NCBI RefSeq assembly: GCF_014202755.1
Contig: NZ_JACHHK010000002.1
Coordinates: forward strand, 62,001-126,000
Reading direction: 5' to 3'
Source of the DNA: Catenisphaera adipataccumulans
GTDB taxonomy: Bacteria; Bacillota_I; Bacilli_A; Erysipelotrichales; Erysipelotrichaceae
Length of the DNA stretch: 64,000 nucleotides
Shown piece after piece: positions 1 through 64,000 of this stretch; positions within the stretch are counted from its first letter, which is position 1; the number at the start of each line of letters is the position of its first letter. Under the pieces are notes generated by a model. It saw only the letters and a program-made list of their open reading frames with translations, had not been told where the DNA came from and did not search any database. Position numbers and translations under genes: made by a program.

Positions 1-599
1 TGCATACGTTCCGCAAAGAATCAGGTGCTGTGCTGGCCCGGAAGGATCAGGATCTGCATGCGGATATCGTGGTCGGAGTACCGGATTCCTCGCTTTCGGC
101 AGCGATTGGATATGCCGAAGAATCGGGCCTGCCGTTTGAAACCGGTTTATTTAAGAACCGCTATGTCGGCCGTACGTTCATTCAGCCGACCCAGGCCATG
201 CGGGATCAGAGCGTACGCATGAAGCTGAGCCCGGTCGAAAGCGTGGTCAGCGGCAAGTCGGTCGTCATGATCGATGATTCGATCGTGCGCGGGACGACCT
301 CGCGTCGGATCGTTCAGCTGCTGAAAAGCGCCGGTGCCAAAGAGGTGCATGTGCGCATTGCCAGTCCGGTGTTCGCATATCCATGTTTCTACGGTGTGGA
401 TACTTCCACAAGAGCGGAACTGATCGGGGCCCGTCTGAATGTCGAGGAGATCTGCGATTATATCAAGGCGGATTCGCTGCGCTATCTGGAAGTGGAAGAT
501 ATGCGTGAAGTAGCCGGTCAGATTGGTTTATGCCTGGCTTGTTTTGACGGCAAGTATGTGACAAATTTATATACACACGGAAAGGAATTGGAAGACTGA
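1..599 (+). CDS. purF: Amidophosphoribosyltransferase, C-terminal part (cut by window start)
   Basis: The reading frame is open from base 3, so the N-terminal Ntn-hydrolase glutaminase domain lies outside the window. What remains is the phosphoribosyltransferase half. Visible are the segment VVGVPDSS and the PRPP-binding loop VVMIDDSIVRGTTS, followed by the conserved FYGVDTS region, all typical of PurF. The enzyme makes 5-phosphoribosylamine from PRPP and glutamine, the first committed step of purine synthesis in the cytoplasm. The gene ends with TGA at 597-599. The next gene (thioredoxin) has its own ribosome binding site 60 bases on, and no terminator is seen between them, so read-through is possible. 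Family assignment is firm; only length is unknown. Confidence 0.95.
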   Translation, partial: HTFRKESGAVLARKDQDLHADIVVGVPDSSLSAAIGYAEESGLPFETGLFKNRYVGRTFIQPTQAMRDQSVRMKLSPVESVVSGKSVVMIDDSIVRGTTSRRIVQLLKSAGAKEVHVRIASPVFAYPCFYGVDTSTRAELIGARLNVEEICDYIKADSLRYLEVEDMREVAGQIGLCLACFDGKYVTNLYTHGKELED

Positions 600-661
600 G
601 CATCTGAAGTGCGAAATCGCCAAATTTTCCGTACGATGAACACAGAAATGAGGTGGATATC

Positions 662-973
662 ATGAAAGTTGTAAATCAAGATGAATTTAATAAATTAATG
701 AAAGAAGACGCTGTATTGGTGGATTTCTTCGCAACGTGGTGCGGCCCATGTAAAATGCTGTCGCCGCTGCTGGAATCCATGGCCAGTGAATACGAAGGCC
801 GCTGCCAGTTTGTAAAAGTAGATGTCGATCAGGAACCGGATCTGGCCGGTCAGTTTGGCATCATGGCGGTACCGACCGTGATCTTATTCAAGAACGGCAA
901 ACAAGCTGCAAGCTTTGCCGGCTATCAGGCAAAGCCGCAGGTGCAGCAGTGGCTGGACAGTCATTTAGCGTAA
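662..973 (+). CDS. trxA: Thioredoxin
   Basis: Small cytoplasmic disulfide reductase of 103 residues. The active site WCGPCK is intact, and the cis-proline loop region (MAVPTV) and the terminal FKNGKQ / GY segments fit classical thioredoxin. Start chosen at ATG 662 because a GAGGTGG ribosome binding site lies at 650-656; the GTG at 653 sits inside that site and is unlikely to be used. It follows purF and is closed by a strong terminator. It presumably supplies electrons to reductases such as methionine sulfoxide reductase; no thioredoxin reductase is in the window. Confidence 0.95.
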   Translation: MKVVNQDEFNKLMKEDAVLVDFFATWCGPCKMLSPLLESMASEYEGRCQFVKVDVDQEPDLAGQFGIMAVPTVILFKNGKQAASFAGYQAKPQVQQWLDSHLA

Positions 974-978
974 AAGAA

Positions 979-1003
979 ATGCCCGCAGATGCGGGCTTTT
1001 TTC
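979..1003. terminator. Intrinsic terminator between trxA and cstA
   Basis: GCCCGCAGATGCGGGC at 981-996 forms a perfect hairpin followed by a run of T on the plus strand. The A-rich flank makes it usable for cstA on the minus strand too, so it probably works in both directions between these convergent genes. Confidence 0.9.
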
Positions 1004-1017
1004 ATGAAAAAAGCGGC

Positions 1018-2736
1018 TTATGCCGCTTTCTTTGCTTTGTTTTGTTTTACGATGGTCCGCAGTGAATCGATGGCCAGAATGATCGCCAAAACGATCAAGA
1101 CCACGGCAATGATCGTACGGGCAACATCCCATCCTGGATCGGTTGCCAAACCACTGCTTAAGTTCGCTACATTGGTGCGGACCGTTAAGGTCAGCGAAGT
1201 GACCGTGACGATCAGCATGAAGATCATCGGGAAGTAGAACATTTTGTTGTTCTTGCCGACTTTTCCTAACCAAGTTGCGACAGCCAGTAATCCAACGGCA
1301 GCTAACAGCTGGTTGGAAGCACCGAACAGCGGCCAGATCTGCAGATAACCGGTCATACCTAAACCGATACCCAATACAACGGTAATGATGGTTGCCAGGT
1401 ATGGGTTGGTCAGAACTTTTTTATAGCCAGTCGCATCCGCAACGGTCTCGCCTTCATCCAGCCAGAATTCCTGGAACGTATAACGAGCCAGACGAGTCGC
1501 TGTATCCAAAGATGTCAGGCAGAATACCGAGATCGCCAGGATCAGCATCGTCTGCAGGAAGCTCTGCGTACCGGACAGACCCGGAATGCTGGCGACCATC
1601 GATGCGATACCGATCGAGAAGACCTGCATCGGGTTGGTGATCTCACCGCCGGCGTATTTCGTCCAAATGTAGCTGACCGCACAAACCGTGCAGATACCCA
1701 GGACACATTCAATCAACATCGAGCCGTACGCGATCGGTAAGGCATGTTTTTCATTGTCCAGCTGTTTGGATGTCGTTCCGGAAGAAACCAGTGAATGGAA
1801 ACCGGAAATGGCACCGCAGGCGATGGTGACGAACAATGCCGGGAACAAGTAACCTTGGGTCTCATTGTAAAAGCCGGTGAACATCGGCATGGAGGCAATG
1901 CTCGGATGTGAACCCAGGATACCCAGTACGGCGACGATCATCATAAAATACAGTAAGAATGAGCTCAAATAATCACGCGGCTGCAGCAGGAGCCAAACTG
2001 GCACGATCGAAGCCACGGCAATGTAAATGCCGATGATGATCATCCAAGTTGCGTTTGATAAATAGAATGGATGATAGTTCATACCGATGGCAATGATCAA
2101 TACGATACCAGCGCAGCCTAAGATCGTAGACAGCAGCAGCGGTGCGTTGCGGCGATAGATCATAAAACCAAAAATAATTGCCAGCACGATAAACAATAAA
2201 GAAATCATTGCGGTCGTCGCATTCGATGCACTGGCGGCCATATCAACAGTGCCGTTGGCTTTGAAGGTCGCACTGAATGTTCCGGCAACCATCGAAGCGA
2301 AGGCAGCCACGACCAGAAGCAAGGTCAAATAGGCAAACACCATGAACATTTTCTTCATCTTCGTGCCCATCGTATCGGCGATGATCTCACCGATCGACTG
2401 TCCTTTGTGACGTACGGATGCAAACAAGGCACCAAAATCATGTACGCCGCCGAAGAAGATACCGCCGACCAAGATCCACAAAACGACCGGGACCCAGCCG
2501 AAGACAGCTGCCTGGACCGGGCCTGTGATCGGGCCGGCACCGGCGATCGAAGAAAAGTGATGGCCCATCAATACGGCAGGTTTAGCCGGCATATAGTCGA
2601 CGTCATCTTTGTATTCGTAGGCCGGGGTCTTACGATTGGGATCGATTCCCCAGGTTTTGGCAAGCCATCGTCCGTAGAACAAATATCCGCAGGCGAGAAC
2701 GGCAATGCCGATCAACAACAAGACTGCTGCGTTCAT
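1018..2736 (-). CDS. cstA: Carbon starvation protein A-type transporter
   Basis: Integral membrane protein of 572 residues with many hydrophobic segments from the N-terminus (MNAAVLLLIGIAVLACGYLFYGRWLA) onward. The conserved CstA stretch GHHFSSIAGAGPI-GP-Q is present near residue 57. CstA/BtsT proteins take up pyruvate and possibly peptides, usually on nutrient limitation. Start at 2736 is set by an AAGGAGGA site eight bases upstream. It is the second gene of a two-gene transcript with the 175-residue protein upstream (65-base gap). Length is on the short side for the family (about 550-700), as is usual for the Gram-positive form. Substrate is inferred from the family. Confidence 0.93.
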   Translation of the reverse strand: MNAAVLLLIGIAVLACGYLFYGRWLAKTWGIDPNRKTPAYEYKDDVDYMPAKPAVLMGHHFSSIAGAGPITGPVQAAVFGWVPVVLWILVGGIFFGGVHDFGALFASVRHKGQSIGEIIADTMGTKMKKMFMVFAYLTLLLVVAAFASMVAGTFSATFKANGTVDMAASASNATTAMISLLFIVLAIIFGFMIYRRNAPLLLSTILGCAGIVLIIAIGMNYHPFYLSNATWMIIIGIYIAVASIVPVWLLLQPRDYLSSFLLYFMMIVAVLGILGSHPSIASMPMFTGFYNETQGYLFPALFVTIACGAISGFHSLVSSGTTSKQLDNEKHALPIAYGSMLIECVLGICTVCAVSYIWTKYAGGEITNPMQVFSIGIASMVASIPGLSGTQSFLQTMLILAISVFCLTSLDTATRLARYTFQEFWLDEGETVADATGYKKVLTNPYLATIITVVLGIGLGMTGYLQIWPLFGASNQLLAAVGLLAVATWLGKVGKNNKMFYFPMIFMLIVTVTSLTLTVRTNVANLSSGLATDPGWDVARTIIAVVLIVLAIILAIDSLRTIVKQNKAKKAA

Positions 2737-2801
2737 AAAAAAATCCTCCTTACATAAAAACCTTATCTATTTGCACCTTCCGAAACCCGGAAAGAACAAG
2801 A

Positions 2802-3329
2802 CTAAATTTGGGAAAACACCGTGCGGGTGTTCTGTTTAAAAAACTGCCGGAGCAGTTTCTTCAAGTCGTGGCCGCTTAAATTGGCCGTGACTTTTTCATT
2901 GCTCATGCAGACCATTGCGGTCCGGAAATTCATCCAGCCGTCTAAACCGAAGCGGAAGTCCTCATGCAGGCGGCAATGTTTCAATGCTTTGGCTGCTTTT
3001 GCATCACACGTGTCGCACACGATCAATAAGGTAAGATTGGTCGCCAGATGTTCTTCCTGTCCGGCTTTGATCAACGCCATGCCCTTTTCGTATACTTCTT
3101 TTTGAAAGGTATGATAAAGATCATCCGTCAGATGCGGGATGCTGAACACATAGCAGTATTCATGGCTGTTCGTGCTCCATAAGACATTCCGTTTATTCAG
3201 GACATAACGATTGTTTTCCATATGAAAATCACATCGGGCCGTCAGCGGGGTGTCATCTTCGATGTGATGGACATTATAGTAGCTTTCATACGAAGTTAAT
3301 AATTTTTCGATATATTCCGCTCGATTCAT
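2802..3329 (-). CDS. Conserved hypothetical protein upstream of cstA
   Basis: A 175-residue soluble-looking protein without signal peptide or membrane segment. It has several cysteines (CDTCDAKAAKALKHC) that might bind metal or form disulfides, and many aromatic residues in the first half (YESYYNVHH). I do not recognise the family. It is the first gene of the operon with cstA: a strong promoter lies upstream, an AGAGGA ribosome binding site precedes ATG 3329, and the 65-base gap to cstA has no terminator. A role in cstA expression or in metabolism of its substrate is only a guess from position. Confidence 0.8.
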   Translation of the reverse strand: MNRAEYIEKLLTSYESYYNVHHIEDDTPLTARCDFHMENNRYVLNKRNVLWSTNSHEYCYVFSIPHLTDDLYHTFQKEVYEKGMALIKAGQEEHLATNLTLLIVCDTCDAKAAKALKHCRLHEDFRFGLDGWMNFRTAMVCMSNEKVTANLSGHDLKKLLRQFFKQNTRTVFSQI

Positions 3330-3355
3330 TTTGATTCCTCTGATTGTATGTGAAA

Positions 3356-3383
3356 ATCATAGCACTTTGAAAGAACCTGTCAA
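3356..3383 (-). promoter_or_regulatory. Sigma-A promoter for the hypothetical gene-cstA operon
   Basis: Reading leftward: TTGACA (3378-3383), a 16-base spacer, TATGAT (3356-3361). One mismatch in total to the sigma-A consensus, 27 bases upstream of the start codon. Confidence 0.8.
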
Positions 3384-3415
3384 TCATTCTGAAAAATAAT
3401 TCACACAAATTACAC

Positions 3416-3432
3416 AAATTGTCTAACAATTT
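3416..3432. promoter_or_regulatory. Inverted repeat in the cstA/fructokinase divergent region
   Basis: AAATTGT-cta-ACAATTT, a perfect 7-bp inverted repeat with a 3-base centre. It lies between the divergent promoters and is shaped like an operator. Regulator unknown. Confidence 0.45.
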
Positions 3433-3471
3433 TCACGCAATTTTACATAATTACAAAGTTTTCAGTGTTTA

Positions 3472-3489
3472 ATGACAATCGCTTGTCAT
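3472..3489. promoter_or_regulatory. Inverted repeat upstream of fructokinase, candidate operator
   Basis: ATGACAA-tcgc-TTGTCAT is a perfect 7-bp palindrome 45 bases before the fructokinase start, where its promoter must be. It suits a dimeric repressor such as a sugar-responsive LacI/GntR protein. No regulator gene is adjacent, so identity is open. Confidence 0.5.
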
Positions 3490-3533
3490 GTTAAGATAAG
3501 GACAACGGATGAATCAAAGGAGGATAAGGAACC

Positions 3534-4487
3534 ATGTTTGATGTAACAGCGATGGGAGAATTGCTGATTGATTTTACGCCCTGCGGAACCAGTGCCGGCG
3601 GACGCGCGTTATTTGAACAAAATCCAGGCGGCGCACCGGCCAATGTACTGGTTGCCGTTTCACGTCTGGGCCTGAAAGGCGCCTTTATCGGCAAGGTCGG
3701 TAAAGACATGCACGGAGAAATGCTGAAAGAAACATTGGAAGCAGATGATATCGATGTTTCCGGATTGGTCGTGGATCCGAATTATTTTACGACCCTGGCT
3801 TTTGTTCAGCTGAAAGACGGCGAACGGGATTTTGCATTTGCGCGGAAACCAGGTGCTGATACGCAGATCACGGTCGATGAAGTCGAATTGGATGTTGTTC
3901 ATAATACGTATATTTTCCATTTCGGCTCGTTGTCTTTGACGGATGAACCGTCCCGCAGTGCGACATTCTACGCCATTGAGGAAGCACGGGATGCCGGCGC
4001 GATCATTTCGTACGATCCGAACTATCGGGCACCGCTGTGGAAAGATGAGCGGACCGCGAAGATCTTCATGCGCGATGTTATTCCGTATGTTGATATCATG
4101 AAGATTTCTGATGAAGAAACCCGCCTGCTGACCGGTGTCGATGATCCGATGGAAGCGGCAGAGAAACTGCTGGATCAAGGCGTGAAATGCGTCGTGGTCA
4201 CTTTAGGTGCCGGCGGTGCGACCATGTGCACGAAGAACTTTACCGTGCAGGCAGATACCGTCAAGCGGGAAGTTGTCGATACGACGGGTGCCGGTGATTC
4301 GTTCTGGGGCGGCATGCTGGCGCAGTTTGCGAAATATCGTGTCAAACCAGATTCAATCACAGAAGCGCAGGCCAAACAATTTATTAATTTTGCCAACACG
4401 GTTGCTGGCTTGACAGTAGAAAAACGCGGTGCGATCCCGGCGATCCCGGATCTGGAAGCGGTCGAAAAAGAATTAAAGCAGGACTAA
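3534..4487 (+). CDS. scrK: PfkB-family fructokinase
   Basis: Sugar kinase of the ribokinase/PfkB family, 317 residues. The N-terminal GELLIDF, the substrate loop NPGGAPANVLVAVSRLG (PfkB signature 1 region) and the ATP-site signature DTTGAGDSFWGG (about residues 245-256, catalytic Asp in GAGD) are all intact. The sequence pattern fits fructokinases that phosphorylate fructose to fructose-6-phosphate. The start at ATG 3534 follows AGGAGG. It is monocistronic, with two palindromes in its upstream region and a terminator after it. Ribokinase or 2-keto-3-deoxygluconate kinase activity cannot be excluded from sequence alone. Confidence 0.88.
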   Translation: MFDVTAMGELLIDFTPCGTSAGGRALFEQNPGGAPANVLVAVSRLGLKGAFIGKVGKDMHGEMLKETLEADDIDVSGLVVDPNYFTTLAFVQLKDGERDFAFARKPGADTQITVDEVELDVVHNTYIFHFGSLSLTDEPSRSATFYAIEEARDAGAIISYDPNYRAPLWKDERTAKIFMRDVIPYVDIMKISDEETRLLTGVDDPMEAAEKLLDQGVKCVVVTLGAGGATMCTKNFTVQADTVKREVVDTTGAGDSFWGGMLAQFAKYRVKPDSITEAQAKQFINFANTVAGLTVEKRGAIPAIPDLEAVEKELKQD

Positions 4488-4505
4488 CGTTCCTGCTTTT
4501 TTTTG
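4475..4505 (+). terminator. Intrinsic terminator of fructokinase
   Basis: AAAGCAGGA and TCCTGCTTT form a 9-bp stem around a 7-base loop holding the stop codon, followed by T residues. It overlaps the 3' end of the convergent DUF4186 gene. Confidence 0.85.
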
Positions 4506-5158
4506 AGCTCACGATAGATCCATTCCATGAGCACAGCGATGACATAGTCCTGCTGTGCAGCACTCAAGGCAGATCCTTTGGCGATGTGATGCCATTTATA
4601 TAAACAGGAACGGCAGCACGTTCCCGTGGCATGCTGGGCGATGAAAACGGGATGACCGCGCATCGGTGTCTGCTTGCCGTCGTGTTCCGGTTCCGCCGGC
4701 GCCAGCCGTCTGCCGATCAGGTCATATGCATGGTGCTGGATCGTTTCGATGCCTTTGGCTTGAATGTAGGCTGTTTCCTTGCTGCCAAGGTGAAACCGGC
4801 TGCGGAAGGCAGAGCGGGACAGACGTTCGAACAGCGGATCAAGCGGATGATAGTCGATGCCGGCTTTGCGGGCCTGCGGGATCTGCTGATCGGCCGGAAT
4901 ATGATAGAGCCGGCCGTTGACGATCAGTTCACTGCCCGTGCGCACAAAAGTAAAATCCGTGTGCGTTTGAACACATTGTACGCAAAGATCGCGGATCCAT
5001 TCAAAGCGGCTGTGACAGCCGGTGCAGAACACATGATCCGTTGCTGAAGGCTGGATCGTCAGCGGTTCTTTTGGGTAAAGATACAGAAGCATGGGATGAA
5101 GATCCGGCAGTTGATCGATATCCGCTTGGGTGTAGCAAGTAAAGGAAGGATAGATCAT
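4484..5158 (-). CDS. DUF4186-domain protein with N-terminal zinc-ribbon-like extension
   Basis: The C-terminal ~110 residues match the DUF4186 family as I know it: RSRFHL near the start, then KGIETIQHHAYDLI, RRLAPAEP, DGKQTPMRGHPVFIAQHAT and CCRSCLYKWH. The function of the family is unknown. The N-terminal ~100 residues carry CTGC and CVQC pairs that look like a zinc ribbon. No good ribosome binding site is seen; a TTG at 5185 would start inside a terminator T-run, so I prefer ATG 5158 (MIYPSF). The high content of His, Cys and Arg suggests metal or nucleic-acid binding, but that is inference. Confidence 0.8.
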   Translation of the reverse strand: MIYPSFTCYTQADIDQLPDLHPMLLYLYPKEPLTIQPSATDHVFCTGCHSRFEWIRDLCVQCVQTHTDFTFVRTGSELIVNGRLYHIPADQQIPQARKAGIDYHPLDPLFERLSRSAFRSRFHLGSKETAYIQAKGIETIQHHAYDLIGRRLAPAEPEHDGKQTPMRGHPVFIAQHATGTCCRSCLYKWHHIAKGSALSAAQQDYVIAVLMEWIYRELKKKQER

Positions 5159-5183
5159 ACTTACAGGATACGCGTTTTTGGTC

Positions 5184-5208
5184 AAAAAAAAAGAGGATTT
5201 TCATCCTC
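5184..5208 (-). terminator. Minus-strand terminator just upstream of the DUF4186 gene
   Basis: GAGGAT...ATCCTC hairpin (5193-5208) followed on the minus strand by nine to ten T residues. It would end a leftward transcript coming from the 5.2-6.0 kb gene-poor region before it enters the DUF4186 gene. Confidence 0.75.
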
Positions 5209-5258
5209 GATTTTATGGTGAGGAACAATCATCTTTTGGATAGAGAGGGTTAATTTTT

Positions 5259-5363
5259 ATGAAGAGAGTTTTTTTGTTTGTCAAGGTGATTGTTTCCTGT
5301 AAAAGATTCAGTCCATATCTTTTACACTATTACCTTAACGAAAGTTGCTTAAAAGATTCTTAA
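5259..5363 (+). CDS. Possible small ORF of 34 codons
   Basis: ATG 5259 follows GAGAGGG with a 9-base gap. The peptide begins MKRVFLFVKVIV, hydrophobic then basic/cysteine-containing, and ends at TAA 5361-5363. The same block (GATAGAGAG...GGTT, then ATGAAGAGAGT) recurs at 5748-5782. No homologue is known to me and it could be fortuitous. Confidence 0.25.
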   Translation: MKRVFLFVKVIVSCKRFSPYLLHYYLNESCLKDS

Positions 5364-5364
5364 A

Positions 5365-5396
5365 AAAATAAAAAAATAGAGCAGGATGACCTGCTC
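5365..5396 (-). terminator. Minus-strand terminator in the gene-poor region
   Basis: GAGCAGG and CCTGCTC (5379-5396) make a 7-bp stem with a tetraloop; leftward it is followed by TATTTTTTTATTTTTTT. A possible start for the transcript it ends is TTTACA-17-TACATA on the minus strand near 5640-5670. Confidence 0.7.
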
Positions 5397-5695
5397 CGGA
5401 GAGAAACGAAAGGACCCAAATCAATACGATTCTTCATTTCAGGACAAGGAGAGTATGCGGTCTGCAGCTGTGCGACAGTAATTTTTTTTCGGAATCGTTC
5501 ACTATTTGTGAGGGTTTCGGATGCTTATTAGTGGCTGACGGATGAGAGCGTTCAGTATCAGCACAGCGATTCCGGTGAACCATGGATTTATGTGCTGCAG
5601 GGGGGTTCTCCTTTGTCAGCTTTATCGTATCAAATGCTATGTAAAGTTGATACCGGAGTTTGTAAAATCGATGCAAAATTTTTATGTCATAAATA

Positions 5696-5726
5696 GAAAA
5701 AACGGAAAACCATTTGGTTTTCCGTT
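5696..5726 (-). terminator. Minus-strand terminator downstream of the 40-codon ORF
   Basis: AACGGAAAACC and GGTTTTCCGTT form an 11-bp stem around a four-base loop; leftward it is followed by TTTTTT. It would terminate a transcript carrying the small ORF at 5871-5993. Confidence 0.75.
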
Positions 5727-5730
5727 TCGT

Positions 5731-5801
5731 ATAAGTATATGAATGAAAGATAGAGAGAGGGTTTTATATGTATGAAGAGAGTATGTATATCATATACTTA
5801 T
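5731..5801. repeat. 12-bp inverted repeat around a short ORF start
   Basis: ATAAGTATATGA (5731-5742) and TCATATACTTAT (5790-5801) are perfect complements, separated by 47 bases that contain GAGAGAGGG and the start codons of a 26-codon ORF. In RNA the arms would loop out or mask this ribosome binding site. Confidence 0.6.
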
Positions 5802-5848
5802 CGAAAGAGCTGTTGTGCTTCTTTCTGCTTTTATCTTATGTGACTTGA
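5768..5848 (+). CDS. Possible small hydrophobic ORF of 26 codons
   Basis: ATG 5768 (MYEESMYIIYLSKELL...) follows GAGAGAGGG with six bases between. The peptide's second half is hydrophobic (LLCFFLLLSYV). A competing start at 5772 in another frame gives MKRVC..., resembling the block at 5259. Either or neither may be translated. Confidence 0.2.
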   Translation: MYEESMYIIYLSKELLCFFLLLSYVT

Positions 5849-5870
5849 CTGAAAGAAAGCTGAAATTTTT

Positions 5871-5993
5871 TTAGAAAGTTGAGTTTTCTCTGACTCTTAC
5901 TAAGTCACTTCGAAGGTCCGCATAATTGACTGCTCCAAATAGAATCAAAATCGTCGTTGCCATTTCGGTACAAATCGTAGAAATTTTTTTCAT
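5871..5993 (-). CDS. Small protein of 40 residues, possible membrane peptide
   Basis: ATG 5993 is preceded six bases upstream by AAGGTG, a good ribosome binding site. The peptide starts MKKISTICTEM and has a short hydrophobic run (TTILILFGAVNYA) followed by a charged tail (LRSDLVRVREN). It sits downstream of the ftsH terminator on the same strand and upstream of a terminator at 5696-5726, so it may form its own short transcript. I recognise no family. Confidence 0.4.
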   Translation of the reverse strand: MKKISTICTEMATTILILFGAVNYADLRSDLVRVRENSTF

Positions 5994-6046
5994 GGTGGAC
6001 ACCTTCTTTCTGCTTCTATCATACGAAGCACGACTTAAAATCGTCT

Positions 6047-6077
6047 GAAAAAAGCACAGAAATTAATTCTGTGCTTT
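6047..6077 (-). terminator. Intrinsic terminator of ftsH
   Basis: AAAGCACAGAA and TTCTGTGCTTT pair around TTAA, which contains the ftsH stop codon; leftward T-run follows. Confidence 0.85.
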
Positions 6078-7949
6078 GGTCGGAATTTCCGCTGGCTTGT
6101 TCAAGATATACATGAACTGTTCGCCGGTGATGGTTTCCTTTTCATATAAGTATTTTGCCAGCTCGTGCAGCTTGGCGATGTTGTCCTCCAGGATCTTATA
6201 TGCTTCAGCGTGTGCCTTGCGGATCAAAGCAATGACTTCATCATCCACGCGGGCAGCTGTACGCGACGAGCAAGCCAGACTGGTGTCGCCGCCTAAATAC
6301 TGACTGTTGACGGTTTCCAGAGCGGTCATATCGAATGTCTCGCTCATACCGAACCGGGTGATCATGGCCCGGGCCATCTTGGTGGCTTGTTCGATATCAT
6401 TGGAAGCACCGCTGGTCACGGAGTGGAAGATCAATTCTTCGGCGGCCCGGCCCGCTGTATACGTAACGATCCGCGCATACAGTTCGTCTTTGGAAATCAG
6501 GTTTTCGTCGTCTTCTTCCACTTGCATCGTATAACCTAAAGCACCTTTGGTACGCGGAATGATCGTGATCTTGTGGACCGGCGCCGAATTCTTCTGTTTG
6601 GCAGCGACCAGCGCGTGACCAATTTCATGATAGGATACGATGAGCTTTTCTTTCGTGCTCATGACTTTGCCCTTCTTCTGCTCACCGGCAATGACAATTT
6701 CGATGGCTTCTTCCATATCTTTCTGAACCACTTGTTTCCGGTGATCACGCACCGCCAACAGGGCGGATTCATTGATGATATTGGCTAAGTCGGCACCGGA
6801 TGATCCGGCACTGGCACGGGCAATGACATTGAAATCGATTTCTGGTGAACATTTTACATCTTTCGCATGCAGACGCAGGATGGCTTCACGGCCTTCCAGA
6901 TCCGGCAGCTCGACAGGGATCCGGCGGTCAAACCGTCCTGGACGGGTCAGGGCTGGGTCGAGGATCTCCGGCCGGTTCGTTGCGGCCAGCAGGACCACAC
7001 CTTTGGAACCGTCAAATCCATCCATCTCAGCCAGTAACTGGTTCAAAGTCTGTTCTCGTTCATCGTTGCCGCCGATACTGCCGGCACCGTCACGTTTCTT
7101 ACCGATGGTATCGATCTCATCGATGAAGACGATGCACGGGGCATTGTCACGGGCTTGTTTGAACAGATCGCGGACCTTTGCGGCACCGCGGCCGACGAAC
7201 ATTTCGACAAATTCACTGCCGGAAATCGAGAAGAACGGAACTCCGGCTTCACCGGCTACGGCTTTGGCCAATAAGGTTTTACCAGTGCCCGGCGGGCCGA
7301 CCAGTAAAGCACCCTTCGGCATCTTTGCACCAATTTCCTGATATTTTTCCGGGTGATTCAGGAAATCCACGATTTCGATCAGGTTGTCTTTGGCTTCATC
7401 CTGACCGGCTACGTCCATGAACGTGACGCCGGTTTTTTCGCCTTTGTAGACACGGGCGTTGCTTTTGCCCATATTGCCAAAGCCGAAACCGCCGCCGTCT
7501 CCGCACGGCGTAAAGGTGAACTGTCCGTCATCCATATTTTTCTTCATCCGTTTCATGTTCCGGCGCAGCAGCCAGTAGATGAGCAGGATCGGGAGCACGA
7601 ATGTCATCAGGAAATAGAAGAACGGGTTGCTCCAGATCGACTGGTTTTCTACGGTCTGCGTAAACGTTGCACCGGATTCTTCCAGACGGTTGACCAGATC
7701 AGGGTCATTCATTTCGCCGGTGGTGTAAACGGTGTTGGTTTCATCGCCTTTGAGCGTATATTCAATGGTCTCATCTTCGATCGTGACATTGTCGATTTTC
7801 TTTTCTTCGATTTGGTCGAGGAATTTCGAATAGCTGACGGCAACTTTTTGGTGAGCCGTCACCATCGGGGCGACAATTAAATCGATGATAAGCAAAACGA
7901 CAAAGATGATGAGCTCTGTGCGCAGGAGTCGTTTTCTTTGATCATCCAT
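6063..7949 (-). CDS. ftsH: ATP-dependent zinc metalloprotease FtsH
   Basis: Membrane-anchored AAA+ protease, 628 residues, that extracts and degrades membrane proteins and unstable regulators. Two membrane segments are visible (about residues 10-30 and 107-128) around an extracytoplasmic part. Then come Walker A GPPGTGKT (about 217), Walker [10 protein letters not shown] (about 270), the SRH arginine region ([20 protein letters not shown]) and the zinc site HEIGH (about 441). Start at 7949 follows AAAGGAGGA. A CIRCE operator lies over its promoter, so it is probably in the HrcA heat-shock regulon. In related bacteria ftsH often follows tilS-hpt; here it stands alone. Confidence 0.97.
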
Positions 7950-7978
7950 AATGGGTCCTCCTTTGTTAAGTTATATTT

Positions 7979-8006
7979 ATTATAAATAGATTTAGCACTT
8001 TTGCAA
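7979..8006 (-). promoter_or_regulatory. ftsH promoter
   Basis: Leftward TTGCAA (8001-8006), 16-base spacer, TATAAT (7979-7984). The -35 box lies exactly in the centre of the CIRCE element. Confidence 0.85.
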
Positions 8007-8018
8007 GCGAAGTGCTAA
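7992..8018. promoter_or_regulatory. CIRCE operator (HrcA site)
   Basis: TTAGCACTT-N9-AAGTGCTAA, a perfect 9-bp inverted repeat with the 9-base gap of the CIRCE element (consensus TTAGCACTC-N9-GAGTGCTAA; one changed pair per arm). It covers the ftsH -35 region, so HrcA binding should block transcription until heat shock. Confidence 0.9.
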
Positions 8019-8105
8019 AATTTCCGTTTTTTTCACACAATTTATAGATGATGCTTTTTTTAGGATGTAAATTATGGTATTTTTTTTCATGGAAGAGGCA
8101 GAAAT

Positions 8106-9365
8106 ATGAAAATTATTCAAAAATACAATGAAACAAATTTGATTTTACGTATTGTGATCGGATTGATCGTCGGAACTGTTCTTGGTCTGATCTGGAAGCA
8201 TCTGGATTTTATCACGTTGATGGGAACCTTATTTAAAGGTTCGCTGCAGTCGCTGGCGCCGATCTTGGTCTTTGTGCTGATCGTCACGTCGCTGTCCAAT
8301 TCGGCATCGAAGATGGACCGTCGTTTCGGACGGGTCATTTTTCTTTATATGCTCAGTACTTTTCTGGCAGCGTTTGCGGCCGTCGTGGTCAGTTATGTCT
8401 TCCCGCAGACGGTGGTATTGACCGGCAAAGTGGCGGAGCAGGATGCGCCGGGCGGCATTCGTGAAGTGCTGACGAATTTATTGAACTCCATTGTTCAGAA
8501 TCCGGTCAACGCATTGGCCGAAGGCAGCTATATCAGTATTTTATTCTGGGCTGTATTATTAGGAATGGCGCTGAAAAAGGTGGATTCCGATGCGGCCAAG
8601 CAGATGTTTAAAGATTTATCGGAGGGGGTTTCCACCATCGTCCGCTGGATCATCAACCTGGCGCCGTTTGGCGTTATGGGACTGGTTTACGGAACGGTTT
8701 CCAGCAGCGGTCTCTCCGTGTTCGGAACATATGGGAAATTGCTTGTGACGTTGGTAGGATGTATGTTATTGGTGGCGTTGGTCATCGATCCGCTGGTGTC
8801 TTTTGTATGCATGCGTCGGAATCCGTATCCATTGGTTTGGCGCTGTCTGAAAGAAAGCGGTCTGATGGCGTTTTTCACCCGCAGCTCCGCGGCAAATATT
8901 CCGGTGAATATGGATTTATGTAAGCGCCTGGGATTGGATGAAGAAATGTATTCGGTTTCCATTCCGCTGGGAGCAACGATCAATATGGACGGGGCAGCCA
9001 TCACGATCACGATCATGACGCTGGCAACGGCCAACACCGTCGGTGTGCAGGTGGATTTTGCGACAGCGGTCATCCTGAGCATCCTTGCAACATTGGGTGC
9101 CTGCGGCGCCTCCGGCGTGGCGGGCGGCAGCCTGCTTCTGATCCCGATGGCTTGTTCCTTATTTGGGATCGATGCATCGGTGGCGATGCAGACGGTGGGC
9201 ATCGGCTTTATCATCAGCGTGGTGCAGGACAGTGTTGAGACGGCGCTGAACTCGAGCGGCGATGTCATGTTTGCGGCCACGGCAGAATATACTCAGTGGA
9301 TCAAAGACGGACATCCGGAATCGCTGCCGACTTTTCTTGGCGGTCAGCAGAAGATGGATGTATAA
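8106..9365 (+). CDS. sstT: Serine/threonine:Na+ symporter, DAACS family
   Basis: Dicarboxylate/amino acid:cation symporter fold, 419 residues with about eight to nine hydrophobic segments. The family features are present: the serine-rich FTRSSAANIPVNMD loop, the NMDGAAITITIMTLA sodium-binding segment and GVAGGSLLLIPMA with a conserved re-entrant loop. The NMDGA variant and overall length match SstT, which takes up serine and threonine with Na+. Translation starts at ATG 8106 after an AAGAGG-like site. It is followed by the folate riboswitch rather than a clear terminator. Confidence 0.9.
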   Translation: MKIIQKYNETNLILRIVIGLIVGTVLGLIWKHLDFITLMGTLFKGSLQSLAPILVFVLIVTSLSNSASKMDRRFGRVIFLYMLSTFLAAFAAVVVSYVFPQTVVLTGKVAEQDAPGGIREVLTNLLNSIVQNPVNALAEGSYISILFWAVLLGMALKKVDSDAAKQMFKDLSEGVSTIVRWIINLAPFGVMGLVYGTVSSSGLSVFGTYGKLLVTLVGCMLLVALVIDPLVSFVCMRRNPYPLVWRCLKESGLMAFFTRSSAANIPVNMDLCKRLGLDEEMYSVSIPLGATINMDGAAITITIMTLATANTVGVQVDFATAVILSILATLGACGASGVAGGSLLLIPMACSLFGIDASVAMQTVGIGFIISVVQDSVETALNSSGDVMFAATAEYTQWIKDGHPESLPTFLGGQQKMDV

Positions 9366-9369
9366 AAAA

Positions 9370-9398
9370 TTTACAACACGAATTTCGTGTGATACAGT
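9370..9398 (+). promoter_or_regulatory. Probable promoter of the folT-folC transcript
   Basis: TTTACA (9370-9375), 17-base spacer, TACAGT (9393-9398). Transcription would start around 9405, just before the riboswitch aptamer. Confidence 0.55.
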
Positions 9399-9412
9399 AT
9401 GTACGACAACAG

Positions 9413-9510
9413 AGCAGAGTAGAACTGAATGCGTAAAGTGCTATTTGAACAGGGAGTTGACAAATAGACGAAAAGCAAAGCTTGCGGTGTTCGGTTCGCA
9501 TCCCGCTGCT
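9413..9510 (+). ncRNA. Tetrahydrofolate (THF) riboswitch aptamer
   Basis: The conserved THF (folT) riboswitch blocks occur in order: AGAGTAGA, GCGTAAAGTGC, GGGAG, ACGAA, GCGGTG and TCGCATCCCGCT. The terminal P1 helix is AGCAG (9413-9417) with CTGCT (9506-9510). It precedes a folate transporter gene, which is the classical target. It senses reduced folates and lowers folate import when they are plentiful. Confidence 0.92.
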
Positions 9511-9569
9511 ACATAACTACAGGTAATTTACCTCCTTATGTAGTAAAAGGACCGACTGCACAAGGAGGT
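9509..9569 (+). promoter_or_regulatory. THF riboswitch expression platform with anti-Shine-Dalgarno
   Basis: ACCTCCTT (9530-9537) is the exact complement of the folT ribosome binding site AAGGAGGT (9562-9569). A competing hairpin pairs CTACATAA (9509-9516) with TTATGTAG (9536-9543) and also contains AGGTAATTTACCT, which masks the anti-Shine-Dalgarno. CTACATAA shares two bases with the 3' side of P1, so ligand binding should favour the sequestering form. Control therefore seems translational; no T-run is present. Confidence 0.75.
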
Positions 9570-9575
9570 TTTTCA

Positions 9576-10094
9576 ATGTCAAAATTAAAAGATGTCAAAG
9601 TATTGTCCGGGGCCGCGATGTTGGTGGCCGTCGGGATCTTATTGGGCTTCTTTAAGATCCCGCTGACACAGCTGATCGAGATTCGTTTCGGCAGTCTGCC
9701 GATTGCGATTGCCGGGGCATTCTACGGAACGGGGATCGGTGCTTTGGTCGGTGCCCTGACAGATATCGGTGCGTTTCTGGTCAAGCCGACAGGACCATAT
9801 TTTCCAGGCTTCACGATCAGCGGACTGGTTTCCGGTTTCATTTTTGGGAAGTTTTTCTACGGCAAGGAAATCACGGTACAGCGCATCGTGCTGGCTGAAA
9901 TTGTACATACGCTGATCGTCGGCATCGGCCTGAACAGTATCTGGCTGTCGATGCTCTACGGAAATGCGTTCATGGTCGTATTGGCAGCACGGCTGCTGAA
10001 GGAGATCGTCATGATCCCGGTGAATTCGTTGATCGTGATGGTGGTCTTAAAGCCGATCACCCGTCTGTACCGGCCGCAAGTGACGGTCAAATGA
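9576..10094 (+). CDS. folT: Folate ECF transporter substrate-binding subunit FolT
   Basis: S component of an energy-coupling-factor vitamin transporter, 172 residues and about six membrane segments. It fits the small ECF S-component fold (LVAVGILLGFFKIP, IEIRFGSLPIAIAGAFYGTGIGALVGALTDI). FolT identity rests on the THF riboswitch upstream and on folC overlapping downstream. It works with the shared EcfA/A'/T module, which is not in this window. The ribosome binding site AAGGAGGT is controlled by the riboswitch. Confidence 0.9.
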   Translation: MSKLKDVKVLSGAAMLVAVGILLGFFKIPLTQLIEIRFGSLPIAIAGAFYGTGIGALVGALTDIGAFLVKPTGPYFPGFTISGLVSGFIFGKFFYGKEITVQRIVLAEIVHTLIVGIGLNSIWLSMLYGNAFMVVLAARLLKEIVMIPVNSLIVMVVLKPITRLYRPQVTVK

Positions 10095-11347
10095 TGAAAG
10101 CAGAAGCACTGGCGTATTTTGCTTCTTTTCCGACCTTTGCCGGTGAAGCATTCGGACTGGATGCATTAAAAGATCTGCTGCATCGTCTGCACGATCCGCA
10201 GGATGAGTTAAAATGCATCCATGTCGCCGGCACCAATGGAAAGGGATCGACCTGTGAATTTCTGCATCAAATCCTGACGGCCGCCGGCATCAAGACGGGT
10301 TGTTTTACTTCACCGGCCTTGGATTCTGTCATGGATCAAATCCGCATCGGAGCTCATCACATTGATGATCATTCATTTGCGGAATTAACAGCGCATCTGC
10401 AGACCGTGATCGAGACCATGCCAGTCAAACCGAGCCAGTTTGAGACCTTGACCGCCTTGGCGTTCGAGTATTTTAAGCAGGAACATTGTGAACTTGTTAT
10501 TTTAGAAACAGGACTGGGCGGAACGGATGATGCGACCAATGTGATCAAACGCTCAGTTTTGGATATCATGACGCCGATCGATCATGATCATATGGGCTTG
10601 TTAGGGAATACGCTGACCGAAATTGCCGGTCATAAAGCCGGCATCATCAAGCCAGGCGACAAAGTGCTCACGGTCGATCAAAAACCGGAAGCAATGACGG
10701 TCATCCAGAAGACATGTGATCAGCAGCAGGCCAAGCTTCGCGCAGCGCGATCCCCTATTCGCAAGCAGGCCGATATCAACGGACAGACCTTTGTATTGGC
10801 AGGACAAGAATATTCAATCGGATTGGCTGGCTTGTATCAAATCAACAATGCCGCTTTGGCGGTGCAGGCAGCCCAATGGCTGGGGATCTCCGATGCGGCG
10901 ATCCGGCAGGGACTGGCACAGACCCAGTGGCCGGCACGGTTTGAGATCATCGCTCACGATCCGGTAACGATATTGGACGGCGGACACAATGTCCAGGGCG
11001 CTGCCGTGCTGAAAGAAAGCCTGGATCGCTATTTTCCCGATCAGAAGATCGTTTTTGTGACCGGCATGCTGGCCGATAAAGAGTATGAAAAGATGCTGAA
11101 GATCGTATCACCGTTGGCGGATCGTTTCTATACGGTGACACCGGAGAATCCACGTGCTTTGTCCGCCGAAGCTTTGGCGGACTGGCTGAACAATAATCAC
11201 CAGTCGGCGCAGGCTTGTGCGAATGTCAAAACGGCGCTGCATCTGGCACGGGCACAGGGCAGGCCGGTTTGTGTTTTCGGTTCGTTGTATGCCGTACCGG
11301 CGATCCGGCGGTGCATGCAGAGTGAAAATCCATCGAAAATAGATTAA
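10091..11347 (+). CDS. folC: Folylpolyglutamate synthase / dihydrofolate synthase
   Basis: Mur-ligase-family enzyme of 418 residues that adds glutamate to folates and so traps them in the cell. Visible are the P-loop HVAGTNGKGST (about residues 39-49), the TSPALDS segment, ETGLGGTDDATNV and DGGHNVQGA in the C-terminal half. It overlaps folT by four bases (ATGA), so the two are translationally coupled and both under the THF riboswitch: import and retention are controlled together. FolC enzymes may also carry dihydrofolate synthase activity; which activities this one has cannot be seen. Confidence 0.93.
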   Translation: MMKAEALAYFASFPTFAGEAFGLDALKDLLHRLHDPQDELKCIHVAGTNGKGSTCEFLHQILTAAGIKTGCFTSPALDSVMDQIRIGAHHIDDHSFAELTAHLQTVIETMPVKPSQFETLTALAFEYFKQEHCELVILETGLGGTDDATNVIKRSVLDIMTPIDHDHMGLLGNTLTEIAGHKAGIIKPGDKVLTVDQKPEAMTVIQKTCDQQQAKLRAARSPIRKQADINGQTFVLAGQEYSIGLAGLYQINNAALAVQAAQWLGISDAAIRQGLAQTQWPARFEIIAHDPVTILDGGHNVQGAAVLKESLDRYFPDQKIVFVTGMLADKEYEKMLKIVSPLADRFYTVTPENPRALSAEALADWLNNNHQSAQACANVKTALHLARAQGRPVCVFGSLYAVPAIRRCMQSENPSKID

Positions 11348-11376
11348 AATATCTCTATAAAGAAAAGAGGAACGCT

Positions 11377-11850
11377 ATGAAAACACTCGTTGTTTATTAC
11401 AGTCAGTCAGGAAATACAAAAGATCTGGCAGATATGATCAGCCATGCGGCCGGTGCGGATCTTTGCCGCATTGAGCCGGCCGAAGCCTACGCATCGGATG
11501 AAAAAAAGATGATCAAACAAGTCCAGGAACAGATCGAACGCAAAGAAGATCCAGCCTATAAAAGCGTAGACTACAATGTGAAAGACTATGATGCGATCCT
11601 GATCGGAACGCCGAACTGGGGCGGATGCATCGCTTTGCCTTTAGCAACGTTCATCAAAGATCAGGATTGGCAGGGCAAGATGGTACTGCCGTTCTTATCG
11701 CATGGCGGAGCCGGTGAGCAGAAGATCCAGGCACAGCTGGAGGAATTATGTGCCGGTGCAGATGTGAAACCTTGCTTTGCAGCCTATGAGAAGATCAGCG
11801 AAGACGATACCGAAGCTGTATTCGACTGGGTACATACATATATTGATTAG
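11377..11850 (+). CDS. Flavodoxin
   Basis: FMN-binding electron carrier of 157 residues. The N-terminal YYSQSGNTKDLA is the phosphate-binding loop of flavodoxins, and GTPNWGGCIALPLATFI provides the second flavin-contacting loop. Such flavodoxin-family proteins in anaerobes carry electrons or act as quinone reductases. The ribosome binding site AAGAGGA precedes ATG 11377. It lies 29 bases after folC and could be co-transcribed; two tandem terminators close the unit. Confidence 0.88.
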   Translation: MKTLVVYYSQSGNTKDLADMISHAAGADLCRIEPAEAYASDEKKMIKQVQEQIERKEDPAYKSVDYNVKDYDAILIGTPNWGGCIALPLATFIKDQDWQGKMVLPFLSHGGAGEQKIQAQLEELCAGADVKPCFAAYEKISEDDTEAVFDWVHTYID

Positions 11851-11921
11851 ACCGTCGACACGGTCTTTTTTATTGAACAGAGAAATATTGAAAAGAAGCG
11901 CGCAGAAATGCGTGCTTTTTT
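11849..11921 (+). terminator. Two tandem terminators after the flavodoxin gene
   Basis: First hairpin GACCG-tcgaca-CGGTC (from 11850) followed by TTTTTT. Second hairpin AAGCGCGCA-gaaa-TGCGTGCTT (11896-11917) followed by TTTT. The remaining bases to 12089 are A+T-rich leader of the next gene, with no other clear element. Confidence 0.85.
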
Positions 11922-12089
11922 AGTGCAGCGCCAAAGAAAAACAGAATTGGTATAGGTTTAATCTAATACAAAATATTGTCATATAAATAAAAATATGTGC
12001 AAGAAATGAAAAATAAAGGATAACTTGGTTGTTTAAATGATATAAAAGTCTTAACATTATAAATATAGATAGAGAGGAGGTGACAAGAA

Positions 12090-14774
12090 ATGACAATGAA
12101 AAAGCCCAATTATTTTAAGTTGGCAGCGTTGTTTGTGAGTTGTTTTCTTTGTCTTTTCTTGTTAAAAGCAGGGGTGCTGGCGGAGGAAACGGCCCCAATT
12201 GAACAACAAACTGAAACAACGGAGCTGACAACGAATTCAACCAGCGGGCCGGAAGATGCAACTGAAACTGCTAGTGAATCAGGAACAGCGACTCAAACCA
12301 CCAGTCAATCAGAAGGCACAGCTCAAACCACTTCTGAAGAGACAAGCAAGGCAACCAAAGCCAAATCAATGGCAAAAACCGCGCAGGCTGCGGAAGAAAG
12401 TGATACTCCGGATTTCAGCTATGAACCGGAGGAGCCGCTGAAGTATGAAAACGGTAAATTGGTTGATAAAAACGGTCATGAAATTGATTTGGATTATTTA
12501 TTATCTTCACAATATGTTAATATTCGTGTTGATTTACCAGCAAATGTCAATTTTATGTATAATCATTTGTCGATTGATCAAATTAAAGGCGTAACATACG
12601 AGGAAAATCAATTCCAAAATGCAGAGGAAGCACCAGATGGAGAAGGTTATTTAATTCAAGAATTGTTAAAAAAAGGTTTGTTAGAAAATATTAATTTCAA
12701 TATCAAATTGAAAGATAAAGATAATGAAAACTTTGATTATTCTATGAATTTAGATACCCAAAATTCTTTAAATGTTTATAAAGGAAAAGTACAACTATTT
12801 TATCAATTCATTTCTTGGTATAAAGGCGCCAAAGTACCTGATGACATTCTAAAGCAAATTATTAATTCTTATGATGCGAACAATGTGAAATATGTTCTTC
12901 AGGATACATACAATCCTGGTCGTTCAATGTACATTGTCGGACTGCCAAAAACGATTGAAAGCAATGGTATGAGATTTGTTTTCGAGGGATTCTATGTAGA
13001 TGGTGAAAAAATTGATTCTACTGATATAAATAGTTACAGTTACATTTCTTCTTATTCTGATAACGACAATAAATTTTGGGTTGAGAGCATTAATCGTTAT
13101 AGCAATTGGAGCAGTGGTATCCGAGCAAATTATGTGCTGGATACTGTAAATAGCCAAAAATATGAAAGATTACAAATCTCCATTCGTTCGGTAAAGGCTA
13201 TCAAAAATATTAGTGGACTGTTGCTTAATTTCAAGAACAAAGATACTGGAAAAGTGTATTCAGTTGTATCAAAAAACAAAAATGGTTATTTTGAAAGTCC
13301 ATGTATATATTTGCCAGCAGGTGATTATGATCTATTTATTTCTCCAACTGCTGACGGTGACCCGACGCATTCGTTTGATCCAAATAGTGTGACTGGATAT
13401 TTAAATCACTGCAATTGTCTTCTTTCTGATCTGTATTTGAACTTGTTTGATCGAGTGGTCGAATTACGAAAAGATTGGATCGGAAAATTTAAATTGAATA
13501 AGGTGGCAGGTAGTGCAACCGAAGTCAGTGAAGATGGCACGGTCACGGTAGATCCGCGAATCACGTTTGATTTGTATGATGTAACGGCAGATCCTGAAAT
13601 GGAACATCCGATCGATACTCATACATTTTACTATACTGGTTGGCAATGTGAATATGTATCATCCTTATCAAACGAAACAGATAAAGTATTTCTTTATCAA
13701 TTTCCAAGTGATGATCTCGATTTCTCTCATGAATATAAAATCGTCGAGCGTGCCGTTGATGGTCAAGATGCATGGATCACGGAGTATGTAACAATTCGTA
13801 AAAATGGAAACATTTACTTGCAGGCACTAAACCGTACGAAGACGGATTTGAAAGTGGCTAAGACCGTCACTGGAAATACAACGGCAGATGATTCGCTGAA
13901 AGAATTCCTCATTACGTTGGAATCGGATGATCCAAATTTGAATGGAGATTACAGTGCCAAAGACCAGAACGGCACTTTGCATCTCATTACTTTCACAAAT
14001 GGAAATGCGCAGTTTTATCTAAGAAGCGGACAAAGTCTTACGATTGAAGATTTGCCTTATGGGGTGACGTTCAATATTAGTGAACAGGATACCAATGAAT
14101 TTGTTGAGAGCGGTAAAGTCGTAACAGATGATTCCGATACAGAAGATTCTCAAGACACAATAGAAACAGAGTTCAACGGTATCTTAGCTAAGATCAAACT
14201 AGGATCGATTAACGAAGTATCGTTTACGAACGCAAAGATTGCAGACGGTAAGGTTACGTTAACAGCTAAAAAACAACTGAATGGACAGGCACCAGGAAGT
14301 TCAGTCTTTGAATTTGTACTGAAAGATGCTTCTGGAAAGATTCTGCAGATCAAGAAAAATCTGCCGGATGGAACCATCGTATTTGACCCGATCTCATTTA
14401 CCAGTAAAGATATCGGACATACATTCCTATATACGATCTCCGAATTAGTCCAAGATGGAACGAACATGATCTATGATGGTAATGTATACGAGATCCGTAT
14501 TACACCGCAAGCTGTAAAGGATGAAAAAGATGGTATCTATTATGCTTATGGAGAGCCGGTCATCACTTTGAACGGTCAGTCAGCGAGCGAAATCGTTTTC
14601 CGCAATCAAACGAAACCGGAGCCAAAACCAGAACCGGAATCGAAAAAGGAAGAACCGAAAGCAGCTCAGCCAACATCCAGTCAAGGTGTACAAACAGGAA
14701 TGAGTGAAAACGTAGCAGTATGGTTCATCTTACTGTGTGCATCTTGTGCTGCATTACGTAAGTTATACGCATAA
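12090..14774 (+). CDS. Large secreted surface protein with pilin-like domains
   Basis: Protein of 894 residues. A signal peptide (basic MTMKKPNYFK, hydrophobic run, likely cleavage near LAEE about residue 31) is followed by a Thr/Ser/Glu-rich stretch to about residue 115, then a large unrecognised middle part. From about 585 comes an immunoglobulin-like repeat (TDLKVAKTVTGN...) and from about 720 a domain like the Spy0128/FctA pilin shaft (LTAKKQLNG...FEFVLKD...IGHTFLYTISEL). These usually carry self-formed isopeptide bonds. The C-terminus has a Pro/Glu linker, VQTG, a hydrophobic helix and RKLYA, a sorting-type signal without LPXTG. AGGAGG ribosome binding site. Likely an adhesin or pilus-type protein; no sortase in the window. 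Confidence 0.82.
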   Translation: MTMKKPNYFKLAALFVSCFLCLFLLKAGVLAEETAPIEQQTETTELTTNSTSGPEDATETASESGTATQTTSQSEGTAQTTSEETSKATKAKSMAKTAQAAEESDTPDFSYEPEEPLKYENGKLVDKNGHEIDLDYLLSSQYVNIRVDLPANVNFMYNHLSIDQIKGVTYEENQFQNAEEAPDGEGYLIQELLKKGLLENINFNIKLKDKDNENFDYSMNLDTQNSLNVYKGKVQLFYQFISWYKGAKVPDDILKQIINSYDANNVKYVLQDTYNPGRSMYIVGLPKTIESNGMRFVFEGFYVDGEKIDSTDINSYSYISSYSDNDNKFWVESINRYSNWSSGIRANYVLDTVNSQKYERLQISIRSVKAIKNISGLLLNFKNKDTGKVYSVVSKNKNGYFESPCIYLPAGDYDLFISPTADGDPTHSFDPNSVTGYLNHCNCLLSDLYLNLFDRVVELRKDWIGKFKLNKVAGSATEVSEDGTVTVDPRITFDLYDVTADPEMEHPIDTHTFYYTGWQCEYVSSLSNETDKVFLYQFPSDDLDFSHEYKIVERAVDGQDAWITEYVTIRKNGNIYLQALNRTKTDLKVAKTVTGNTTADDSLKEFLITLESDDPNLNGDYSAKDQNGTLHLITFTNGNAQFYLRSGQSLTIEDLPYGVTFNISEQDTNEFVESGKVVTDDSDTEDSQDTIETEFNGILAKIKLGSINEVSFTNAKIADGKVTLTAKKQLNGQAPGSSVFEFVLKDASGKILQIKKNLPDGTIVFDPISFTSKDIGHTFLYTISELVQDGTNMIYDGNVYEIRITPQAVKDEKDGIYYAYGEPVITLNGQSASEIVFRNQTKPEPKPEPESKKEEPKAAQPTSSQGVQTGMSENVAVWFILLCASCAALRKLYA

Positions 14775-14810
14775 GTACTGCAAAAAAAACGAGTGAAATC
14801 GTCTAATTCT

Positions 14811-14856
14811 AAGGCTTGATTCTTTGAATAATAAAGAGTCAGGCCTTTTCTTTTTG
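14811..14856 (+). terminator. Terminator after the first surface protein gene
   Basis: AAGGCTTGATTCTTT and AAAGAGTCAGGCCTT fold into a long, slightly imperfect stem followed by a T-rich run. The next ~200 bases up to 15062 are very A+T-rich leader; apart from a small TTTATCAAAAGTTGATAAA repeat near 14870-14888 nothing definite is visible. Confidence 0.8.
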
Positions 14857-15062
14857 CCTGAATTCATTGTTTATCAAAAGTTGATAAATACGCTGTTGAA
14901 GCGTTTCTCAGAGAGTAGGTAACTTTGATAAAATGTATTTTTATAGAAATATCTATTAAATAGTATAAAAAGTATTTTTGTATTAATCCTTATAAAATAT
15001 GGAATAAATAAGTTATAAGATGTATTATTTATATAAGGATATTATATAGAGAGGGCAAAAAA

Positions 15063-18000
15063 ATGAAGATCAGCAGACTTTTCAACATGCTTTTTAGCGT
15101 GTTTATTTCTTTTTGTATGGCTTTTTCGCTTGTTGCAGAATCTGCATTTGCACAAGAAGAGGTTTCTTGGAGCGGTGTCGATAATGTAACCGTTGATGCC
15201 GGAACAGTGAAGCTGACGGACGGTGTAACAGCCGCACAGAACGGACAATCGTTATCTGTTCAAGTGACGAATGTTAAGGCGGCCGGTGATGAAACTTTCG
15301 TCTTTCAGAAGGGCATGACCGAGCTGAATGCGGCGGCCGGTGCGGTGTATACTGTGACCTACAGTGCGTATGCAGCAGATGATGTGAATCAGCAGGATCC
15401 GATCGGTCAGAAAGATCGTATTATCACGGTCAATCCGGAAGCAGAAGTTCAGCCGAAAGCGGCCAGTACGGAGGATCAAAAGGATTCCACTAGCGTGCCG
15501 GCTCAGAATGATTCGGGTGATGTGGAAACAGCGACGCATCGTTTAAAGTGGATCGACGGAACCGATAACTCGGAGATCACCAACAACGGCGATTCTTTGT
15601 CGATCACACCGACGACAAATTTCACGAAAGGTATTGTACAAGCACAGCTGGATTTCTCAACAGGCGGTCACAAAGTCTGTGCACCGTATTCCATCGAAAT
15701 TCGTATCCCGTATCATATATTCTATGATCGAAACGGCGATCCTTGTGATACGCTGAAAACAGCGCTGCCAAAGTATCCAAATACATCGACAGAAAGTTCT
15801 TTTAATTATCGTATCGATACAGATACGAATGAGATCGTGATCACCAACTTCGAAGAAGTAAAAGATGCAGCGATGTTTACAACGACAATGTCTTGGTCTT
15901 TTACGCCGATGGATGTGGCAAATGGGTATACACATGATGATATTCAAGCCAAATTTACAACGAAGTACACGGATGATGAAGGCAATGCAGGACAGCTGGA
16001 TCAAACCAGCGATACGTTGAATGTGTCGGTCAATACGTCCGCAAAATTAACCGATGCAAAAAAGAAAATGGTCAAGCAAATCAGTAAATGGCGTGATGAA
16101 TGGGGCGAAAAGCCTGCAGATGCAGATGATTATTTTTATCTGGAATGGCAGAGCTATTATCGTGTTGACAGAGATTCTACGCAGCCATATTATGTGACGA
16201 TTGATGAAGATACGACGAAAAGCGACGGGATCGTCGGATATTACAAAGACACAGGCTTAGATTACTATGATCAGTCATTTAGTGATATGGCGCAGGGAGA
16301 TACATTTGTTCGTACTACAGATAGTCAAGTTGTCTGTGATAATTATGATGATTATGAAAAAGACGGCCAGACATATCGCGATATCGACAATTTTGCGGGT
16401 CGCTTATGTACCGCACATGGTGTGTATTATGTCTGCCGGTATAAAAAATCCAAATATACAAGTCTGCCGGCTGAGGTGGATAATACGATCAATGTGACGC
16501 TCCATGGCATTGATGGAAATACCGAAGAGAAAAGTGCTTCGGCTTCACATGCATATGACGGTAAAGAATATGAATACGGCGGCGATATGTACTCGATATC
16601 CAAGTTTTGGCAATATATGAGCAGCTACTCCTACCGTGATCTGCTGAATGGCAAGGACGTGCCGCTGCAGTGCTACTTCTTCATGGGCAGTTCGGCACGG
16701 GGCTGGAGCTTTACAAAAGACGGCAATGAATATGGCAAAAAGATGTATACCGCAAATTTCATCGATGACCATATCACGTTCGCCGGTCAGCGTCTGCAGC
16801 CAGGCGATTACTCATTTTCGCATTTCGCACCAAGAATAAGCACGTATAATATGGATCCGGATAACGGTAAAGCGATCCGAGAAAAAAATGATGAAACAAC
16901 GGAAATCACCATTTGGTATAAGACACCGGAAAATCAGGAATGGACGAAGCTGAAAACCGGCACGATCGAAGAGACGAAAAATGTTGATTTGCCGGATCAA
17001 ACCTATGCGGTAAAGGTTTCGGCGCATACGAAACATTACCAAGTGGATATAAACCCGCAGCTCATGATCACATTAAACAGTACAGATCATGTCAAACAGA
17101 TCATCAATGATGAATTAGCGAAGGGAAAAGATTCAATGCTCGTGCGGAATATCAATACGTTAGCCGTTCAGGACAGCACCGGTGAGTATGTCGATATTAC
17201 ACAAGGCAATCAACTGAGTACTTCGGTTGACCGTGCGCAGCTGGCTGCAGAAGATCGGCAGAATTTCAACGGGCATGTTGGGATTCATGCGGATGCTTAC
17301 AACTATGTGATCGATTATCCATATGATCAAGATACGACGAAGTCCGTAGGCAATCCGGTATCGGATCCGGTACATGGAAGAGAAATTCTGCACTATACTT
17401 TGAAAAAGAGCAATGAAATCAAAGCACTGCCGGATGTGACATCTGCGGAAGAAATAAAGGAAAAAACCGATTTCATTGATGTGTACACGAACGGAACTTT
17501 CTACGATTTACTGCCGAAGGGCTGTTATTATCTGGAAGGAAATACGACGGTAAAAAGCAATCTAGGCGATCTGACAAAGGATCAATATGATGTAGAGACG
17601 GTAAATAACTGGAAAGACACCGGACGAACCATGGTCATCGTACATGTTCATTTGCCGGAAGATGCAAAAAATTATTCATCCAGTTCCGGCTATCGTACAA
17701 TATTGAATTCGTATTTAAAAGTATCGTTTGATGCTTATTATCCATGGACGAGCATTGTAGATTACGGTAAGTCGATCCAAAATAGTTATGCCTATGAAAA
17801 TAGTACGGATATGCGGTCGGGAACGAATGATAATGGCGGCTATACAGCAAATAAGGACGTATATACCGATCTGGACGGCAACGGAAAGACGGATGACAAT
17901 AAAAAATATTCCTATTCGTTTGCAGCGTACAGTAATTTTCCTGTCGAATTCTTAGCACAGTCCGGTTACTATAAGCGTGTTAAAGCAGAAAATGACAATC

Positions 18001-20369
18001 TGTATGGAGAGACGGCGCACGTTCAGGGCGGCGGTCAATATGAATATCAGCTGCGCTACGTGTCCAAAAATAACGGCAACACCAAGGGTTTGATCATGTA
18101 CGATACCTTGGAAGATGCGTACGGCGAAAATACGTATTGGAAAGGTAAGCTCCTCAGCATCGATACATCTCAGCTGGAAAGCAAGGGAATCAAACCAGTT
18201 GTATATTACTCAACACTGGAACATATCGATCCGCAGAACAACCCAGGACAGGCTGATGTTTCCAATTCAGCTTTCTGGAGCACGACCAAGCCAAGCGATC
18301 CATCAAAAATCACCGCGATCGCAGTCGATATGCGCTATAAAGAAAACGGCGAGGAATATATCTTCGGTCCAAGTGAAAGTGCCGTTGTCCTGCTTCATAT
18401 GAAAGCGCCGACCGATGTATCAAAATACGTCGATCCGCAGGTATATGCATATAACGATGCGACCGTGCAGGAAAAGTTCTGGAGCAAGGGTGAACAACCG
18501 CCGGCAACGGCCAGTCTGGAACGTTCGCATGTCACAAAGGTCGATCTGGAACCACAGATCGAGATCCATAAAGACAGCGATCCAGAAACCGGAACCAAAG
18601 AAGATCCTACTGTTGTAGAAACAGACAAGAATCTGACTTATACGCTGCATGTGACCAATAAACTGGAACAAGATTCAATAAAGGATGTAGAAGTCACGGA
18701 TCCGATCCCGGACGGTTTGACGATCGATACAGAAAATATTCAATATTACACCGGAGATGATCCGGCAGATGCGAAAGCCGTCAATGACGATGCGGTTCAA
18801 ATGACCAAGACCGACCAGAAACTGGTCTTCCAGATCGCGGAACTGAAGGGCGGACAAACTGTACACCTGGTGATCCCGACAATTGCGAAGTCGAAGGTCA
18901 CTTATGACAACACCGCAAAAATCACGTCCATCGGTGATGAGAACGTGGATATTACCAGTGAAACAACGCATCATAAACGCAAGTTCAAGGACAGTACCTT
19001 GACGATCAAGAAGACCGTCGGCAGCGTACAGAAAGATGCCGATAAGGAATTCACATTTACAGTCAATCTAATGGATGCGGAAGGCAAAGCGGATACCGGT
19101 ACGTACGATTATGAGATCACCAAAGATGGTGCGTCTGTATCGACAGGCACGATCCAGAACGGCGGCACGATCAAGCTGAAAGACGGCGAACAAGTGACCA
19201 TCAAGAAACTGCCGGGCGATGCGAAATACACCGTGAAGGAAGAAACGCTGAACGGCTATACGACAACGATCGACGGCAAGACATCCGACCAATTGAAAGA
19301 AGGAGAAGAAACCGTTGTTTCCTTCACGAACTATAAACATTCAACCGTCAAGTTTAGAAAACTGGGCGAGGATGAACCGCTGGCCGGCGCAAAACTGGAG
19401 ATCCGGCAGGGAAATAAGACCCTGCATTCCTGGACCAGCACGACAGAGGACAAATCCTTTGTCCTGGAGAAAGGGGAATATCAACTCGTTGAGACCGAAT
19501 CGCCAAGAGGCTGGTACAAAGCTGATCCGATCACGTTCCGTGTGAACCAGGACGGCTCCGTGGAGATCAAACAGGACGGCAGCTGGGCCGCACAGGATGA
19601 GCAGACGATCGTCATGGACGATCCGATCATCCCGACTGGTTCCTTGACCATTCATAAATCAGTGACCGGAACGGCCGGAGATAAAACCAAGAAATTCCCG
19701 TTCACCGTCACATTGACAGATGCCGACGGAAATGAATTGACCGATTCGTTCCAAGCGGACGGCAAGGAATTCAAGAGCGGCGATACGATCAAACTGGCAG
19801 ACGGAGACAGTGTGACGATCGAAGGTATTCCGGAGAAGACGAAATATGTCGTTACAGAAAGCGACAATAAAGAATATGACGTCACGATCACGGTCAATGG
19901 ACAGACTGTTGACAAAGCAGAAGGAACGATCGTTGGTGACGATGAGCAGGATGTTGCGTATGTCAATGATCGTCCGGGCACAGAGCTCACGGTCACGAAG
20001 CGTTGGAAGAATACATCGAAGACGCCGCAGTCTGTGAAGGTACAGCTGTATCGAAACGGAAAACCGGAAGGAGATCCGATCGAATTGACAGCTGCGCAGA
20101 ACTGGACCTATACGTGGACAGGCCTGGATGCCAAACAGAAATGGAGCGTTGATGAAGTCAATGTGCCGAAGGGCTATAAGAAGAGCACGGATCATCAAGG
20201 CAGTCATTGGACCATTACCAACACCGGACAGAAGAAGAAAACAGTTACGCGCAAGTCAACTAAGCACAAAGGCTCGCGAACTGGGCTGAATACAGGAACG
20301 GTCTTCTTCCTGTTGTTGAGTGCTCTCGCAGTTCTTGGCTTTGTGGCCGTACGAAAGAGAAGATCCTAA
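15063..20369 (+). CDS. Giant surface adhesin with Cna-B/isopeptide-type domains
   Basis: Protein of 1768 residues. Signal peptide with cleavage near AFAQEE (about residue 31). The region 40-1160 is large and unrecognised, rich in Asp, Tyr and Thr, and probably the adhesive part. From about 1162 come a DUF11-like domain (TYTLHVTNKLEQ...DPIPDGL), a Cna-B/pilin-type domain (about 1310), a SpaA/prealbumin-like domain (about 1426, LAGAKLEIRQG...YQLVETESPRG), a second copy of the 1310-type domain (about 1524) and a Cna-B domain (about 1637, TVTKRWKNT). The end is a Lys/Arg linker, GLNTG, a hydrophobic helix and RKRRS. The sorting motif is non-canonical, like that of the preceding gene. The leader has GAGAGGG before ATG 15063. 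Confidence 0.85.
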   Translation: MKISRLFNMLFSVFISFCMAFSLVAESAFAQEEVSWSGVDNVTVDAGTVKLTDGVTAAQNGQSLSVQVTNVKAAGDETFVFQKGMTELNAAAGAVYTVTYSAYAADDVNQQDPIGQKDRIITVNPEAEVQPKAASTEDQKDSTSVPAQNDSGDVETATHRLKWIDGTDNSEITNNGDSLSITPTTNFTKGIVQAQLDFSTGGHKVCAPYSIEIRIPYHIFYDRNGDPCDTLKTALPKYPNTSTESSFNYRIDTDTNEIVITNFEEVKDAAMFTTTMSWSFTPMDVANGYTHDDIQAKFTTKYTDDEGNAGQLDQTSDTLNVSVNTSAKLTDAKKKMVKQISKWRDEWGEKPADADDYFYLEWQSYYRVDRDSTQPYYVTIDEDTTKSDGIVGYYKDTGLDYYDQSFSDMAQGDTFVRTTDSQVVCDNYDDYEKDGQTYRDIDNFAGRLCTAHGVYYVCRYKKSKYTSLPAEVDNTINVTLHGIDGNTEEKSASASHAYDGKEYEYGGDMYSISKFWQYMSSYSYRDLLNGKDVPLQCYFFMGSSARGWSFTKDGNEYGKKMYTANFIDDHITFAGQRLQPGDYSFSHFAPRISTYNMDPDNGKAIREKNDETTEITIWYKTPENQEWTKLKTGTIEETKNVDLPDQTYAVKVSAHTKHYQVDINPQLMITLNSTDHVKQIINDELAKGKDSMLVRNINTLAVQDSTGEYVDITQGNQLSTSVDRAQLAAEDRQNFNGHVGIHADAYNYVIDYPYDQDTTKSVGNPVSDPVHGREILHYTLKKSNEIKALPDVTSAEEIKEKTDFIDVYTNGTFYDLLPKGCYYLEGNTTVKSNLGDLTKDQYDVETVNNWKDTGRTMVIVHVHLPEDAKNYSSSSGYRTILNSYLKVSFDAYYPWTSIVDYGKSIQNSYAYENSTDMRSGTNDNGGYTANKDVYTDLDGNGKTDDNKKYSYSFAAYSNFPVEFLAQSGYYKRVKAENDNLYGETAHVQGGGQYEYQLRYVSKNNGNTKGLIMYDTLEDAYGENTYWKGKLLSIDTSQLESKGIKPVVYYSTLEHIDPQNNPGQADVSNSAFWSTTKPSDPSKITAIAVDMRYKENGEEYIFGPSESAVVLLHMKAPTDVSKYVDPQVYAYNDATVQEKFWSKGEQPPATASLERSHVTKVDLEPQIEIHKDSDPETGTKEDPTVVETDKNLTYTLHVTNKLEQDSIKDVEVTDPIPDGLTIDTENIQYYTGDDPADAKAVNDDAVQMTKTDQKLVFQIAELKGGQTVHLVIPTIAKSKVTYDNTAKITSIGDENVDITSETTHHKRKFKDSTLTIKKTVGSVQKDADKEFTFTVNLMDAEGKADTGTYDYEITKDGASVSTGTIQNGGTIKLKDGEQVTIKKLPGDAKYTVKEETLNGYTTTIDGKTSDQLKEGEETVVSFTNYKHSTVKFRKLGEDEPLAGAKLEIRQGNKTLHSWTSTTEDKSFVLEKGEYQLVETESPRGWYKADPITFRVNQDGSVEIKQDGSWAAQDEQTIVMDDPIIPTGSLTIHKSVTGTAGDKTKKFPFTVTLTDADGNELTDSFQADGKEFKSGDTIKLADGDSVTIEGIPEKTKYVVTESDNKEYDVTITVNGQTVDKAEGTIVGDDEQDVAYVNDRPGTELTVTKRWKNTSKTPQSVKVQLYRNGKPEGDPIELTAAQNWTYTWTGLDAKQKWSVDEVNVPKGYKKSTDHQGSHWTITNTGQKKKTVTRKSTKHKGSRTGLNTGTVFFLLLSALAVLGFVAVRKRRS

Positions 20370-20371
20370 AG

Positions 20372-20401
20372 AAAAGACAGGCATAGATGCCTGTCTTTTT
20401 T
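20372..20401 (+). terminator. Terminator after the giant adhesin gene
   Basis: AAAAGACAGGCATAGATGCC followed by TGTCTTTTTT: a strong stem (AAGACAGGCA/TGCCTGTCTT) with a T-run. Confidence 0.9.
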
Positions 20402-20449
20402 GAATAGATCCACATTCTGTCATAAATGATGACAATAATTGTGGTATTC

Positions 20450-20463
20450 ATGAACTGAAATGA
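20450..20463 (+). repeat. Left 14-bp direct repeat of the defence island (candidate attL)
   Basis: ATGAACTGAAATGA occurs here and again at 32144-32157 in the same orientation. The two copies bracket the DUF262 gene, the type I restriction-modification genes and the recombinase, and nothing else. It lies 46 bases after the adhesin terminator. Confidence 0.5.
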
Positions 20464-20541
20464 GTATAAATGGACACAACGAGTGCGGTTACATAACTAT
20501 GCTATAATTATTTCGTATGAGCAATTTGGAGGGAATATTAA

Positions 20542-22665
20542 GTGAAAGGGTCTGAGGAATATTTACTGCAGTACATGGACGGACATGATAAACGGTTTGT
20601 CATTCCAGTCTACCAACGAAATTATAATTGGAAAAAAGAAAACTGCGAACAGTTATATAATGATTTAATTCGTGTAGCGAAAAATCATTTAAAGGCACAT
20701 TTTTTTGGTTGCATTGTTGCGGTACATGAGGATTCAAATAATACAAATTTAATTATTGACGGACAGCAACGTTTAACAACGGTTTCTTTATTACTTTTAG
20801 CTATGTGCCATTTATTGAAACAAGGTAAGGTGACATCAAATGATCCGCTCCTTGCTGAACAGATTTATGAAGTATACATTATTGATCGTTGGAAAAAAGA
20901 AGATAAACGAATCAAATTAAAACCAGTTAATGATGATAATAAAGCATATTTACAGTTGTTTAAAAGTGAAGACGAGTTTATTGAAAATTCGGATATTACT
21001 ATAAATTACAAGTATTTCTGTGAACAGATCCAAAAGCAGGAAATTACAATTGATGAATTGTATGATGCAATCAAAAAGCTGCAAATCATTCATATTGAAT
21101 TGAATCGAGACGATAATCCGCAGTTGATTTTCGAAAGTCTAAATTCGACTGGTGTGAATCTAAACGAAGGAGACAAAATTCGCAACTATGTTTTGATGGG
21201 CCTGAGTGAACATGAACAGGAAGAATATTTTAATAAGTACTGGAGCCCGATTGAAAAGGCAGTAGATAACGATGTCAGTATTTTTATGCGGGATTATCTG
21301 CGCTTGAAAACACAGCAGCAGCCACCAATGTCGAAGGTCTATCGTGCATTTAAAGAGTATGTAGAAGAACATGAAATTCCAACTGAAGAATTATTTCAGA
21401 ATCTTTTTATGTATGCGAAATATTATGAGGTATTGATAAAAACTAAGTCTGAATATAACACATTGGAGGCAAAATTAAGCGGAAAGTTGCGTAGTACAAT
21501 ATTACGTCTGAATTGGTTGGAGACCACGGTTACACGTCCATTCTTGATGGAAGTTCTGCGCCTTTTTGATGAAGAAATATTAAATATAGATGAGACAGAA
21601 GAAGTGTTCTTATTGATTGAAGATTATATTTTTCGCAGAAAAATTTGTGATGTACCGACGAACGCCTTAAATAAAATCTTTACTTCATTGAATCGTTCCG
21701 TTATAGCCTATGATCAGACAACGGACAATTATGTGGAAAAAATGAAGTATTCCCTAAAAAGCAGAAAAGAAAGTGGACGTTATCCATCCGATGAGGAATT
21801 TTTGACTGCTTTATCGACTCGAAATATCTATCAAATGAGCAGTCGCATTCGATCTTATATCATGGAGCGTTATGAAAACTTTGGGACCAGGGAAGTTAAA
21901 AATGTTTTCAAAGGCTTAGATGATGGCACATATTCAATCGAGCATATCATGCCTCAAAATTTGACTATACAATGGCAGAATGCATTGGGGAAAGATTATG
22001 AGACGGTCCATGAAACATGGCTGCATCGATTAGCTAATCTTACATTGACTGCGTATAACTCGAATTATAGTAATGATTCGTTCCTTAAAAAGAGAGATTT
22101 AATCGATTCAAAGACTGGATTAGGGATTGGTTTCTCAAACAGCGGTCTGCGCATGAATCAATGGATCGGTCAGCAGAACCAATGGACGCTGAAAGAACTG
22201 GAAGAGCGCAACCAGCGAATGATGGAACAAGCACTGAAAATTTGGCCGTATATGGAAACTGAATTTGTACCAAAAGAAAAAGACAGTGAACGTTTCACGC
22301 TGGATGAGAAAGTAGATGCAACAGGCTATTCAATTTTGTCCTTCTCGTATCAGGGAAACGTGCAGAATGTAAAGTCCTGGGTCGATGCATATATGAAAAT
22401 CATTAGAATCCTTCATCAGCAAGATGCTTCAGTATTAACAGAACTTGCTTATAACACAGATGAAAATGATCTTTCAATTTATTTTACAACAGGAAACGCT
22501 GATCCATTTTTCTACAAGGAAGTGCAGGATGGAATTTATGCATATATTAAGCTTGCAAATAGGCAAAAATTATCAATCTTAAGAAGATTATTTAAAAAAT
22601 TTCATGCAGATCCGCAGGATTTAGAATTTACAGTAAAACATAAAAAACAAACGGAAGAAATATAA
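20542..22665 (+). CDS. DUF262/DUF1524 protein, GmrSD-like defence factor
   Basis: 707 residues. The N-terminal DUF262 part has IPVYQRNYNW (about 20-29) and IDGQQRLTT (about 72-80), the ParB/Srx-like nucleotide-binding motifs of GmrS. A DUF1524 His-Me-finger nuclease part follows with EHIMPQ (about 466) and HRLANLTLTAYNSNYSN. A further C-terminal region resembles the DNA-binding-type domains found after DUF1524. GmrSD enzymes cut DNA with modified cytosines; here both functions are in one chain. GTG start at 20542 after GGAGGG. It lies just upstream of hsdM within the defence island, and phage defence is the likely role. Target unknown. Confidence 0.85.
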   Translation: MKGSEEYLLQYMDGHDKRFVIPVYQRNYNWKKENCEQLYNDLIRVAKNHLKAHFFGCIVAVHEDSNNTNLIIDGQQRLTTVSLLLLAMCHLLKQGKVTSNDPLLAEQIYEVYIIDRWKKEDKRIKLKPVNDDNKAYLQLFKSEDEFIENSDITINYKYFCEQIQKQEITIDELYDAIKKLQIIHIELNRDDNPQLIFESLNSTGVNLNEGDKIRNYVLMGLSEHEQEEYFNKYWSPIEKAVDNDVSIFMRDYLRLKTQQQPPMSKVYRAFKEYVEEHEIPTEELFQNLFMYAKYYEVLIKTKSEYNTLEAKLSGKLRSTILRLNWLETTVTRPFLMEVLRLFDEEILNIDETEEVFLLIEDYIFRRKICDVPTNALNKIFTSLNRSVIAYDQTTDNYVEKMKYSLKSRKESGRYPSDEEFLTALSTRNIYQMSSRIRSYIMERYENFGTREVKNVFKGLDDGTYSIEHIMPQNLTIQWQNALGKDYETVHETWLHRLANLTLTAYNSNYSNDSFLKKRDLIDSKTGLGIGFSNSGLRMNQWIGQQNQWTLKELEERNQRMMEQALKIWPYMETEFVPKEKDSERFTLDEKVDATGYSILSFSYQGNVQNVKSWVDAYMKIIRILHQQDASVLTELAYNTDENDLSIYFTTGNADPFFYKEVQDGIYAYIKLANRQKLSILRRLFKKFHADPQDLEFTVKHKKQTEEI

Positions 22666-22843
22666 AAATCATTAGGTAATGCAAAATTTTATGAATTGAA
22701 TTACAGAATGGGCTCGAATAAAATAATACAGTCATCTGTATCTGATAGTAAATAGCACCTGTATAATAAAAAGCAGAGAGCTCTTTATTACTAAGAATCT
22801 GCACAGATAAGAACATGATTGAAAATAATTGATGGAGGATCAT

Positions 22844-25423
22844 ATGAACAAACAACAACTGGCCGCAAAAATTTGGGAATCTGCAAATAAAATGCGTTCG
22901 AAAATTGAGGCAAACGAATATAAAGATTATATTCTTGGTTTCATATTCTATAAATACTTATCTGATCGCGAAGAAGAATGGTTATTATCCAGAGAATACA
23001 CACCAGAAGATATAAAAGAGTATGTAAATGAAGAGGATGAAGAGACGGTAAAAAATACACAACAGAGTCTCGGTTACTTTATTGCATATGAAGATTTGTT
23101 TTCTACTTGGATCAAAATGGGATCAGATTTTAGTATCGATAATGTCAGATTGGCATTGTCTTCCTTTATTCGCTTGATTTCACCAACACATCAAAATGTC
23201 TTTAAAGATATATTTAATACGTTGGATACAGGATTAAGTAAATTAGGAGATAATACAAAATCACAAACAAAAGCAGTCAGTGATTTGATCCACTTGATTA
23301 AAGATATTCCGATGGATAGTAAACAAGGTTATGATGTCTTGGGCTATATTTACGAATATCTACTGGAAAAATTTGCTTCAAATGCAGGAAAAAAGGCAGG
23401 AGAATTCTACACTCCGCATGAAGTATCATTATTAATGTCAGAAATTGTAGCGCATCATTTACAGGGAAATGATGAGATTAAAATCTATGACCCAACATCT
23501 GGTTCTGGATCATTATTAATTAACATTGGCCATGCGGTTGCGAAGTATATAGATGATCCAAACAAAATTCGATATTATGCGCAAGAATTGAAAGCAAACA
23601 CATATAACTTAACAAGAATGAATTTGGTGATGAGAGGAATTCTTCCGGATAATATTGTTGTGCGCAACGGCGATACATTAGAAGAAGACTGGCCTTATTT
23701 TGAGGAGTCTGATCCAATAGGTACTTATGATCCTTTGTATGTTGATGCTGTTGTCAGCAATCCGCCTTACTCACAAAACTGGGATCCATCGGGGAAAGAG
23801 AATGATCCTCGTTTTGCCCGCTATGGACTTGCACCGAAAGCAAAAGCTGATTATGCCTTTTTGCTCCATGATTTATATCACTTAAAGCCTAATGGAATCA
23901 TGACCATTGTACTGCCTCATGGAGTTTTATTCCGCGGCGGTGAAGAAGGCAAGATCCGCAAAAATTTGATCGAACAAAACAATATCGACACGATCATCGG
24001 ATTGCCGGCTAATATCTTTTATGGAACGGGAATCCCAACAATAATTATGGTTTTACGCCAAAAACGGGAGAACACGGATGTGTTGATTGTTGATGCGTCC
24101 AAAGGATTTACGAAGGAAGGAAAAAACAATAAACTGCGTGCCTGTGATATTCGTAAAATCGTAGACACAGTTACAAAAAGACAAGAAATAGATAAGTATT
24201 CTCGACGGGTGACTTTGGAAGAGATTCGTTCAAATGATTACAATTTGAATATTCCGCGCTATGTTGATTCTTCTGAAGAAGCAGAATCTTGGGATATTTA
24301 TGCATCAATGTTTGGTGGCATACCGAAAAATGAAATTGATCAATTAAATCAATATTGGGAAGCTTTTCCAACATTACGGAAAGATATTTTCGGTGAAGAT
24401 AAAACGTATTCAAAAGTTCAAGTGGATGATTTAAAACAAGTAATTGATCAAAATGAAGATGTGAAAAACTTTTTAGCTGCATACAAAAAACAATTTTCTA
24501 ACTTTGGAAACGTATTAACAGATGTGTTGATTTCGAAAGCAGAAAATTTAAATGTTGCGAAAACAGAAGATTTATTATCATCCGAATTATTTGAACGGTT
24601 TGACGACATTCCTTTAGTTGATCCTTATGATGCTTATGAAATTTTCCACAATGCTTATTCTGTTATTTCGACAGATTTAGAAATGATACAGACAGAAGGA
24701 ATGAAAGCAGTAAAACAGGTCGATCCGAATATGGTCATTAAGAAGAAAAATAACAAAGAACAAGAAATTCAGGATGGTTGGAAGGGACATATTCTACCTT
24801 TTGATTTGGTACAAAAAACATTTCTTTCTGATGAACTAGAAAAAATCAAACAAAAAGAATCAAGATTGAACGAGATTCCTTCAGAATATGAAAATATTTT
24901 AAGTGAAATGTCCGAGGATGATAAAGAGACAATATCGGACGCTTTAAAAGAAGATAATGATGCATTTGTAATGAAGAATATTAAACCAACCATTAAAATG
25001 CTTACAAAAACAGATTCTGTTGAATATTCAGAATTAATTGATCAGCTGCAAAAAGTAGAAGTTTGCAATAAAGAAGAAAAATCTTTGAAATCACAACTTA
25101 AAAAAGACAAAGAAGAAATCGAATTACGTACCAAAGAAGTCATTTTAAATTTAGATGTAAATGAAATACATATTATTCTTCAGAAAAAGTGGATCGAACC
25201 TATTTTGGATGGAATCATGGAATTACCTGAATCAGCTCTAAAAGAGCTGCAAAATAAGGTAAATTCGTTAAACAATAAATATTCTGATACTCTTGCGGAT
25301 ATTGAAAAAGAAATCCAAGAAACAGAAGCAAAACTATCAGAAATGATGTCAGATTTGACTGGATCAGAAGAGGATATTGAAGGAATTCGTGAATTTCAGA
25401 AGCTTTTAGGGGGTGATTTCTGA
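22844..25423 (+). CDS. hsdM: Type I restriction-modification DNA methyltransferase subunit
   Basis: Adenine-N6 methyltransferase, 859 residues. The N-terminal HsdM helical domain (about 1-170) precedes the SAM-binding motif DPTSGSGSLLIN (about 216) and the catalytic NPPY (about 304). Beyond about residue 470 is a long extension with Glu/Lys-rich coiled coils near the end (about 680-850), making it longer than the usual ~520 residues; such long HsdM forms are common in Bacillota. ATG 22844 follows GGAGG; an upstream ATG at 22829 is less likely. hsdS overlaps its stop by one base (TGATG). With HsdS it modifies the target site; with HsdR it forms the full restriction complex. The 178 bases upstream show nothing definite besides a possible -10 box at 22762. 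Confidence 0.95.
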   Translation: MNKQQLAAKIWESANKMRSKIEANEYKDYILGFIFYKYLSDREEEWLLSREYTPEDIKEYVNEEDEETVKNTQQSLGYFIAYEDLFSTWIKMGSDFSIDNVRLALSSFIRLISPTHQNVFKDIFNTLDTGLSKLGDNTKSQTKAVSDLIHLIKDIPMDSKQGYDVLGYIYEYLLEKFASNAGKKAGEFYTPHEVSLLMSEIVAHHLQGNDEIKIYDPTSGSGSLLINIGHAVAKYIDDPNKIRYYAQELKANTYNLTRMNLVMRGILPDNIVVRNGDTLEEDWPYFEESDPIGTYDPLYVDAVVSNPPYSQNWDPSGKENDPRFARYGLAPKAKADYAFLLHDLYHLKPNGIMTIVLPHGVLFRGGEEGKIRKNLIEQNNIDTIIGLPANIFYGTGIPTIIMVLRQKRENTDVLIVDASKGFTKEGKNNKLRACDIRKIVDTVTKRQEIDKYSRRVTLEEIRSNDYNLNIPRYVDSSEEAESWDIYASMFGGIPKNEIDQLNQYWEAFPTLRKDIFGEDKTYSKVQVDDLKQVIDQNEDVKNFLAAYKKQFSNFGNVLTDVLISKAENLNVAKTEDLLSSELFERFDDIPLVDPYDAYEIFHNAYSVISTDLEMIQTEGMKAVKQVDPNMVIKKKNNKEQEIQDGWKGHILPFDLVQKTFLSDELEKIKQKESRLNEIPSEYENILSEMSEDDKETISDALKEDNDAFVMKNIKPTIKMLTKTDSVEYSELIDQLQKVEVCNKEEKSLKSQLKKDKEEIELRTKEVILNLDVNEIHIILQKKWIEPILDGIMELPESALKELQNKVNSLNNKYSDTLADIEKEIQETEAKLSEMMSDLTGSEEDIEGIREFQKLLGGDF

Positions 25424-26664
25424 TGAAAAAGAAGAAAGCTCCAGATATTCGCTTTAAAGGATTCACGGATGATTGGGAACAGCGTGAGCTGTTCGAAATA
25501 GCCGATATCATCGGCGGAGGTACACCAAGTACATCAAATCCTAATTATTGGGACGGTGAAATTGATTGGTATACTCCTGCAGAGATAGGAGAACAGATTT
25601 TTGTAAATGGAAGTGTACGTAAGATAACCCAAGAAGGGTTGAATAACAGCTCAGCCAAGATGCTTCCTGCCAATAGAACAGTACTCTTTACAAGTCGTGC
25701 TGGAATAGGAAATATGGCTATCTTACAGCGTCCAGGAGCTACAAATCAAGGGTTTCAGTCACTTGTGTGTAATGAAGATATTGACCCATATTTTGTTTTC
25801 TCAATGAGTGAAATCATCAAAGCAAGGGCGGAAACAGTGGCAGCGGGATCTACTTTCTCAGAGATATCGGGAAAGAAACTAGGTGAACTTACTTTTTGGT
25901 TTCCGGAGAGCATTGAACAGAGGCAAATTGGACATTACTTTAAGAACCTCGATAACCTTATTACACTTCATCAGCGTAAATTAGAAAGCCTAAAAAATGT
26001 AAAAAAATCAATGCTTGAAAAAATGTTTCCGAAAAACGGTGAAAAAAATCCGAAGATAAGATTTAAAGGTTTTACTGACGATTGGGAACAGCGTAAGCTG
26101 TTGGAGATAACCACGATGCATGCAAGAATTGGTTGGCAAAACCTTCGCACCTCTGAATTTCTGAATGATGGGGATTACTACTTGATAACAGGAACAGATT
26201 TTAATGATGGAAAAATTAACTTCTCTAACTGTCATTATGTAGCCAAGGAAAGATATGAACAAGATAAAAACATACAAATAAAGAATGGCTGTATCCTTAT
26301 TACAAAGGATGGAACTCTTGGAAAAGTTGCCTATGTAAGTGGCTTAAATAAGCCAGCAACTCTAAACGCAGGTGTGTTTAACGTAACCATTAAAACCGAT
26401 AATGTTGACAGTACATATCTTTATCAATATCTTTCTGGTCCGTATTTAATGGACTATGTATCTAAGCGTGCAACTGGAGGAACAATTAAACATTTAAACC
26501 AAAATATACTTGTTGATTTTCCTGTTATTCTACCATCATACCAAGAACAGAAAAAAATTGGAGCTACATTACAAGGCTTAGATAATCTAATTACCCTTCA
26601 TCAGTGTAAAATTGATAAATTAAAAACTCTTAAAAAAGCTTTATTAAATTCTATGTTTATTTAA
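25423..26664 (+). CDS. hsdS: Type I restriction-modification specificity subunit (expressed copy)
   Basis: 413 residues with two target-recognition domains (TRD1 about 18-184, TRD2 about 221-396), each followed by a helical spacer. Both halves begin with the same motif (IRFKGFTDDWEQR) and end with LDNLITLHQ plus a Lys-rich helix, the usual internal symmetry of HsdS. It decides which bipartite DNA sequence the complex recognises. At DNA level each TRD is framed by TTGGGAACAG and CTTCATCAG, and the same borders frame the two silent cassettes downstream. The start overlaps the hsdM stop. TRD1 is duplicated exactly at 26819-27320. Confidence 0.95.
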   Translation: MKKKKAPDIRFKGFTDDWEQRELFEIADIIGGGTPSTSNPNYWDGEIDWYTPAEIGEQIFVNGSVRKITQEGLNNSSAKMLPANRTVLFTSRAGIGNMAILQRPGATNQGFQSLVCNEDIDPYFVFSMSEIIKARAETVAAGSTFSEISGKKLGELTFWFPESIEQRQIGHYFKNLDNLITLHQRKLESLKNVKKSMLEKMFPKNGEKNPKIRFKGFTDDWEQRKLLEITTMHARIGWQNLRTSEFLNDGDYYLITGTDFNDGKINFSNCHYVAKERYEQDKNIQIKNGCILITKDGTLGKVAYVSGLNKPATLNAGVFNVTIKTDNVDSTYLYQYLSGPYLMDYVSKRATGGTIKHLNQNILVDFPVILPSYQEQKKIGATLQGLDNLITLHQCKIDKLKTLKKALLNSMFI

Positions 26665-26818
26665 TTTATTCAATTATTTGTTGATTGAGATTTGCTATAG
26701 AAATTCAAAATCATTATTCTTGGTTTGTGTAATAGTTACAATTGATTTTTTTATCAAACCAAATCATTGTTTCTTGTTTGTTTATAAGACCATAAATTAT
26801 TGTGTTGAATATTGATTT
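26665..26818 (+). other. A+T-rich spacer between hsdS and the first silent cassette
   Basis: About 150 bases with a possible stem between TTGGTTTG (from 26722) and CAAACCAA (near 26755). There is no ribosome binding site and no promoter good enough to express the cassette that follows. Confidence 0.4.
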
Positions 26819-27320
26819 TTGGGAACAGCGTGAGCTGTTCGAAATAGCCGATATCATCGGCGGAGGTACACCAAGTACATCAAATCCTAATTATTGGGAC
26901 GGTGAAATTGATTGGTATACTCCTGCAGAGATAGGAGAACAGATTTTTGTAAATGGAAGTGTACGTAAGATAACCCAAGAAGGGTTGAATAACAGCTCAG
27001 CCAAGATGCTTCCTGCCAATAGAACAGTACTCTTTACAAGTCGTGCTGGAATAGGAAATATGGCTATCTTACAGCGTCCAGGAGCTACAAATCAAGGGTT
27101 TCAGTCACTTGTGTGTAATGAAGATATTGACCCATATTTTGTTTTCTCAATGAGTGAAATCATCAAAGCAAGGGCGGAAACAGTGGCAGCGGGATCTACT
27201 TTCTCAGAGATATCGGGAAAGAAACTAGGTGAACTTACTTTTTGGTTTCCGGAGAGCATTGAACAGAGGCAAATTGGACATTACTTTAAGAACCTCGATA
27301 ACCTTATTACACTTCATCAG
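26819..27320 (+). pseudogene. Silent hsdS TRD cassette 1, exact copy of TRD1
   Basis: All 502 bases are identical to 25473-25974, the TRD1 module of hsdS. The copy begins at TTGGGAACAG and ends at CTTCATCAG; the flanks on both sides are unrelated to hsdS. An open frame runs on to a TAA at 27324-27326, but it lacks a ribosome binding site, the N-terminal HsdS segment and the spacer helix, so it would not make a working subunit. It is best read as a stored or donor module for exchange with hsdS. Confidence 0.88.
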
Positions 27321-27360
27321 TGTTAATAAAATTATTTATAAAAATTGTTTAGATATATTC

Positions 27361-27847
27361 TTGGGAACAGTGTGAGTTTGGAGATTTAGGCTCAGTTGCT
27401 ATGTGTAAGCGAATATTTAAGCAACAAACAGCCACAAAAGGAGATGTTCCATTTTATAAAATTGGAACGTTTGGTGGAGAACCTGATGCATATATTTCAA
27501 AAGAACTTTTTGAGGAGTATAAAGAGAAATTTAATTACCCAGAGATTGGAGATGTATTGATTTCTGCATCTGGTACGATAGGAAGAACTGTTGAATATAC
27601 TGGAAAAGATGAGTATTTTCAGGATTCCAATATTGTGTGGTTCAAGCATGATGATAGAGTGGATAATACATTTCTTAAGTGTATATATTCCTTGGTAAAA
27701 TGGGAAGGAATTGAAGGGAGTACTATTAAGCGACTTTACAACGAAAATTTCTTAAAAACTAAATTTACACTTCCAAACATTAATGAACAGAAGAAAATTG
27801 GGGAGTATTTTGAGCAACTTGATAACTTTATCGCCCTTCATCAGTGA
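27361..27847 (+). pseudogene. Silent hsdS TRD cassette 2, different specificity
   Basis: Begins TTGGGAACAGTGTGAG and ends CTTCATCAGTGA, the same borders as the other TRD modules. The frame is open from 27362 (WEQCEFGDLGSVAMCKR...) to TGA 27845-27847, about 161 codons. The TRD itself (GDVPFYKIGTFGG, ISASGTIGRTVEY, LDNFIALHQ) differs from TRD1 and TRD2, so bringing it into hsdS would create a new recognition half-site. No ribosome binding site or complete HsdS frame is present. A 40-base A+T-rich spacer separates it from cassette 1. Confidence 0.85.
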
Positions 27848-27889
27848 CATAAAAATTAATATAATAAACATATAAATATAGGAGAAATT

Positions 27890-30800
27890 ATGATTGGATT
27901 TGAGAAAGAACTGGAGTTTGAGAAAGCTTTAATTACTGCACTTCAGAGTAATGGATGGGAAAAGGAAGTTATATACCACCCAACAGAGGAGCAGCTTATT
28001 CAAAATTGGGCGAATATTTTATATAAGAATAATCAGGATATAGATCGTCTTAATCATGTACCATTGATACCGGAAGAGATGGATCAATTGCTTGAACAGA
28101 TCCGATCTTTACGGACTCCTTTAGCATTAAACGGGTTTGTAAATGGAAATTCGGTATCAATTATCAGAAAAAATCCCAATGATACACAGCATTATGGAAA
28201 AGAAGTCAGTCTAAAAATATACGACAGAAAAGAGATTGCAGGAGGACGAAGCATTTACCAAATTGCTGAACAACCTGTTTTCCCTAGACAAGATAAGACG
28301 CTTCAGGATCGACGTGGCGATTTGATGCTTTTGATCAACGGAATGCCGCTGTTTCATATTGAATTGAAACGAAGCGGAGTCCCAGTAATGGAAGCATGTC
28401 ATCAGATTGAGAAATATGCACATGAAGGTGTATTCACTGGCTTATTTTCACTTGTGCAGGTTTTTGTGGCAATGAATCCAGAAGAGATGGTTTATTTTGC
28501 GAACCCTGGACCGGATGGTCGATTCAATCCTGATTTTTATTTTCACTGGGAAGATTTTAATAATGAACCGATTAATGATTGGCGTTCTCTTTCAGAGGCA
28601 TTTTTATCCATACCACAGGCTCATCAGCTAATTGGGTATTACACAGTTGCGGATGATTCTGACGGCGTATTGAAGGTGCTGAGAAGTTATCAATATTATG
28701 CGGCAAATAGAATTTCAGACCGTGTTGCTAAAAATGACTGGAATGATCACAATCAGTTGGGCGGTTATATTTGGCATACGACTGGATCTGGGAAGACAAT
28801 GACTTCCTTTAAATCCGCACAGTTGATCGCTTCATCACATAATGCGGATAAAGTTGTTTTCCTTATGGACCGTATCGAACTGGGAACACAGTCATTAAAA
28901 GAGTATCGTGCTTTTGCGGACAATGCGGACGATGTACAGGAAACAGAAGATACTATCGCGTTGATTAGTAAACTGAAAAGTATAAATCCAAAAGACACTC
29001 TGATCGTATCTTCCATTCAGAAAATGAGCAATATCAAAGAAGATGCTGAGGGGAAAATGCGTGCGAAAGACATTGAAGATATGAAATCAAAACGCATTGT
29101 ATTTATTATTGATGAGTGCCATCGATCTACATTTGGACAGATGCTGAGCACCATCAAACAAACATTTCCGAATGCTTTATTCTTTGGTTTTACTGGTACG
29201 CCAGTATTCGAAGAAAATGAAAAAGCTTTAAGCACGACTGCAGATGTTTTCGGAAATGAACTGCATCGATATAGCATTGCGGATGGTATTCGAGATAAGA
29301 ATGTTTTGGGTTTTGATCCAACGATGGTGATGGTCTACAACGATAAAGAATTACGTGAAGCAGTTGCATTAGAGCAGGCAAAAGCCAGCGACATCGATGA
29401 GGTCATGGGAGATCCAAAAAAAGAGAGAGTTTTTTATCATTTTATGTCCAATGCGGAAGTGCCGATGGCAGGCTATCAGGGAGATGACGGTAAATATCAT
29501 AAAGGAATCGAAGATTATTTACCGAGAGAACAATATGAATCGGATGATTACCAAAATGCCGTTGTGAAAGATATTGTTGATAATTGGATGACAATGAGCC
29601 GAAATCATAAGTTTCATGCCATTTTTGCGACGAGCAGTATTCCGGAAGCGGTTCAGTATTATAGAAAATTTAAGGAATGTGCGCCATGGTTAAAAACAAC
29701 CTGTGTGTTTGACCCGACAATTGATAATAAGCATGGTCATATTTCATTGGCAAAAGAAGACGGCATCAAAGAAATGCTTGAAGACTATAATGAAGCATTT
29801 GAACAAAATTTTGATATTGGACGTTACGGTATGTTTAAAAAAGATGTTGCGGCCCGCCTGGCACATAAACGTCCTTATGAGCGTGTCGATATGGTGCATC
29901 AATTAGAGCTTGTGATTGTTGTGAACCAATTATTGACCGGATTTGATTCAAAATGGATCAATACATTGTATCTGGATAAAGAATTAGTTTATCAGAATTT
30001 GATTCAAGCATTTTCGCGGACCAATCGTTTATTTAATATTAATGAAAAACCGTTCGGTTCGATTCGATATTATCGTCGGCCTCATACAATGAAACGCAAT
30101 ATTGAAAACGCGGTAAAATTGTATTCCGGAGATCGTCCAATGGGATTATTTGCGGATCATTTAGCTGACAATATCAGACATATGAATCTATCTTATAAAG
30201 ATATGATTTTAGTGTTTAAAAATGCCGGAGAACCTGAAATGTTGAAATTGCCACAAGAACATGCTGAAAAGGTTAAATTTGCCCAGTTATTCCGGCAATT
30301 TTCTACATATTATCAGGCAGCGCAGATTCAAGGATTCAACTGGCAAAACAAAGAATATGACGAAATCAATGAAGAAGGTGAAAAAATCGGTACAGTGTCT
30401 TTCGAAGTACCGGAAAAAGACTATAAAATATTATTGGCACGTTATAAAGAACTTCGAAACGATGGAGATGGATCGAGCGCTGCAGAAGATGTAACATTTG
30501 AAATCGATCCATACTTAACAGAACAAAATACCGGTGTCATTGATTATAATTACATGAATTCCCGCTTCGAAAAATGGTTGAAAAAGCTGGCTCAGCCAAA
30601 TGTGACAGAAGAAGAACTGGAACAAACTTTAGAAGAACTGCACAAGTCATTCGCATTCCTATCACAAGAAGACCAACAATATGCAAATTTGTTTTTGCAC
30701 GATGTACAAACAGGTGATGTTGAACTGCAGGAGGGACTGCGCTTTCAGGATTACATTACAATGTATGCTACCAATATGAAAAGAGAACAAGTCCATCGTC

Positions 30801-31063
30801 TGCATAAATATTTAGGCGTATCAGAAAAGAAAGTATTCACCTTATTGGATTCACACGTGACAGAAAAAAACCTAAACGAATATGGCCGATTTGATGCTTT
30901 AAAAGCGACAGTTGTAAAAGAAGACGCACAAGAATATTTTACAGCTGTTGAAGGCAAAAGATTGCCAAACTTCAGAGTGAACAATCGCGTGGATGATTTG
31001 CTGAGGGACTTTATATTATCTGGCGGAATCGATATACCAGATCCAGAAAAGAATAAAAAATAG
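27890..31063 (+). CDS. hsdR: Type I restriction-modification endonuclease/translocase subunit
   Basis: 1057 residues. The N-terminal nuclease domain has the PD-(D/E)xK residues in RRGDLMLLI...FHIELKRSG (about 143-160). The SF2 helicase motor has Walker A HTTGSGKTMTS (about 296), DEAD-like box DECHRS (about 407), FTGTP, and the later motif with QAFSRTNR. A helical C-terminal part would bind the methylase core. All motor and nuclease motifs look intact, so the system should restrict DNA. AGGAGA ribosome binding site before ATG 27890. Unusually, the silent hsdS cassettes lie between hsdS and hsdR. Confidence 0.95.
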   Translation: MIGFEKELEFEKALITALQSNGWEKEVIYHPTEEQLIQNWANILYKNNQDIDRLNHVPLIPEEMDQLLEQIRSLRTPLALNGFVNGNSVSIIRKNPNDTQHYGKEVSLKIYDRKEIAGGRSIYQIAEQPVFPRQDKTLQDRRGDLMLLINGMPLFHIELKRSGVPVMEACHQIEKYAHEGVFTGLFSLVQVFVAMNPEEMVYFANPGPDGRFNPDFYFHWEDFNNEPINDWRSLSEAFLSIPQAHQLIGYYTVADDSDGVLKVLRSYQYYAANRISDRVAKNDWNDHNQLGGYIWHTTGSGKTMTSFKSAQLIASSHNADKVVFLMDRIELGTQSLKEYRAFADNADDVQETEDTIALISKLKSINPKDTLIVSSIQKMSNIKEDAEGKMRAKDIEDMKSKRIVFIIDECHRSTFGQMLSTIKQTFPNALFFGFTGTPVFEENEKALSTTADVFGNELHRYSIADGIRDKNVLGFDPTMVMVYNDKELREAVALEQAKASDIDEVMGDPKKERVFYHFMSNAEVPMAGYQGDDGKYHKGIEDYLPREQYESDDYQNAVVKDIVDNWMTMSRNHKFHAIFATSSIPEAVQYYRKFKECAPWLKTTCVFDPTIDNKHGHISLAKEDGIKEMLEDYNEAFEQNFDIGRYGMFKKDVAARLAHKRPYERVDMVHQLELVIVVNQLLTGFDSKWINTLYLDKELVYQNLIQAFSRTNRLFNINEKPFGSIRYYRRPHTMKRNIENAVKLYSGDRPMGLFADHLADNIRHMNLSYKDMILVFKNAGEPEMLKLPQEHAEKVKFAQLFRQFSTYYQAAQIQGFNWQNKEYDEINEEGEKIGTVSFEVPEKDYKILLARYKELRNDGDGSSAAEDVTFEIDPYLTEQNTGVIDYNYMNSRFEKWLKKLAQPNVTEEELEQTLEELHKSFAFLSQEDQQYANLFLHDVQTGDVELQEGLRFQDYITMYATNMKREQVHRLHKYLGVSEKKVFTLLDSHVTEKNLNEYGRFDALKATVVKEDAQEYFTAVEGKRLPNFRVNNRVDDLLRDFILSGGIDIPDPEKNKK

Positions 31064-31068
31064 AGCCT

Positions 31069-31115
31069 CATATATGTGACTTTCATCAGTGTAAAATGAG
31101 GAGGTCACATATATG
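31069..31115 (+). promoter_or_regulatory. Recombination-site-like hairpin overlapping the recombinase start
   Basis: CATATATGTGAC (31069-31080) and GTCACATATATG (31104-31115) are perfect 12-bp inverted arms. The 23-base centre contains TTCATCAGTGTAAAAT (31082-31097), a 16/16 match to the 3' border of TRD2 (26597-26612), and the GAGGAGG ribosome binding site. The right arm includes the ATG of the recombinase. It could be a recombinase binding site, a translational control hairpin, or both. Confidence 0.6.
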
Positions 31116-32054
31116 TTAAAGGAAACGAAAACAACCGATTTATTTGTGGATTATTACGAACAATGGGTTCAAATGTACAAAGAAGGTGCCATACGGGAAG
31201 TCACTCTGGCTAAGTATAAAATGACACATGCATGGCTGAAGAAACTTATTCCTGATGTAAAGCTCTGCGACATGTCCAGGATCTTATATCAACAGCTTAT
31301 TAATGAATATGCAAAAGATCATGAACGACAGACGACAATGGATTTTCATCACCAGTTAAAGGGTGCCATTATTGATGCTGTGGATGAAGGCCTAATTAAA
31401 AGAGATCCAACACGAAAAGTAATTATTAAAGGAAAAACGCCGAAAAATAAGAAAATAAAGTATATCAATCAGTTTGAACTGCATACCTTATTGTCCAATT
31501 TAAACCTTAGTGATGAAGTAAATTGGGACTGGTTTTTACTGTTGATCGCAAAAACGGGCATGCGTTTTTCGGAAGCTCTGGCCTTGACACCTAATGATTT
31601 TGATTTCGCACATCAAACAGTGTCCGTAAACAAAACTTGGAATTATAAAGGCGGCGGAGGATTTTTGCCGACAAAAAATAAATCATCCGTTAGAAAGATT
31701 CAAATCGATTGGCAAACAGTGATGCAATTTGCACAACTGACCAAAAACATGAACCCAGAAGAACCAATATTTATTAAAAAAGGAGAAGAATACGCAAAAA
31801 TTTATAATGCAACGATCAACGGAATTTTAGAACGGTACTGTAAAAAGTTAAATATACCAGTAATTACAGTACACGGATTGCGTCATACGCATGCATCTAT
31901 ATTGTTGTTTGCCGGAGTATCAATCGGTAGTGTTGCACGCAGACTGGGACATGCCAGTATGACTACAACACAAAAAACGTATCTTCATATAATTCAAGAA
32001 TTGGAAAATCAGGACATAGACCTGGTTATGCGTTCGTTAGCTAATCTTGTTTAA
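31113..32054 (+). CDS. Tyrosine recombinase linked to the hsd locus
   Basis: Phage-integrase-family protein of 313 residues. The SAM-like N-terminal core-binding domain (about 10-100) is followed by the catalytic domain with Arg in TGMRFSEAL (about 149), a Lys in the NKSSVRKIQ hairpin, HGLRHTHAS (about 253-261), GHASM (about 281) and the nucleophile Tyr in KTYLH (about 290). The catalytic set appears complete. XerC/integrase-like proteins beside hsdS in other Bacillota rearrange specificity genes (CreX/PsrA-type). Here it may act on the CTTCATCAGTG borders, or it may have moved the whole island. Its start codon lies within an inverted repeat. Confidence 0.9.
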   Translation: MLKETKTTDLFVDYYEQWVQMYKEGAIREVTLAKYKMTHAWLKKLIPDVKLCDMSRILYQQLINEYAKDHERQTTMDFHHQLKGAIIDAVDEGLIKRDPTRKVIIKGKTPKNKKIKYINQFELHTLLSNLNLSDEVNWDWFLLLIAKTGMRFSEALALTPNDFDFAHQTVSVNKTWNYKGGGGFLPTKNKSSVRKIQIDWQTVMQFAQLTKNMNPEEPIFIKKGEEYAKIYNATINGILERYCKKLNIPVITVHGLRHTHASILLFAGVSIGSVARRLGHASMTTTQKTYLHIIQELENQDIDLVMRSLANLV

Positions 32055-32216
32055 CGTTGTTGAATTGAATCGTTTTCGAGTAGAATAAAATATAACACTG
32101 ATGAGGGTCTGTATAAAGAAAAATATTGATCTGCATACTTTCGATGAACTGAAATGAAAAGAAGTCTTTCCACTAAATTTGATTCAGATCATACTTCAAT
32201 ATAAACACATATAAAG
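32055..32216. other. A+T-rich spacer downstream of the recombinase
   Basis: No gene is seen. It includes the right copy of the 14-bp island repeat. Confidence 0.5.
32144..32157 (+). repeat. Right 14-bp direct repeat of the defence island (candidate attR)
   Basis: ATGAACTGAAATGA, identical to 20450-20463, 90 bases after the recombinase stop. Confidence 0.5.
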
Positions 32217-32247
32217 CGAGTGGGTATGTAATAATCCCACTCGTTTT
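32217..32247 (+). terminator. Terminator downstream of the recombinase
   Basis: CGAGTGGG and CCCACTCG pair in an 8-bp stem around an 11-base loop, then TTTT. It may serve the recombinase transcript and back up the minus-strand RNA terminator. Confidence 0.75.
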
Positions 32248-32251
32248 AAAA

Positions 32252-32419
32252 TAAAAAGAAGCTGCCTTTGTTTCGTGTGAGAGGCGGCAGCTCCGTAATT
32301 AGAAAGCTAAGACTAGGTCTTATGAGCTTCCGGCAATGATGCGAAAAACGTCACTGCGCAACGTGAGCTGGTCTCAGTATGTTTGGGAATCGCCGCAACG
32401 CCTTTTACTATCATATGCT
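32252..32419 (-). ncRNA. Probable stand-alone structured small RNA
   Basis: About 168 nt, read leftward. A promoter TTGTGC-18-TATGAT lies just upstream, and the 3' end is a classic terminator: AGCTGCC/GGCAGCT stem (32260-32292) then TCTTTTTATTTT. Inside, GGAAGCT...AGCTTTC with AAGAC/GTCTT form a strong hairpin, and a smaller TCAC/GTGA stem lies upstream. GCGGC near the 5' end can pair with GCCGC near the terminator. There is no ribosome binding site-ORF pair. The size and long-range closing stem would suit a 6S-type RNA, but I cannot confirm any known family. Confidence 0.6.
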
Positions 32420-32425
32420 GATGAA

Positions 32426-32455
32426 ATCATATCACAAAGGATATAGTTCGCACAA
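32426..32455 (-). promoter_or_regulatory. Promoter of the small RNA
   Basis: Leftward TTGTGC (32450-32455), 18-base spacer, TATGAT (32426-32431). It lies after the terminator of the aro-tyrA operon, so the RNA is probably independently transcribed. Confidence 0.6.
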
Positions 32456-32463
32456 TTCAATAT

Positions 32464-32497
32464 AAAAAAATGTGTAAGTACTTTACACATTTTTTTA
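32464..32497. terminator. Terminator of the aroB-aroC-aroA-tyrA operon
   Basis: ATGTGTAA-gtac-TTTACACAT stem (32470-32490) with A-run on one side and T-run on the other, so it can act on both strands. Confidence 0.85.
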
Positions 32498-32542
32498 GGG
32501 AATGAATAAGCAGATATAAAATATATCTATAGCTGAACGCTA

Positions 32543-33379
32543 TTATTTCCGGATAAATACTTCATGACGGGCACTGGACTGCCGGAACAAGCGTTTCATC
32601 TCATCGGCATCCTCATTGGCCAAAGCGTCTCGGAAATGCGAGATCGTGTCGATAAACTGATTGGTCTCATCCAGCAGGATATCCTTATTCAACAAGAACA
32701 GCTCGGTCCACATTTCCGCATTGATCGTCGCGATCCTTGTCAGGTCGCGGAAACTGTCTCCCGTATACTTGACCAGATCTTTGGTCTCATGCGTATTCAT
32801 CAAGCTGACCGCGATGATATGGGTCAGCTGCGACAGAAAGGCGATCATCCGGTCGTGCTGTTCCATGGTCAGCTGGGCAATATATGTACAGCCCAGCTTT
32901 GCGCCCAGCGCCTTGGCTGTATCGATCGCTTTTTGGGAATTCTTCTCGGTCGGCACCACGATGAAATTAGCACCGTCGAAAATCGTCGGATCCGAATATT
33001 CGATTCCCTGGGATTCGCGGCCGCACATCGGGTGGGTACTGATCAATTCGCAATCTTCACGCAGTACGTCTTGACAAGGTACGATGATATTCGACTTCAC
33101 ACCGCTGATATCCATCAACAGACAGCCTGGTTTCAAAGCATTTTGATGTTCCTCAATCCACGGCTTGATCTGCGTCGGATACAATGCCAGCACCACGATA
33201 TCGCAGTCCTTTAAATATTTATCCGCCTGCAGCGTGCCTTTGGCCACCATATGATGATTGACCGCATAATCAACCGTTGCCTGCCGCCGCGCAAACCCAA
33301 TGACGGTCTCGTCCTGATCGGTCAGCCGTTTCGCATAACTGCCGCCCATCAAACCCAAACCGACTATTCCGTAAATCAT
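32543..33379 (-). CDS. tyrA: Prephenate dehydrogenase
   Basis: 278 residues. The NAD(P)-binding Rossmann start GIVGLGLMGGSYAKRL and the catalytic segment STHPMCGRE (with the conserved His and the Gly-Arg pair) identify the family. It converts prephenate to 4-hydroxyphenylpyruvate, leading to tyrosine. No ACT domain is present, so feedback inhibition, if any, is through another site. Its start overlaps the aroA stop by four bases. It is last in the operon and is followed by a strong terminator. Confidence 0.93.
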   Translation of the reverse strand: MIYGIVGLGLMGGSYAKRLTDQDETVIGFARRQATVDYAVNHHMVAKGTLQADKYLKDCDIVVLALYPTQIKPWIEEHQNALKPGCLLMDISGVKSNIIVPCQDVLREDCELISTHPMCGRESQGIEYSDPTIFDGANFIVVPTEKNSQKAIDTAKALGAKLGCTYIAQLTMEQHDRMIAFLSQLTHIIAVSLMNTHETKDLVKYTGDSFRDLTRIATINAEMWTELFLLNKDILLDETNQFIDTISHFRDALANEDADEMKRLFRQSSARHEVFIRK

Positions 33380-34632
33380 AGTATTTCCACCTTTCCGTTC
33401 AAATGTTTGATATCCGTAAAGAAATCAGGATACGATTTCTCGATGGCTTCGGCGCCTTCGATGATGCTTGGACTTTTGGCGCACAAGCCAAATATTGTCA
33501 TCGCCATCACGATGCGATGATCGTTATGTCCGTCGATCCGGACTGGCTCTGTTTTATGGTATTCCGCTTTGCCAGTGATCGTGATTTCATCTTCCGTGCT
33601 GGAAATCTGCACGCCCCATTTACGCAGTTCCTGTTCCATGGCCGCAATGCGGTCGCTTTCCTTCATCCGGAGACGGCGGGCGTGAATGATCCGGCTTGTG
33701 CCCGGACAATAAGCGGCCAGCACGCAGAGGATCGGTCCTAGATCCGGGCAATCCGCAATATCCATCGTCTGCGCCTGCAGCGACTGGTGCGTGATCGTCG
33801 TTCCCTGGACATCGGCGCCGGCTGCTTTGACAAAATCCAGGATGACTTGATCGCCCTGATGACTGTGCGGATCGATATGCGCGCACGTCAGCGAGGACTG
33901 AATGGCTGCCTCCACCGCATAAAATGCCATCTGGGAGGCATCACCTTCCACCGATACATGGGCCGCCTGATAAGACTGGCCGCCCGGGATCTGATAGACC
34001 AGCGGGGATGGATGATGGACCGTGATCCCGAATGATGCCAAACTGTCCGTTGTCAAATTTACATATGAGGCGGACTCATACGGTGGGAGGATTTCAATGG
34101 TGCTGTCTTGTTCCAACAGCGGCAGCGCAAATAAAAGGCCGGATATGAACTGACTGGAGATATCTCCCTGCACGGCAAAGGACCGTGCCTGCAGAGGACC
34201 GCGCAGACGGATCGTCTGGTCTTGTTCAAAGCGCAGATGCTGCGCCTGAAAGATTTCCTTGTATACGGTCATCGGACGCTGCATCAACCGGCCATGCCCG
34301 ATGAATGTAACATTCGCATCGGATAAGGCGGCAATCGGGATCAAGAAACGCAGCGTGGAGCCCGATTCGGAACAATCACATGTGATCTCACCTGCGACTT
34401 GGCGGACATCGGTCCCCTGGATCGTACAAGCATCTTCTTTTACCGTGATCTTAGCACCCAAATTGCGCATGCATGCGATGGTTGCGTCAATATCTTTTGA
34501 AAACGTAATATGATCGACGACGCTTGTTCCTTTGGCAAGCGATGCGCAGATGATGGCCCGATGGGTCAATGATTTAGACGAAGGGATCGATACGGTACCC
34601 TGCAGGGCACCCGGCAGGACTTTTACGCGCAT
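33376..34632 (-). CDS. aroA: 3-phosphoshikimate 1-carboxyvinyltransferase (EPSP synthase)
   Basis: 418 residues after placing the start at 34632 (MRVKVLPG); the longer upstream frame would run deep into aroC. IPSSKSLTHRA near the N-terminus binds shikimate-3-phosphate, followed by SGSTLRFLIP and, later, the LRMKESDRIAA and DHRIVMAM motifs. The enzyme joins PEP to shikimate-3-phosphate in the shikimate pathway. The LSGSTLRF-type loop reads CSESGSTLRF, closer to class II enzymes. Start overlaps aroC by about 10 bases, so translation is coupled. Confidence 0.94.
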   Translation of the reverse strand: MRVKVLPGALQGTVSIPSSKSLTHRAIICASLAKGTSVVDHITFSKDIDATIACMRNLGAKITVKEDACTIQGTDVRQVAGEITCDCSESGSTLRFLIPIAALSDANVTFIGHGRLMQRPMTVYKEIFQAQHLRFEQDQTIRLRGPLQARSFAVQGDISSQFISGLLFALPLLEQDSTIEILPPYESASYVNLTTDSLASFGITVHHPSPLVYQIPGGQSYQAAHVSVEGDASQMAFYAVEAAIQSSLTCAHIDPHSHQGDQVILDFVKAAGADVQGTTITHQSLQAQTMDIADCPDLGPILCVLAAYCPGTSRIIHARRLRMKESDRIAAMEQELRKWGVQISSTEDEITITGKAEYHKTEPVRIDGHNDHRIVMAMTIFGLCAKSPSIIEGAEAIEKSYPDFFTDIKHLNGKVEIL

Positions 34633-35732
34633 ACCCAGTCCTCCGTCGCTTTTTTGGACATCCATAGATCCAGCAGGCCGAAGGCCACAACGGAATCCAC
34701 GACGACGCGGGCCCGGTGTACGATGCATGGATCGTGCCGCCCTTCGATCTGCAGCGTCACATTTTCTCTTGTCTGATAGTCGACCGATGGCTGCGGCTGA
34801 TAGATGGATGCCGTCGGCTTGATCACGGTATGGATCACGATCGGCATGCCGTTGGTGATGCCGCCGTTGATGCCCGCATTGTGATTGGTCATGGTCGTGA
34901 TGTGTCCATACGGATCGGCATGGAAATCATCGTTGCCCTGCGAGCCTTTGACTTTCGCAAAACCAAATCCCAGACCGAATGAAACGCCTTTGACGGCCGG
35001 CACCGAAAACAATAAATGGCTTAATACGCTTTCCACCGAATCAAACATCGGTTCACCGATCCCGGTCGGCAGGCCGATGACGGCGGTCTCCAAAATGCCG
35101 CCCAATGAATCCCCTTGGGAAGCAACGGCTTCGATCTTTTCTTTCATCTGTCTGCCGACCTCGGTATTCAAGACCGCAAATTCACGATGATTCATCAAAT
35201 CGATTTGTTCTTTTAATGTTTCCAGATCATCCGAAAAAACATCGTCATGGATCGAGTAAAGCTGCTCCATATGGGATCCGATGAAAACACCTTTTTGTTC
35301 CAGGATCTGCCGGCAGATACTTCCCGCAGCGACCAGGCAGGCCGTCAGCCGGCCGGAGAAGTGGCCGCCGCCCCGATAGTCCTGAAAACCATGGTACTTC
35401 TCAAAAGCGGTATAATCCGCATGCCCTGGGCGTAATCGGTTCTTGGTTTTTTCATAATCTTTCGAACGTGTATTGCTATTGTTGATCAAGATGGTCAAAG
35501 CCGTTCCGGTCGTATAGCCATTGAAATAGCCGGAGACGATATGCACTTCATCGGCTTCATGGCGCTGAGTAGAGATGCGTCCCTTGGCCCTGCGCTTTTC
35601 CATATCTGCCGCGATGCGGTCTTCATCCACCGCAAAACCAGCCGGCAGTCCATCCAGGACGGCGCCGATCTGCGGCCCGTGACTTTCCCCGAATACGGTC
35701 AGGGAAATATTTGTTCCAATATTATTCTTCAT
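34623..35732 (-). CDS. aroC: Chorismate synthase
   Basis: 369 residues from ATG 35732 (MKNNIGTNISLTVFGESHG). The N-terminal GESHG motif, GRISTQRHEADEV, RPGHADYTAFEKYHGFQDYRGGGHFSGR and the late GRHDPC segment are the chorismate synthase signatures. It removes phosphate from EPSP using reduced FMN to give chorismate. The N-terminus overlaps the aroB stop by 11 bases, so the AAGGGGTCC-type site upstream lies inside aroB. The enzyme is complete. Confidence 0.95.
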   Translation of the reverse strand: MKNNIGTNISLTVFGESHGPQIGAVLDGLPAGFAVDEDRIAADMEKRRAKGRISTQRHEADEVHIVSGYFNGYTTGTALTILINNSNTRSKDYEKTKNRLRPGHADYTAFEKYHGFQDYRGGGHFSGRLTACLVAAGSICRQILEQKGVFIGSHMEQLYSIHDDVFSDDLETLKEQIDLMNHREFAVLNTEVGRQMKEKIEAVASQGDSLGGILETAVIGLPTGIGEPMFDSVESVLSHLLFSVPAVKGVSFGLGFGFAKVKGSQGNDDFHADPYGHITTMTNHNAGINGGITNGMPIVIHTVIKPTASIYQPQPSVDYQTRENVTLQIEGRHDPCIVHRARVVVDSVVAFGLLDLWMSKKATEDWVCA

Positions 35733-36735
35733 AAGGACCCCTTTCCAAGACAGCACGCACCTGATCGAAGGACCATTGCTCCAATACAAAGGAACCCAGC
35801 TCCTTGACCAGGACCACCGTCACCGAACCCGCATTATTTTTCTTATCGTGCGCAATAAAATCCATCAGTACATCGACATCATAGTCCGGCACCGGCGGGA
35901 TATGCAGCTTCTCATAGATCGTGAGCACCTGCTTTTTCAAAGCAGCATTTTCGATCATGAACAACATGCCCATTGCGACGCACTCGCCGTGCAGATAGGT
36001 ATTCAGGCCATAGGCACCTTCGATCGCATGACCGATCGTATGACCAAAATTCAGACACTTGCGCAGACCGCTTTCTTTTTCATCCTGCTCCACGACCCGA
36101 CGTTTCACGTCGATGGAATGTTCGATGATCGCATCGATGCATCGATCATCGCTTTCAAACAGGCGGAACAATTCCGGATCCTGGATCAAACCAGTTTTCA
36201 ACGCTTCCATCAAACCATTGTTGATCTGACGCTGCGGCAGCGTCTGGAGAACATCCGGATCGATCAGTACGGCCTTCGGCTGATAAAAGGCGCCGACGAT
36301 ATTTTTGACCGCACCCACGTCGATCGCTACTTTGCCGCCGACACTGGAATCCACCTGCGATAATACTGTGGTCGGCAAATTATAGAAATCGATGCCGCGC
36401 ATATAGCTTGATGCCACAAATCCGGCCAGATCGCCGGTCACGCCGCCGCCTAAAGCAATTACGGCATCTTTACGCGTGAAATGCGCATCGATCAATTGTT
36501 TCAAAAGATTTTCATACTGTGTAAAACATTTCGAACCTTCCCCTTCCGGGAAAGTCAATACCAGTCCGTCCGGAAGCTGTTTCCGGATCAATTCCACCCA
36601 TTTTTCCGGCACACCGCTTTCTGTGATCAGCGCGACTTTGCGCTGTACATCCAAGAAATCGCCGATATGTGTCAGCACACCGCGCTCCAGGACGATCGGA
36701 TACGAGTTTTTATCCAAATGAACGACCATTTTCAT
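35722..36735 (-). CDS. aroB: 3-dehydroquinate synthase
   Basis: 337 residues. The start at 36735 (MKMVVHLDKNSYP) has AAGGAG ten bases upstream; the longer frame above it lacks a site. NAD-binding GGGVTGDLAGFVA, the metal-binding Glu and His residues in the region LMEALKTGLI...NFGHTIGHAIE, and LHGECVAMGM mark AroB. It makes dehydroquinate from DAHP, step two of the shikimate pathway. It is the first gene of the leftward aroB-aroC-aroA-tyrA operon. No DAHP synthase, aroD, aroE or aroK lies in the window. Confidence 0.95.
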   Translation of the reverse strand: MKMVVHLDKNSYPIVLERGVLTHIGDFLDVQRKVALITESGVPEKWVELIRKQLPDGLVLTFPEGEGSKCFTQYENLLKQLIDAHFTRKDAVIALGGGVTGDLAGFVASSYMRGIDFYNLPTTVLSQVDSSVGGKVAIDVGAVKNIVGAFYQPKAVLIDPDVLQTLPQRQINNGLMEALKTGLIQDPELFRLFESDDRCIDAIIEHSIDVKRRVVEQDEKESGLRKCLNFGHTIGHAIEGAYGLNTYLHGECVAMGMLFMIENAALKKQVLTIYEKLHIPPVPDYDVDVLMDFIAHDKKNNAGSVTVVLVKELGSFVLEQWSFDQVRAVLERGPYEE

Positions 36736-36826
36736 AATTTTATTGCTCCTTATCAGTTCGATTTTACCATGAAGTGACAAAAAGACGAAAAAATGTAAAT
36801 AAAGTCCATGAAAACAAAGCAATTTT

Positions 36827-36855
36827 TTTCAGAAAAATGAAACTTGTGGTATGAT
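36827..36855 (+). promoter_or_regulatory. pheA promoter
   Basis: TTTCAG (36827-36832), 17-base spacer, TATGAT (36850-36855), about 19 bases before the start codon. The divergent aroB promoter must lie in the same 138-base gap but is less clear. Confidence 0.6.
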
Positions 36856-36873
36856 TATGAGCAGAGGTGAGCT

Positions 36874-37968
36874 ATGAACCAACTGGAAGAAGCACGGCAC
36901 CGCATCGATGTGATCGACCGCCAAATGGCAGATCTTTATCAGCAGCGCATGGACGCTGCCCGCGACGTTCTGCACTATAAGAAAGCCAACGGCCTGCCGA
37001 TCCTGGATGCCAAGCGTGAACAGCGCGTGATCGAAAAGAACACGCAGTACATCACCAATCCGGATTATCTGCCGTTTTATCGGGAATTTATGAAAGATGT
37101 GATGAGCAATTCACGCCGTTACCAGCAGACCTTGATGTCACAGGACATCGTGGCATATGCGGGCGTGAAAGGTGCCTTTGCCCATATGGTCAGCGAACGC
37201 TTGTTCCCGGGTCATCCGATGCGCTCCTGCAAATCGTTTGACGACGTCTTTCAGGCTGTGGTCAACCGCGAAGCGCAGTACGGTGTCATTCCATTTGAAA
37301 ACAACAACTCCGGCTTGGTCGGAGAAGTGCTGGACGCGTTGATGAAATACCCGGTATACATTCATGAAATGGCCGACCAAAGAATCAAACAGTGCTTACT
37401 GGGCGTTCCCGGCGCCACCTTGAAAGATGTGCAGTATGTCTATTCGAAAGATCAGGCATTGGCACAGGCACAAAAATTTTTGAAGCCGCTGCAGGTACAG
37501 ACCGTAGCGTATCCAAACACCGCATTGGCCGCACGCTATGTGGCCGATGAACAGGACATCCACAAAGCAGCCATCGGCGCCCGAGAAAACGCCGATCTGT
37601 ACAATCTGGAGATCCTGGCGGAAGGGATCGAAGAAAATCCTGAAAATACCACGCGCTTTGTGATCATTGGACGGGAACCGCTGATGAATGGTGAGCATTT
37701 CAGCATTCTCTTCACGATCAAGCACACCAGCGGATCACTGGCCCGGATCATTGAGATCATTGCGAAATACGGACTGAACATGGACAGTATTCAGTCCCGG
37801 CCGATCAAAGGCCGCCCGTTTGAGTATTTCTTCTTTATTGAAATGGACGGCAGCGCGGATGCGGAAAATACCCGAAAGTGTCTGAAAGAATTAAAACCGA
37901 TGTGCGAGTCATACAAAGCATTGGGGACATACCCGATCATCGGCGAGAGGAAGGATGAAAAAGAATGA
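36874..37968 (+). CDS. pheA: Bifunctional chorismate mutase / prephenate dehydratase
   Basis: 364 residues in three domains. An AroQ-type chorismate mutase (about 1-85, with RIDVIDRQMADL and KREQRVIE) is followed by prephenate dehydratase (about 90-275, AYAGVKGAFAH...VIPFENNNSG...TTRFVIIGRE) and an ACT domain (about 280-355, SILFTIKHTSGSLARI and ESYKALGTYP) that should bind phenylalanine for feedback control. It leads chorismate to phenylpyruvate. The typical ESRP of the ACT domain reads QSRP here. It overlaps the following aminotransferase gene by four bases and faces the aro operon divergently. Confidence 0.93.
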   Translation: MNQLEEARHRIDVIDRQMADLYQQRMDAARDVLHYKKANGLPILDAKREQRVIEKNTQYITNPDYLPFYREFMKDVMSNSRRYQQTLMSQDIVAYAGVKGAFAHMVSERLFPGHPMRSCKSFDDVFQAVVNREAQYGVIPFENNNSGLVGEVLDALMKYPVYIHEMADQRIKQCLLGVPGATLKDVQYVYSKDQALAQAQKFLKPLQVQTVAYPNTALAARYVADEQDIHKAAIGARENADLYNLEILAEGIEENPENTTRFVIIGREPLMNGEHFSILFTIKHTSGSLARIIEIIAKYGLNMDSIQSRPIKGRPFEYFFFIEMDGSADAENTRKCLKELKPMCESYKALGTYPIIGERKDEKE

Positions 37969-39194
37969 GCTTTTTGAAAGAGAGTGTGAACCGTCAGCCA
38001 TTGGCAGACGCCGTCTTTGCGATTGCCGCAAAGGCCAAAGAAGACAAGGAACTAAACGGACCGGAACATGTGGTCGACGCGACCATCGGTTCTCTATACG
38101 GAGAAGACGGAAAATTGGTGGCGCTGGATACGGTCTATGATTCATTAAAAAACATGGATAACCGCGTACTGGCCAAATACGCCTCCAGCTTTACCGGCAA
38201 CCCGGACTTCAAAGAACATATGTACGACTGGGGCCTGGACGGCAACAGTTCGCTGGCACACGATGTAGTGGCAACACCGGGCGGAACCGGTGCGGTGGCA
38301 ATGGGCATCGATGAATTCCTGGAAGCAGGCGAAACCATCATTCTGCCGAACATCGCGTGGGGTTCTTATAAATTAATGGCGCAGATGGACAACTTGAACA
38401 TCGAAACCTATGAAATGTTTGACGGCGATGCATTTAATCTGAAATCCTTCAAGGAAGTCTGTGAGAAGGTCATGGTCCGTCAGAATAAATTGGTGATCGT
38501 GATCAACTCCCCGTGCCATAACCCGACCGGTTATTCACTGACCGATGAGGAGTGGGCAAAAGTTGTCGAGATCATGAATGAATGCGCAAAAAGCGTATCG
38601 GTCGTATTGATCAACGATGTCGCCTATATCGATTTTGCGTACGGTCAGAAGGCAGCGAAGAAGTACTTCCGCGCATTTGACAAAATCAGCGACAATGTCG
38701 TTGTGGAAGTGGCATACAGCCTGTCGAAATCGATGACCAGCTATGGTCTGCGCTGCGGGGCAGCGATCCTGCTGGCACAGCAGCAAAAAACCATCGACGA
38801 AATCGTGACGGTTTTTGCGAAAGATGCCCGGGCGACCTGGTCCAACATCAACAACGGTGCCATGGCCATGTTTGTCGATGTTCTCGACAACAAGCCGGAG
38901 GAATACAATGCCGAGCGCCAGAAATATGTCGATCTTCTGCAGAAACGCAGCAGCACCTTCATCAAGGAAGCCGATGAAGTCGGCCTGAGCCATTATCCAT
39001 ATAAAGAAGGATTCTTCGTTACGCTGAATATGGACAATAAGACCCGTGATGCGTATCATGAAGCCTTGATGGCCAACCATATTTATACGGTCAAGGTCAA
39101 CCAAGGCATCCGGGTAGCGGTCTGTTCGCTGCCGGTCAGCCAGTGCCAAGGCCTGGCTGCCAAGATGAAGAAAATTCTGGACACGGTTCAATAA
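37965..39194 (+). CDS. Class I aminotransferase, probably aromatic amino acid aminotransferase
   Basis: PLP enzyme of the aspartate aminotransferase fold, 409 residues. The cofactor lysine is in YSLSKSMTSYGLRCG (about residue 247), preceded by NSPCHNPTG (about 178-186, with the PLP-contacting Asn) and NDVAYID. The family label is safe; substrate is inferred from translational coupling to pheA (ATGA overlap), which suggests it makes phenylalanine and tyrosine from the keto acids, though aspartate may be a partner. A terminator follows. Confidence 0.88.
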   Translation: MSFLKESVNRQPLADAVFAIAAKAKEDKELNGPEHVVDATIGSLYGEDGKLVALDTVYDSLKNMDNRVLAKYASSFTGNPDFKEHMYDWGLDGNSSLAHDVVATPGGTGAVAMGIDEFLEAGETIILPNIAWGSYKLMAQMDNLNIETYEMFDGDAFNLKSFKEVCEKVMVRQNKLVIVINSPCHNPTGYSLTDEEWAKVVEIMNECAKSVSVVLINDVAYIDFAYGQKAAKKYFRAFDKISDNVVVEVAYSLSKSMTSYGLRCGAAILLAQQQKTIDEIVTVFAKDARATWSNINNGAMAMFVDVLDNKPEEYNAERQKYVDLLQKRSSTFIKEADEVGLSHYPYKEGFFVTLNMDNKTRDAYHEALMANHIYTVKVNQGIRVAVCSLPVSQCQGLAAKMKKILDTVQ

Positions 39195-39203
39195 AGAAGC
39201 GAT

Positions 39204-39228
39204 GCCGCCGGATCCCGGCGGCTTTTTT
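39204..39228 (+). terminator. Terminator after the pheA operon
   Basis: GCCGCCGGATCCCGGCGGC hairpin followed by TTTTTT. Confidence 0.92.
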
Positions 39229-39329
39229 GCATCTAGTCCGATTGTGTCATCTCCATATAGGAAAACAATAAGAAATATGCTAAAATAGGATAAATGAAAG
39301 GGATAACAAATAAGGAGAACAGAAACAAA

Positions 39330-40805
39330 ATGGAGAGACGTGCAGGCATATTGTGTCCTGTTTTTTCCATTCCTTCCAATCAAGGAATCGGTGATTTCGG
39401 AACCAAAACAGAAAAAATGATCGATATCATCGCCGATGCCGGCTATAAGATCTGGCAGATCCTGCCGCTGCAAGTGACCGGACCGACGCATTCGCCGTAC
39501 CAGACTTTATCCAGCTTTGCCGGTGACCCGATTTACATCAATATTGACCGTCTGAGCGAAATGGGACTGATCACGCAAAGCTCGATCGTCAATTGTAATA
39601 AATTTAAAAACTTTGTCGACTATGATAAGGTCCGCACATTCAAAGAAAAATACTTCCGCCGGGCTTTCCATAGCTTTAAAAAGGAATTTGACGCCTTCAA
39701 AGACGATTACCATGCCTTTAAACAAAGCGCCTTCTGGCTCGATGACTGGGCCGTGTTCCAGCTGTTCCATGATCTGCACGAAGGCAAAGACTGGACCCAG
39801 TGGGACGAAGAATACAAACAATGGCCATATGATAAAAGCGCGGTGGATCTGCGCGATTACGAAGATGAGCTGTTTTACATTAAATTTCTGCAGTACATCT
39901 TCTACAAGCAGTTCGATGACATCGTGATGTATGCTCATTCCCGCGGTCTGGAAGTCATGGGAGATATTCCGTTCTATGTCGATCTGGACAGTGCCGATAT
40001 GTGGACCAACCGCGAGGATTTCATGATTGACCGCGAAGGCAACGCCTCTTTCGTTGCCGGCTGTCCGCCGGATTATTTCAGCGCCGACGGCCAACGCTGG
40101 GGCATGCCCGTCTACAACTTTGAGCACCAGATCAACAATGACTTTTCGTTCTGGACCCGCCGCATGCGCTGGATGAGCCGGTGCTGCGACATGATCCGCA
40201 TCGATCATTTCCGTGCTTTCGATACCTATTGGAAGATCCCTTCTTCCTGCCCGACCGCAGTAGAAGGCGAATGGATCGAATCACCGGGAGAAAATCTGCT
40301 GCGGGCGATCATCGATGCCTGCCCGGGCATCCAAATGGTGGCCGAGGATCTAGGTGATCAGCTGCGTCCGGAATTGTATGCGCTGGAACGCGAATTCGGC
40401 ATTCCGGGCATGGAACTGCTGCTTTTCAAGCTCGAAAGCAAAGTATTGAAAAAACCGCTGCCGGAGCACATTGTCCTATATACCGGCACACATGACAATG
40501 AAACGGTCTGCCAGGCCTATCAATCTTTTTCAAACAATAAACGGATCAGCCTGCGCCGGTTCTTCAAGAAGCGCGGCTATACGCACCGTAAATTCAATGA
40601 GCTGGTCTGCCACTTTGCGCTGGACAGCGAGGCCGATACGGTGATCCTGCCGATCTGGGATATCTGCGGCTACAAAGAAGAAGCGCGCATCAATACGCCT
40701 GGTACGATCAGTGACAAAAACTGGACGTGGAAACTGAAAGATTTCAAGACCTTCCCGGCACTGGTGGCCAACACCAAAGACTGGGTAGAGAATGCAGGAC
40801 GTTGA
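39330..40805 (+). CDS. malQ: 4-alpha-glucanotransferase (amylomaltase)
   Basis: GH77 enzyme of 491 residues that transfers maltooligosaccharide units and so handles maltodextrins or glycogen. N-terminal GILCPVFSIPSNQGIGDFG, PLQVTGPTHSPYQTLSSFAGDPIYI, GDIPFYVDLDSADMW, the nucleophile region IRIDHFRAFDTYW, the acid Glu in MVAEDLGDQ and YTGTHDNET are all there. I start at ATG 39330 because family members begin close to that sequence; AAGGAG lies 12 bases upstream. An in-frame ATG at 39294 is possible. Single-gene transcript with terminators on both sides; no glycogen phosphorylase nearby. Confidence 0.93.
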   Translation: MERRAGILCPVFSIPSNQGIGDFGTKTEKMIDIIADAGYKIWQILPLQVTGPTHSPYQTLSSFAGDPIYINIDRLSEMGLITQSSIVNCNKFKNFVDYDKVRTFKEKYFRRAFHSFKKEFDAFKDDYHAFKQSAFWLDDWAVFQLFHDLHEGKDWTQWDEEYKQWPYDKSAVDLRDYEDELFYIKFLQYIFYKQFDDIVMYAHSRGLEVMGDIPFYVDLDSADMWTNREDFMIDREGNASFVAGCPPDYFSADGQRWGMPVYNFEHQINNDFSFWTRRMRWMSRCCDMIRIDHFRAFDTYWKIPSSCPTAVEGEWIESPGENLLRAIIDACPGIQMVAEDLGDQLRPELYALEREFGIPGMELLLFKLESKVLKKPLPEHIVLYTGTHDNETVCQAYQSFSNNKRISLRRFFKKRGYTHRKFNELVCHFALDSEADTVILPIWDICGYKEEARINTPGTISDKNWTWKLKDFKTFPALVANTKDWVENAGR

Positions 40806-40806
40806 T

Positions 40807-40831
40807 AAAAGCCCGAAATTCGGGCTTTTTT
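40807..40831 (+). terminator. Terminator of malQ
   Basis: AAAAGCCCGAAATTCGGGCTTTTTT, a perfect stem and T-run. Confidence 0.92.
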
Positions 40832-40936
40832 CATGTTTTGCTCATATTTTGAAAATAATGCAAAAAAGGGTTTTATTCACTGAAAAAATAGCCTTATAAT
40901 AAAAGTAACATTGATATTATGCGAGGAGGTTTAAAC

Positions 40937-41242
40937 ATGGCAGAAATCAAAAAATTCATTTGTGTCTGCGGTTCGGGTGTCGGCAGCTCGATGATGGTAC
41001 AAATGAATGTTGAAAAAGTAATGAAAGAACTCGGTAAAAAGGGCATCACGGTAGAACATGCCAAGATCGAAGGTTTGGAACCGGAAGAAAATACCGTTTA
41101 CGTGATCGCGAAAGAATTAGCACCGCAGTTCGAGAAATTCCCGCGCCGCGTGGAATTGGATCAGATCATGTCGATGAAGGAACTGAGACCGAAAATCGAA
41201 AAAGTATTTGAACAGACAGAGGATCAATTTGTGATCGGATAA
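40937..41242 (+). CDS. Orphan PTS system IIB-type protein
   Basis: 101 residues. The N-terminal CVCGSGVGSSMMVQMNVEKVMKE is the phosphocysteine loop of the PTS IIB proteins of the ascorbate/galactitol (UlaB/GatB-like) group; the phosphorylated Cys would be in CGSGVGSS. Such proteins pass phosphate from IIA to the sugar entering through IIC. No IIA or IIC gene is near and the gene has its own terminators, so it may serve a transporter elsewhere or have a regulatory role. Start at ATG 40937 after GAGGAGGT. Confidence 0.8.
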   Translation: MAEIKKFICVCGSGVGSSMMVQMNVEKVMKELGKKGITVEHAKIEGLEPEENTVYVIAKELAPQFEKFPRRVELDQIMSMKELRPKIEKVFEQTEDQFVIG

Positions 41243-41244
41243 TG

Positions 41245-41270
41245 AAAAAAGGCCAAATGGCCTTTTTATT
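41245..41270 (+). terminator. Terminator after the PTS IIB gene
   Basis: AAAAAGGCCAAATGGCCTTTTT hairpin with T-run. Confidence 0.88.
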
Positions 41271-41286
41271 TTGCGAAATTCACCGC

Positions 41287-41314
41287 TTGACTTTCCTGCA
41301 GAACCTTTTACAAT
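41287..41314 (+). promoter_or_regulatory. Promoter of the patatin gene, placed for a leaderless mRNA
   Basis: TTGACT (41287-41292), 16-base spacer, TACAAT (41309-41314). Only seven bases separate the -10 box from the ATG at 41322, and no Shine-Dalgarno sequence is present between them. Confidence 0.65.
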
Positions 41315-41321
41315 CGATTAT

Positions 41322-42170
41322 ATGAGAAAAGGATTGATATTAGAGGGAGGCGCCATGCGCGGCTTATTCAGTGCCGGGGTCATGGACGTCATGATGGAAA
41401 ACGGCATTGATTTTGACGGCGCCATCGGCGTATCGGCCGGCGCTGCTTTTGGATGCAACTATAAATCGAAACAAATCGGCCGCACCATCCGCTATAACAT
41501 CCGCTTTGCGGACGAATGGCGCTACTGCAGCTGGCGCTCTTGGCTGCTGACGGGCGATTTATATGGTGCGGATTTCTGCTACAAGGAACTGCCCGCACAT
41601 TTGGATGTCTTTGATTTCCAGACGTTCCGTAAAAACCCGATGGAATTCTATGTTGTCTGCACCGATGCCCATACGGCCAAACCGGTTTACCATAAACTGG
41701 TCAAAGGCACCGAACAGGATCTGGACTGGATCCGGGCTTCCGCTTCCATGCCCGTGGTTTCCCATCCGGTGCATATCGATGGTTATGATCTGTTGGACGG
41801 CGGGATCTCCGACTCGGTCCCGGCGCATTACTTTGAATCCATCGGCTACCGGAAAAATGTCATCATTCTGACTCAGCCGGCTGCCTATGTGAAAGAACCG
41901 CAGGATCATCAGAAACTGCTGAAACATGCGCTGCATAATTATCCGGAAGTCTTCAAAAAGCTGGAACACCGTCATGTGGCTTATAATCAAACCATGGCTT
42001 ATATCCGGCAGCTGGAACAGACCGGGCAGGCATTTGTCGTCCGGCCGCCGCGGCCGCTGCAGATCGGCTCGATCGAACACGATCCGGAAGAGATGAAACG
42101 TGTCTACAAGATCGGCAAGGCCGAAGGCAAACGCCAGGTTGAAAAAATGAAACAATTTCTGAGCGAGTGA
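41322..42170 (+). CDS. Patatin-like phospholipase
   Basis: 282 residues. The oxyanion-hole motif EGGAMRGLFSAG, the nucleophile elbow GVSAGA (about 40) and the catalytic DGGISD dyad Asp (about 167) define the patatin family of Ser-Asp acyl hydrolases. The YqeJ/YjjU-like subgroup has this length and style. It probably acts on membrane or dietary lipids as a cytoplasmic esterase; no signal peptide is seen. Start at 41322 matches the family N-terminus (MRKGLILEGG) although no ribosome binding site precedes it, see the promoter entry. A stem GAGCGAGTGATCGCTC with T-run ends the gene. Confidence 0.88.
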   Translation: MRKGLILEGGAMRGLFSAGVMDVMMENGIDFDGAIGVSAGAAFGCNYKSKQIGRTIRYNIRFADEWRYCSWRSWLLTGDLYGADFCYKELPAHLDVFDFQTFRKNPMEFYVVCTDAHTAKPVYHKLVKGTEQDLDWIRASASMPVVSHPVHIDGYDLLDGGISDSVPAHYFESIGYRKNVIILTQPAAYVKEPQDHQKLLKHALHNYPEVFKKLEHRHVAYNQTMAYIRQLEQTGQAFVVRPPRPLQIGSIEHDPEEMKRVYKIGKAEGKRQVEKMKQFLSE

Positions 42171-42183
42171 TCGCTCATTTTTT
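42161..42183 (+). terminator. Terminator of the patatin gene
   Basis: GAGCGA-gtga-TCGCTC stem containing the stop codon, followed by seven T residues. The convergent gene ends at 42183. Confidence 0.8.
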
Positions 42184-42707
42184 TATGCCGAACCCGCTAC
42201 ATCTTCCGGGAACAGTTCATTCCATCGGCGCATATACGTCGAATTCAGATAGGGCGTGATATCGCGGCCCTGTTTCTCGTATTTTGTTTTGAGCCGGCGG
42301 TCGACCTTGGCCCTTTTCGCTTCGTTCAGCTTGCCCTCATCATTGGCCACCATCCAGTTGGCCAGATGATCCCGATAATCTTCAAAGTATTTCAGCTTGC
42401 CGTTGACATAGTCGACGAAAGGACGTTTGCGATAAAAACTTGTGAGCAGATCCCGCTCTTTCAGCACGGCCTCGATGCATAAGATGTTCATCATCGCACA
42501 GCGCAGTGCGTTGCCTAAGTAAACGGACACGTTATCTAACGTTTCCTTCGGCAGATCATTCAGCAGGACCAGCGCAACGTTATCACCGGCAATGATCTGC
42601 GTCGAAAGCATGTTCATCAGCTGCTCGGAATCAAAGCCTTCAAATAGTTCTACGGTCATCGGCACTAACCGCTGCAGAAATTCTTTATCAATATTACTTT
42701 CTTCCAT
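42183..42707 (-). CDS. Conserved hypothetical protein, cytoplasmic
   Basis: 174 residues, mostly predicted helical, no signal peptide or membrane helix. The N-terminal half is acidic and hydrophobic (MTVELFEGFDSEQLMNMLS), the C-terminal half basic and aromatic (YFEDYRDHLANWMV...RLKTKYEKQGRD). I do not recognise it. ATG 42707 is preceded by GGGGGAAGGG-type bases. It is divergent from the XRE regulator and pot genes, but a shared role is not supported. Confidence 0.75.
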   Translation of the reverse strand: MEESNIDKEFLQRLVPMTVELFEGFDSEQLMNMLSTQIIAGDNVALVLLNDLPKETLDNVSVYLGNALRCAMMNILCIEAVLKERDLLTSFYRKRPFVDYVNGKLKYFEDYRDHLANWMVANDEGKLNEAKRAKVDRRLKTKYEKQGRDITPYLNSTYMRRWNELFPEDVAGSA

Positions 42708-42788
42708 GGACCCTTCCCCCCTTTGCGTGTATCCTCCATATTAGCCGGACCGTGAAAAAAATCAAGTAAAAAATTGCACAGAACGCTC

Positions 42789-42816
42789 TTGCACTTTATG
42801 CCATATCCTGTATAAT
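42789..42816 (+). promoter_or_regulatory. Promoter of the XRE-pot operon
   Basis: TTGCAC (42789-42794), 16-base spacer, TATAAT (42811-42816), 57 bases before the regulator's start. Confidence 0.75.
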
Positions 42817-42873
42817 ATCCATGGTTTATTTAAATGAACAAAAAGTTTAAAAAATAAAACAGAAAGGAGCTTT

Positions 42874-43407
42874 ATGGAACTTGGCAAAAAAATCAAGGCC
42901 CTGCGTCTGCAGAATGGTCTCACGTTGGAAGAGCTGGCAGCCCGTTCGGAACTGACCAAAGGCTTTTTATCCCAGCTGGAACGCGACCTGACCAGCCCGA
43001 GCGTATCGACCTTAGAGGACATTCTTGAAGCGCTGGGGACCAATCTGTCGGATTTTTTTCATGAAGCAGAACCGGAACAGCTCGTCTTCGGCAAGGAGGA
43101 TTACTTTGTCAACGAACAGGACGGCCGAACCGTCACCTGGATCGTTCCCAATGCGCAGAAAAATGCCATGGAACCGATCCTGCTGAAACTGCAGCCGCAG
43201 TGCTGCAGCGAAACGATCCCGGCTTTCAAAGGAGAAGAATTCGGTTATGTCCTGCAGGGAACGATCCAAATCTGCACAGAGAACCAGACGCTGACCGTCC
43301 GGTCTCACGAAACGTTTTATTTTTCGGCCAGCCGGTCCCATTATTTGAAAAATTCCGGCAAGCGGGAGGCCAAGGTTTTATGGGTCACCAACCCGCCGAT
43401 GTTTTAA
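42874..43407 (+). CDS. XRE-family regulator with cupin domain (PuuR-like)
   Basis: 177 residues. An N-terminal helix-turn-helix (about 1-60, KIKALRLQNGLTLEELAARSELTKGFLSQLERD) is joined to a C-terminal cupin (about 105-175, with FKGEEFGYVLQGTI and FYFSASRSHYLKN). This architecture is typical of regulators of polyamine or amino acid metabolism. It is the first gene of the operon with potA (12-base gap), so it most likely senses polyamines and controls the transporter and itself. Ribosome binding site AAAGGAG. Confidence 0.9.
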   Translation: MELGKKIKALRLQNGLTLEELAARSELTKGFLSQLERDLTSPSVSTLEDILEALGTNLSDFFHEAEPEQLVFGKEDYFVNEQDGRTVTWIVPNAQKNAMEPILLKLQPQCCSETIPAFKGEEFGYVLQGTIQICTENQTLTVRSHETFYFSASRSHYLKNSGKREAKVLWVTNPPMF

Positions 43408-43419
43408 GGAGAGAGGAAA

Positions 43420-45006
43420 ATGGAAGAAAAAAAGAAGATCATTCAATTCCGACACATTGTCAAAAACTTCGATGACCAACAAGTTTTAAAGGGAATTGAT
43501 CTGGATATATATGAAAATGAATTTGTGACGCTGCTCGGGCCCAGCGGCTGCGGCAAGACCACGCTGCTGCGCATTCTGGGCGGTTTTCTGGAACCGACCG
43601 CGGGACAGGTCATTTTTAATGGTGAGGATATTGCCCAAGTGCCGGCTTACAAGCGCGAACTGAACACCGTCTTTCAGCGGTATGCGCTGTTTCCGCACTT
43701 GAATGTCTACGACAACATTGCCTTCGGTCTGAATATCAAAAAAATGAGCAAGGATGTCATCGACCAGAAGGTGATGAAAATGTTAAAGCTGATCGGACTG
43801 GAAGGCTTTGAGAAAAAGAACGTCACGCTGATGTCCGGCGGCCAGCAGCAGCGCGTGGCCATTGCCCGTGCCCTGGTCAACGAACCGCGGGTCCTGCTGC
43901 TCGATGAACCATTGGGCGCGCTGGATCTGAAACTGCGCAAAGAAATGCAGTATGAGCTGAAACGCATCCAGCAGGAAGTCGGCATCACGTTTATTTTCGT
44001 TACCCATGATCAGGAAGAAGCCCTGACCATGAGCGATAAGATCGTGGTCATGAAAGACGGCGAGATCCAGCAGGTCGGTACGCCGGAGGAGATCTACAAC
44101 GAACCGGTCAATCATTATGTTGCCCGCTTCATCGGCGAAAGCAACATCATCCCAGGACGCATGGTGGCGGATGAAAAAGTTTTCTTTGACGATACGGTCT
44201 TTGACTGTGTCGATAAAGGTTTCAAGGAAAACGAACGTGTGGATGTGATCATCCGTCCGGAAGACATTGACATCGTGCCCAAGGAACAGGGCAAACTGAC
44301 CGGTGAGGTGCTTTCGGTCTTATTTAAAGGGGTGCACTATGAGATCATGGTCGAAACCGTACCGGGCACCACGGTCACGGTCAATATGCATGTCCGCAGC
44401 AACTTTGCGATCACCAGCGAAGACGGCAAGGAGAAGATCAGCGCCAACGATTTTTACCTCGACCTGGAAGATATGCAGGACATCGATGAGAAGGAGATCA
44501 TCGCCCGTGCGGATGCGCAGGCCTGGGATCCGGAAACCGATGAATATATCTCGATCACGACCATCGATACCGATCTGAAACGGGAGATCGGCGAATACAG
44601 CGTGCGCTTTGCGACCGCCAACGATACCTCGATCACCCGTAAGATCTGGGTCATCGATCAGCGCGTGGTGGAAAACAAGAAAGCGGACGAAGCCATCAGT
44701 GCGTTCAACTTCTTCAAGACCGTGGATGAGATCCAGGAATCGATGGCGCTGGAGACCGATCTGAAGCTGTGGGCCAATGCCCAGGCATGGAAGATCAGCG
44801 ACGAAGATGAAAGCGTGGACTTGTCCGTGGATTATGATTTTGATCAGGAGCACATCAAGGAAGGTGTCTACCGTGTGACGTTCTCGACGGCCGGCCGGGA
44901 ATTTAAGATCCATACGACCGATTATGTCCCGGAAGGCAAGGAAGTCGGTTTGATGTTCTATCCGGAAGATATCCATGTGATGGAAAAGATGGGGTTCAAC
45001 TCATGA
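43420..45006 (+). CDS. potA: Spermidine/putrescine ABC transporter ATP-binding protein with inserted domain
   Basis: 528 residues, far longer than the usual 350-380. The ATPase has Walker [10 protein letters not shown] (about 39), the signature [14 protein letters not shown] (about 138) and Walker [12 protein letters not shown] (about 158). The TOBE part begins after about 235. Between its strands, about residues 350-490, lie two similar stretches ([13 protein letters not shown].. and [16 protein letters not shown]..) each ending in a strand like YSVRFATA or YRVTFSTA, resembling small Ig-like repeats. After these the normal TOBE ending ([13 protein letters not shown]) resumes. The gene overlaps potB by four bases. 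It powers polyamine import. Confidence 0.92.
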
Positions 45007-45842
45007 AAAAGATGCAGCAGCTGGCTTTGCCTTATTTGATCTGGAGCATTCTCATGCTTCTGCTGCCGATGCTATTGATCGTATTTTATTCGGTCATCAC
45101 CTCCGGCAATACGATCATCCCATTTCGGCTGACCCTGGAACACTATGTGCGCTTTTTTACCGATCCGGACTTTCTGCTGATCCTCTGGCGTTCGTTATCC
45201 ATCGCCCTGGAAACGACGATCATCTGTTTATTGTTGGGGTATCCGATCGCTTACTATATTGCGCGCTGTGATGAAAAGCGGCAGAATCTGCTGATCTTAT
45301 TGATCACGCTGCCGATGTGGATCAACATGCTGGTGCGGACCAATGCCTGGATCGGCATTTTGAGCAATGACGGCGTTCTGGTACAGTTCCTGAGCTTGAT
45401 CGGTTTTCACGATGTGCAGATCCTCTATACCCGGACCGCAGTGCTCATCGGTATGGTCTACAACTTTCTGCCGTTCATGATCCTGCAGATCCATACCTCC
45501 TTAAGCAAGATGGACAATTCCTTGATCGAAGCGGCTGCGGACCTCGGTGCCAACCGGGCCCAGACGTTTTGGCGGGTCACCTTTCCGCTTTCCATGCCGG
45601 GCGTGGTCAGCGGGATCGCGTTAGTCTTTCTGCCGTCGGTTTCGTCCTTTTTCATTCCGAAACTGTTGGGCGGCGGCCAGTTCTTCCTGATCGGCAATGT
45701 CATCGAGAACCAGTTCATCACGGTCGGTGAATGGAACTTCGGTTCGGCGATCAGTGTGATCATTGCGTTGATCATGATGCTTTTGATGATGCTCGTACGC
45801 AAAGCGGAAAAGAAATCCGCCGTGCAGGAGGACCGCTCATGA
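45003..45842 (+). CDS. potB: Spermidine/putrescine ABC transporter permease
   Basis: 279 residues with about six membrane helices and the permease EAA loop ([25 protein letters not shown], about residues 178-202), which docks the ATPase. It fits PotB in family, length and order. It overlaps potA upstream and potC-potD downstream by four bases each, so all three are translated together. Confidence 0.93.
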
Positions 45843-47728
45843 ACGAAAAAAGACGTTTCAGCGGGCGGACGTTGTTGGTGCTGTCGTTGTTGTTTTTCTA
45901 TCTGCCGATCTTGTTCATGATCATTTTTTCCTTCAACGACAGTAAGTCACTGACGCATTTCACGGGCTTCTCCCTGCGCTGGTATGATGCGATGCTGAAG
46001 AACCACAGCATGATGGAGTCGCTGTACATCACGATCATCATTGCGGTCCTGGCGACGATCATTTCAACGCTGATCGGAACGCTGACGGCCATTGGCCTTT
46101 CACAATCCGGCAAACGGATGCGCCGGTTCATCTCACAGGTCAACGATTTTCCGCTGATGAACCCAGATATCGTAACGGCCATTGGATTGATGCTTTTGTT
46201 TATCACCTTTCAGATCGAGAAAGGCTTTCTGACCCTGCTGCTGGCGCATATCGCCTTCTGTATTCCGTACGTGATGTTAAGCGTCATGCCCAAGGTCCGA
46301 TCGCTCGATCCGAATCTGGCCGATGCGGCACTGGATCTGGGAGCGACCCCGATGCAGGCCATCACAAAAGTCATCGTGCCGGAGATCATGCCGGGCATTG
46401 TTTCCGGTGCCTTGATCGCTTTTACGATGTCGTTCGATGATTTTATCATCAGCTACTTTGTCACCGGCAAGGGCATCAAGAACTTGAGCATCATGGTCTA
46501 TACCATGAGCAAGCGGGTCAATCCGAGCGTCAATGCGATCAGTACGGTCGTGGTCGTACTGGTGACGATCTTATTGATCGTGATCAACGTTATACCGGTC
46601 ATCCGGGAAAAGCACAAAGGCGATCGTATCGAAAGCCGTTCTTCCCGAGGCTGGAAGATCGGCGGTATCTGCGCCTTGGCAGCTGCCGTGCTGATTTCCT
46701 ACTTCGGTATCCATCAGAGCAGCAGCCTGCCGTATGCCGGCCAGACACTGCGCATTTATATGCCGGGAGAATACATCGACAACGATGTGGTCTCAGAATT
46801 TGAAGCCCAGACCGGTGCTAAGGTCGTGATCGATAACTTTGATTCCAACGAGCAGATGTATATTAAAGTCGCCAACGGCGAACAGTATGATCTTCTGATC
46901 CCAAGCGACTATATGATCCAGCGTCTGAAAGATGAAGGCCGGCTGGAAAAACTGGATCGTTCCAAGGTCAAAAAGACCTTGAAAAAGATGAATCCATATA
47001 TTCTGGATGTTGCCTATGATCCGGGCAATGTTTATTCGGTCCCGTATTTCTGGGGCAGTGTCGGCATCGTATATGATAAAACCAAGGTCGACCGTGAAGA
47101 CCTGGAAAAAGAAGGCTATAATATTTTCCTGGATACGAAATACAAGTCTGATATTTATTTATACGATTCTGAGCGGGATTCATTCATGATGGCATTGAAA
47201 GCTCTGGGCTATTCGATGAATACAGAGAGTCATGAAGAACTGACCAAGGCGTACGACTGGCTCAAACAATGCGTGGAAACGATGGATCCGGAAATCGTGA
47301 CGGATGAGATCATCGACAACATGGCCCAAGGACGCAAGGCATTGGGACTGATCTATTCCGGCGATGCAACCTACATCATGTCAGAAAACAAGAACATGGG
47401 CTTCTACATGCCGAAAAGCGGTACGAACATTTGGGTGGATGCGATGGTCATTCCTAAAGGGGCATCCAACAAGGATCTGGCTTATGCGTTCATGAACTAT
47501 ATCAACAGTTATGAGGCAGCCGAAGCCAATTCCCTTTATGTCGGTTATACTTCACCGAATCAGAAAGTGGAAAAATACTTGAGCACGCACGATTTCAAAG
47601 GCATCAACGCCTATACGCCGCGTACCGATTATGCGGCCGATGAAGTCTTTGAATACAATGATAAAACACGCAAGGAAATTGCAGATTTGTGGTCAGACGT
47701 AAAGATTGCCGCAAGCAACGCGGATTAA
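45839..47728 (+). CDS. potCD: Fused polyamine permease and substrate-binding protein (PotC-PotD)
   Basis: 629 residues. The first ~260 are a PotC permease with about six helices and the EAA loop (DAALDLGATPMQAITKVIVPEIMPG). After a short basic linker (about 262-280) comes one more membrane helix (about 281-297), then a PotD-type binding protein (LRIYMPGEYIDNDVVSEFEAQTGAKV from about 303 to the end). The fusion places the binding protein on the outer face of the membrane, replacing a lipoprotein. Start at ATG 45839 (MNEKRRF), overlapping potB. The fusion is known in other Bacillota. Confidence 0.92.
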   Translation: MNEKRRFSGRTLLVLSLLFFYLPILFMIIFSFNDSKSLTHFTGFSLRWYDAMLKNHSMMESLYITIIIAVLATIISTLIGTLTAIGLSQSGKRMRRFISQVNDFPLMNPDIVTAIGLMLLFITFQIEKGFLTLLLAHIAFCIPYVMLSVMPKVRSLDPNLADAALDLGATPMQAITKVIVPEIMPGIVSGALIAFTMSFDDFIISYFVTGKGIKNLSIMVYTMSKRVNPSVNAISTVVVVLVTILLIVINVIPVIREKHKGDRIESRSSRGWKIGGICALAAAVLISYFGIHQSSSLPYAGQTLRIYMPGEYIDNDVVSEFEAQTGAKVVIDNFDSNEQMYIKVANGEQYDLLIPSDYMIQRLKDEGRLEKLDRSKVKKTLKKMNPYILDVAYDPGNVYSVPYFWGSVGIVYDKTKVDREDLEKEGYNIFLDTKYKSDIYLYDSERDSFMMALKALGYSMNTESHEELTKAYDWLKQCVETMDPEIVTDEIIDNMAQGRKALGLIYSGDATYIMSENKNMGFYMPKSGTNIWVDAMVIPKGASNKDLAYAFMNYINSYEAAEANSLYVGYTSPNQKVEKYLSTHDFKGINAYTPRTDYAADEVFEYNDKTRKEIADLWSDVKIAASNAD

Positions 47729-47736
47729 GAATATGT

Positions 47737-47765
47737 AACGGCTCTGTTAAGGAGCCGTTTTATTA
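47737..47765 (+). terminator. Terminator of the pot operon
   Basis: AACGGCTC-tgttaag-GAGCCGTT followed by TTATT. Confidence 0.85.
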
Positions 47766-47827
47766 TGTAAAATGTTTGTAAAGAAAAAAATATTGATGTT
47801 AAATTCATGTTAAAATAAAATAGAATC

Positions 47828-47847
47828 GTCGAATAGGGAGAGATTCG
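47828..47847. promoter_or_regulatory. Short inverted repeat before the Na/Pi transporter gene
   Basis: TCGAAT-agggagag-ATTCGA, 6-bp arms just upstream of the AAGGAG ribosome binding site. It may be an operator or a leader hairpin. Confidence 0.3.
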
Positions 47848-47859
47848 AAGGAGAACGTT

Positions 47860-49500
47860 ATGTCTATCGATTTGATAAAAAGTATTTTGACCTTTCTGGG
47901 CGGATTAGGCATGTTCATCTACGGCATGGAAGTCATGGCTGAAGGTCTGCAGAATTCTGCTGGATCGAAAACCAAGAAATTGCTTGGCATGCTTACGAAC
48001 AACCGGCTGATGGGCGTACTGCTCGGTACCCTCGTGACGGCTATCATCCAGAGTTCCTCAGCGACCACGGTCATGGTCGTCGGCTTTGTCAACGCCGGGC
48101 TGATGAACCTGTCACAGGCCATCGGTGTGATCATGGGTGCGAACATCGGTACAACGATGACCGCCTGGATCGTATCGATCGGTGAATGGGGCAGTCTGCT
48201 GAAGCCGGATTTTTTTGCGCCGATCCTGCTGGTCATCGGTGTGGCCCTGATTCTATTTAGTACAAAACAGCACACGAAAGACAAGGGAAATATCTTTGTC
48301 GGTTTCGGTATCTTATTTATCGGCCTGTCCACGATGTCGGGATCCATTTCCCCGTATGCGGATTCGCCGGTCTTCTCCAATGCCTTTGCGACCATCGGCC
48401 GCAACCCGATCCTAGGCTTGCTCGTTGGTCTGGTGGTCACCGCCATCATTCAGAGTTCTTCCGCTTCTATGGGTATCTTACAGACCTTGGCCTTGAACGG
48501 CATCGTCAACTGGGGCTCGGCAGTTTTCATTGCCTTGGGCCAGAACATCGGTACGTGCGTCACGGCGCTGCTTTCCAGTGTCGGGGCGAGCCGCAATGCC
48601 CGCCGGGCCGCGATCATGCACCTGCTGTTCAATGTCATCGGTGCTGTGGTCGCCGGAATCGTCTGTTGGATCTATTTTATCAAAGTGCCGGATATGGCGA
48701 TGGCGAAAGTTTCGTCGACCTCTCTGGCGATCTTCCATTCTAGTTTCAATATTATAACGACCATCTACCTCTATCCATTTGCCGATAAGATCGTTGCTTT
48801 ATCGCAGAAGATCATTCCGGAAACGGAAGAAGAAAAAGCACAGAAGGAAGGCCTGGTCCATCTGGATAACCGTATGCTGCAGACACCGGGTTTTGCGCTG
48901 GCAGCGGTCAAGCAGGAAATCAATAAAATGGGTGAGGTCGCCTTGGAAAATATCAGCTATTCCCGGGATACTTTATTGACGAATGAGCATTTTGATGAAT
49001 TATATGCCAATGAAAAGAAAATCAACGAATATGAAAAAGAACTTTCGGATTTCTTAAGCAATCTGAATGCGACAACTTTATCGGAAAAAGAACAGCTGCA
49101 GCTGCAGCATTCCTTGTTAGCGATCTCCGATATCGAGCGCATCGGCGATCATTGCCGGGAAATTGCCGACATGATGAAAGAAGACAACAATGTCGAGTTC
49201 TCGGATGCAGCCAAACAAGATATTCAGACCATTTCCACACAGGCGTATAAGACGCTGAAATGGGCCATGGATATCCGAACGACCAAGGATCTGACGAAGA
49301 TCGCCAATGTGGAAAAGCATGAAAATAAAGTGGATGTGATGGAAAAAGAAATGCGCGAAGGTCATATTCAACGTTTGATCGACGGACGATGCAGTGTCGA
49401 AGCCGGCATCACGTTCCTGGATTCCATCATGAACTACGAGCGAATGTCCGATCATGCTGAGCAGATCGCACAATTCGTCGTGGAAGAGGAAAAATTGTAA
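47860..49500 (+). CDS. Na+/phosphate cotransporter family protein with PhoU-like domain
   Basis: 546 residues. Two similar membrane halves carry the repeat motif of the NptA/PNaS family (TAIIQSSSATTVMVVGFVNAG, about 61-81, and VTAIIQSSSASMGILQTLALNG, about 196). From about residue 340 a soluble helical PhoU-like domain follows (SLLAISDIERIGDHCREIADM and a second copy EMRERIQR...MSDHAEQIAQF-type). The membrane part imports phosphate with Na+; the PhoU part may regulate it. ATG 47860 follows AAGGAG. Single gene with its own terminator. Confidence 0.92.
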   Translation: MSIDLIKSILTFLGGLGMFIYGMEVMAEGLQNSAGSKTKKLLGMLTNNRLMGVLLGTLVTAIIQSSSATTVMVVGFVNAGLMNLSQAIGVIMGANIGTTMTAWIVSIGEWGSLLKPDFFAPILLVIGVALILFSTKQHTKDKGNIFVGFGILFIGLSTMSGSISPYADSPVFSNAFATIGRNPILGLLVGLVVTAIIQSSSASMGILQTLALNGIVNWGSAVFIALGQNIGTCVTALLSSVGASRNARRAAIMHLLFNVIGAVVAGIVCWIYFIKVPDMAMAKVSSTSLAIFHSSFNIITTIYLYPFADKIVALSQKIIPETEEEKAQKEGLVHLDNRMLQTPGFALAAVKQEINKMGEVALENISYSRDTLLTNEHFDELYANEKKINEYEKELSDFLSNLNATTLSEKEQLQLQHSLLAISDIERIGDHCREIADMMKEDNNVEFSDAAKQDIQTISTQAYKTLKWAMDIRTTKDLTKIANVEKHENKVDVMEKEMREGHIQRLIDGRCSVEAGITFLDSIMNYERMSDHAEQIAQFVVEEEKL

Positions 49501-49522
49501 AAACCGCAGATGCGGTTTTTTT
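49500..49522 (+). terminator. Terminator of the Na/Pi transporter gene
   Basis: AAAACCGCAGATGCGGTTTT with following T residues. Confidence 0.9.
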
Positions 49523-49552
49523 GTGTATAATGAGAGGGAAAGAAGGATGAAA

Positions 49553-50563
49553 ATGACATACGATGAAGTATTGGAACAAAGTAAAAAAGTCATGAAAGGC
49601 TGCCATTGCTGTCCGGTCTGCAACGGCAGGGCCTGCAGCAATCATATGCCCGGTCCCGGTGCCAAGGGAACCGGCACGGTTGCGGTCCGCAATTACGATG
49701 CCTGGCAGGATGTGCGGATCCAAATGGATACGCTGTGCGCCAATCAGCCTGCGGATACAACGTTTCATCTATTTGGTCAGACCTTTCAATATCCGATCTT
49801 TGCCGGCCCGGTCGGTCATGTGAACCTGCATTACGGTGATGTGCTGGATGATGTGAAATACAATGATATCCTTGTTCCGGGATGCAAGGCGGCCGGTATT
49901 GCTGCTTTTACTGGTGATGGCATGCAGGATCTGACGATGGAAACAGCCTGCCGCACCATTGAGGCCTGCGGCGGTATCGGTGTGCCGACGATCAAACCGT
50001 GGGACTTGGCAACGTATCAAAAGAAACTCGATCTAGTCAAAGACAGCGGCGCCTTCGCCGTGGCAATGGATGTGGATGCAGCCGGTCTGCCGTTTTTAAA
50101 GAATCATATTCCGCCGGCCGGCCGTAAGACGGAAGCGGAACTGAAGGAAATGATCGATCTTTCGCCGGTACCGTTTATCGTCAAAGGCATCATGACGGTC
50201 AAAGGAGCAAAAAAGGCCATGCAGGCCGGTGCCGCAGCCATTGTCGTCAGCAATCATGGCGGCCGGGTGCTTGACGGTGTGCCGGCAACGGCGGAAGTCC
50301 TGCCGCAGATCGTTTCGGCCGTCGATCATAAAGTGAAAGTCTTTGTGGACGGCGGGATCCGTTCCGGTGTGGATGTGTTCAAAGCACTGGCCTTGGGCGC
50401 AGACGCGGTATTGATCGCCCGTCCGTATGTAAATGCGGTATACGGCGCGCAGGAAGAAGGCATCAAGGTGCTGACCGAAAAGCTGGGCGCTGAATTAAAA
50501 GATACGATGGAGATGTGCGGTGCGGAAGATCTGGCTGCCATCGATCGAACAATGATCCATTAA
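49553..50563 (+). CDS. FMN-dependent alpha-hydroxy acid oxidizing protein
   Basis: 336 residues of the lactate/glycolate oxidase TIM-barrel family. PFIVKGIMTVKGAKKA and VSNHGGRVLDG contain the catalytic His and substrate Arg, and VFVDGGIRSGVDVFKALALGADAVLIARP binds FMN phosphate. The N-terminus is unlike classical members: a cluster CHCCPVCNGRAC suggests a bound metal or FeS site, as in the clostridial subgroup. Substrate is unknown. The start is ATG 49553 with GAAGG six bases upstream; ATG 49547 is a close alternative. Monocistronic. Confidence 0.85.
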   Translation: MTYDEVLEQSKKVMKGCHCCPVCNGRACSNHMPGPGAKGTGTVAVRNYDAWQDVRIQMDTLCANQPADTTFHLFGQTFQYPIFAGPVGHVNLHYGDVLDDVKYNDILVPGCKAAGIAAFTGDGMQDLTMETACRTIEACGGIGVPTIKPWDLATYQKKLDLVKDSGAFAVAMDVDAAGLPFLKNHIPPAGRKTEAELKEMIDLSPVPFIVKGIMTVKGAKKAMQAGAAAIVVSNHGGRVLDGVPATAEVLPQIVSAVDHKVKVFVDGGIRSGVDVFKALALGADAVLIARPYVNAVYGAQEEGIKVLTEKLGAELKDTMEMCGAEDLAAIDRTMIH

Positions 50564-50590
50564 AAAAGTCTGAGGCGATCAGACTTTTTT
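50562..50590. terminator. Terminator between the FMN oxidase and the PrsW-like gene
   Basis: AAAAAAGTCTGAGGCGATCA followed by GACTTTTTT: stem AAAAGTCTGA/TCAGACTTTT, usable on both strands between convergent genes. Confidence 0.85.
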
Positions 50591-51282
50591 TACAAATAAT
50601 CAATGTATTCGTCGTGAGCAGAAACATAGCGGACGATCAGGACGCTGATCACGAAGAGCACGATCACATACGCTATAAATAAGATGCTGATGCTCTCGAC
50701 GGTCGCTATATAATCATAGATGCCGTGCAGGATCGTCGGAACCAGAACGGCGAAGACACGGTACAATATGCTGAGCGTGGCATTCTGACGATAGTCCTGC
50801 CGCTTGGCTAAGCCGTATAACGTGCCCATGAAAACACCGAAACATGCATGGCCTGGTACAGCGGTCACGGCCCGCAGGAAGGCAGTTCCTAAACCAAATC
50901 GTACGACATACATAATATTTTCAAACAACGCAAATCCCAGCGCGACCGAAACGCCGTAAACGATGCCGTCAAACAGACAGTTGAATTCCGGTGAGCGCCA
51001 GGTTGCCTGCTGCATCCAGAGAAATTTGAAACCTTCTTCCGATAAACCGACCACGATGAACATCATCAAAAAAGTGTAGGTGTCACTGTAAACGGAATAA
51101 TAATGCCGGAGTATATAATCGCCCTGGGTCTCGGTGATGATCGCACAGAACGTCGCGACGATCCCCATCAGGACCAGTCTTGTGATGAGCCATGTGGGCT
51201 CTTTTTCTTTCCGGTCCATTAGATTGATCTCTACCAGCAGGAAGATGGCTGGAAAAACGGCGGCTGCAACCAATATTCGCAT
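50590..51282 (-). CDS. PrsW-family intramembrane glutamic protease
   Basis: 230 residues with about seven membrane helices. The family motifs appear in order: SEEGFK (EExxK, catalytic Glu pair), FDGIVYGVSVALGFALFEN, AVPGHACFG and PTILHGIYD. PrsW-type proteases cleave anti-sigma factors or other membrane proteins; CPBP/PrsW members may also have non-proteolytic roles. Start chosen at 51282 because AGGAGG lies six bases upstream. It is divergent from csoR. Target unknown. Confidence 0.88.
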   Translation of the reverse strand: MRILVAAAVFPAIFLLVEINLMDRKEKEPTWLITRLVLMGIVATFCAIITETQGDYILRHYYSVYSDTYTFLMMFIVVGLSEEGFKFLWMQQATWRSPEFNCLFDGIVYGVSVALGFALFENIMYVVRFGLGTAFLRAVTAVPGHACFGVFMGTLYGLAKRQDYRQNATLSILYRVFAVLVPTILHGIYDYIATVESISILFIAYVIVLFVISVLIVRYVSAHDEYIDYL

Positions 51283-51336
51283 AACAAACCTCCTATGCGA
51301 CAATTATAACATAGATCATAAATTGCGGCATTGTGC

Positions 51337-51365
51337 TTGAAATATACCCTATAGGGGTATATAAT
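51337..51365 (+). promoter_or_regulatory. csoR-copA promoter
   Basis: TTGAAA (51337-51342), 17-base spacer, TATAAT (51360-51365). The spacer is almost filled by the CsoR operator. Confidence 0.9.
51344..51360. promoter_or_regulatory. CsoR copper operator
   Basis: ATACCC-tatag-GGGTAT, the G/C-tract palindrome bound by copper-sensing CsoR proteins. It sits between the -35 and -10 boxes, so apo-CsoR would block the promoter and Cu(I) would release it. Confidence 0.85.
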
Positions 51366-51390
51366 GAGCGTGCTGAAGGAGGAAGACCCG

Positions 51391-51678
51391 ATGGATAACC
51401 GAAAGAAGCATGTTCCGCGCAGTGAAGCGGAAATCAAACAGTTAAAAAACCGTCTGCACCGGATCACCGGTCAGCTGAACGGGATCGAAAATATGATCGA
51501 AGAAAATCGCTACTGCGGGGATGTTCTGATACAGATCGCCGCGGTAGAAAAAGCGCTTCAGGCTTTTGGCTACAATGTTTTGGAAGGCCATTTAAAAACC
51601 TGCGTGACGGATGAGATCCGCGCCGGGGACGATGAAATCATGGATGAAGTCATGGAATTGATCAAGAAATTGAAATGA
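51391..51678 (+). CDS. csoR: Copper-sensing transcriptional repressor
   Basis: All-helical DUF156-family protein of 95 residues. The Cu(I) ligands are in place with the CsoR spacing: Cys42 (YCGDV), His67 and Cys71 (EGHLKTC). It represses its own operon and dissociates when copper binds. Start at ATG 51391 follows AAGGAGGA; the ATG at 51364 overlaps the -10 box and cannot be translated from this promoter. copA starts 11 bases after its stop. Confidence 0.94.
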   Translation: MDNRKKHVPRSEAEIKQLKNRLHRITGQLNGIENMIEENRYCGDVLIQIAAVEKALQAFGYNVLEGHLKTCVTDEIRAGDDEIMDEVMELIKKLK

Positions 51679-51688
51679 AGGTGAAGCG

Positions 51689-54514
51689 ATGAAAGAAAGT
51701 TTTAATGTATATGGAATGACTTGCGCTGCCTGCCAGGCCAATGTGACGAAAGCCGTGGCCAAGCTGGACGGCGTCAAGGATGTGGATGTGTCCTTGTTGG
51801 GCAACTCCATGAAGGTAGATTACGACGAACAGAAAGTCGATGCGAAGACGATCTGTGATGCGGTTGACCGGATCGGTTATACGGCAGAGCAGAAACAAGC
51901 ACCCAAAAGTGAAACCAATTCACTGAAAAAAGAATGGGCCGATCGGCAGGCACGGGTCGAAAGGGATCGTAAAGCTGCCTGGGATCGGTTGATCAGCTCG
52001 GTGATCCTGATGATCCCGCTGATGTATGTGGCGATGGGTGAAATGCTCCATCTGCCGTTACCGGCGATCTTATCGGGAGAACAAAACCATCTGATCAATG
52101 CGCTGACCCAGTTGATCTTAGCTGCGATCATCATGGTGATCCAGAAGCATTTTTATATCGACGGCTTCAAAGGTCTGCTCAAACGGGCGCCGAACATGGA
52201 TTCGTTGGTTGCGCTGGGTTCCGGAGCTTCCTTTGTCTATGCGCTGGCGATGACCTATATCATGGCTTACGGCTATGGGCATGGTCAGATGACGCTGGTC
52301 CATCATGCGGCGCATTCGCTCTATTTTGATTCGGCCGCAATGATCGTGACCCTGGTTTCGATCGGCAAATATCTGGAATCGAAATCCAAAGCGAAGACGG
52401 GCGATGCGTTAAGCAAGCTGATGGATCTGACCCCGAAAAATGCGATCGTGATCCGCGACGGACAGGAAGTCCAGGTCGCGCAGGATCAGGTCCGGGTCGG
52501 TGATATTGTCGTCATGAAACCTGGGCAGCGCGTACCAGTGGACGGCACCGTGCTGGAAGGCACGGGTTATCTGGATCAGAGTGCCATCACCGGTGAAAGT
52601 ATTCCAGTCGAAAAGACGGCTGGTGATGAGGTGTTGTCGGCAACCATCAATGAGAATGGTACATTCCGTTTTAAAGCGGAAAAAGTCGGTGATGACACGA
52701 CCTTGTCGCAGATCATCCGTCTGGTCGATGAAGCCGGCACGTCCAAGGCGCCGATCGCCCGGACAGCCGATAAAGTGGCAGCCGTATTTGTGCCGATCGT
52801 AATTGGTCTGGCGCTGGCAACCTTTGCGGGCTGGATGATCGTCGGCGGAGATTTCCGGACCGCGTTGAACAATGCGATCAGCGTTCTGGTCATTTCTTGT
52901 CCGTGTGCGCTGGGATTGGCGACGCCGATGGCGATCATGGTCGGCACCGAGAAAGCAGCACAGTTTGGAATTCTGCTGAAGAATGCCGAAAGTCTGGAGA
53001 ATTTGCATAATATCCAGACGATCGTATTGGACAAGACCGGTACGATCACATCTGGTAAACCATCCGTGCAGGATGTCGTGAATTTTACGGACCAAAGCGA
53101 TGCGGACTTCCTGGAGCTGGCGGCTGCCATTGAACAAGGGTCCAACCACCCGCTGGCCGAGGCGATCACCGCGGCAGCGAATGGGGATCTGGCACAAGCC
53201 GATGCATTTGAAAATATCAGCGGCAAAGGTGTCAAAGCCGTGATCGGACAAAAGACCTATTATGCGGGCAACCGGAAACTGATGGATCAGGTCGGTATCG
53301 CGATCCCGGAAAAGGCGGAAACCGCCCTGAACGATTTAGCTGAACAGGGCAAGACACCGATGTTGTTTGCGGATGAAAAGCAGGTATTGGGCATCATCGC
53401 GGTGGCCGATACGGTACGGCAGACTTCTGCCGCGGCGATCGCTGCTTTCCGGCAGCAGGGCATTCATACTGTCATGTTGACGGGAGACAATGCTAAGACG
53501 GCGCGGGCGATGGCAGACCGCGTGGGCATCGATGAAGTGATCAGCGATGTGCTGCCGGCGGACAAGGAAGCGAAGATCCGCAGTCTGCAGGAAAAAGGAC
53601 AATTTACTGCGATGGTCGGTGACGGCATCAACGATGCACCGGCACTGGTACGTGCGGATATCGGTATTGCGATCGGACAGGGCACCGATATTGCGATGGA
53701 TTCTGCAGATGTGGTCTTGATGAAAAACGATCTGACCGATGTGAATACCGCGATCGATCTGAGCCGGGCGGTCATCCGCAATGTGCATCAGAACTTGTTC
53801 TGGGCACTGATCTACAATGTGATCGGCATCCCATTGGCGATGGGCGTTCTGACGCCGCTGACAGGCTGGACATTATCACCGATGTATGGTGCGGCTGCCA
53901 TGTCGCTTTCCAGCATCATCGTCTGCACCAATGCATGGCGTCTGCGTTTCTTCCAGTCTAAATATGCATCGACCGGATCAAAGCAGGAAGCAAAGCCGTC
54001 CGATCACAAACAATCAGAAGTTTCATCACCTGCTGTGAAAGAGGAGCCGGTCGTGAAAGAGAAGCTCTTGTTGGATGTGCAGGGAATGATGTGCAATCAT
54101 TGTGTGGCTTCGGTAACGTATGCGCTGCGTCATGTAAAAGGCGTGATCGATGCGGATGTCAAGCTGGATCCTCATTCGGCTTTGGTTTCCACCGACGGCA
54201 CGGTGACGCACGCAGCACTGGAACAAGCAGTAGAAAATGCCGGCTATCAAGTGGTTTCCATTACCTCGGATCAGCCGGTCAAAAAGGAGGATACAAGAAT
54301 GAAGAAACAAATGGATGTAGACGGTATGATGTGCGAACATTGTCAGGCACATGTCACGAAAGCACTGTCGGATGTACCAGGTGTCAGTGATGTACAGGTC
54401 AGCCTGGAAAAGAAGAACGCGACATTCAATGCAGAGGACAGCGTAACAGATGAGATGCTGAAAAAAGCTGTCACGGATGCTGGATATCAGCCGGGAAATA
54501 TCCGAAATTGTTGA
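51689..54514 (+). CDS. copA: Copper-exporting P-type ATPase with C-terminal metal-binding tandem
   Basis: 941 residues, P1B-ATPase that pumps Cu(I) out of the cell. Domains: N-terminal heavy-metal domain GMTCAAC (about 10), membrane region, actuator TGES, CPC ion site in CPCALGLATP (about 402), phosphorylation site DKTGT (about 447), GDGINDAPAL (about 644), last helices, then two further metal-binding domains, GMMCNHC (about 797) and GMMCEHC (about 879). Most CopA proteins carry such domains only at the N-terminus. A Glu/Lys/Ser linker (about 755-790) leads to the extra domains. The last one has its own ribosome binding site and start codon, see next entry. Co-transcribed with csoR. Confidence 0.95.
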   Translation: MKESFNVYGMTCAACQANVTKAVAKLDGVKDVDVSLLGNSMKVDYDEQKVDAKTICDAVDRIGYTAEQKQAPKSETNSLKKEWADRQARVERDRKAAWDRLISSVILMIPLMYVAMGEMLHLPLPAILSGEQNHLINALTQLILAAIIMVIQKHFYIDGFKGLLKRAPNMDSLVALGSGASFVYALAMTYIMAYGYGHGQMTLVHHAAHSLYFDSAAMIVTLVSIGKYLESKSKAKTGDALSKLMDLTPKNAIVIRDGQEVQVAQDQVRVGDIVVMKPGQRVPVDGTVLEGTGYLDQSAITGESIPVEKTAGDEVLSATINENGTFRFKAEKVGDDTTLSQIIRLVDEAGTSKAPIARTADKVAAVFVPIVIGLALATFAGWMIVGGDFRTALNNAISVLVISCPCALGLATPMAIMVGTEKAAQFGILLKNAESLENLHNIQTIVLDKTGTITSGKPSVQDVVNFTDQSDADFLELAAAIEQGSNHPLAEAITAAANGDLAQADAFENISGKGVKAVIGQKTYYAGNRKLMDQVGIAIPEKAETALNDLAEQGKTPMLFADEKQVLGIIAVADTVRQTSAAAIAAFRQQGIHTVMLTGDNAKTARAMADRVGIDEVISDVLPADKEAKIRSLQEKGQFTAMVGDGINDAPALVRADIGIAIGQGTDIAMDSADVVLMKNDLTDVNTAIDLSRAVIRNVHQNLFWALIYNVIGIPLAMGVLTPLTGWTLSPMYGAAAMSLSSIIVCTNAWRLRFFQSKYASTGSKQEAKPSDHKQSEVSSPAVKEEPVVKEKLLLDVQGMMCNHCVASVTYALRHVKGVIDADVKLDPHSALVSTDGTVTHAALEQAVENAGYQVVSITSDQPVKKEDTRMKKQMDVDGMMCEHCQAHVTKALSDVPGVSDVQVSLEKKNATFNAEDSVTDEMLKKAVTDAGYQPGNIRNC
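54299..54514 (+). CDS. Possible CopZ copper chaperone from an internal start in copA
   Basis: Within copA and in the same frame, AAGGAGG (54284-54290) stands eight bases before ATG 54299. The encoded 71 residues (MKKQMDVDGMMCEHCQAHVT...) are the size and layout of a free CopZ chaperone with the CxxC metal site. It may be a former copZ gene fused to copA by loss of a stop codon, or a gene-in-gene that makes both forms. E. coli copA makes a free metal-binding domain in another way (frameshifting). Translation from this site is inferred from sequence only. Confidence 0.55.
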   Translation: MKKQMDVDGMMCEHCQAHVTKALSDVPGVSDVQVSLEKKNATFNAEDSVTDEMLKKAVTDAGYQPGNIRNC

Positions 54515-54576
54515 CGAACGTCTCATAATTCGGTAAACTAATTGTGAGAGAGAAAATATATGTCAATATATACGGA

Positions 54577-54607
54577 AACAGGGGCCGCAAGGTTCCTGTT
54601 TTTGTTT
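54577..54607 (+). terminator. Terminator of the csoR-copA operon
   Basis: AACAGG-g-GCC-gcaa-GG-tt-CCTGTT stem followed by TTTTTG. It overlaps the leader of the next gene. Upstream, TCTCATAATT / AATTGTGAGA (54511-54549) can also fold. Confidence 0.75.
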
Positions 54608-54620
54608 GGGAGATGGAAAA

Positions 54621-56363
54621 ATGCGGAAACGGATCAAAATATATTTTAACGCGATCGACGGCTTGTTATGGTATCAGGCGCTGCTGGCAGGGATCCTGGC
54701 CGGGATCGGTTTTCTGGTACGGCAGCTGATCAATTTTTTGCTGCGCTCATCAGGTCATGTGGCTTTGACTTCAGGAGATTATCGGTTTTTATTTACCACT
54801 TGGCAAGGCTGGCTTCTGCTGGCGGTAGGTTTAGGTGTGCTCGTGCTTTATGAGATCATCGACACCAATGTGAAGATCGTTTATTGTGATGATTTGATCC
54901 ATCGGCGGACCAAGAGCTTCCGGCAGACATTTTTACAGGCGATGAAAGCTTCGCGGCCGCTGTTTTCCCGGCGCGGGGTCTGGACGATTTTCTATATGAG
55001 CCTGCTGGTGCCGTTATGCGGCATCGGCCTGACCGTGCCGGCAACGCGCAATCTGACGATCCCGGATTTTATCACATCGTATATTTACAGCCGGCCGCTG
55101 TTGTTTATAGGTTATGGAGCGGCGGTTGCGGCCGCTGCGATCCTCTGTATCCGCAATCTTTTTGTTTTTCATGAAATCATCTTAGAAGGCAAACCGGTCG
55201 ATGAGGCTTTGGATGCCGCTAAAACTTTGATGCGGCGTAACTGGAAAAACTTTTTAGGACATATCATTTTATTTACACTGGTTCTGGTCGGCATTGTGAC
55301 AGTGCTGACATTAGCCTTGTCAGGCGGTTCCTATGCATTGATCCAATCACTGCATTTATCAACGGAGATGACACGGTTCTGGACCATTTTCACGACCTTG
55401 TTTACGGCCATTGTGGGCAGTATCTTATCATTGGCCATGCTGCCGCTGGAGATCCTGGAAGTAACGATTCTGTATGAGCGCTATCGGGATGAAGCAGTTT
55501 ATACCTTGCCGGAACAGCCGGCCCATGTCAGGCGCAGGGTGCTTGTGATCACGATCTGCCTGGCGGTCTGCACCGCCGGATCGACCGTGATGACCATGTC
55601 GTTCGACCGATTCTTTCCGGCGGCCAGTTCGGTTGGTGTGATCGCGCATCGAACAGGCGGAAAACTGGCGTTTGAAAACAGTGCGGCCGGCATCAAAGCG
55701 GCTGCGCGTCAAGGTGCTGTCGGCAGTGAGACCGATGTACAGCGGACCAAAGACGGCGCCTATATCATCAATCATGACAATACGTTTAAGCGTTTGTATG
55801 GGGATGACCGCAAGCCCTCGGAAATGACGCTGGCAGAAATCAAACAGCTGCATGATGCGGACGGTCATACCGTGCCGACATTGGCAGAATTGCTGAAAAC
55901 ATCCAAAGGGAAGGTTAAATTGTATATTGAGCTGAAAGGAGAAACAGCGGACCGCCGGATGGCAGATGACGTAGTAAAAATGATCCGCAAGTACCATATG
56001 GAAAAGCAGACTGCTGTGATCAGTTTGAAATACGATGTGGTGTCTTATACCGAAAAGAAGTATCCAGATATTGAAACAGGTTATCTGTATTTTGCCGCCG
56101 TGGGACGGGATGAGGATCTGCAGGTCGATGATTTGATCATCGAAGAGGAGATGGCTTCCAATGCGACGATCGAACGGATCCATGAGGCAGGAAAAAAGGC
56201 CATCGTCTGGACGGTCAACGACGAAGAAATGATGTATAACATCCTGCTTTCGGATGCGGATGATCTGATCACCGATGAGGTAAAACAAGCCGTCCGACAG
56301 AAAAAAGCCATTCAGAACCGCAATTATTATGAACGGATCTGGGATCAGATGCTTGATTTCTAA
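54621..56363 (+). CDS. Membrane glycerophosphodiester phosphodiesterase family protein
   Basis: 580 residues. The first ~320 contain about seven to eight membrane helices and match the membrane domain found in front of GDPD domains in Bacillota. The catalytic part starts near 335: AHRTGGKLAFENS (HR..EN, with the usual G replaced by T), VGSETDVQRTKDG, INHD and, later, YIELKGE and VWTVNDE. It hydrolyses glycerophosphodiesters, perhaps from lipoteichoic acid or phospholipid. ATG 54621 follows GGGAG. ThrH gene is convergent. Confidence 0.88.
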   Translation: MRKRIKIYFNAIDGLLWYQALLAGILAGIGFLVRQLINFLLRSSGHVALTSGDYRFLFTTWQGWLLLAVGLGVLVLYEIIDTNVKIVYCDDLIHRRTKSFRQTFLQAMKASRPLFSRRGVWTIFYMSLLVPLCGIGLTVPATRNLTIPDFITSYIYSRPLLFIGYGAAVAAAAILCIRNLFVFHEIILEGKPVDEALDAAKTLMRRNWKNFLGHIILFTLVLVGIVTVLTLALSGGSYALIQSLHLSTEMTRFWTIFTTLFTAIVGSILSLAMLPLEILEVTILYERYRDEAVYTLPEQPAHVRRRVLVITICLAVCTAGSTVMTMSFDRFFPAASSVGVIAHRTGGKLAFENSAAGIKAAARQGAVGSETDVQRTKDGAYIINHDNTFKRLYGDDRKPSEMTLAEIKQLHDADGHTVPTLAELLKTSKGKVKLYIELKGETADRRMADDVVKMIRKYHMEKQTAVISLKYDVVSYTEKKYPDIETGYLYFAAVGRDEDLQVDDLIIEEEMASNATIERIHEAGKKAIVWTVNDEEMMYNILLSDADDLITDEVKQAVRQKKAIQNRNYYERIWDQMLDF

Positions 56364-56366
56364 ATA

Positions 56367-56394
56367 GAAAAAAGCGCAGAGAATATCCTGCGCT
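56367..56394 (-). terminator. Terminator of thrH
   Basis: AGCGCAG-agaatatc-CTGCGCT stem; leftward it is followed by TTTTTT. It covers the thrH stop codon. Confidence 0.82.
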
Positions 56395-56992
56395 ACATTG
56401 CTGCTTTGATGGCGGTCAATAAATCATCGAATTCATCATATGCCGGAATGTCCGGATTGTCCTTGCGGATCTGATCGGTGGTTTTGAATAAGAAACCGGC
56501 CTTGCTGGCTTTGATCATATCCAAGTCGTTGTAGCTGTCGCCGGCGGCAATGGTTTCAAAGCCGATCGACTGTAGCGCTTTGACGGTGGATAATTTGGAA
56601 TTATCGATGCGCATTTTGATGTCGGCGATCGTGCCGTCTTCGTTGATCTGCAGTGAGTTGCAGAATAAGGTCGGATAGCCGAGCTTTTTCATCAGCGGCA
56701 TCGCAAATTCGGTGAAAGTATCGCTGATGATGATGACCTGTGTCATTGTGCGCAGCTCGTCCAGGAAGGCTTTGGCTCCTGGCAGCGGATCGATCGTCGC
56801 AATTGTTTCTTGGATTTCTTTCAGGCCGAGGCCATGTTCTTTTAAGACTTCCAGACGCCAGTGCATGAGTTTTTCGTAGTCCGGTTCATCGCGGGTGGTG
56901 CGGGTCAATTCCGGAATGCCGCTGGCTTTGGAAAAGGCGATCCAGATTTCCGGAACAAGGACGCCTTCCATATCTAAACATACAATATCCAT
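56393..56992 (-). CDS. thrH: Bifunctional phosphoserine phosphatase / homoserine phosphotransferase ThrH
   Basis: HAD hydrolase of 199 residues. The sequence closely follows ThrH: CLDMEGVLVPEIWIAF (nucleophile Asp and general acid Glu in place of the usual DxD), TRDEPDYEKLM, IISDTFTEFA and AAGDSYNDLDM. It removes phosphate from phosphoserine and can transfer it to homoserine. Start at 56992 follows AGGAGGA. No serA, serC or thrB nearby. Function in this organism is from the family only. Confidence 0.88.
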   Translation of the reverse strand: MDIVCLDMEGVLVPEIWIAFSKASGIPELTRTTRDEPDYEKLMHWRLEVLKEHGLGLKEIQETIATIDPLPGAKAFLDELRTMTQVIIISDTFTEFAMPLMKKLGYPTLFCNSLQINEDGTIADIKMRIDNSKLSTVKALQSIGFETIAAGDSYNDLDMIKASKAGFLFKTTDQIRKDNPDIPAYDEFDDLLTAIKAAM

Positions 56993-57083
56993 TTGGGATC
57001 CTCCTGTTGAATACACACAGTATACCATAGAAACGAATGCAGACGAATGTTTGGTTATACAGCGAATAGATCGAAGTGATGAA

Positions 57084-57117
57084 TAAAAACCGTGAGATCA
57101 GCAGACCTCACGGTTTT
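57084..57117 (-). terminator. Terminator of nrdG
   Basis: AAAACCGTGAG-atcagcagac-CTCACGGTTTT, a long stem with a T-run in both directions. Confidence 0.88.
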
Positions 57118-57639
57118 CTATTCCATATACAATACAATTTTTCCTTCTTTTCGGGTCTTGGGTACATCGATGATGCGCTGATTTTCTGATCCGCGGAAAG
57201 CGAGTACCAGATTCTTCTGCTCTTCAATGAAAGGACCGTCCACCAGGACATCCAGATACGACAGGAATTCATCGGTAACTTCACAGTGCTTGCGCTGGCC
57301 GGGCATCAGATCTTTATCCAGGACAAATCCCGTGAAGCACCAGATATTTTTCTGTGGATACTGGGTTTTGATCTTGCGGCAGAGATTGACCAGTTCACGT
57401 TGGTTTTCCGGTTCAAACGGTTCACCGCCTAAAATGGTCAGGCCTTCGATGTAGTCGTGTTCCAAAAAATCGAGAATTTCTTTTTCCGTATCTGCCGTGT
57501 ATGGCTGTCCGTAATGAAAATCCCAGGTCTGCGGCTGAAAGCAGCCCTTGCAGTGGTTGGTGCAGCCAGAAACGAATAAAGTAATGCGTACACCTTCGCC
57601 GTTGGCGATATCATATTTTTTAATATTTCCGTAATACAT
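57118..57639 (-). CDS. nrdG: Anaerobic ribonucleotide reductase activating protein
   Basis: Radical SAM enzyme of 173 residues. The FeS-binding motif is CTNHCKGC (CxxxCxxC, about residues 26-33), followed by LTILGGEPFEPENQ. It uses SAM to make the glycyl radical on NrdD, allowing DNA precursor synthesis without oxygen. Start at 57639 has AAGGAGA eight bases upstream. It usually follows nrdD directly; here a 2.4-kb segment with hcp and a DUF488 gene in the opposite direction lies between them, and both have their own promoters sharing an operator-like palindrome. Confidence 0.94.
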   Translation of the reverse strand: MYYGNIKKYDIANGEGVRITLFVSGCTNHCKGCFQPQTWDFHYGQPYTADTEKEILDFLEHDYIEGLTILGGEPFEPENQRELVNLCRKIKTQYPQKNIWCFTGFVLDKDLMPGQRKHCEVTDEFLSYLDVLVDGPFIEEQKNLVLAFRGSENQRIIDVPKTRKEGKIVLYME

Positions 57640-57658
57640 GATGATTCTCCTTTTGAAT

Positions 57659-57688
57659 AAAAAACCAGGAGTGAGGAATTCACTCCTG
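57659..57688 (-). terminator. Terminator-like hairpin in the nrdG leader (possible attenuator)
   Basis: CAGGAGTGA and TCACTCCTG (57666-57688) form a perfect 9-bp stem followed leftward by TTTTTT, just 14-20 bases before the nrdG start and after its promoter. As placed it would stop most transcripts before nrdG unless something prevents folding. No antiterminator pairing was identified. Confidence 0.65.
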
Positions 57689-57796
57689 ATCAAATTTAAA
57701 CAGTCTTGGCTGTTTCTGGGGGCAATTCTATATACACTCTGTCAAGTCTATACACATCTTTAGTCCACCCATTGTGGCTCATCAAATTCCAACTAC

Positions 57797-57825
57797 AGTA
57801 TAGCACAAGTTGAAGGTTCAACCAA
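57797..57825 (-). promoter_or_regulatory. nrdG promoter overlapping a TTGA-N4-TCAA palindrome
   Basis: Leftward TTGGTT (57820-57825), 17-base spacer, TATACT (57797-57802). GTTGAAGGTTCAAC (57809-57822) fills the spacer edge; the nrdD leader has GTTGAGGGTTCAAC. Confidence 0.65.
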
Positions 57826-57922
57826 TCTTTTTTGCATTTTTTCGGCTTTTCGTTTGAAGACCTATTTTTCTTGTGAATGAAATAGATTGATATGGATAAA
57901 AAGTGCGGGCTATTTTCCGTTT

Positions 57923-57938
57923 TGTTGTTTAAACAACA
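57923..57938. promoter_or_regulatory. 16-bp perfect palindrome upstream of hcp
   Basis: TGTTGTTTAAACAACA, 81 bases before the hcp start. CRP/FNR-type regulators of nitrosative stress (such as HcpR) bind palindromes of this general form; regulator not identified here. Confidence 0.55.
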
Positions 57939-58018
57939 TAAAGATCGACAAAATGATTGTATGGTTAAGGCATAAAGCTGCAGAACGTGCATGTGCTTTA
58001 TGGGAAAGGATGAAGAAA

Positions 58019-59668
58019 ATGAATCATACAATGTTTTGCTATCAGTGTCAGGAAACCGCGAAAGGAACCGGCTGCACTTTAGCCGGCGTATGCGGAAAGA
58101 ATGCTCAGACTGCGAGAATGCAGGATTTATTGATTTACGTAACAAAAGGGTTATCCGTTGTCACTACGCGTCTTCGTGCAGAAGGGAAAGCGGTAGATAA
58201 GAATGTCAATCATTTAGTGACTGTGAATCTTTTTACGACCATTACCAATGCCAACTTTGATTTCGATGCAATTTGCGCCAGAATCGAAGAAACGCTATCG
58301 GTCAAGGAAGATTTGATTGAACAACTGACCAATCGTACTGATCTTCCGGATGCAGCGCTTTGGAACGGAACAAAAGCGGAATTTGAAGCAAAATCTGCAT
58401 CCGATGAGGTCGGAGTATTAGCCACGAAAAATGAAGACGTTCGCTCTCTTCGAGAATTGATCACATACGGATTGAAAGGCTTGGCGGCCTATACGAAACA
58501 TGCCAATGCCCTTCTTCAGGAGAACGAAGAGATTGATGCGTTCCTTCAGAAAGCCCTGGCTAAGACGCTGGATGACCGCTTGACGGTAGATGATCTTGTT
58601 GCATTGACGTTGGAGACCGGGAAATACGGCGTTGAAGGAATGGCACTTTTAGATGCGGCGAATACTGGTGCGTATGGGAATCCAGAAATGACAACGGTTG
58701 ATATCGGAGTTAGAAAAAATCCAGGCATCCTTGTATCTGGTCATGACCTGAAAGATCTTGAGCAGCTGCTGGAACAGACAGCAGGAACAGGCGTAGACGT
58801 ATACACGCATTCAGAAATGCTTCCGGCTCATTATTATCCGGCATTTAAAAAATATCCGCATTTTGCGGGCAATTATGGAAATGCATGGTGGAAACAGCGA
58901 GAAGAGTTTGAAACATTCAACGGCCCGATTTTAATGACCACAAATTGTGTTGTGCCGCCGGCTGAAAGTTATAAAGAAAGACTTTGGACAACTGGTGCTG
59001 CCGGTTTCCCTGGATGCAGGCATATTGAGGGAAAGTATGGCGAAGTGAAGGATTTTTCAGCGATCATCGAACAGGCGAAACAGTGCCCGGCGCCGCAGGA
59101 AATTGAAACGGGAAGTATTGTCGGCGGTTTTGCACATGAGCAGGTATTTGCGCTTGCGGATCAGATCGTGGATGCCGTTCGATCTGGTGCGATCAGAAAG
59201 TTCGTGGTCATGGCTGGCTGCGACGGCCGAATGAGGACGAGAAACTATTATCGTGAGTTTGCAGAAAAACTTCCGAAGGATGTTGTGATCCTTACAGCCG
59301 GATGTGCAAAGTATAAATATAACAAGCTGGATCTAGGCGATATTGGAGGGATCCCTCGTGTGCTTGATGCCGGACAGTGCAACGATTCTTATTCTTTGGC
59401 GCTGATTGCCTTGAAACTGAAGGAAATTTTCGGAGCAGAAGACATCAATGATTTACCGATCGTCTATAATATTGCCTGGTATGAACAGAAAGCCGTGATC
59501 GTGCTTTTGGCGCTGCTTTCTCTTGGTGTAAAGAATATTCATCTTGGACCGACTCTGCCGGCATTCCTTTCACCGAATGTAACAAATGTCCTTGTAAATA
59601 ATTTTGGCATTGCCGGCATTGGTACAGCGGACGAAGACTTAAAGCTATTCTTTGGAGAAAATAATTAA
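58019..59668 (+). CDS. hcp: Hybrid cluster protein / hydroxylamine reductase
   Basis: 549 residues. The N-terminal cysteine set (Cys7, Cys10, Cys19, Cys25 in [17 protein letters not shown]) binds a cubane-type FeS cluster. Downstream hybrid-cluster ligands lie in [29 protein letters not shown] and the AGCAKYKYN region. Hcp reduces NO (or hydroxylamine) and protects anaerobes from nitrosative stress. ATG 58019 has AAAGGA eight bases upstream; earlier in-frame starts lack a site and run through the operator. It has its own palindromic regulatory site and is followed one base later by a DUF488 gene. No partner reductase hcr nearby. Confidence 0.95.
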
Positions 59669-59669
59669 A

Positions 59670-60035
59670 ATGCATGAAATAAAAATTGTTCGGGTTTATG
59701 AACTGAAACCAGATATGGAAGGATATCGTATCTTGATTGATAAAATTTGGCCAAGAGGTCTCCGGAAGGAGGCTCTTGAGCCGTTTGAATGGGCAAAAAG
59801 TATTACCCCTACAGATAAACTTAGAAAATGGTTCGGACATGATCCGGATCGTTTTGAGGAATTTACCCGAAAATATCAGAAAGAATTGACAGAGAATCCA
59901 TTTGCGGAGGAATTTGTAAAAAGAGTCAGGGACATTCTGGATGAACAGGATGTACTGCTGCTGTATGCCGCAAAAAATGAGCATGTAAATCACGCACTTG
60001 TTTTGAAAGAGTGGCTGGAAGAAAAGCTTAGATAA
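59670..60035 (+). CDS. DUF488 family protein
   Basis: 121 residues. The family features VYELKP..GYRILIDKIWPRGL, WAKSITPTDKLRKWFGHD and a late LLYAAKNEHVNHALVLKEWL are present. The DUF488 family has no firm biochemical role. In anaerobes it is often beside redox or nitrosative-stress genes, and here it is one base after hcp, so it is surely in the same transcript. ATG 59670 is chosen over a TTG at 59652 inside hcp. A strong terminator follows. Confidence 0.85.
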   Translation: MHEIKIVRVYELKPDMEGYRILIDKIWPRGLRKEALEPFEWAKSITPTDKLRKWFGHDPDRFEEFTRKYQKELTENPFAEEFVKRVRDILDEQDVLLLYAAKNEHVNHALVLKEWLEEKLR

Positions 60036-60052
60036 TATTGATCTAAGCTTTT
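60024..60052 (+). terminator. Terminator of hcp-DUF488
   Basis: AAGCTTAGAT-aatattg-ATCTAAGCTT then TTT; it overlaps the DUF488 stop. Confidence 0.88.
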
Positions 60053-60061
60053 TATCTGCCA

Positions 60062-60103
60062 TAAAAAAATAACTTACCTTTTGGGGGAAAAGGTAAGTTA
60101 TTC
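60062..60103 (-). terminator. Terminator of nrdD
   Basis: AATAACTTACCTTTT and AAAAGGTAAGTTATT form a 15-bp stem around a short G-run; leftward seven T residues follow. Confidence 0.92.
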
Positions 60104-60111
60104 TCTATTGT

Positions 60112-62262
60112 TTATAGGTGCAGCACGCGCTCTTTGATTTCCTGCGTACGTCCTTGGTTCCAGAACTGGGTACCGATGTATCCGCAGGTCCGGCGGGCTA
60201 CATTCATCTTCTCCTGATCGGTGTTGCCACAGTTCGGGCATTTCCAGATCAGTTTGTGGTTCTTGTCTTCCACAATTTCGATCTCACCATCGTAACCGCA
60301 TACCTGGCAGTAATCGCTCTTGGTATTCAGCTCGGCGTACATGATGTTGTTGTAGATGTGCTTCATGACGGCCAATACGGCTTCGATGTTGTTCTTCATA
60401 TCCGGCACTTCGACATAACTGATGGCGCCGCCCGGAGACAGCTTCTGGAATTCAGATTCCAGTGTCAGTTTATCGAATGCGTTGATTTCTTCCGTAACGT
60501 GAACATGATAGCTGTTCGTGATGTAGTTCTTATCTGTTACGCCCGGGATGATTCCGAAACGATCCTGCAGACATTTAGCGAACTTGTACGTCGTCGATTC
60601 CATCGGCGTACCGTACAGACTGAAGGAGATGTTCGTCTCTTCACGCCATTTTGCGCAGGCATCGTTCAGATACTGCATGACTTTCAGGCCGAATTCCTTG
60701 CCGACCGGGTCGGTGTGGGAATGACCGGTCATATAGCGGACGCATTCGCATAAGCCGGCATAGCCAAGGGAAATCGTTGAATAATTGTCGTACAGCAATT
60801 TATCGATCGGCTCACCTTTTTCCAGACGGGCCAGGGCACCGTTCTGCCATAAGATCGGTGCGACATCCGACGGCGTTCCCAGCAGACGGTTGTGACGGAT
60901 CATTAGTGCACGGTAGCACAGATCCAGACGCTCGTCCATGATCTTCCAGAATTCATTCATGTCCTGCTTTGAGCTGCAGGCCACGTCGACCAGGTTCAGC
61001 GTCACAACACCTTGATTGAAACGTCCGTAATATTTATGGTTGACCGGATCCGGTGTCAGGAAGGAACGGCAGCCCATGCACGGATACACGTCGCCGCCTT
61101 TTAATTCTTTCATGATCTTTTCGGAAATATAATCCGGCACCATACGCTTAGCGGTGCACTTTGCCGCTAAACGAGTCAAGTAGTAGTACTTACTATCTTC
61201 GTGAATGTTATCTTCTTCCAGGCAGTAGATCAATTTCGGGAATGCCGGCGTAATATAAACGCCTTTTTCATTCTTCACACCGCGGATGCGCTGCTTCAGC
61301 ATTTCTTCGATGATCAAAGCCAAGTCATCGCGTGTCTGTCCTTCCGGAACTTCATCCAGATACATGAAGACGGTTACGAACGGCGCCTGACCGTTAGTTG
61401 TCATCAGTGTGATGACCTGATACTGAATCGTCTGCACACCTTTTTCGATCTCGCGGCGGACACGCATCTCCGCTACCTGATTGATCTTTTGTTCATCATA
61501 CGGAATACCGGAATCCTGGAATTCCTGACGGACCGCGCTGCGCTCTTTCTGGCGGCTGACTTCGACAAACGGTGCTAAGTGAGACAACGTGATGCTCTGG
61601 CCGCCGTATTGGCTGGAAGCAACCTGTGCAATGATCTGCGTTGCGACGTTGCAGGCGGTTGAAAAACTGTGCGGTTTTTCGATCATCGTTTCGGAGATGA
61701 CCGTACCATTTTGTAACATGTCTTCCAAATTGACCAGGCAGCAGTTATGCATATGCTGAGCGAAATAATCGGCGTCATGGAAATGGATGATGCCTTTTTC
61801 GTGGGCTTCCGAAATATCCTGCGGCAGCAGGAAACGTTTCGTGATGTCCTTGGATACTTCGCCGGCCATGTAATCACGCTGCACACTGTTGACCAACGGG
61901 TTCTTGTTTGAGTTTTCCTGTTTCACTTCTTCGTTCTGACGCTCCAGCAGGCTCATGATCTGCTTATCGGTCGAATTGGCCTTGCGGACCAAAGCACGCT
62001 CATATCGATAGGTGATATAATTGTGGGCAACCGAATAGTATCCTTTTTCCATGATGCCGGTTTCCACCATATCCTGGATCTCTTCGACATTGGCACTGCG
62101 CTTCAGATCTTTGCATTGAGCGGCAACCGATTCAGAAATCTCCTGAATGTCTTTTTCGCTCATCGGCGAGTGCGCCGTTGCTTTGTTTGCTTTGCGGATC
62201 GCATTGGCAATCTTATCAATGTTGAAATTGACTTCTTCACCGCTTCGTTTGATTACGTTCAT
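60112..62262 (-). CDS. nrdD: Anaerobic ribonucleoside-triphosphate reductase
   Basis: Glycyl-radical enzyme of 716 residues that reduces ribonucleotides in the absence of oxygen. The N-terminal ATP-cone (IKRSGEEVNFNIDKIANAIRKA, about 4-90) is the allosteric site. The catalytic barrel follows. Near the C-terminus two CxxC pairs (CQVCGYDG and CPNCGN) bind zinc, and RTCGYIGTQFW (radical Gly about 694) carries the radical made by NrdG. Start at 62262 follows AAGGAAGG. All key residues are present. Confidence 0.97.
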   Translation of the reverse strand: MNVIKRSGEEVNFNIDKIANAIRKANKATAHSPMSEKDIQEISESVAAQCKDLKRSANVEEIQDMVETGIMEKGYYSVAHNYITYRYERALVRKANSTDKQIMSLLERQNEEVKQENSNKNPLVNSVQRDYMAGEVSKDITKRFLLPQDISEAHEKGIIHFHDADYFAQHMHNCCLVNLEDMLQNGTVISETMIEKPHSFSTACNVATQIIAQVASSQYGGQSITLSHLAPFVEVSRQKERSAVRQEFQDSGIPYDEQKINQVAEMRVRREIEKGVQTIQYQVITLMTTNGQAPFVTVFMYLDEVPEGQTRDDLALIIEEMLKQRIRGVKNEKGVYITPAFPKLIYCLEEDNIHEDSKYYYLTRLAAKCTAKRMVPDYISEKIMKELKGGDVYPCMGCRSFLTPDPVNHKYYGRFNQGVVTLNLVDVACSSKQDMNEFWKIMDERLDLCYRALMIRHNRLLGTPSDVAPILWQNGALARLEKGEPIDKLLYDNYSTISLGYAGLCECVRYMTGHSHTDPVGKEFGLKVMQYLNDACAKWREETNISFSLYGTPMESTTYKFAKCLQDRFGIIPGVTDKNYITNSYHVHVTEEINAFDKLTLESEFQKLSPGGAISYVEVPDMKNNIEAVLAVMKHIYNNIMYAELNTKSDYCQVCGYDGEIEIVEDKNHKLIWKCPNCGNTDQEKMNVARRTCGYIGTQFWNQGRTQEIKERVLHL

Positions 62263-62302
62263 ATTGTACCTTCCTTCCTAAAAATAAAACGGTATTTTGA
62301 AA

Positions 62303-62322
62303 TTAGTTGAGGGTTCAACTAA
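62303..62322. promoter_or_regulatory. Palindrome in the nrdD leader
   Basis: TTAGTTGA-GGGT-TCAACTAA, perfect 8-bp arms. The core GTTGAGGGTTCAAC is nearly the same as in the nrdG promoter (one base differs). It lies just downstream of the nrdD transcription start, a position suited to repression. Confidence 0.65.
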
Positions 62323-62340
62323 TTCAGCTTGCGTACTTTT

Positions 62341-62368
62341 AGTATACTGATAAAATTTTTTAAATCAA
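62341..62368 (-). promoter_or_regulatory. nrdD promoter
   Basis: Leftward TTGATT (62363-62368), 16-base spacer, TATACT (62341-62346). A related TCAACCCTTGA (62365-62375) overlaps the -35 box. Confidence 0.65.
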
Positions 62369-62431
62369 CCCTTGAATTTCTATGCCAATTTGCTTTTGCT
62401 TTATATAAAATGGAAAACGCAAAATATTTTT

Positions 62432-63031
62432 TTATTGGATCTCTGTACGGGCATAAATGACCCGCCCGATGATCTGCACCGGCAGTGTTTCAACTTCCTC
62501 CGCTGTGAAAATTTTTGTCTCTACATCGGGATTGGCGGCCTCCAATAATAAAAATTTCTGTTTTTTGATGACTCGCTTGACGGAGACTTCTTCATGTCCG
62601 ATCAAAACGACCGCGATCGTACCGCTGGGCACGTCGCTGCATGCTTCCACATACAATAAGTCACCATCATGGATCTTCGCATTGATCATCGAGTTGCCGG
62701 TCACGCGTAAGAAGTAATCTCCTTTCTTGTAATCTTCTTCGCTGACCGACAAATAGCCTTCCAGATTTTCTTCGGCCAATAAACCATAGCCGGCCTTGAC
62801 CACGCCCAATAATGGTTTTTCAAACGCAAACTCTGACATCCGCGTCAGTTCATCCAGATCCAGATGCATCAGGTCTGAGAGCTTTTCCAGCGTATCCGGT
62901 GAAACTTTCTTGGTCTGACCGCTGCACCAGCGTGAAACCGTTGATTTGGTCACGCCGATCTGACGGGCGATGTCTTCATTGGTAATGTTGTTCTGTCTTT
63001 TGTACTCCTGCAGGATTTGTTGGATGTTCAT
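62432..63031 (-). CDS. LexA/HdiR-like self-cleaving repressor
   Basis: 199 residues. An N-terminal XRE helix-turn-helix (about 1-60, NEDIARQIGVTKSTVSRWCSG) is joined to an S24 peptidase domain. The cleavage bond Ala80-Gly81, Ser114 (GNSM) and Lys152 (SVKRV) form the autoproteolysis set. On DNA damage, RecA filaments should trigger cleavage and induce target genes. This HTH-S24 layout is like HdiR of lactococci rather than classical LexA with its winged helix. Start at 63031 (MNIQQILQEY); the long upstream frame runs into the neighbour. It is divergent from a Y-family polymerase, the likely target. Confidence 0.9.
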   Translation of the reverse strand: MNIQQILQEYKRQNNITNEDIARQIGVTKSTVSRWCSGQTKKVSPDTLEKLSDLMHLDLDELTRMSEFAFEKPLLGVVKAGYGLLAEENLEGYLSVSEEDYKKGDYFLRVTGNSMINAKIHDGDLLYVEACSDVPSGTIAVVLIGHEEVSVKRVIKKQKFLLLEAANPDVETKIFTAEEVETLPVQIIGRVIYARTEIQ

Positions 63032-63037
63032 ACTTCT

Positions 63038-63043
63038 ATTATA
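63038..63043 (-). promoter_or_regulatory. -10 box of the repressor gene, six bases from the start codon
   Basis: Leftward TATAAT ends six bases before ATG 63031. No ribosome binding site fits between them. The -35 box is weak. Confidence 0.65.
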
Positions 63044-63078
63044 CACAAAATATGGAACAAATACAGATGAAAATAAAA

Positions 63079-63101
63079 AAGTTGCATAAAAGTTGCATAA
63101 A
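63079..63101. promoter_or_regulatory. Tandem repeats in the repressor/polymerase gap, candidate operator
   Basis: AAGTTGCATAAA occurs twice head-to-tail (63079-63090 and 63090-63101); a further TGCAT lies at 63114-63118. They sit immediately upstream of the polymerase promoter and are the best candidate sites for the repressor. Confidence 0.5.
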
Positions 63102-63104
63102 TGG

Positions 63105-63133
63105 TTGAAAAAATGCATCGCTGTTTCTATAAT
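63105..63133 (+). promoter_or_regulatory. Polymerase promoter placed for a leaderless mRNA
   Basis: TTGAAA (63105-63110), 17-base spacer, TATAAT (63128-63133), both near consensus. The ATG is six bases after the -10 box. Confidence 0.8.
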
Positions 63134-63139
63134 GAAAGC

Positions 63140-64000
63140 ATGAAACGAGTCATAGTTCATTCGGATATCAATCATGCATATGCGCAGATCGAAGAGATGA
63201 AGAATCCAGCTTACCGGAAAGTACCGATGGCCGTAGGCGGCAGTGAAGAAAAGCGCAACGGCATCATCCTGGCCAAAAATGACCTGGCCAAGCGTTATCA
63301 CATTCAGACCGGCGAATCACTGCGGGAAGCCCGTGCGAAATGTCCGGATCTGCTGATCGTACATCCGCATTATGAAGAGTATATTTACTATACGGAGAAG
63401 ATCAAGGACATTTACCGGCAGTATACCGACCGGGTGGAATCATTTGGATTGGATGAAGCATGGATGGATCTGACCCATTCCCAACGCCTGTTTGGTGACG
63501 GGGTGCATCTGGCCAGCCGCATCCAGGAAGAGGTGTACCGCAAGACAGGCATGACCGTTTCCATGGGCGTTTCATTCAATAAAGTCTTTGCGAAACTGGG
63601 GTCGGATATGAAAAAGAAGAAAGGCTATATCCTGATCGACGAAGAAAACTTCCGGGATGTGGTCTGGCCGCGGCCGGTCGGTGATCTGTTGATGGTCGGT
63701 CATCGGACGGAGGCCAAGCTGCATCAGATGGGCATCCTGACCATCGGAGATCTGGCCCGGGCGGACGGCACGCTGCTGGTCCGCCGGTTCGGTAAGATCG
63801 GCGGGATGCTGTATCAGTTTGCCAATGGTTTGGATCACAGCGAAGTCAAGCCGGTGGGCTATCAGCGGGAGATCAAGTCGGTCGGCAACGGCAAGACCGT
63901 GGTGCGGGATATCGAAAACCGCGAGCAGCTGTATGAAGTGTTCCGGGTCATTGCGGAATCCGTGGCGGCCCGGCTGCGCGATATTCATTCGAAAGGATCG
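63140..64000 (+). CDS. Y-family DNA polymerase (DinB/UmuC-like), cut by window end
   Basis: 287 residues visible, reading frame open to the window end. N-terminal HSDINHAYAQIE holds the first metal-binding Asp and a Tyr steric gate, comparable to the DVNAFYAS of UmuC; FGLDEAWMDLT has the catalytic Asp-Glu pair (about 103). GVSFNKVFAKLGSDMKK and a helix-hairpin-helix-like region (VGHRTEAKLHQMGILTIGDLA) follow, then the little-finger domain begins. It performs translesion synthesis under SOS control. No ribosome binding site precedes ATG 63140; an internal start would remove the first catalytic motif. Confidence 0.93.
   Translation, partial: MKRVIVHSDINHAYAQIEEMKNPAYRKVPMAVGGSEEKRNGIILAKNDLAKRYHIQTGESLREARAKCPDLLIVHPHYEEYIYYTEKIKDIYRQYTDRVESFGLDEAWMDLTHSQRLFGDGVHLASRIQEEVYRKTGMTVSMGVSFNKVFAKLGSDMKKKKGYILIDEENFRDVVWPRPVGDLLMVGHRTEAKLHQMGILTIGDLARADGTLLVRRFGKIGGMLYQFANGLDHSEVKPVGYQREIKSVGNGKTVVRDIENREQLYEVFRVIAESVAARLRDIHSKGS

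Follow-up and report, generated by a model that had tools for sequence, protein, structure and literature searches.

Several systems that rearrange the specificity gene hsdS of type I RM loci have been described. In Listeria monocytogenes, hsdS inversions take place at agcttgggaacagcgt (the 5′ site) and ctatcgctcttcatcagcgtaagttagat (the central site), with an integrase encoded between the hsdS genes (Fagerlund 2016, PMC4783014); the inverting hsd locus is LMR479A_0528-0532 (PMC4783014), and a CC4 case has also been reported (PMC7662400). The pneumococcal tvr locus (SpnIV) shuffles hsdS at direct repeats by excision and reintegration through circles (PMC6265443). In the hsdS genes of H. pylori, TRDs move between slots and can duplicate or vanish, which is referred to as DOMO (PMC3077401), and in the cod and SpnIII (PsrA) systems a site-specific tyrosine recombinase alters TRDs in type I RM (PMC7096588, PMC4948785). 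Switching type I RM systems have been surveyed on a large scale by looking for inverted repeats (PMC7394358), and arrays built of direct copies only would therefore escape such an approach.

Here, we analyzed a 64 kb stretch of DNA (the window) from Catenisphaera adipataccumulans, whose genus is represented by one genome. Profile matches revealed a complete type I RM set (hsdM, hsdS and hsdR) with the gene order hsdM-hsdS-half-half-hsdR-int, in which two silent half-copies of hsdS separate hsdS from hsdR, and a tyrosine recombinase gene overlooked in the first-pass annotation lies outside the array, 49 bp behind hsdR (Table 1). The frameworks flanking the modules consist of the N-terminus, a 108-bp middle, the tail, the spacers and the hsdR leader. 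Silent cassette 1 is devoid of the hsdS N-terminal region and ends with TGTTAA directly after its R site. No terminator-like site was found between hsdS and hsdR, and an Rfam search of the locus region returned zero matches. As for the surroundings, a gene of the GmrSD type (type IV restriction) is located directly upstream of hsdM (20542-22665), and a GmrSD gene also stands just upstream of hsdM in a Ruminococcus locus (L094); the GmrSD gene and the type I RM operon may form a small linked defence pair. Further upstream, 15063-20369 encodes a surface protein of 1768 aa that combines DUF7601, DUF5979 and Cna_B domains with a hydrophobic C-terminal segment, and the RM locus is followed by an apparent shikimate/aromatic amino-acid gene cluster (32543-37968), as judged by eye from the protein sequences.

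Table 1. Features of the hsd locus in the window (positions are those of the whole stretch).
Feature	Position	Strand	Evidence or remark
hsdM, type I methyltransferase subunit	22829..25423	+	Pfam N6_Mtase 3.8e-105; NCBIfam TIGR00497 1.7e-99
hsdS, expressed two-TRD specificity gene, 413 aa	25423..26664	+	Pfam Methylase_S 3.6e-46, two stretches
TRD module A, slot 1	25473..25974	+	502 bp identical to 26819-27320
L site of slot 1 (TTGGGAACAGCGTGAG)	25473..25488	+	near-invariant in homologous loci; 14/16 vs Listeria agcttgggaacagcgt
R site of slot 1 (..CACTTCATCAG)	25958..25974	+	23/29 vs published Listeria central site
TRD module B, slot 2	26083..26604	+	L site at 26082, R site at 26596
Silent cassette 1, second copy of module A	26819..27320	+	L site 26819, R site 27312; Methylase_S 1.5e-21
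Silent cassette 2, module C	27361..27847	+	L site 27361, R site 27836; Methylase_S 5.4e-25
hsdR, restriction subunit	27890..31063	+	TIGR00348 5.6e-106
Tyrosine recombinase, 313 aa	31113..32054	+	Phage_integrase 4.4e-23; proposed to act on L and R sites

The first-pass annotation had described four TRD modules, two in hsdS and two in the silent half-copies, each between TTGGGAACAG and CTTCATCAG, and this anatomy was confirmed to the base. The identity of slot 1 with silent cassette 1 covers 502/502 positions and stops at both of these borders, and silent cassette 2 indeed codes a different TRD. In the window, TTGGGAACAG is present at 25473, 26082, 26819 and 27361 only, always on the plus strand and never on the minus strand, which agrees with the earlier claim that all copies point in one direction. 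CTTCATCAG is found at the locus at 25966, 26596, 27312 and 27836, and its two copies beyond the locus, at 22411 (plus strand) and 4116 (minus strand), look like chance occurrences. The L site, TTGGGAACAGCG, provides codons for WEQR, and the R site, CTTCATCA, provides codons for LHQ. The module lengths are 501, 522, 501 and 483 bp, every module being open and divisible by three, and all 16 of the 16 placements of two modules into two slots yielded a full-length HsdS frame; together with the shared borders, this bears out the proposal that any module fits either slot. An 18-bp palindrome at 25478-25495 (GAACAGC-GTGA-GCTGTTC) was considered as the recombinase core and rejected, as cassette 2 does not preserve it and the WEQRKL codons account for part of it.

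The L and R borders of the window match both recombination sequences of Listeria, and the integrases are related. The four copies agree with the Listeria sites at 13-14/16 positions (L) and 20-23/29 positions (R), all on the plus strand, and a Listeria innocua locus encodes an integrase that is 62% identical and carries both published sequences exactly, as inverted pairs. The arrangements differ in that inverted site pairs surround the integrase in Listeria, so that segments invert, whereas the sites of the window are all direct; moreover, the spare modules of the window are half genes between hsdS and hsdR, with the recombinase outside the array. No L copy was detected on the minus strand of the window, so the inverted orientation of the Listeria type is absent, and inversion at hidden inverted copies was dismissed since a search of the window for such copies found none.

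A comparative set of about 80 related loci showed that TTGGGAACAGCGTAAG (L) and CTTATCACCCTTCATCA (R) border the modules nearly without exception, and the 15-mer TGGGAACAGCGTAAG was intact at 137 of the 188 TRDs in related loci. In 84 silent cassettes, the L core shows the same constancy as in the expressed slots, although the DNA upstream of these cassettes is only weakly conserved. Site variants are shared within loci: GGAAG and CTTCATGA are common to all copies in one locus (L017), and CTTCACCA is common to all copies within L136 and likewise within L098, as would be expected of sites that have to match for recombination. Among 295 genomes of the order, 19 of which possess the recombinase, the L 15-mer was present in 16/19 recombinase genomes vs 13/276 others (p 6e-16), and at least three copies were present in 9 of the 19 vs 1 of the 276 (p 2e-11). 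The R-to-L spacers between silent cassettes (26605-28000 and related loci) group around 41, 52 and 62 bp, at intervals of roughly one helical turn; helical phasing is suggestive only, the signal being strong on all values and at p 0.06 on distinct lengths, with the loci related to each other.

The recombinase retains the motifs TGMR, HGLRH and LGH and a tyrosine at about residue 290. A scan with this protein gave 80 loci at 70-80% identity, mostly from Bacillota with single cases from other phyla. When extra loci from related genomes were added (91 recombinase loci), homologues adjoined type I RM genes (HsdM/HsdR/TRD) at 84/91, and most of the other seven were cut by contig ends. The arrangement hsdM-hsdS-half-half-hsdR-int, on a single strand and with the 108-bp middle, recurs in Selenomonas, Pseudoramibacter, Lachnoanaerobaculum, Clostridium aminophilum, Veillonella, Absicoccus and others, and the gene order is kept across families. 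The protein could in principle be the mobility integrase of an RM island whose half-copies are decaying remnants, and its distant relationship to phage integrases, e.g., those of the Listeria phages B054 and B025 (about 49%), would fit such an origin. This explanation is highly improbable in view of the conserved gene order and of the silent cassettes, 73 of the 76 that carry both sites being open and in frame; in addition, Streptococcus homologues at 60-73% identity nearly all adjoin RM genes, whereas those at or below 37% do not. In the recombinase tree, the window protein falls in a supported clade of 23 (97/92), the complete loci of which comprise 13 direct-only, 2 cassette-free and 0 mixed loci, with 11 mixed loci elsewhere in the tree; since midpoint rooting was used and the sample consists mainly of the best matches to the window, the direct-only clade is to be read as a tendency within that sample.

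The related loci also contain natural recombination products. TRDs that are duplicated or shared are similar over the stretch running from TTGGG to CATCA, with divergence setting in directly beyond it, i.e., TRDs change exactly at both borders, which supports the first-pass annotation in treating the borders as recombination endpoints and in favoring copying or excision-reinsertion over inversion. Two C. aminophilum loci (L040 and L041) have frameworks that are 94-98% identical and TRDs that are unrelated at all four positions, and cassette 4 of L040 resembles slot 2 of L041 (85.5%), so that a TRD recurs in a different slot. A deletion ladder was observed in Veillonella, in which three loci carry four TRDs (L031), two (L045) and one (L055), with unchanged ends joined at R sites. 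Exact duplicate TRDs were found in 8 of the 57 loci with at least two TRDs (the window, L032, L044, L049, L079, L091, L097 and L098). In L044 and L091, a TRD is present in two copies that differ in the base after CTTCATCA and are otherwise identical; this base therefore belongs to the framework, and the right junction lies within CTTCATCA. In the window, the upstream variant TATTACA travels with module A. In L049, the hsdS gene (4471-5568) has two 100%-identical TRDs (495 bp), and its HsdS is predicted to recognise a symmetric bipartite target. The 502-bp duplicate of the window might instead be an assembly artefact of a mixed population, with module A in slot 1 or in cassette 1 depending on the cell; the assembly consists of 14 contigs, and active switching would be expected to give such mixtures. 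A search of the assembly for an extra TRD elsewhere found none, and exact duplicates occur in seven other loci from different assemblies, which makes an artefact improbable.

Based on these results, we propose, with a probability of roughly 75%, that the locus is a TRD cassette array of direct copies only, driven by its recombinase, in which modules are exchanged by excision and reintegration at two direct site types. Tyrosine recombinases acting on direct copies excise the DNA between them. The recombinase of the window would join like with like (L x L or R x R), and recombination between direct copies would release a circle. If the circle re-entered through the other site type, two modules would be swapped with the frameworks in place, and if it were lost, a shorter array would result. 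Conservation of both borders is explained by this scheme, since excision by L x L and then reintegration by R x R would exchange modules while the frameworks stay. For the modules A, B, A and C, conservative swaps could produce seven ordered hsdS alleles, each of them in frame. Some points weigh against the scheme. After a single L x L event, HsdS would be truncated for as long as the second event has not taken place. As the L and R cores differ, one recombinase would have to use two site types, as the Listeria data suggest.

In addition, excision-reintegration, being conservative, would not alone produce the 502-bp duplicate; the exact duplicates therefore mean that a copying step is also needed, in which a sister chromosome might supply the circle that integrates, or RecA might act by gene conversion. 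The requirement for copying raised by the duplicates in eight loci also speaks for a broader role of RecA, in which gene conversion or unequal crossing-over at short hsdS borders, in a DOMO-like manner, would move the modules and the recombinase would be unrelated to their movement; DOMO in H. pylori is itself explained by repeat recombination with no recombinase named. We consider this unlikely, given that the shared borders of about 12 and 8 bp are short for RecA, compared with x/y repeats of 37/49 bp in H. pylori, that the DNA sequence of the sites is conserved across phyla and follows the occurrence of the recombinase, and that the border sequences are the Listeria recombination sites.

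The proposed cassette exchange would work like that of tvr, with movement between slots resembling DOMO. Like tvr, the window has direct repeats and equally oriented TRD segments between hsdM and hsdR and a tyrosine recombinase in the locus, although outside the array and behind hsdR, and 2+1 and 2+2 arrangements are a further likeness. On the other side, tvr confines each segment type, N or C, to its own slot, while the slots of the window share borders, and no slot restriction was apparent among the relatives, where the L049 slots are identical and homologous TRDs occupy different slots. Furthermore, the tvr repeats are an 18-bp MPR and a 70-bp TER with the first segment fixed (PMC6265443), and the tvr circle carries tvrA, tvrT and tvrR, whereas the recombinase of the window would stay outside the circle. 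The TvrA-TvrT (Phd-Doc) pair is absent from the window array, and Streptococcus searches (XerS, Doc partner) revealed no tvr locus, the close recombinase homologues being at other hsdS loci. With DOMO the window shares the x-TRD1-y-x-TRD2-y layout, in which both slots have the same borders; in H. pylori, however, the borders measure 37 and 49 bp, neither silent half-cassettes nor a recombinase has been described, and change was seen between strains. The cod/SpnIII systems differ in their inverted repeats of 15, 85 and 298 bp and in the catalytic tyrosine, Tyr 247 in PsrA vs about residue 290 of 313 aa in the window protein. Every element thus has a precedent, the sites and recombinase in Listeria (PMC4783014), direct excision-reintegration in tvr (PMC6265443) and slot freedom in DOMO (PMC3077401), and the novelty implied by the first-pass annotation is not supported. 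The open-access literature consulted contained no account of these elements combined in a conserved direct-only lineage, although a publication on the exact arrangement may exist outside it.

Direct-only arrays are common among recombinase-carrying gut and rumen Bacillota. A TRD with 96.8% identity is present in two species of different families (L019 6269-6742 vs L067 5077-5550): this approximately 97%-identical TRD is in silent position 4 in Pseudoramibacter porci and in hsdS slot 2 in Absicoccus porci, and the flanking frameworks are far more diverged. Sharing of this kind hints at an integron-like lineage, in which free TRD cassettes with universal L/R sites would be captured, stored and expressed by means of a dedicated recombinase and would pass as units between distant species, a reading that we put forward tentatively as a less likely extension. 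Modules may move between species, and since uniform borders allow any module to enter either slot, few modules give many specificities. In C. adipataccumulans, the cells can probably swap modules, changing which DNA they mark and cut, and ongoing switching would be expected to alter the methylome and might make the population heterogeneous, as the first-pass annotation proposed. If active, the array would bring diversity into the phage defence, the epigenetic state and the barriers to gene transfer of a single clone.
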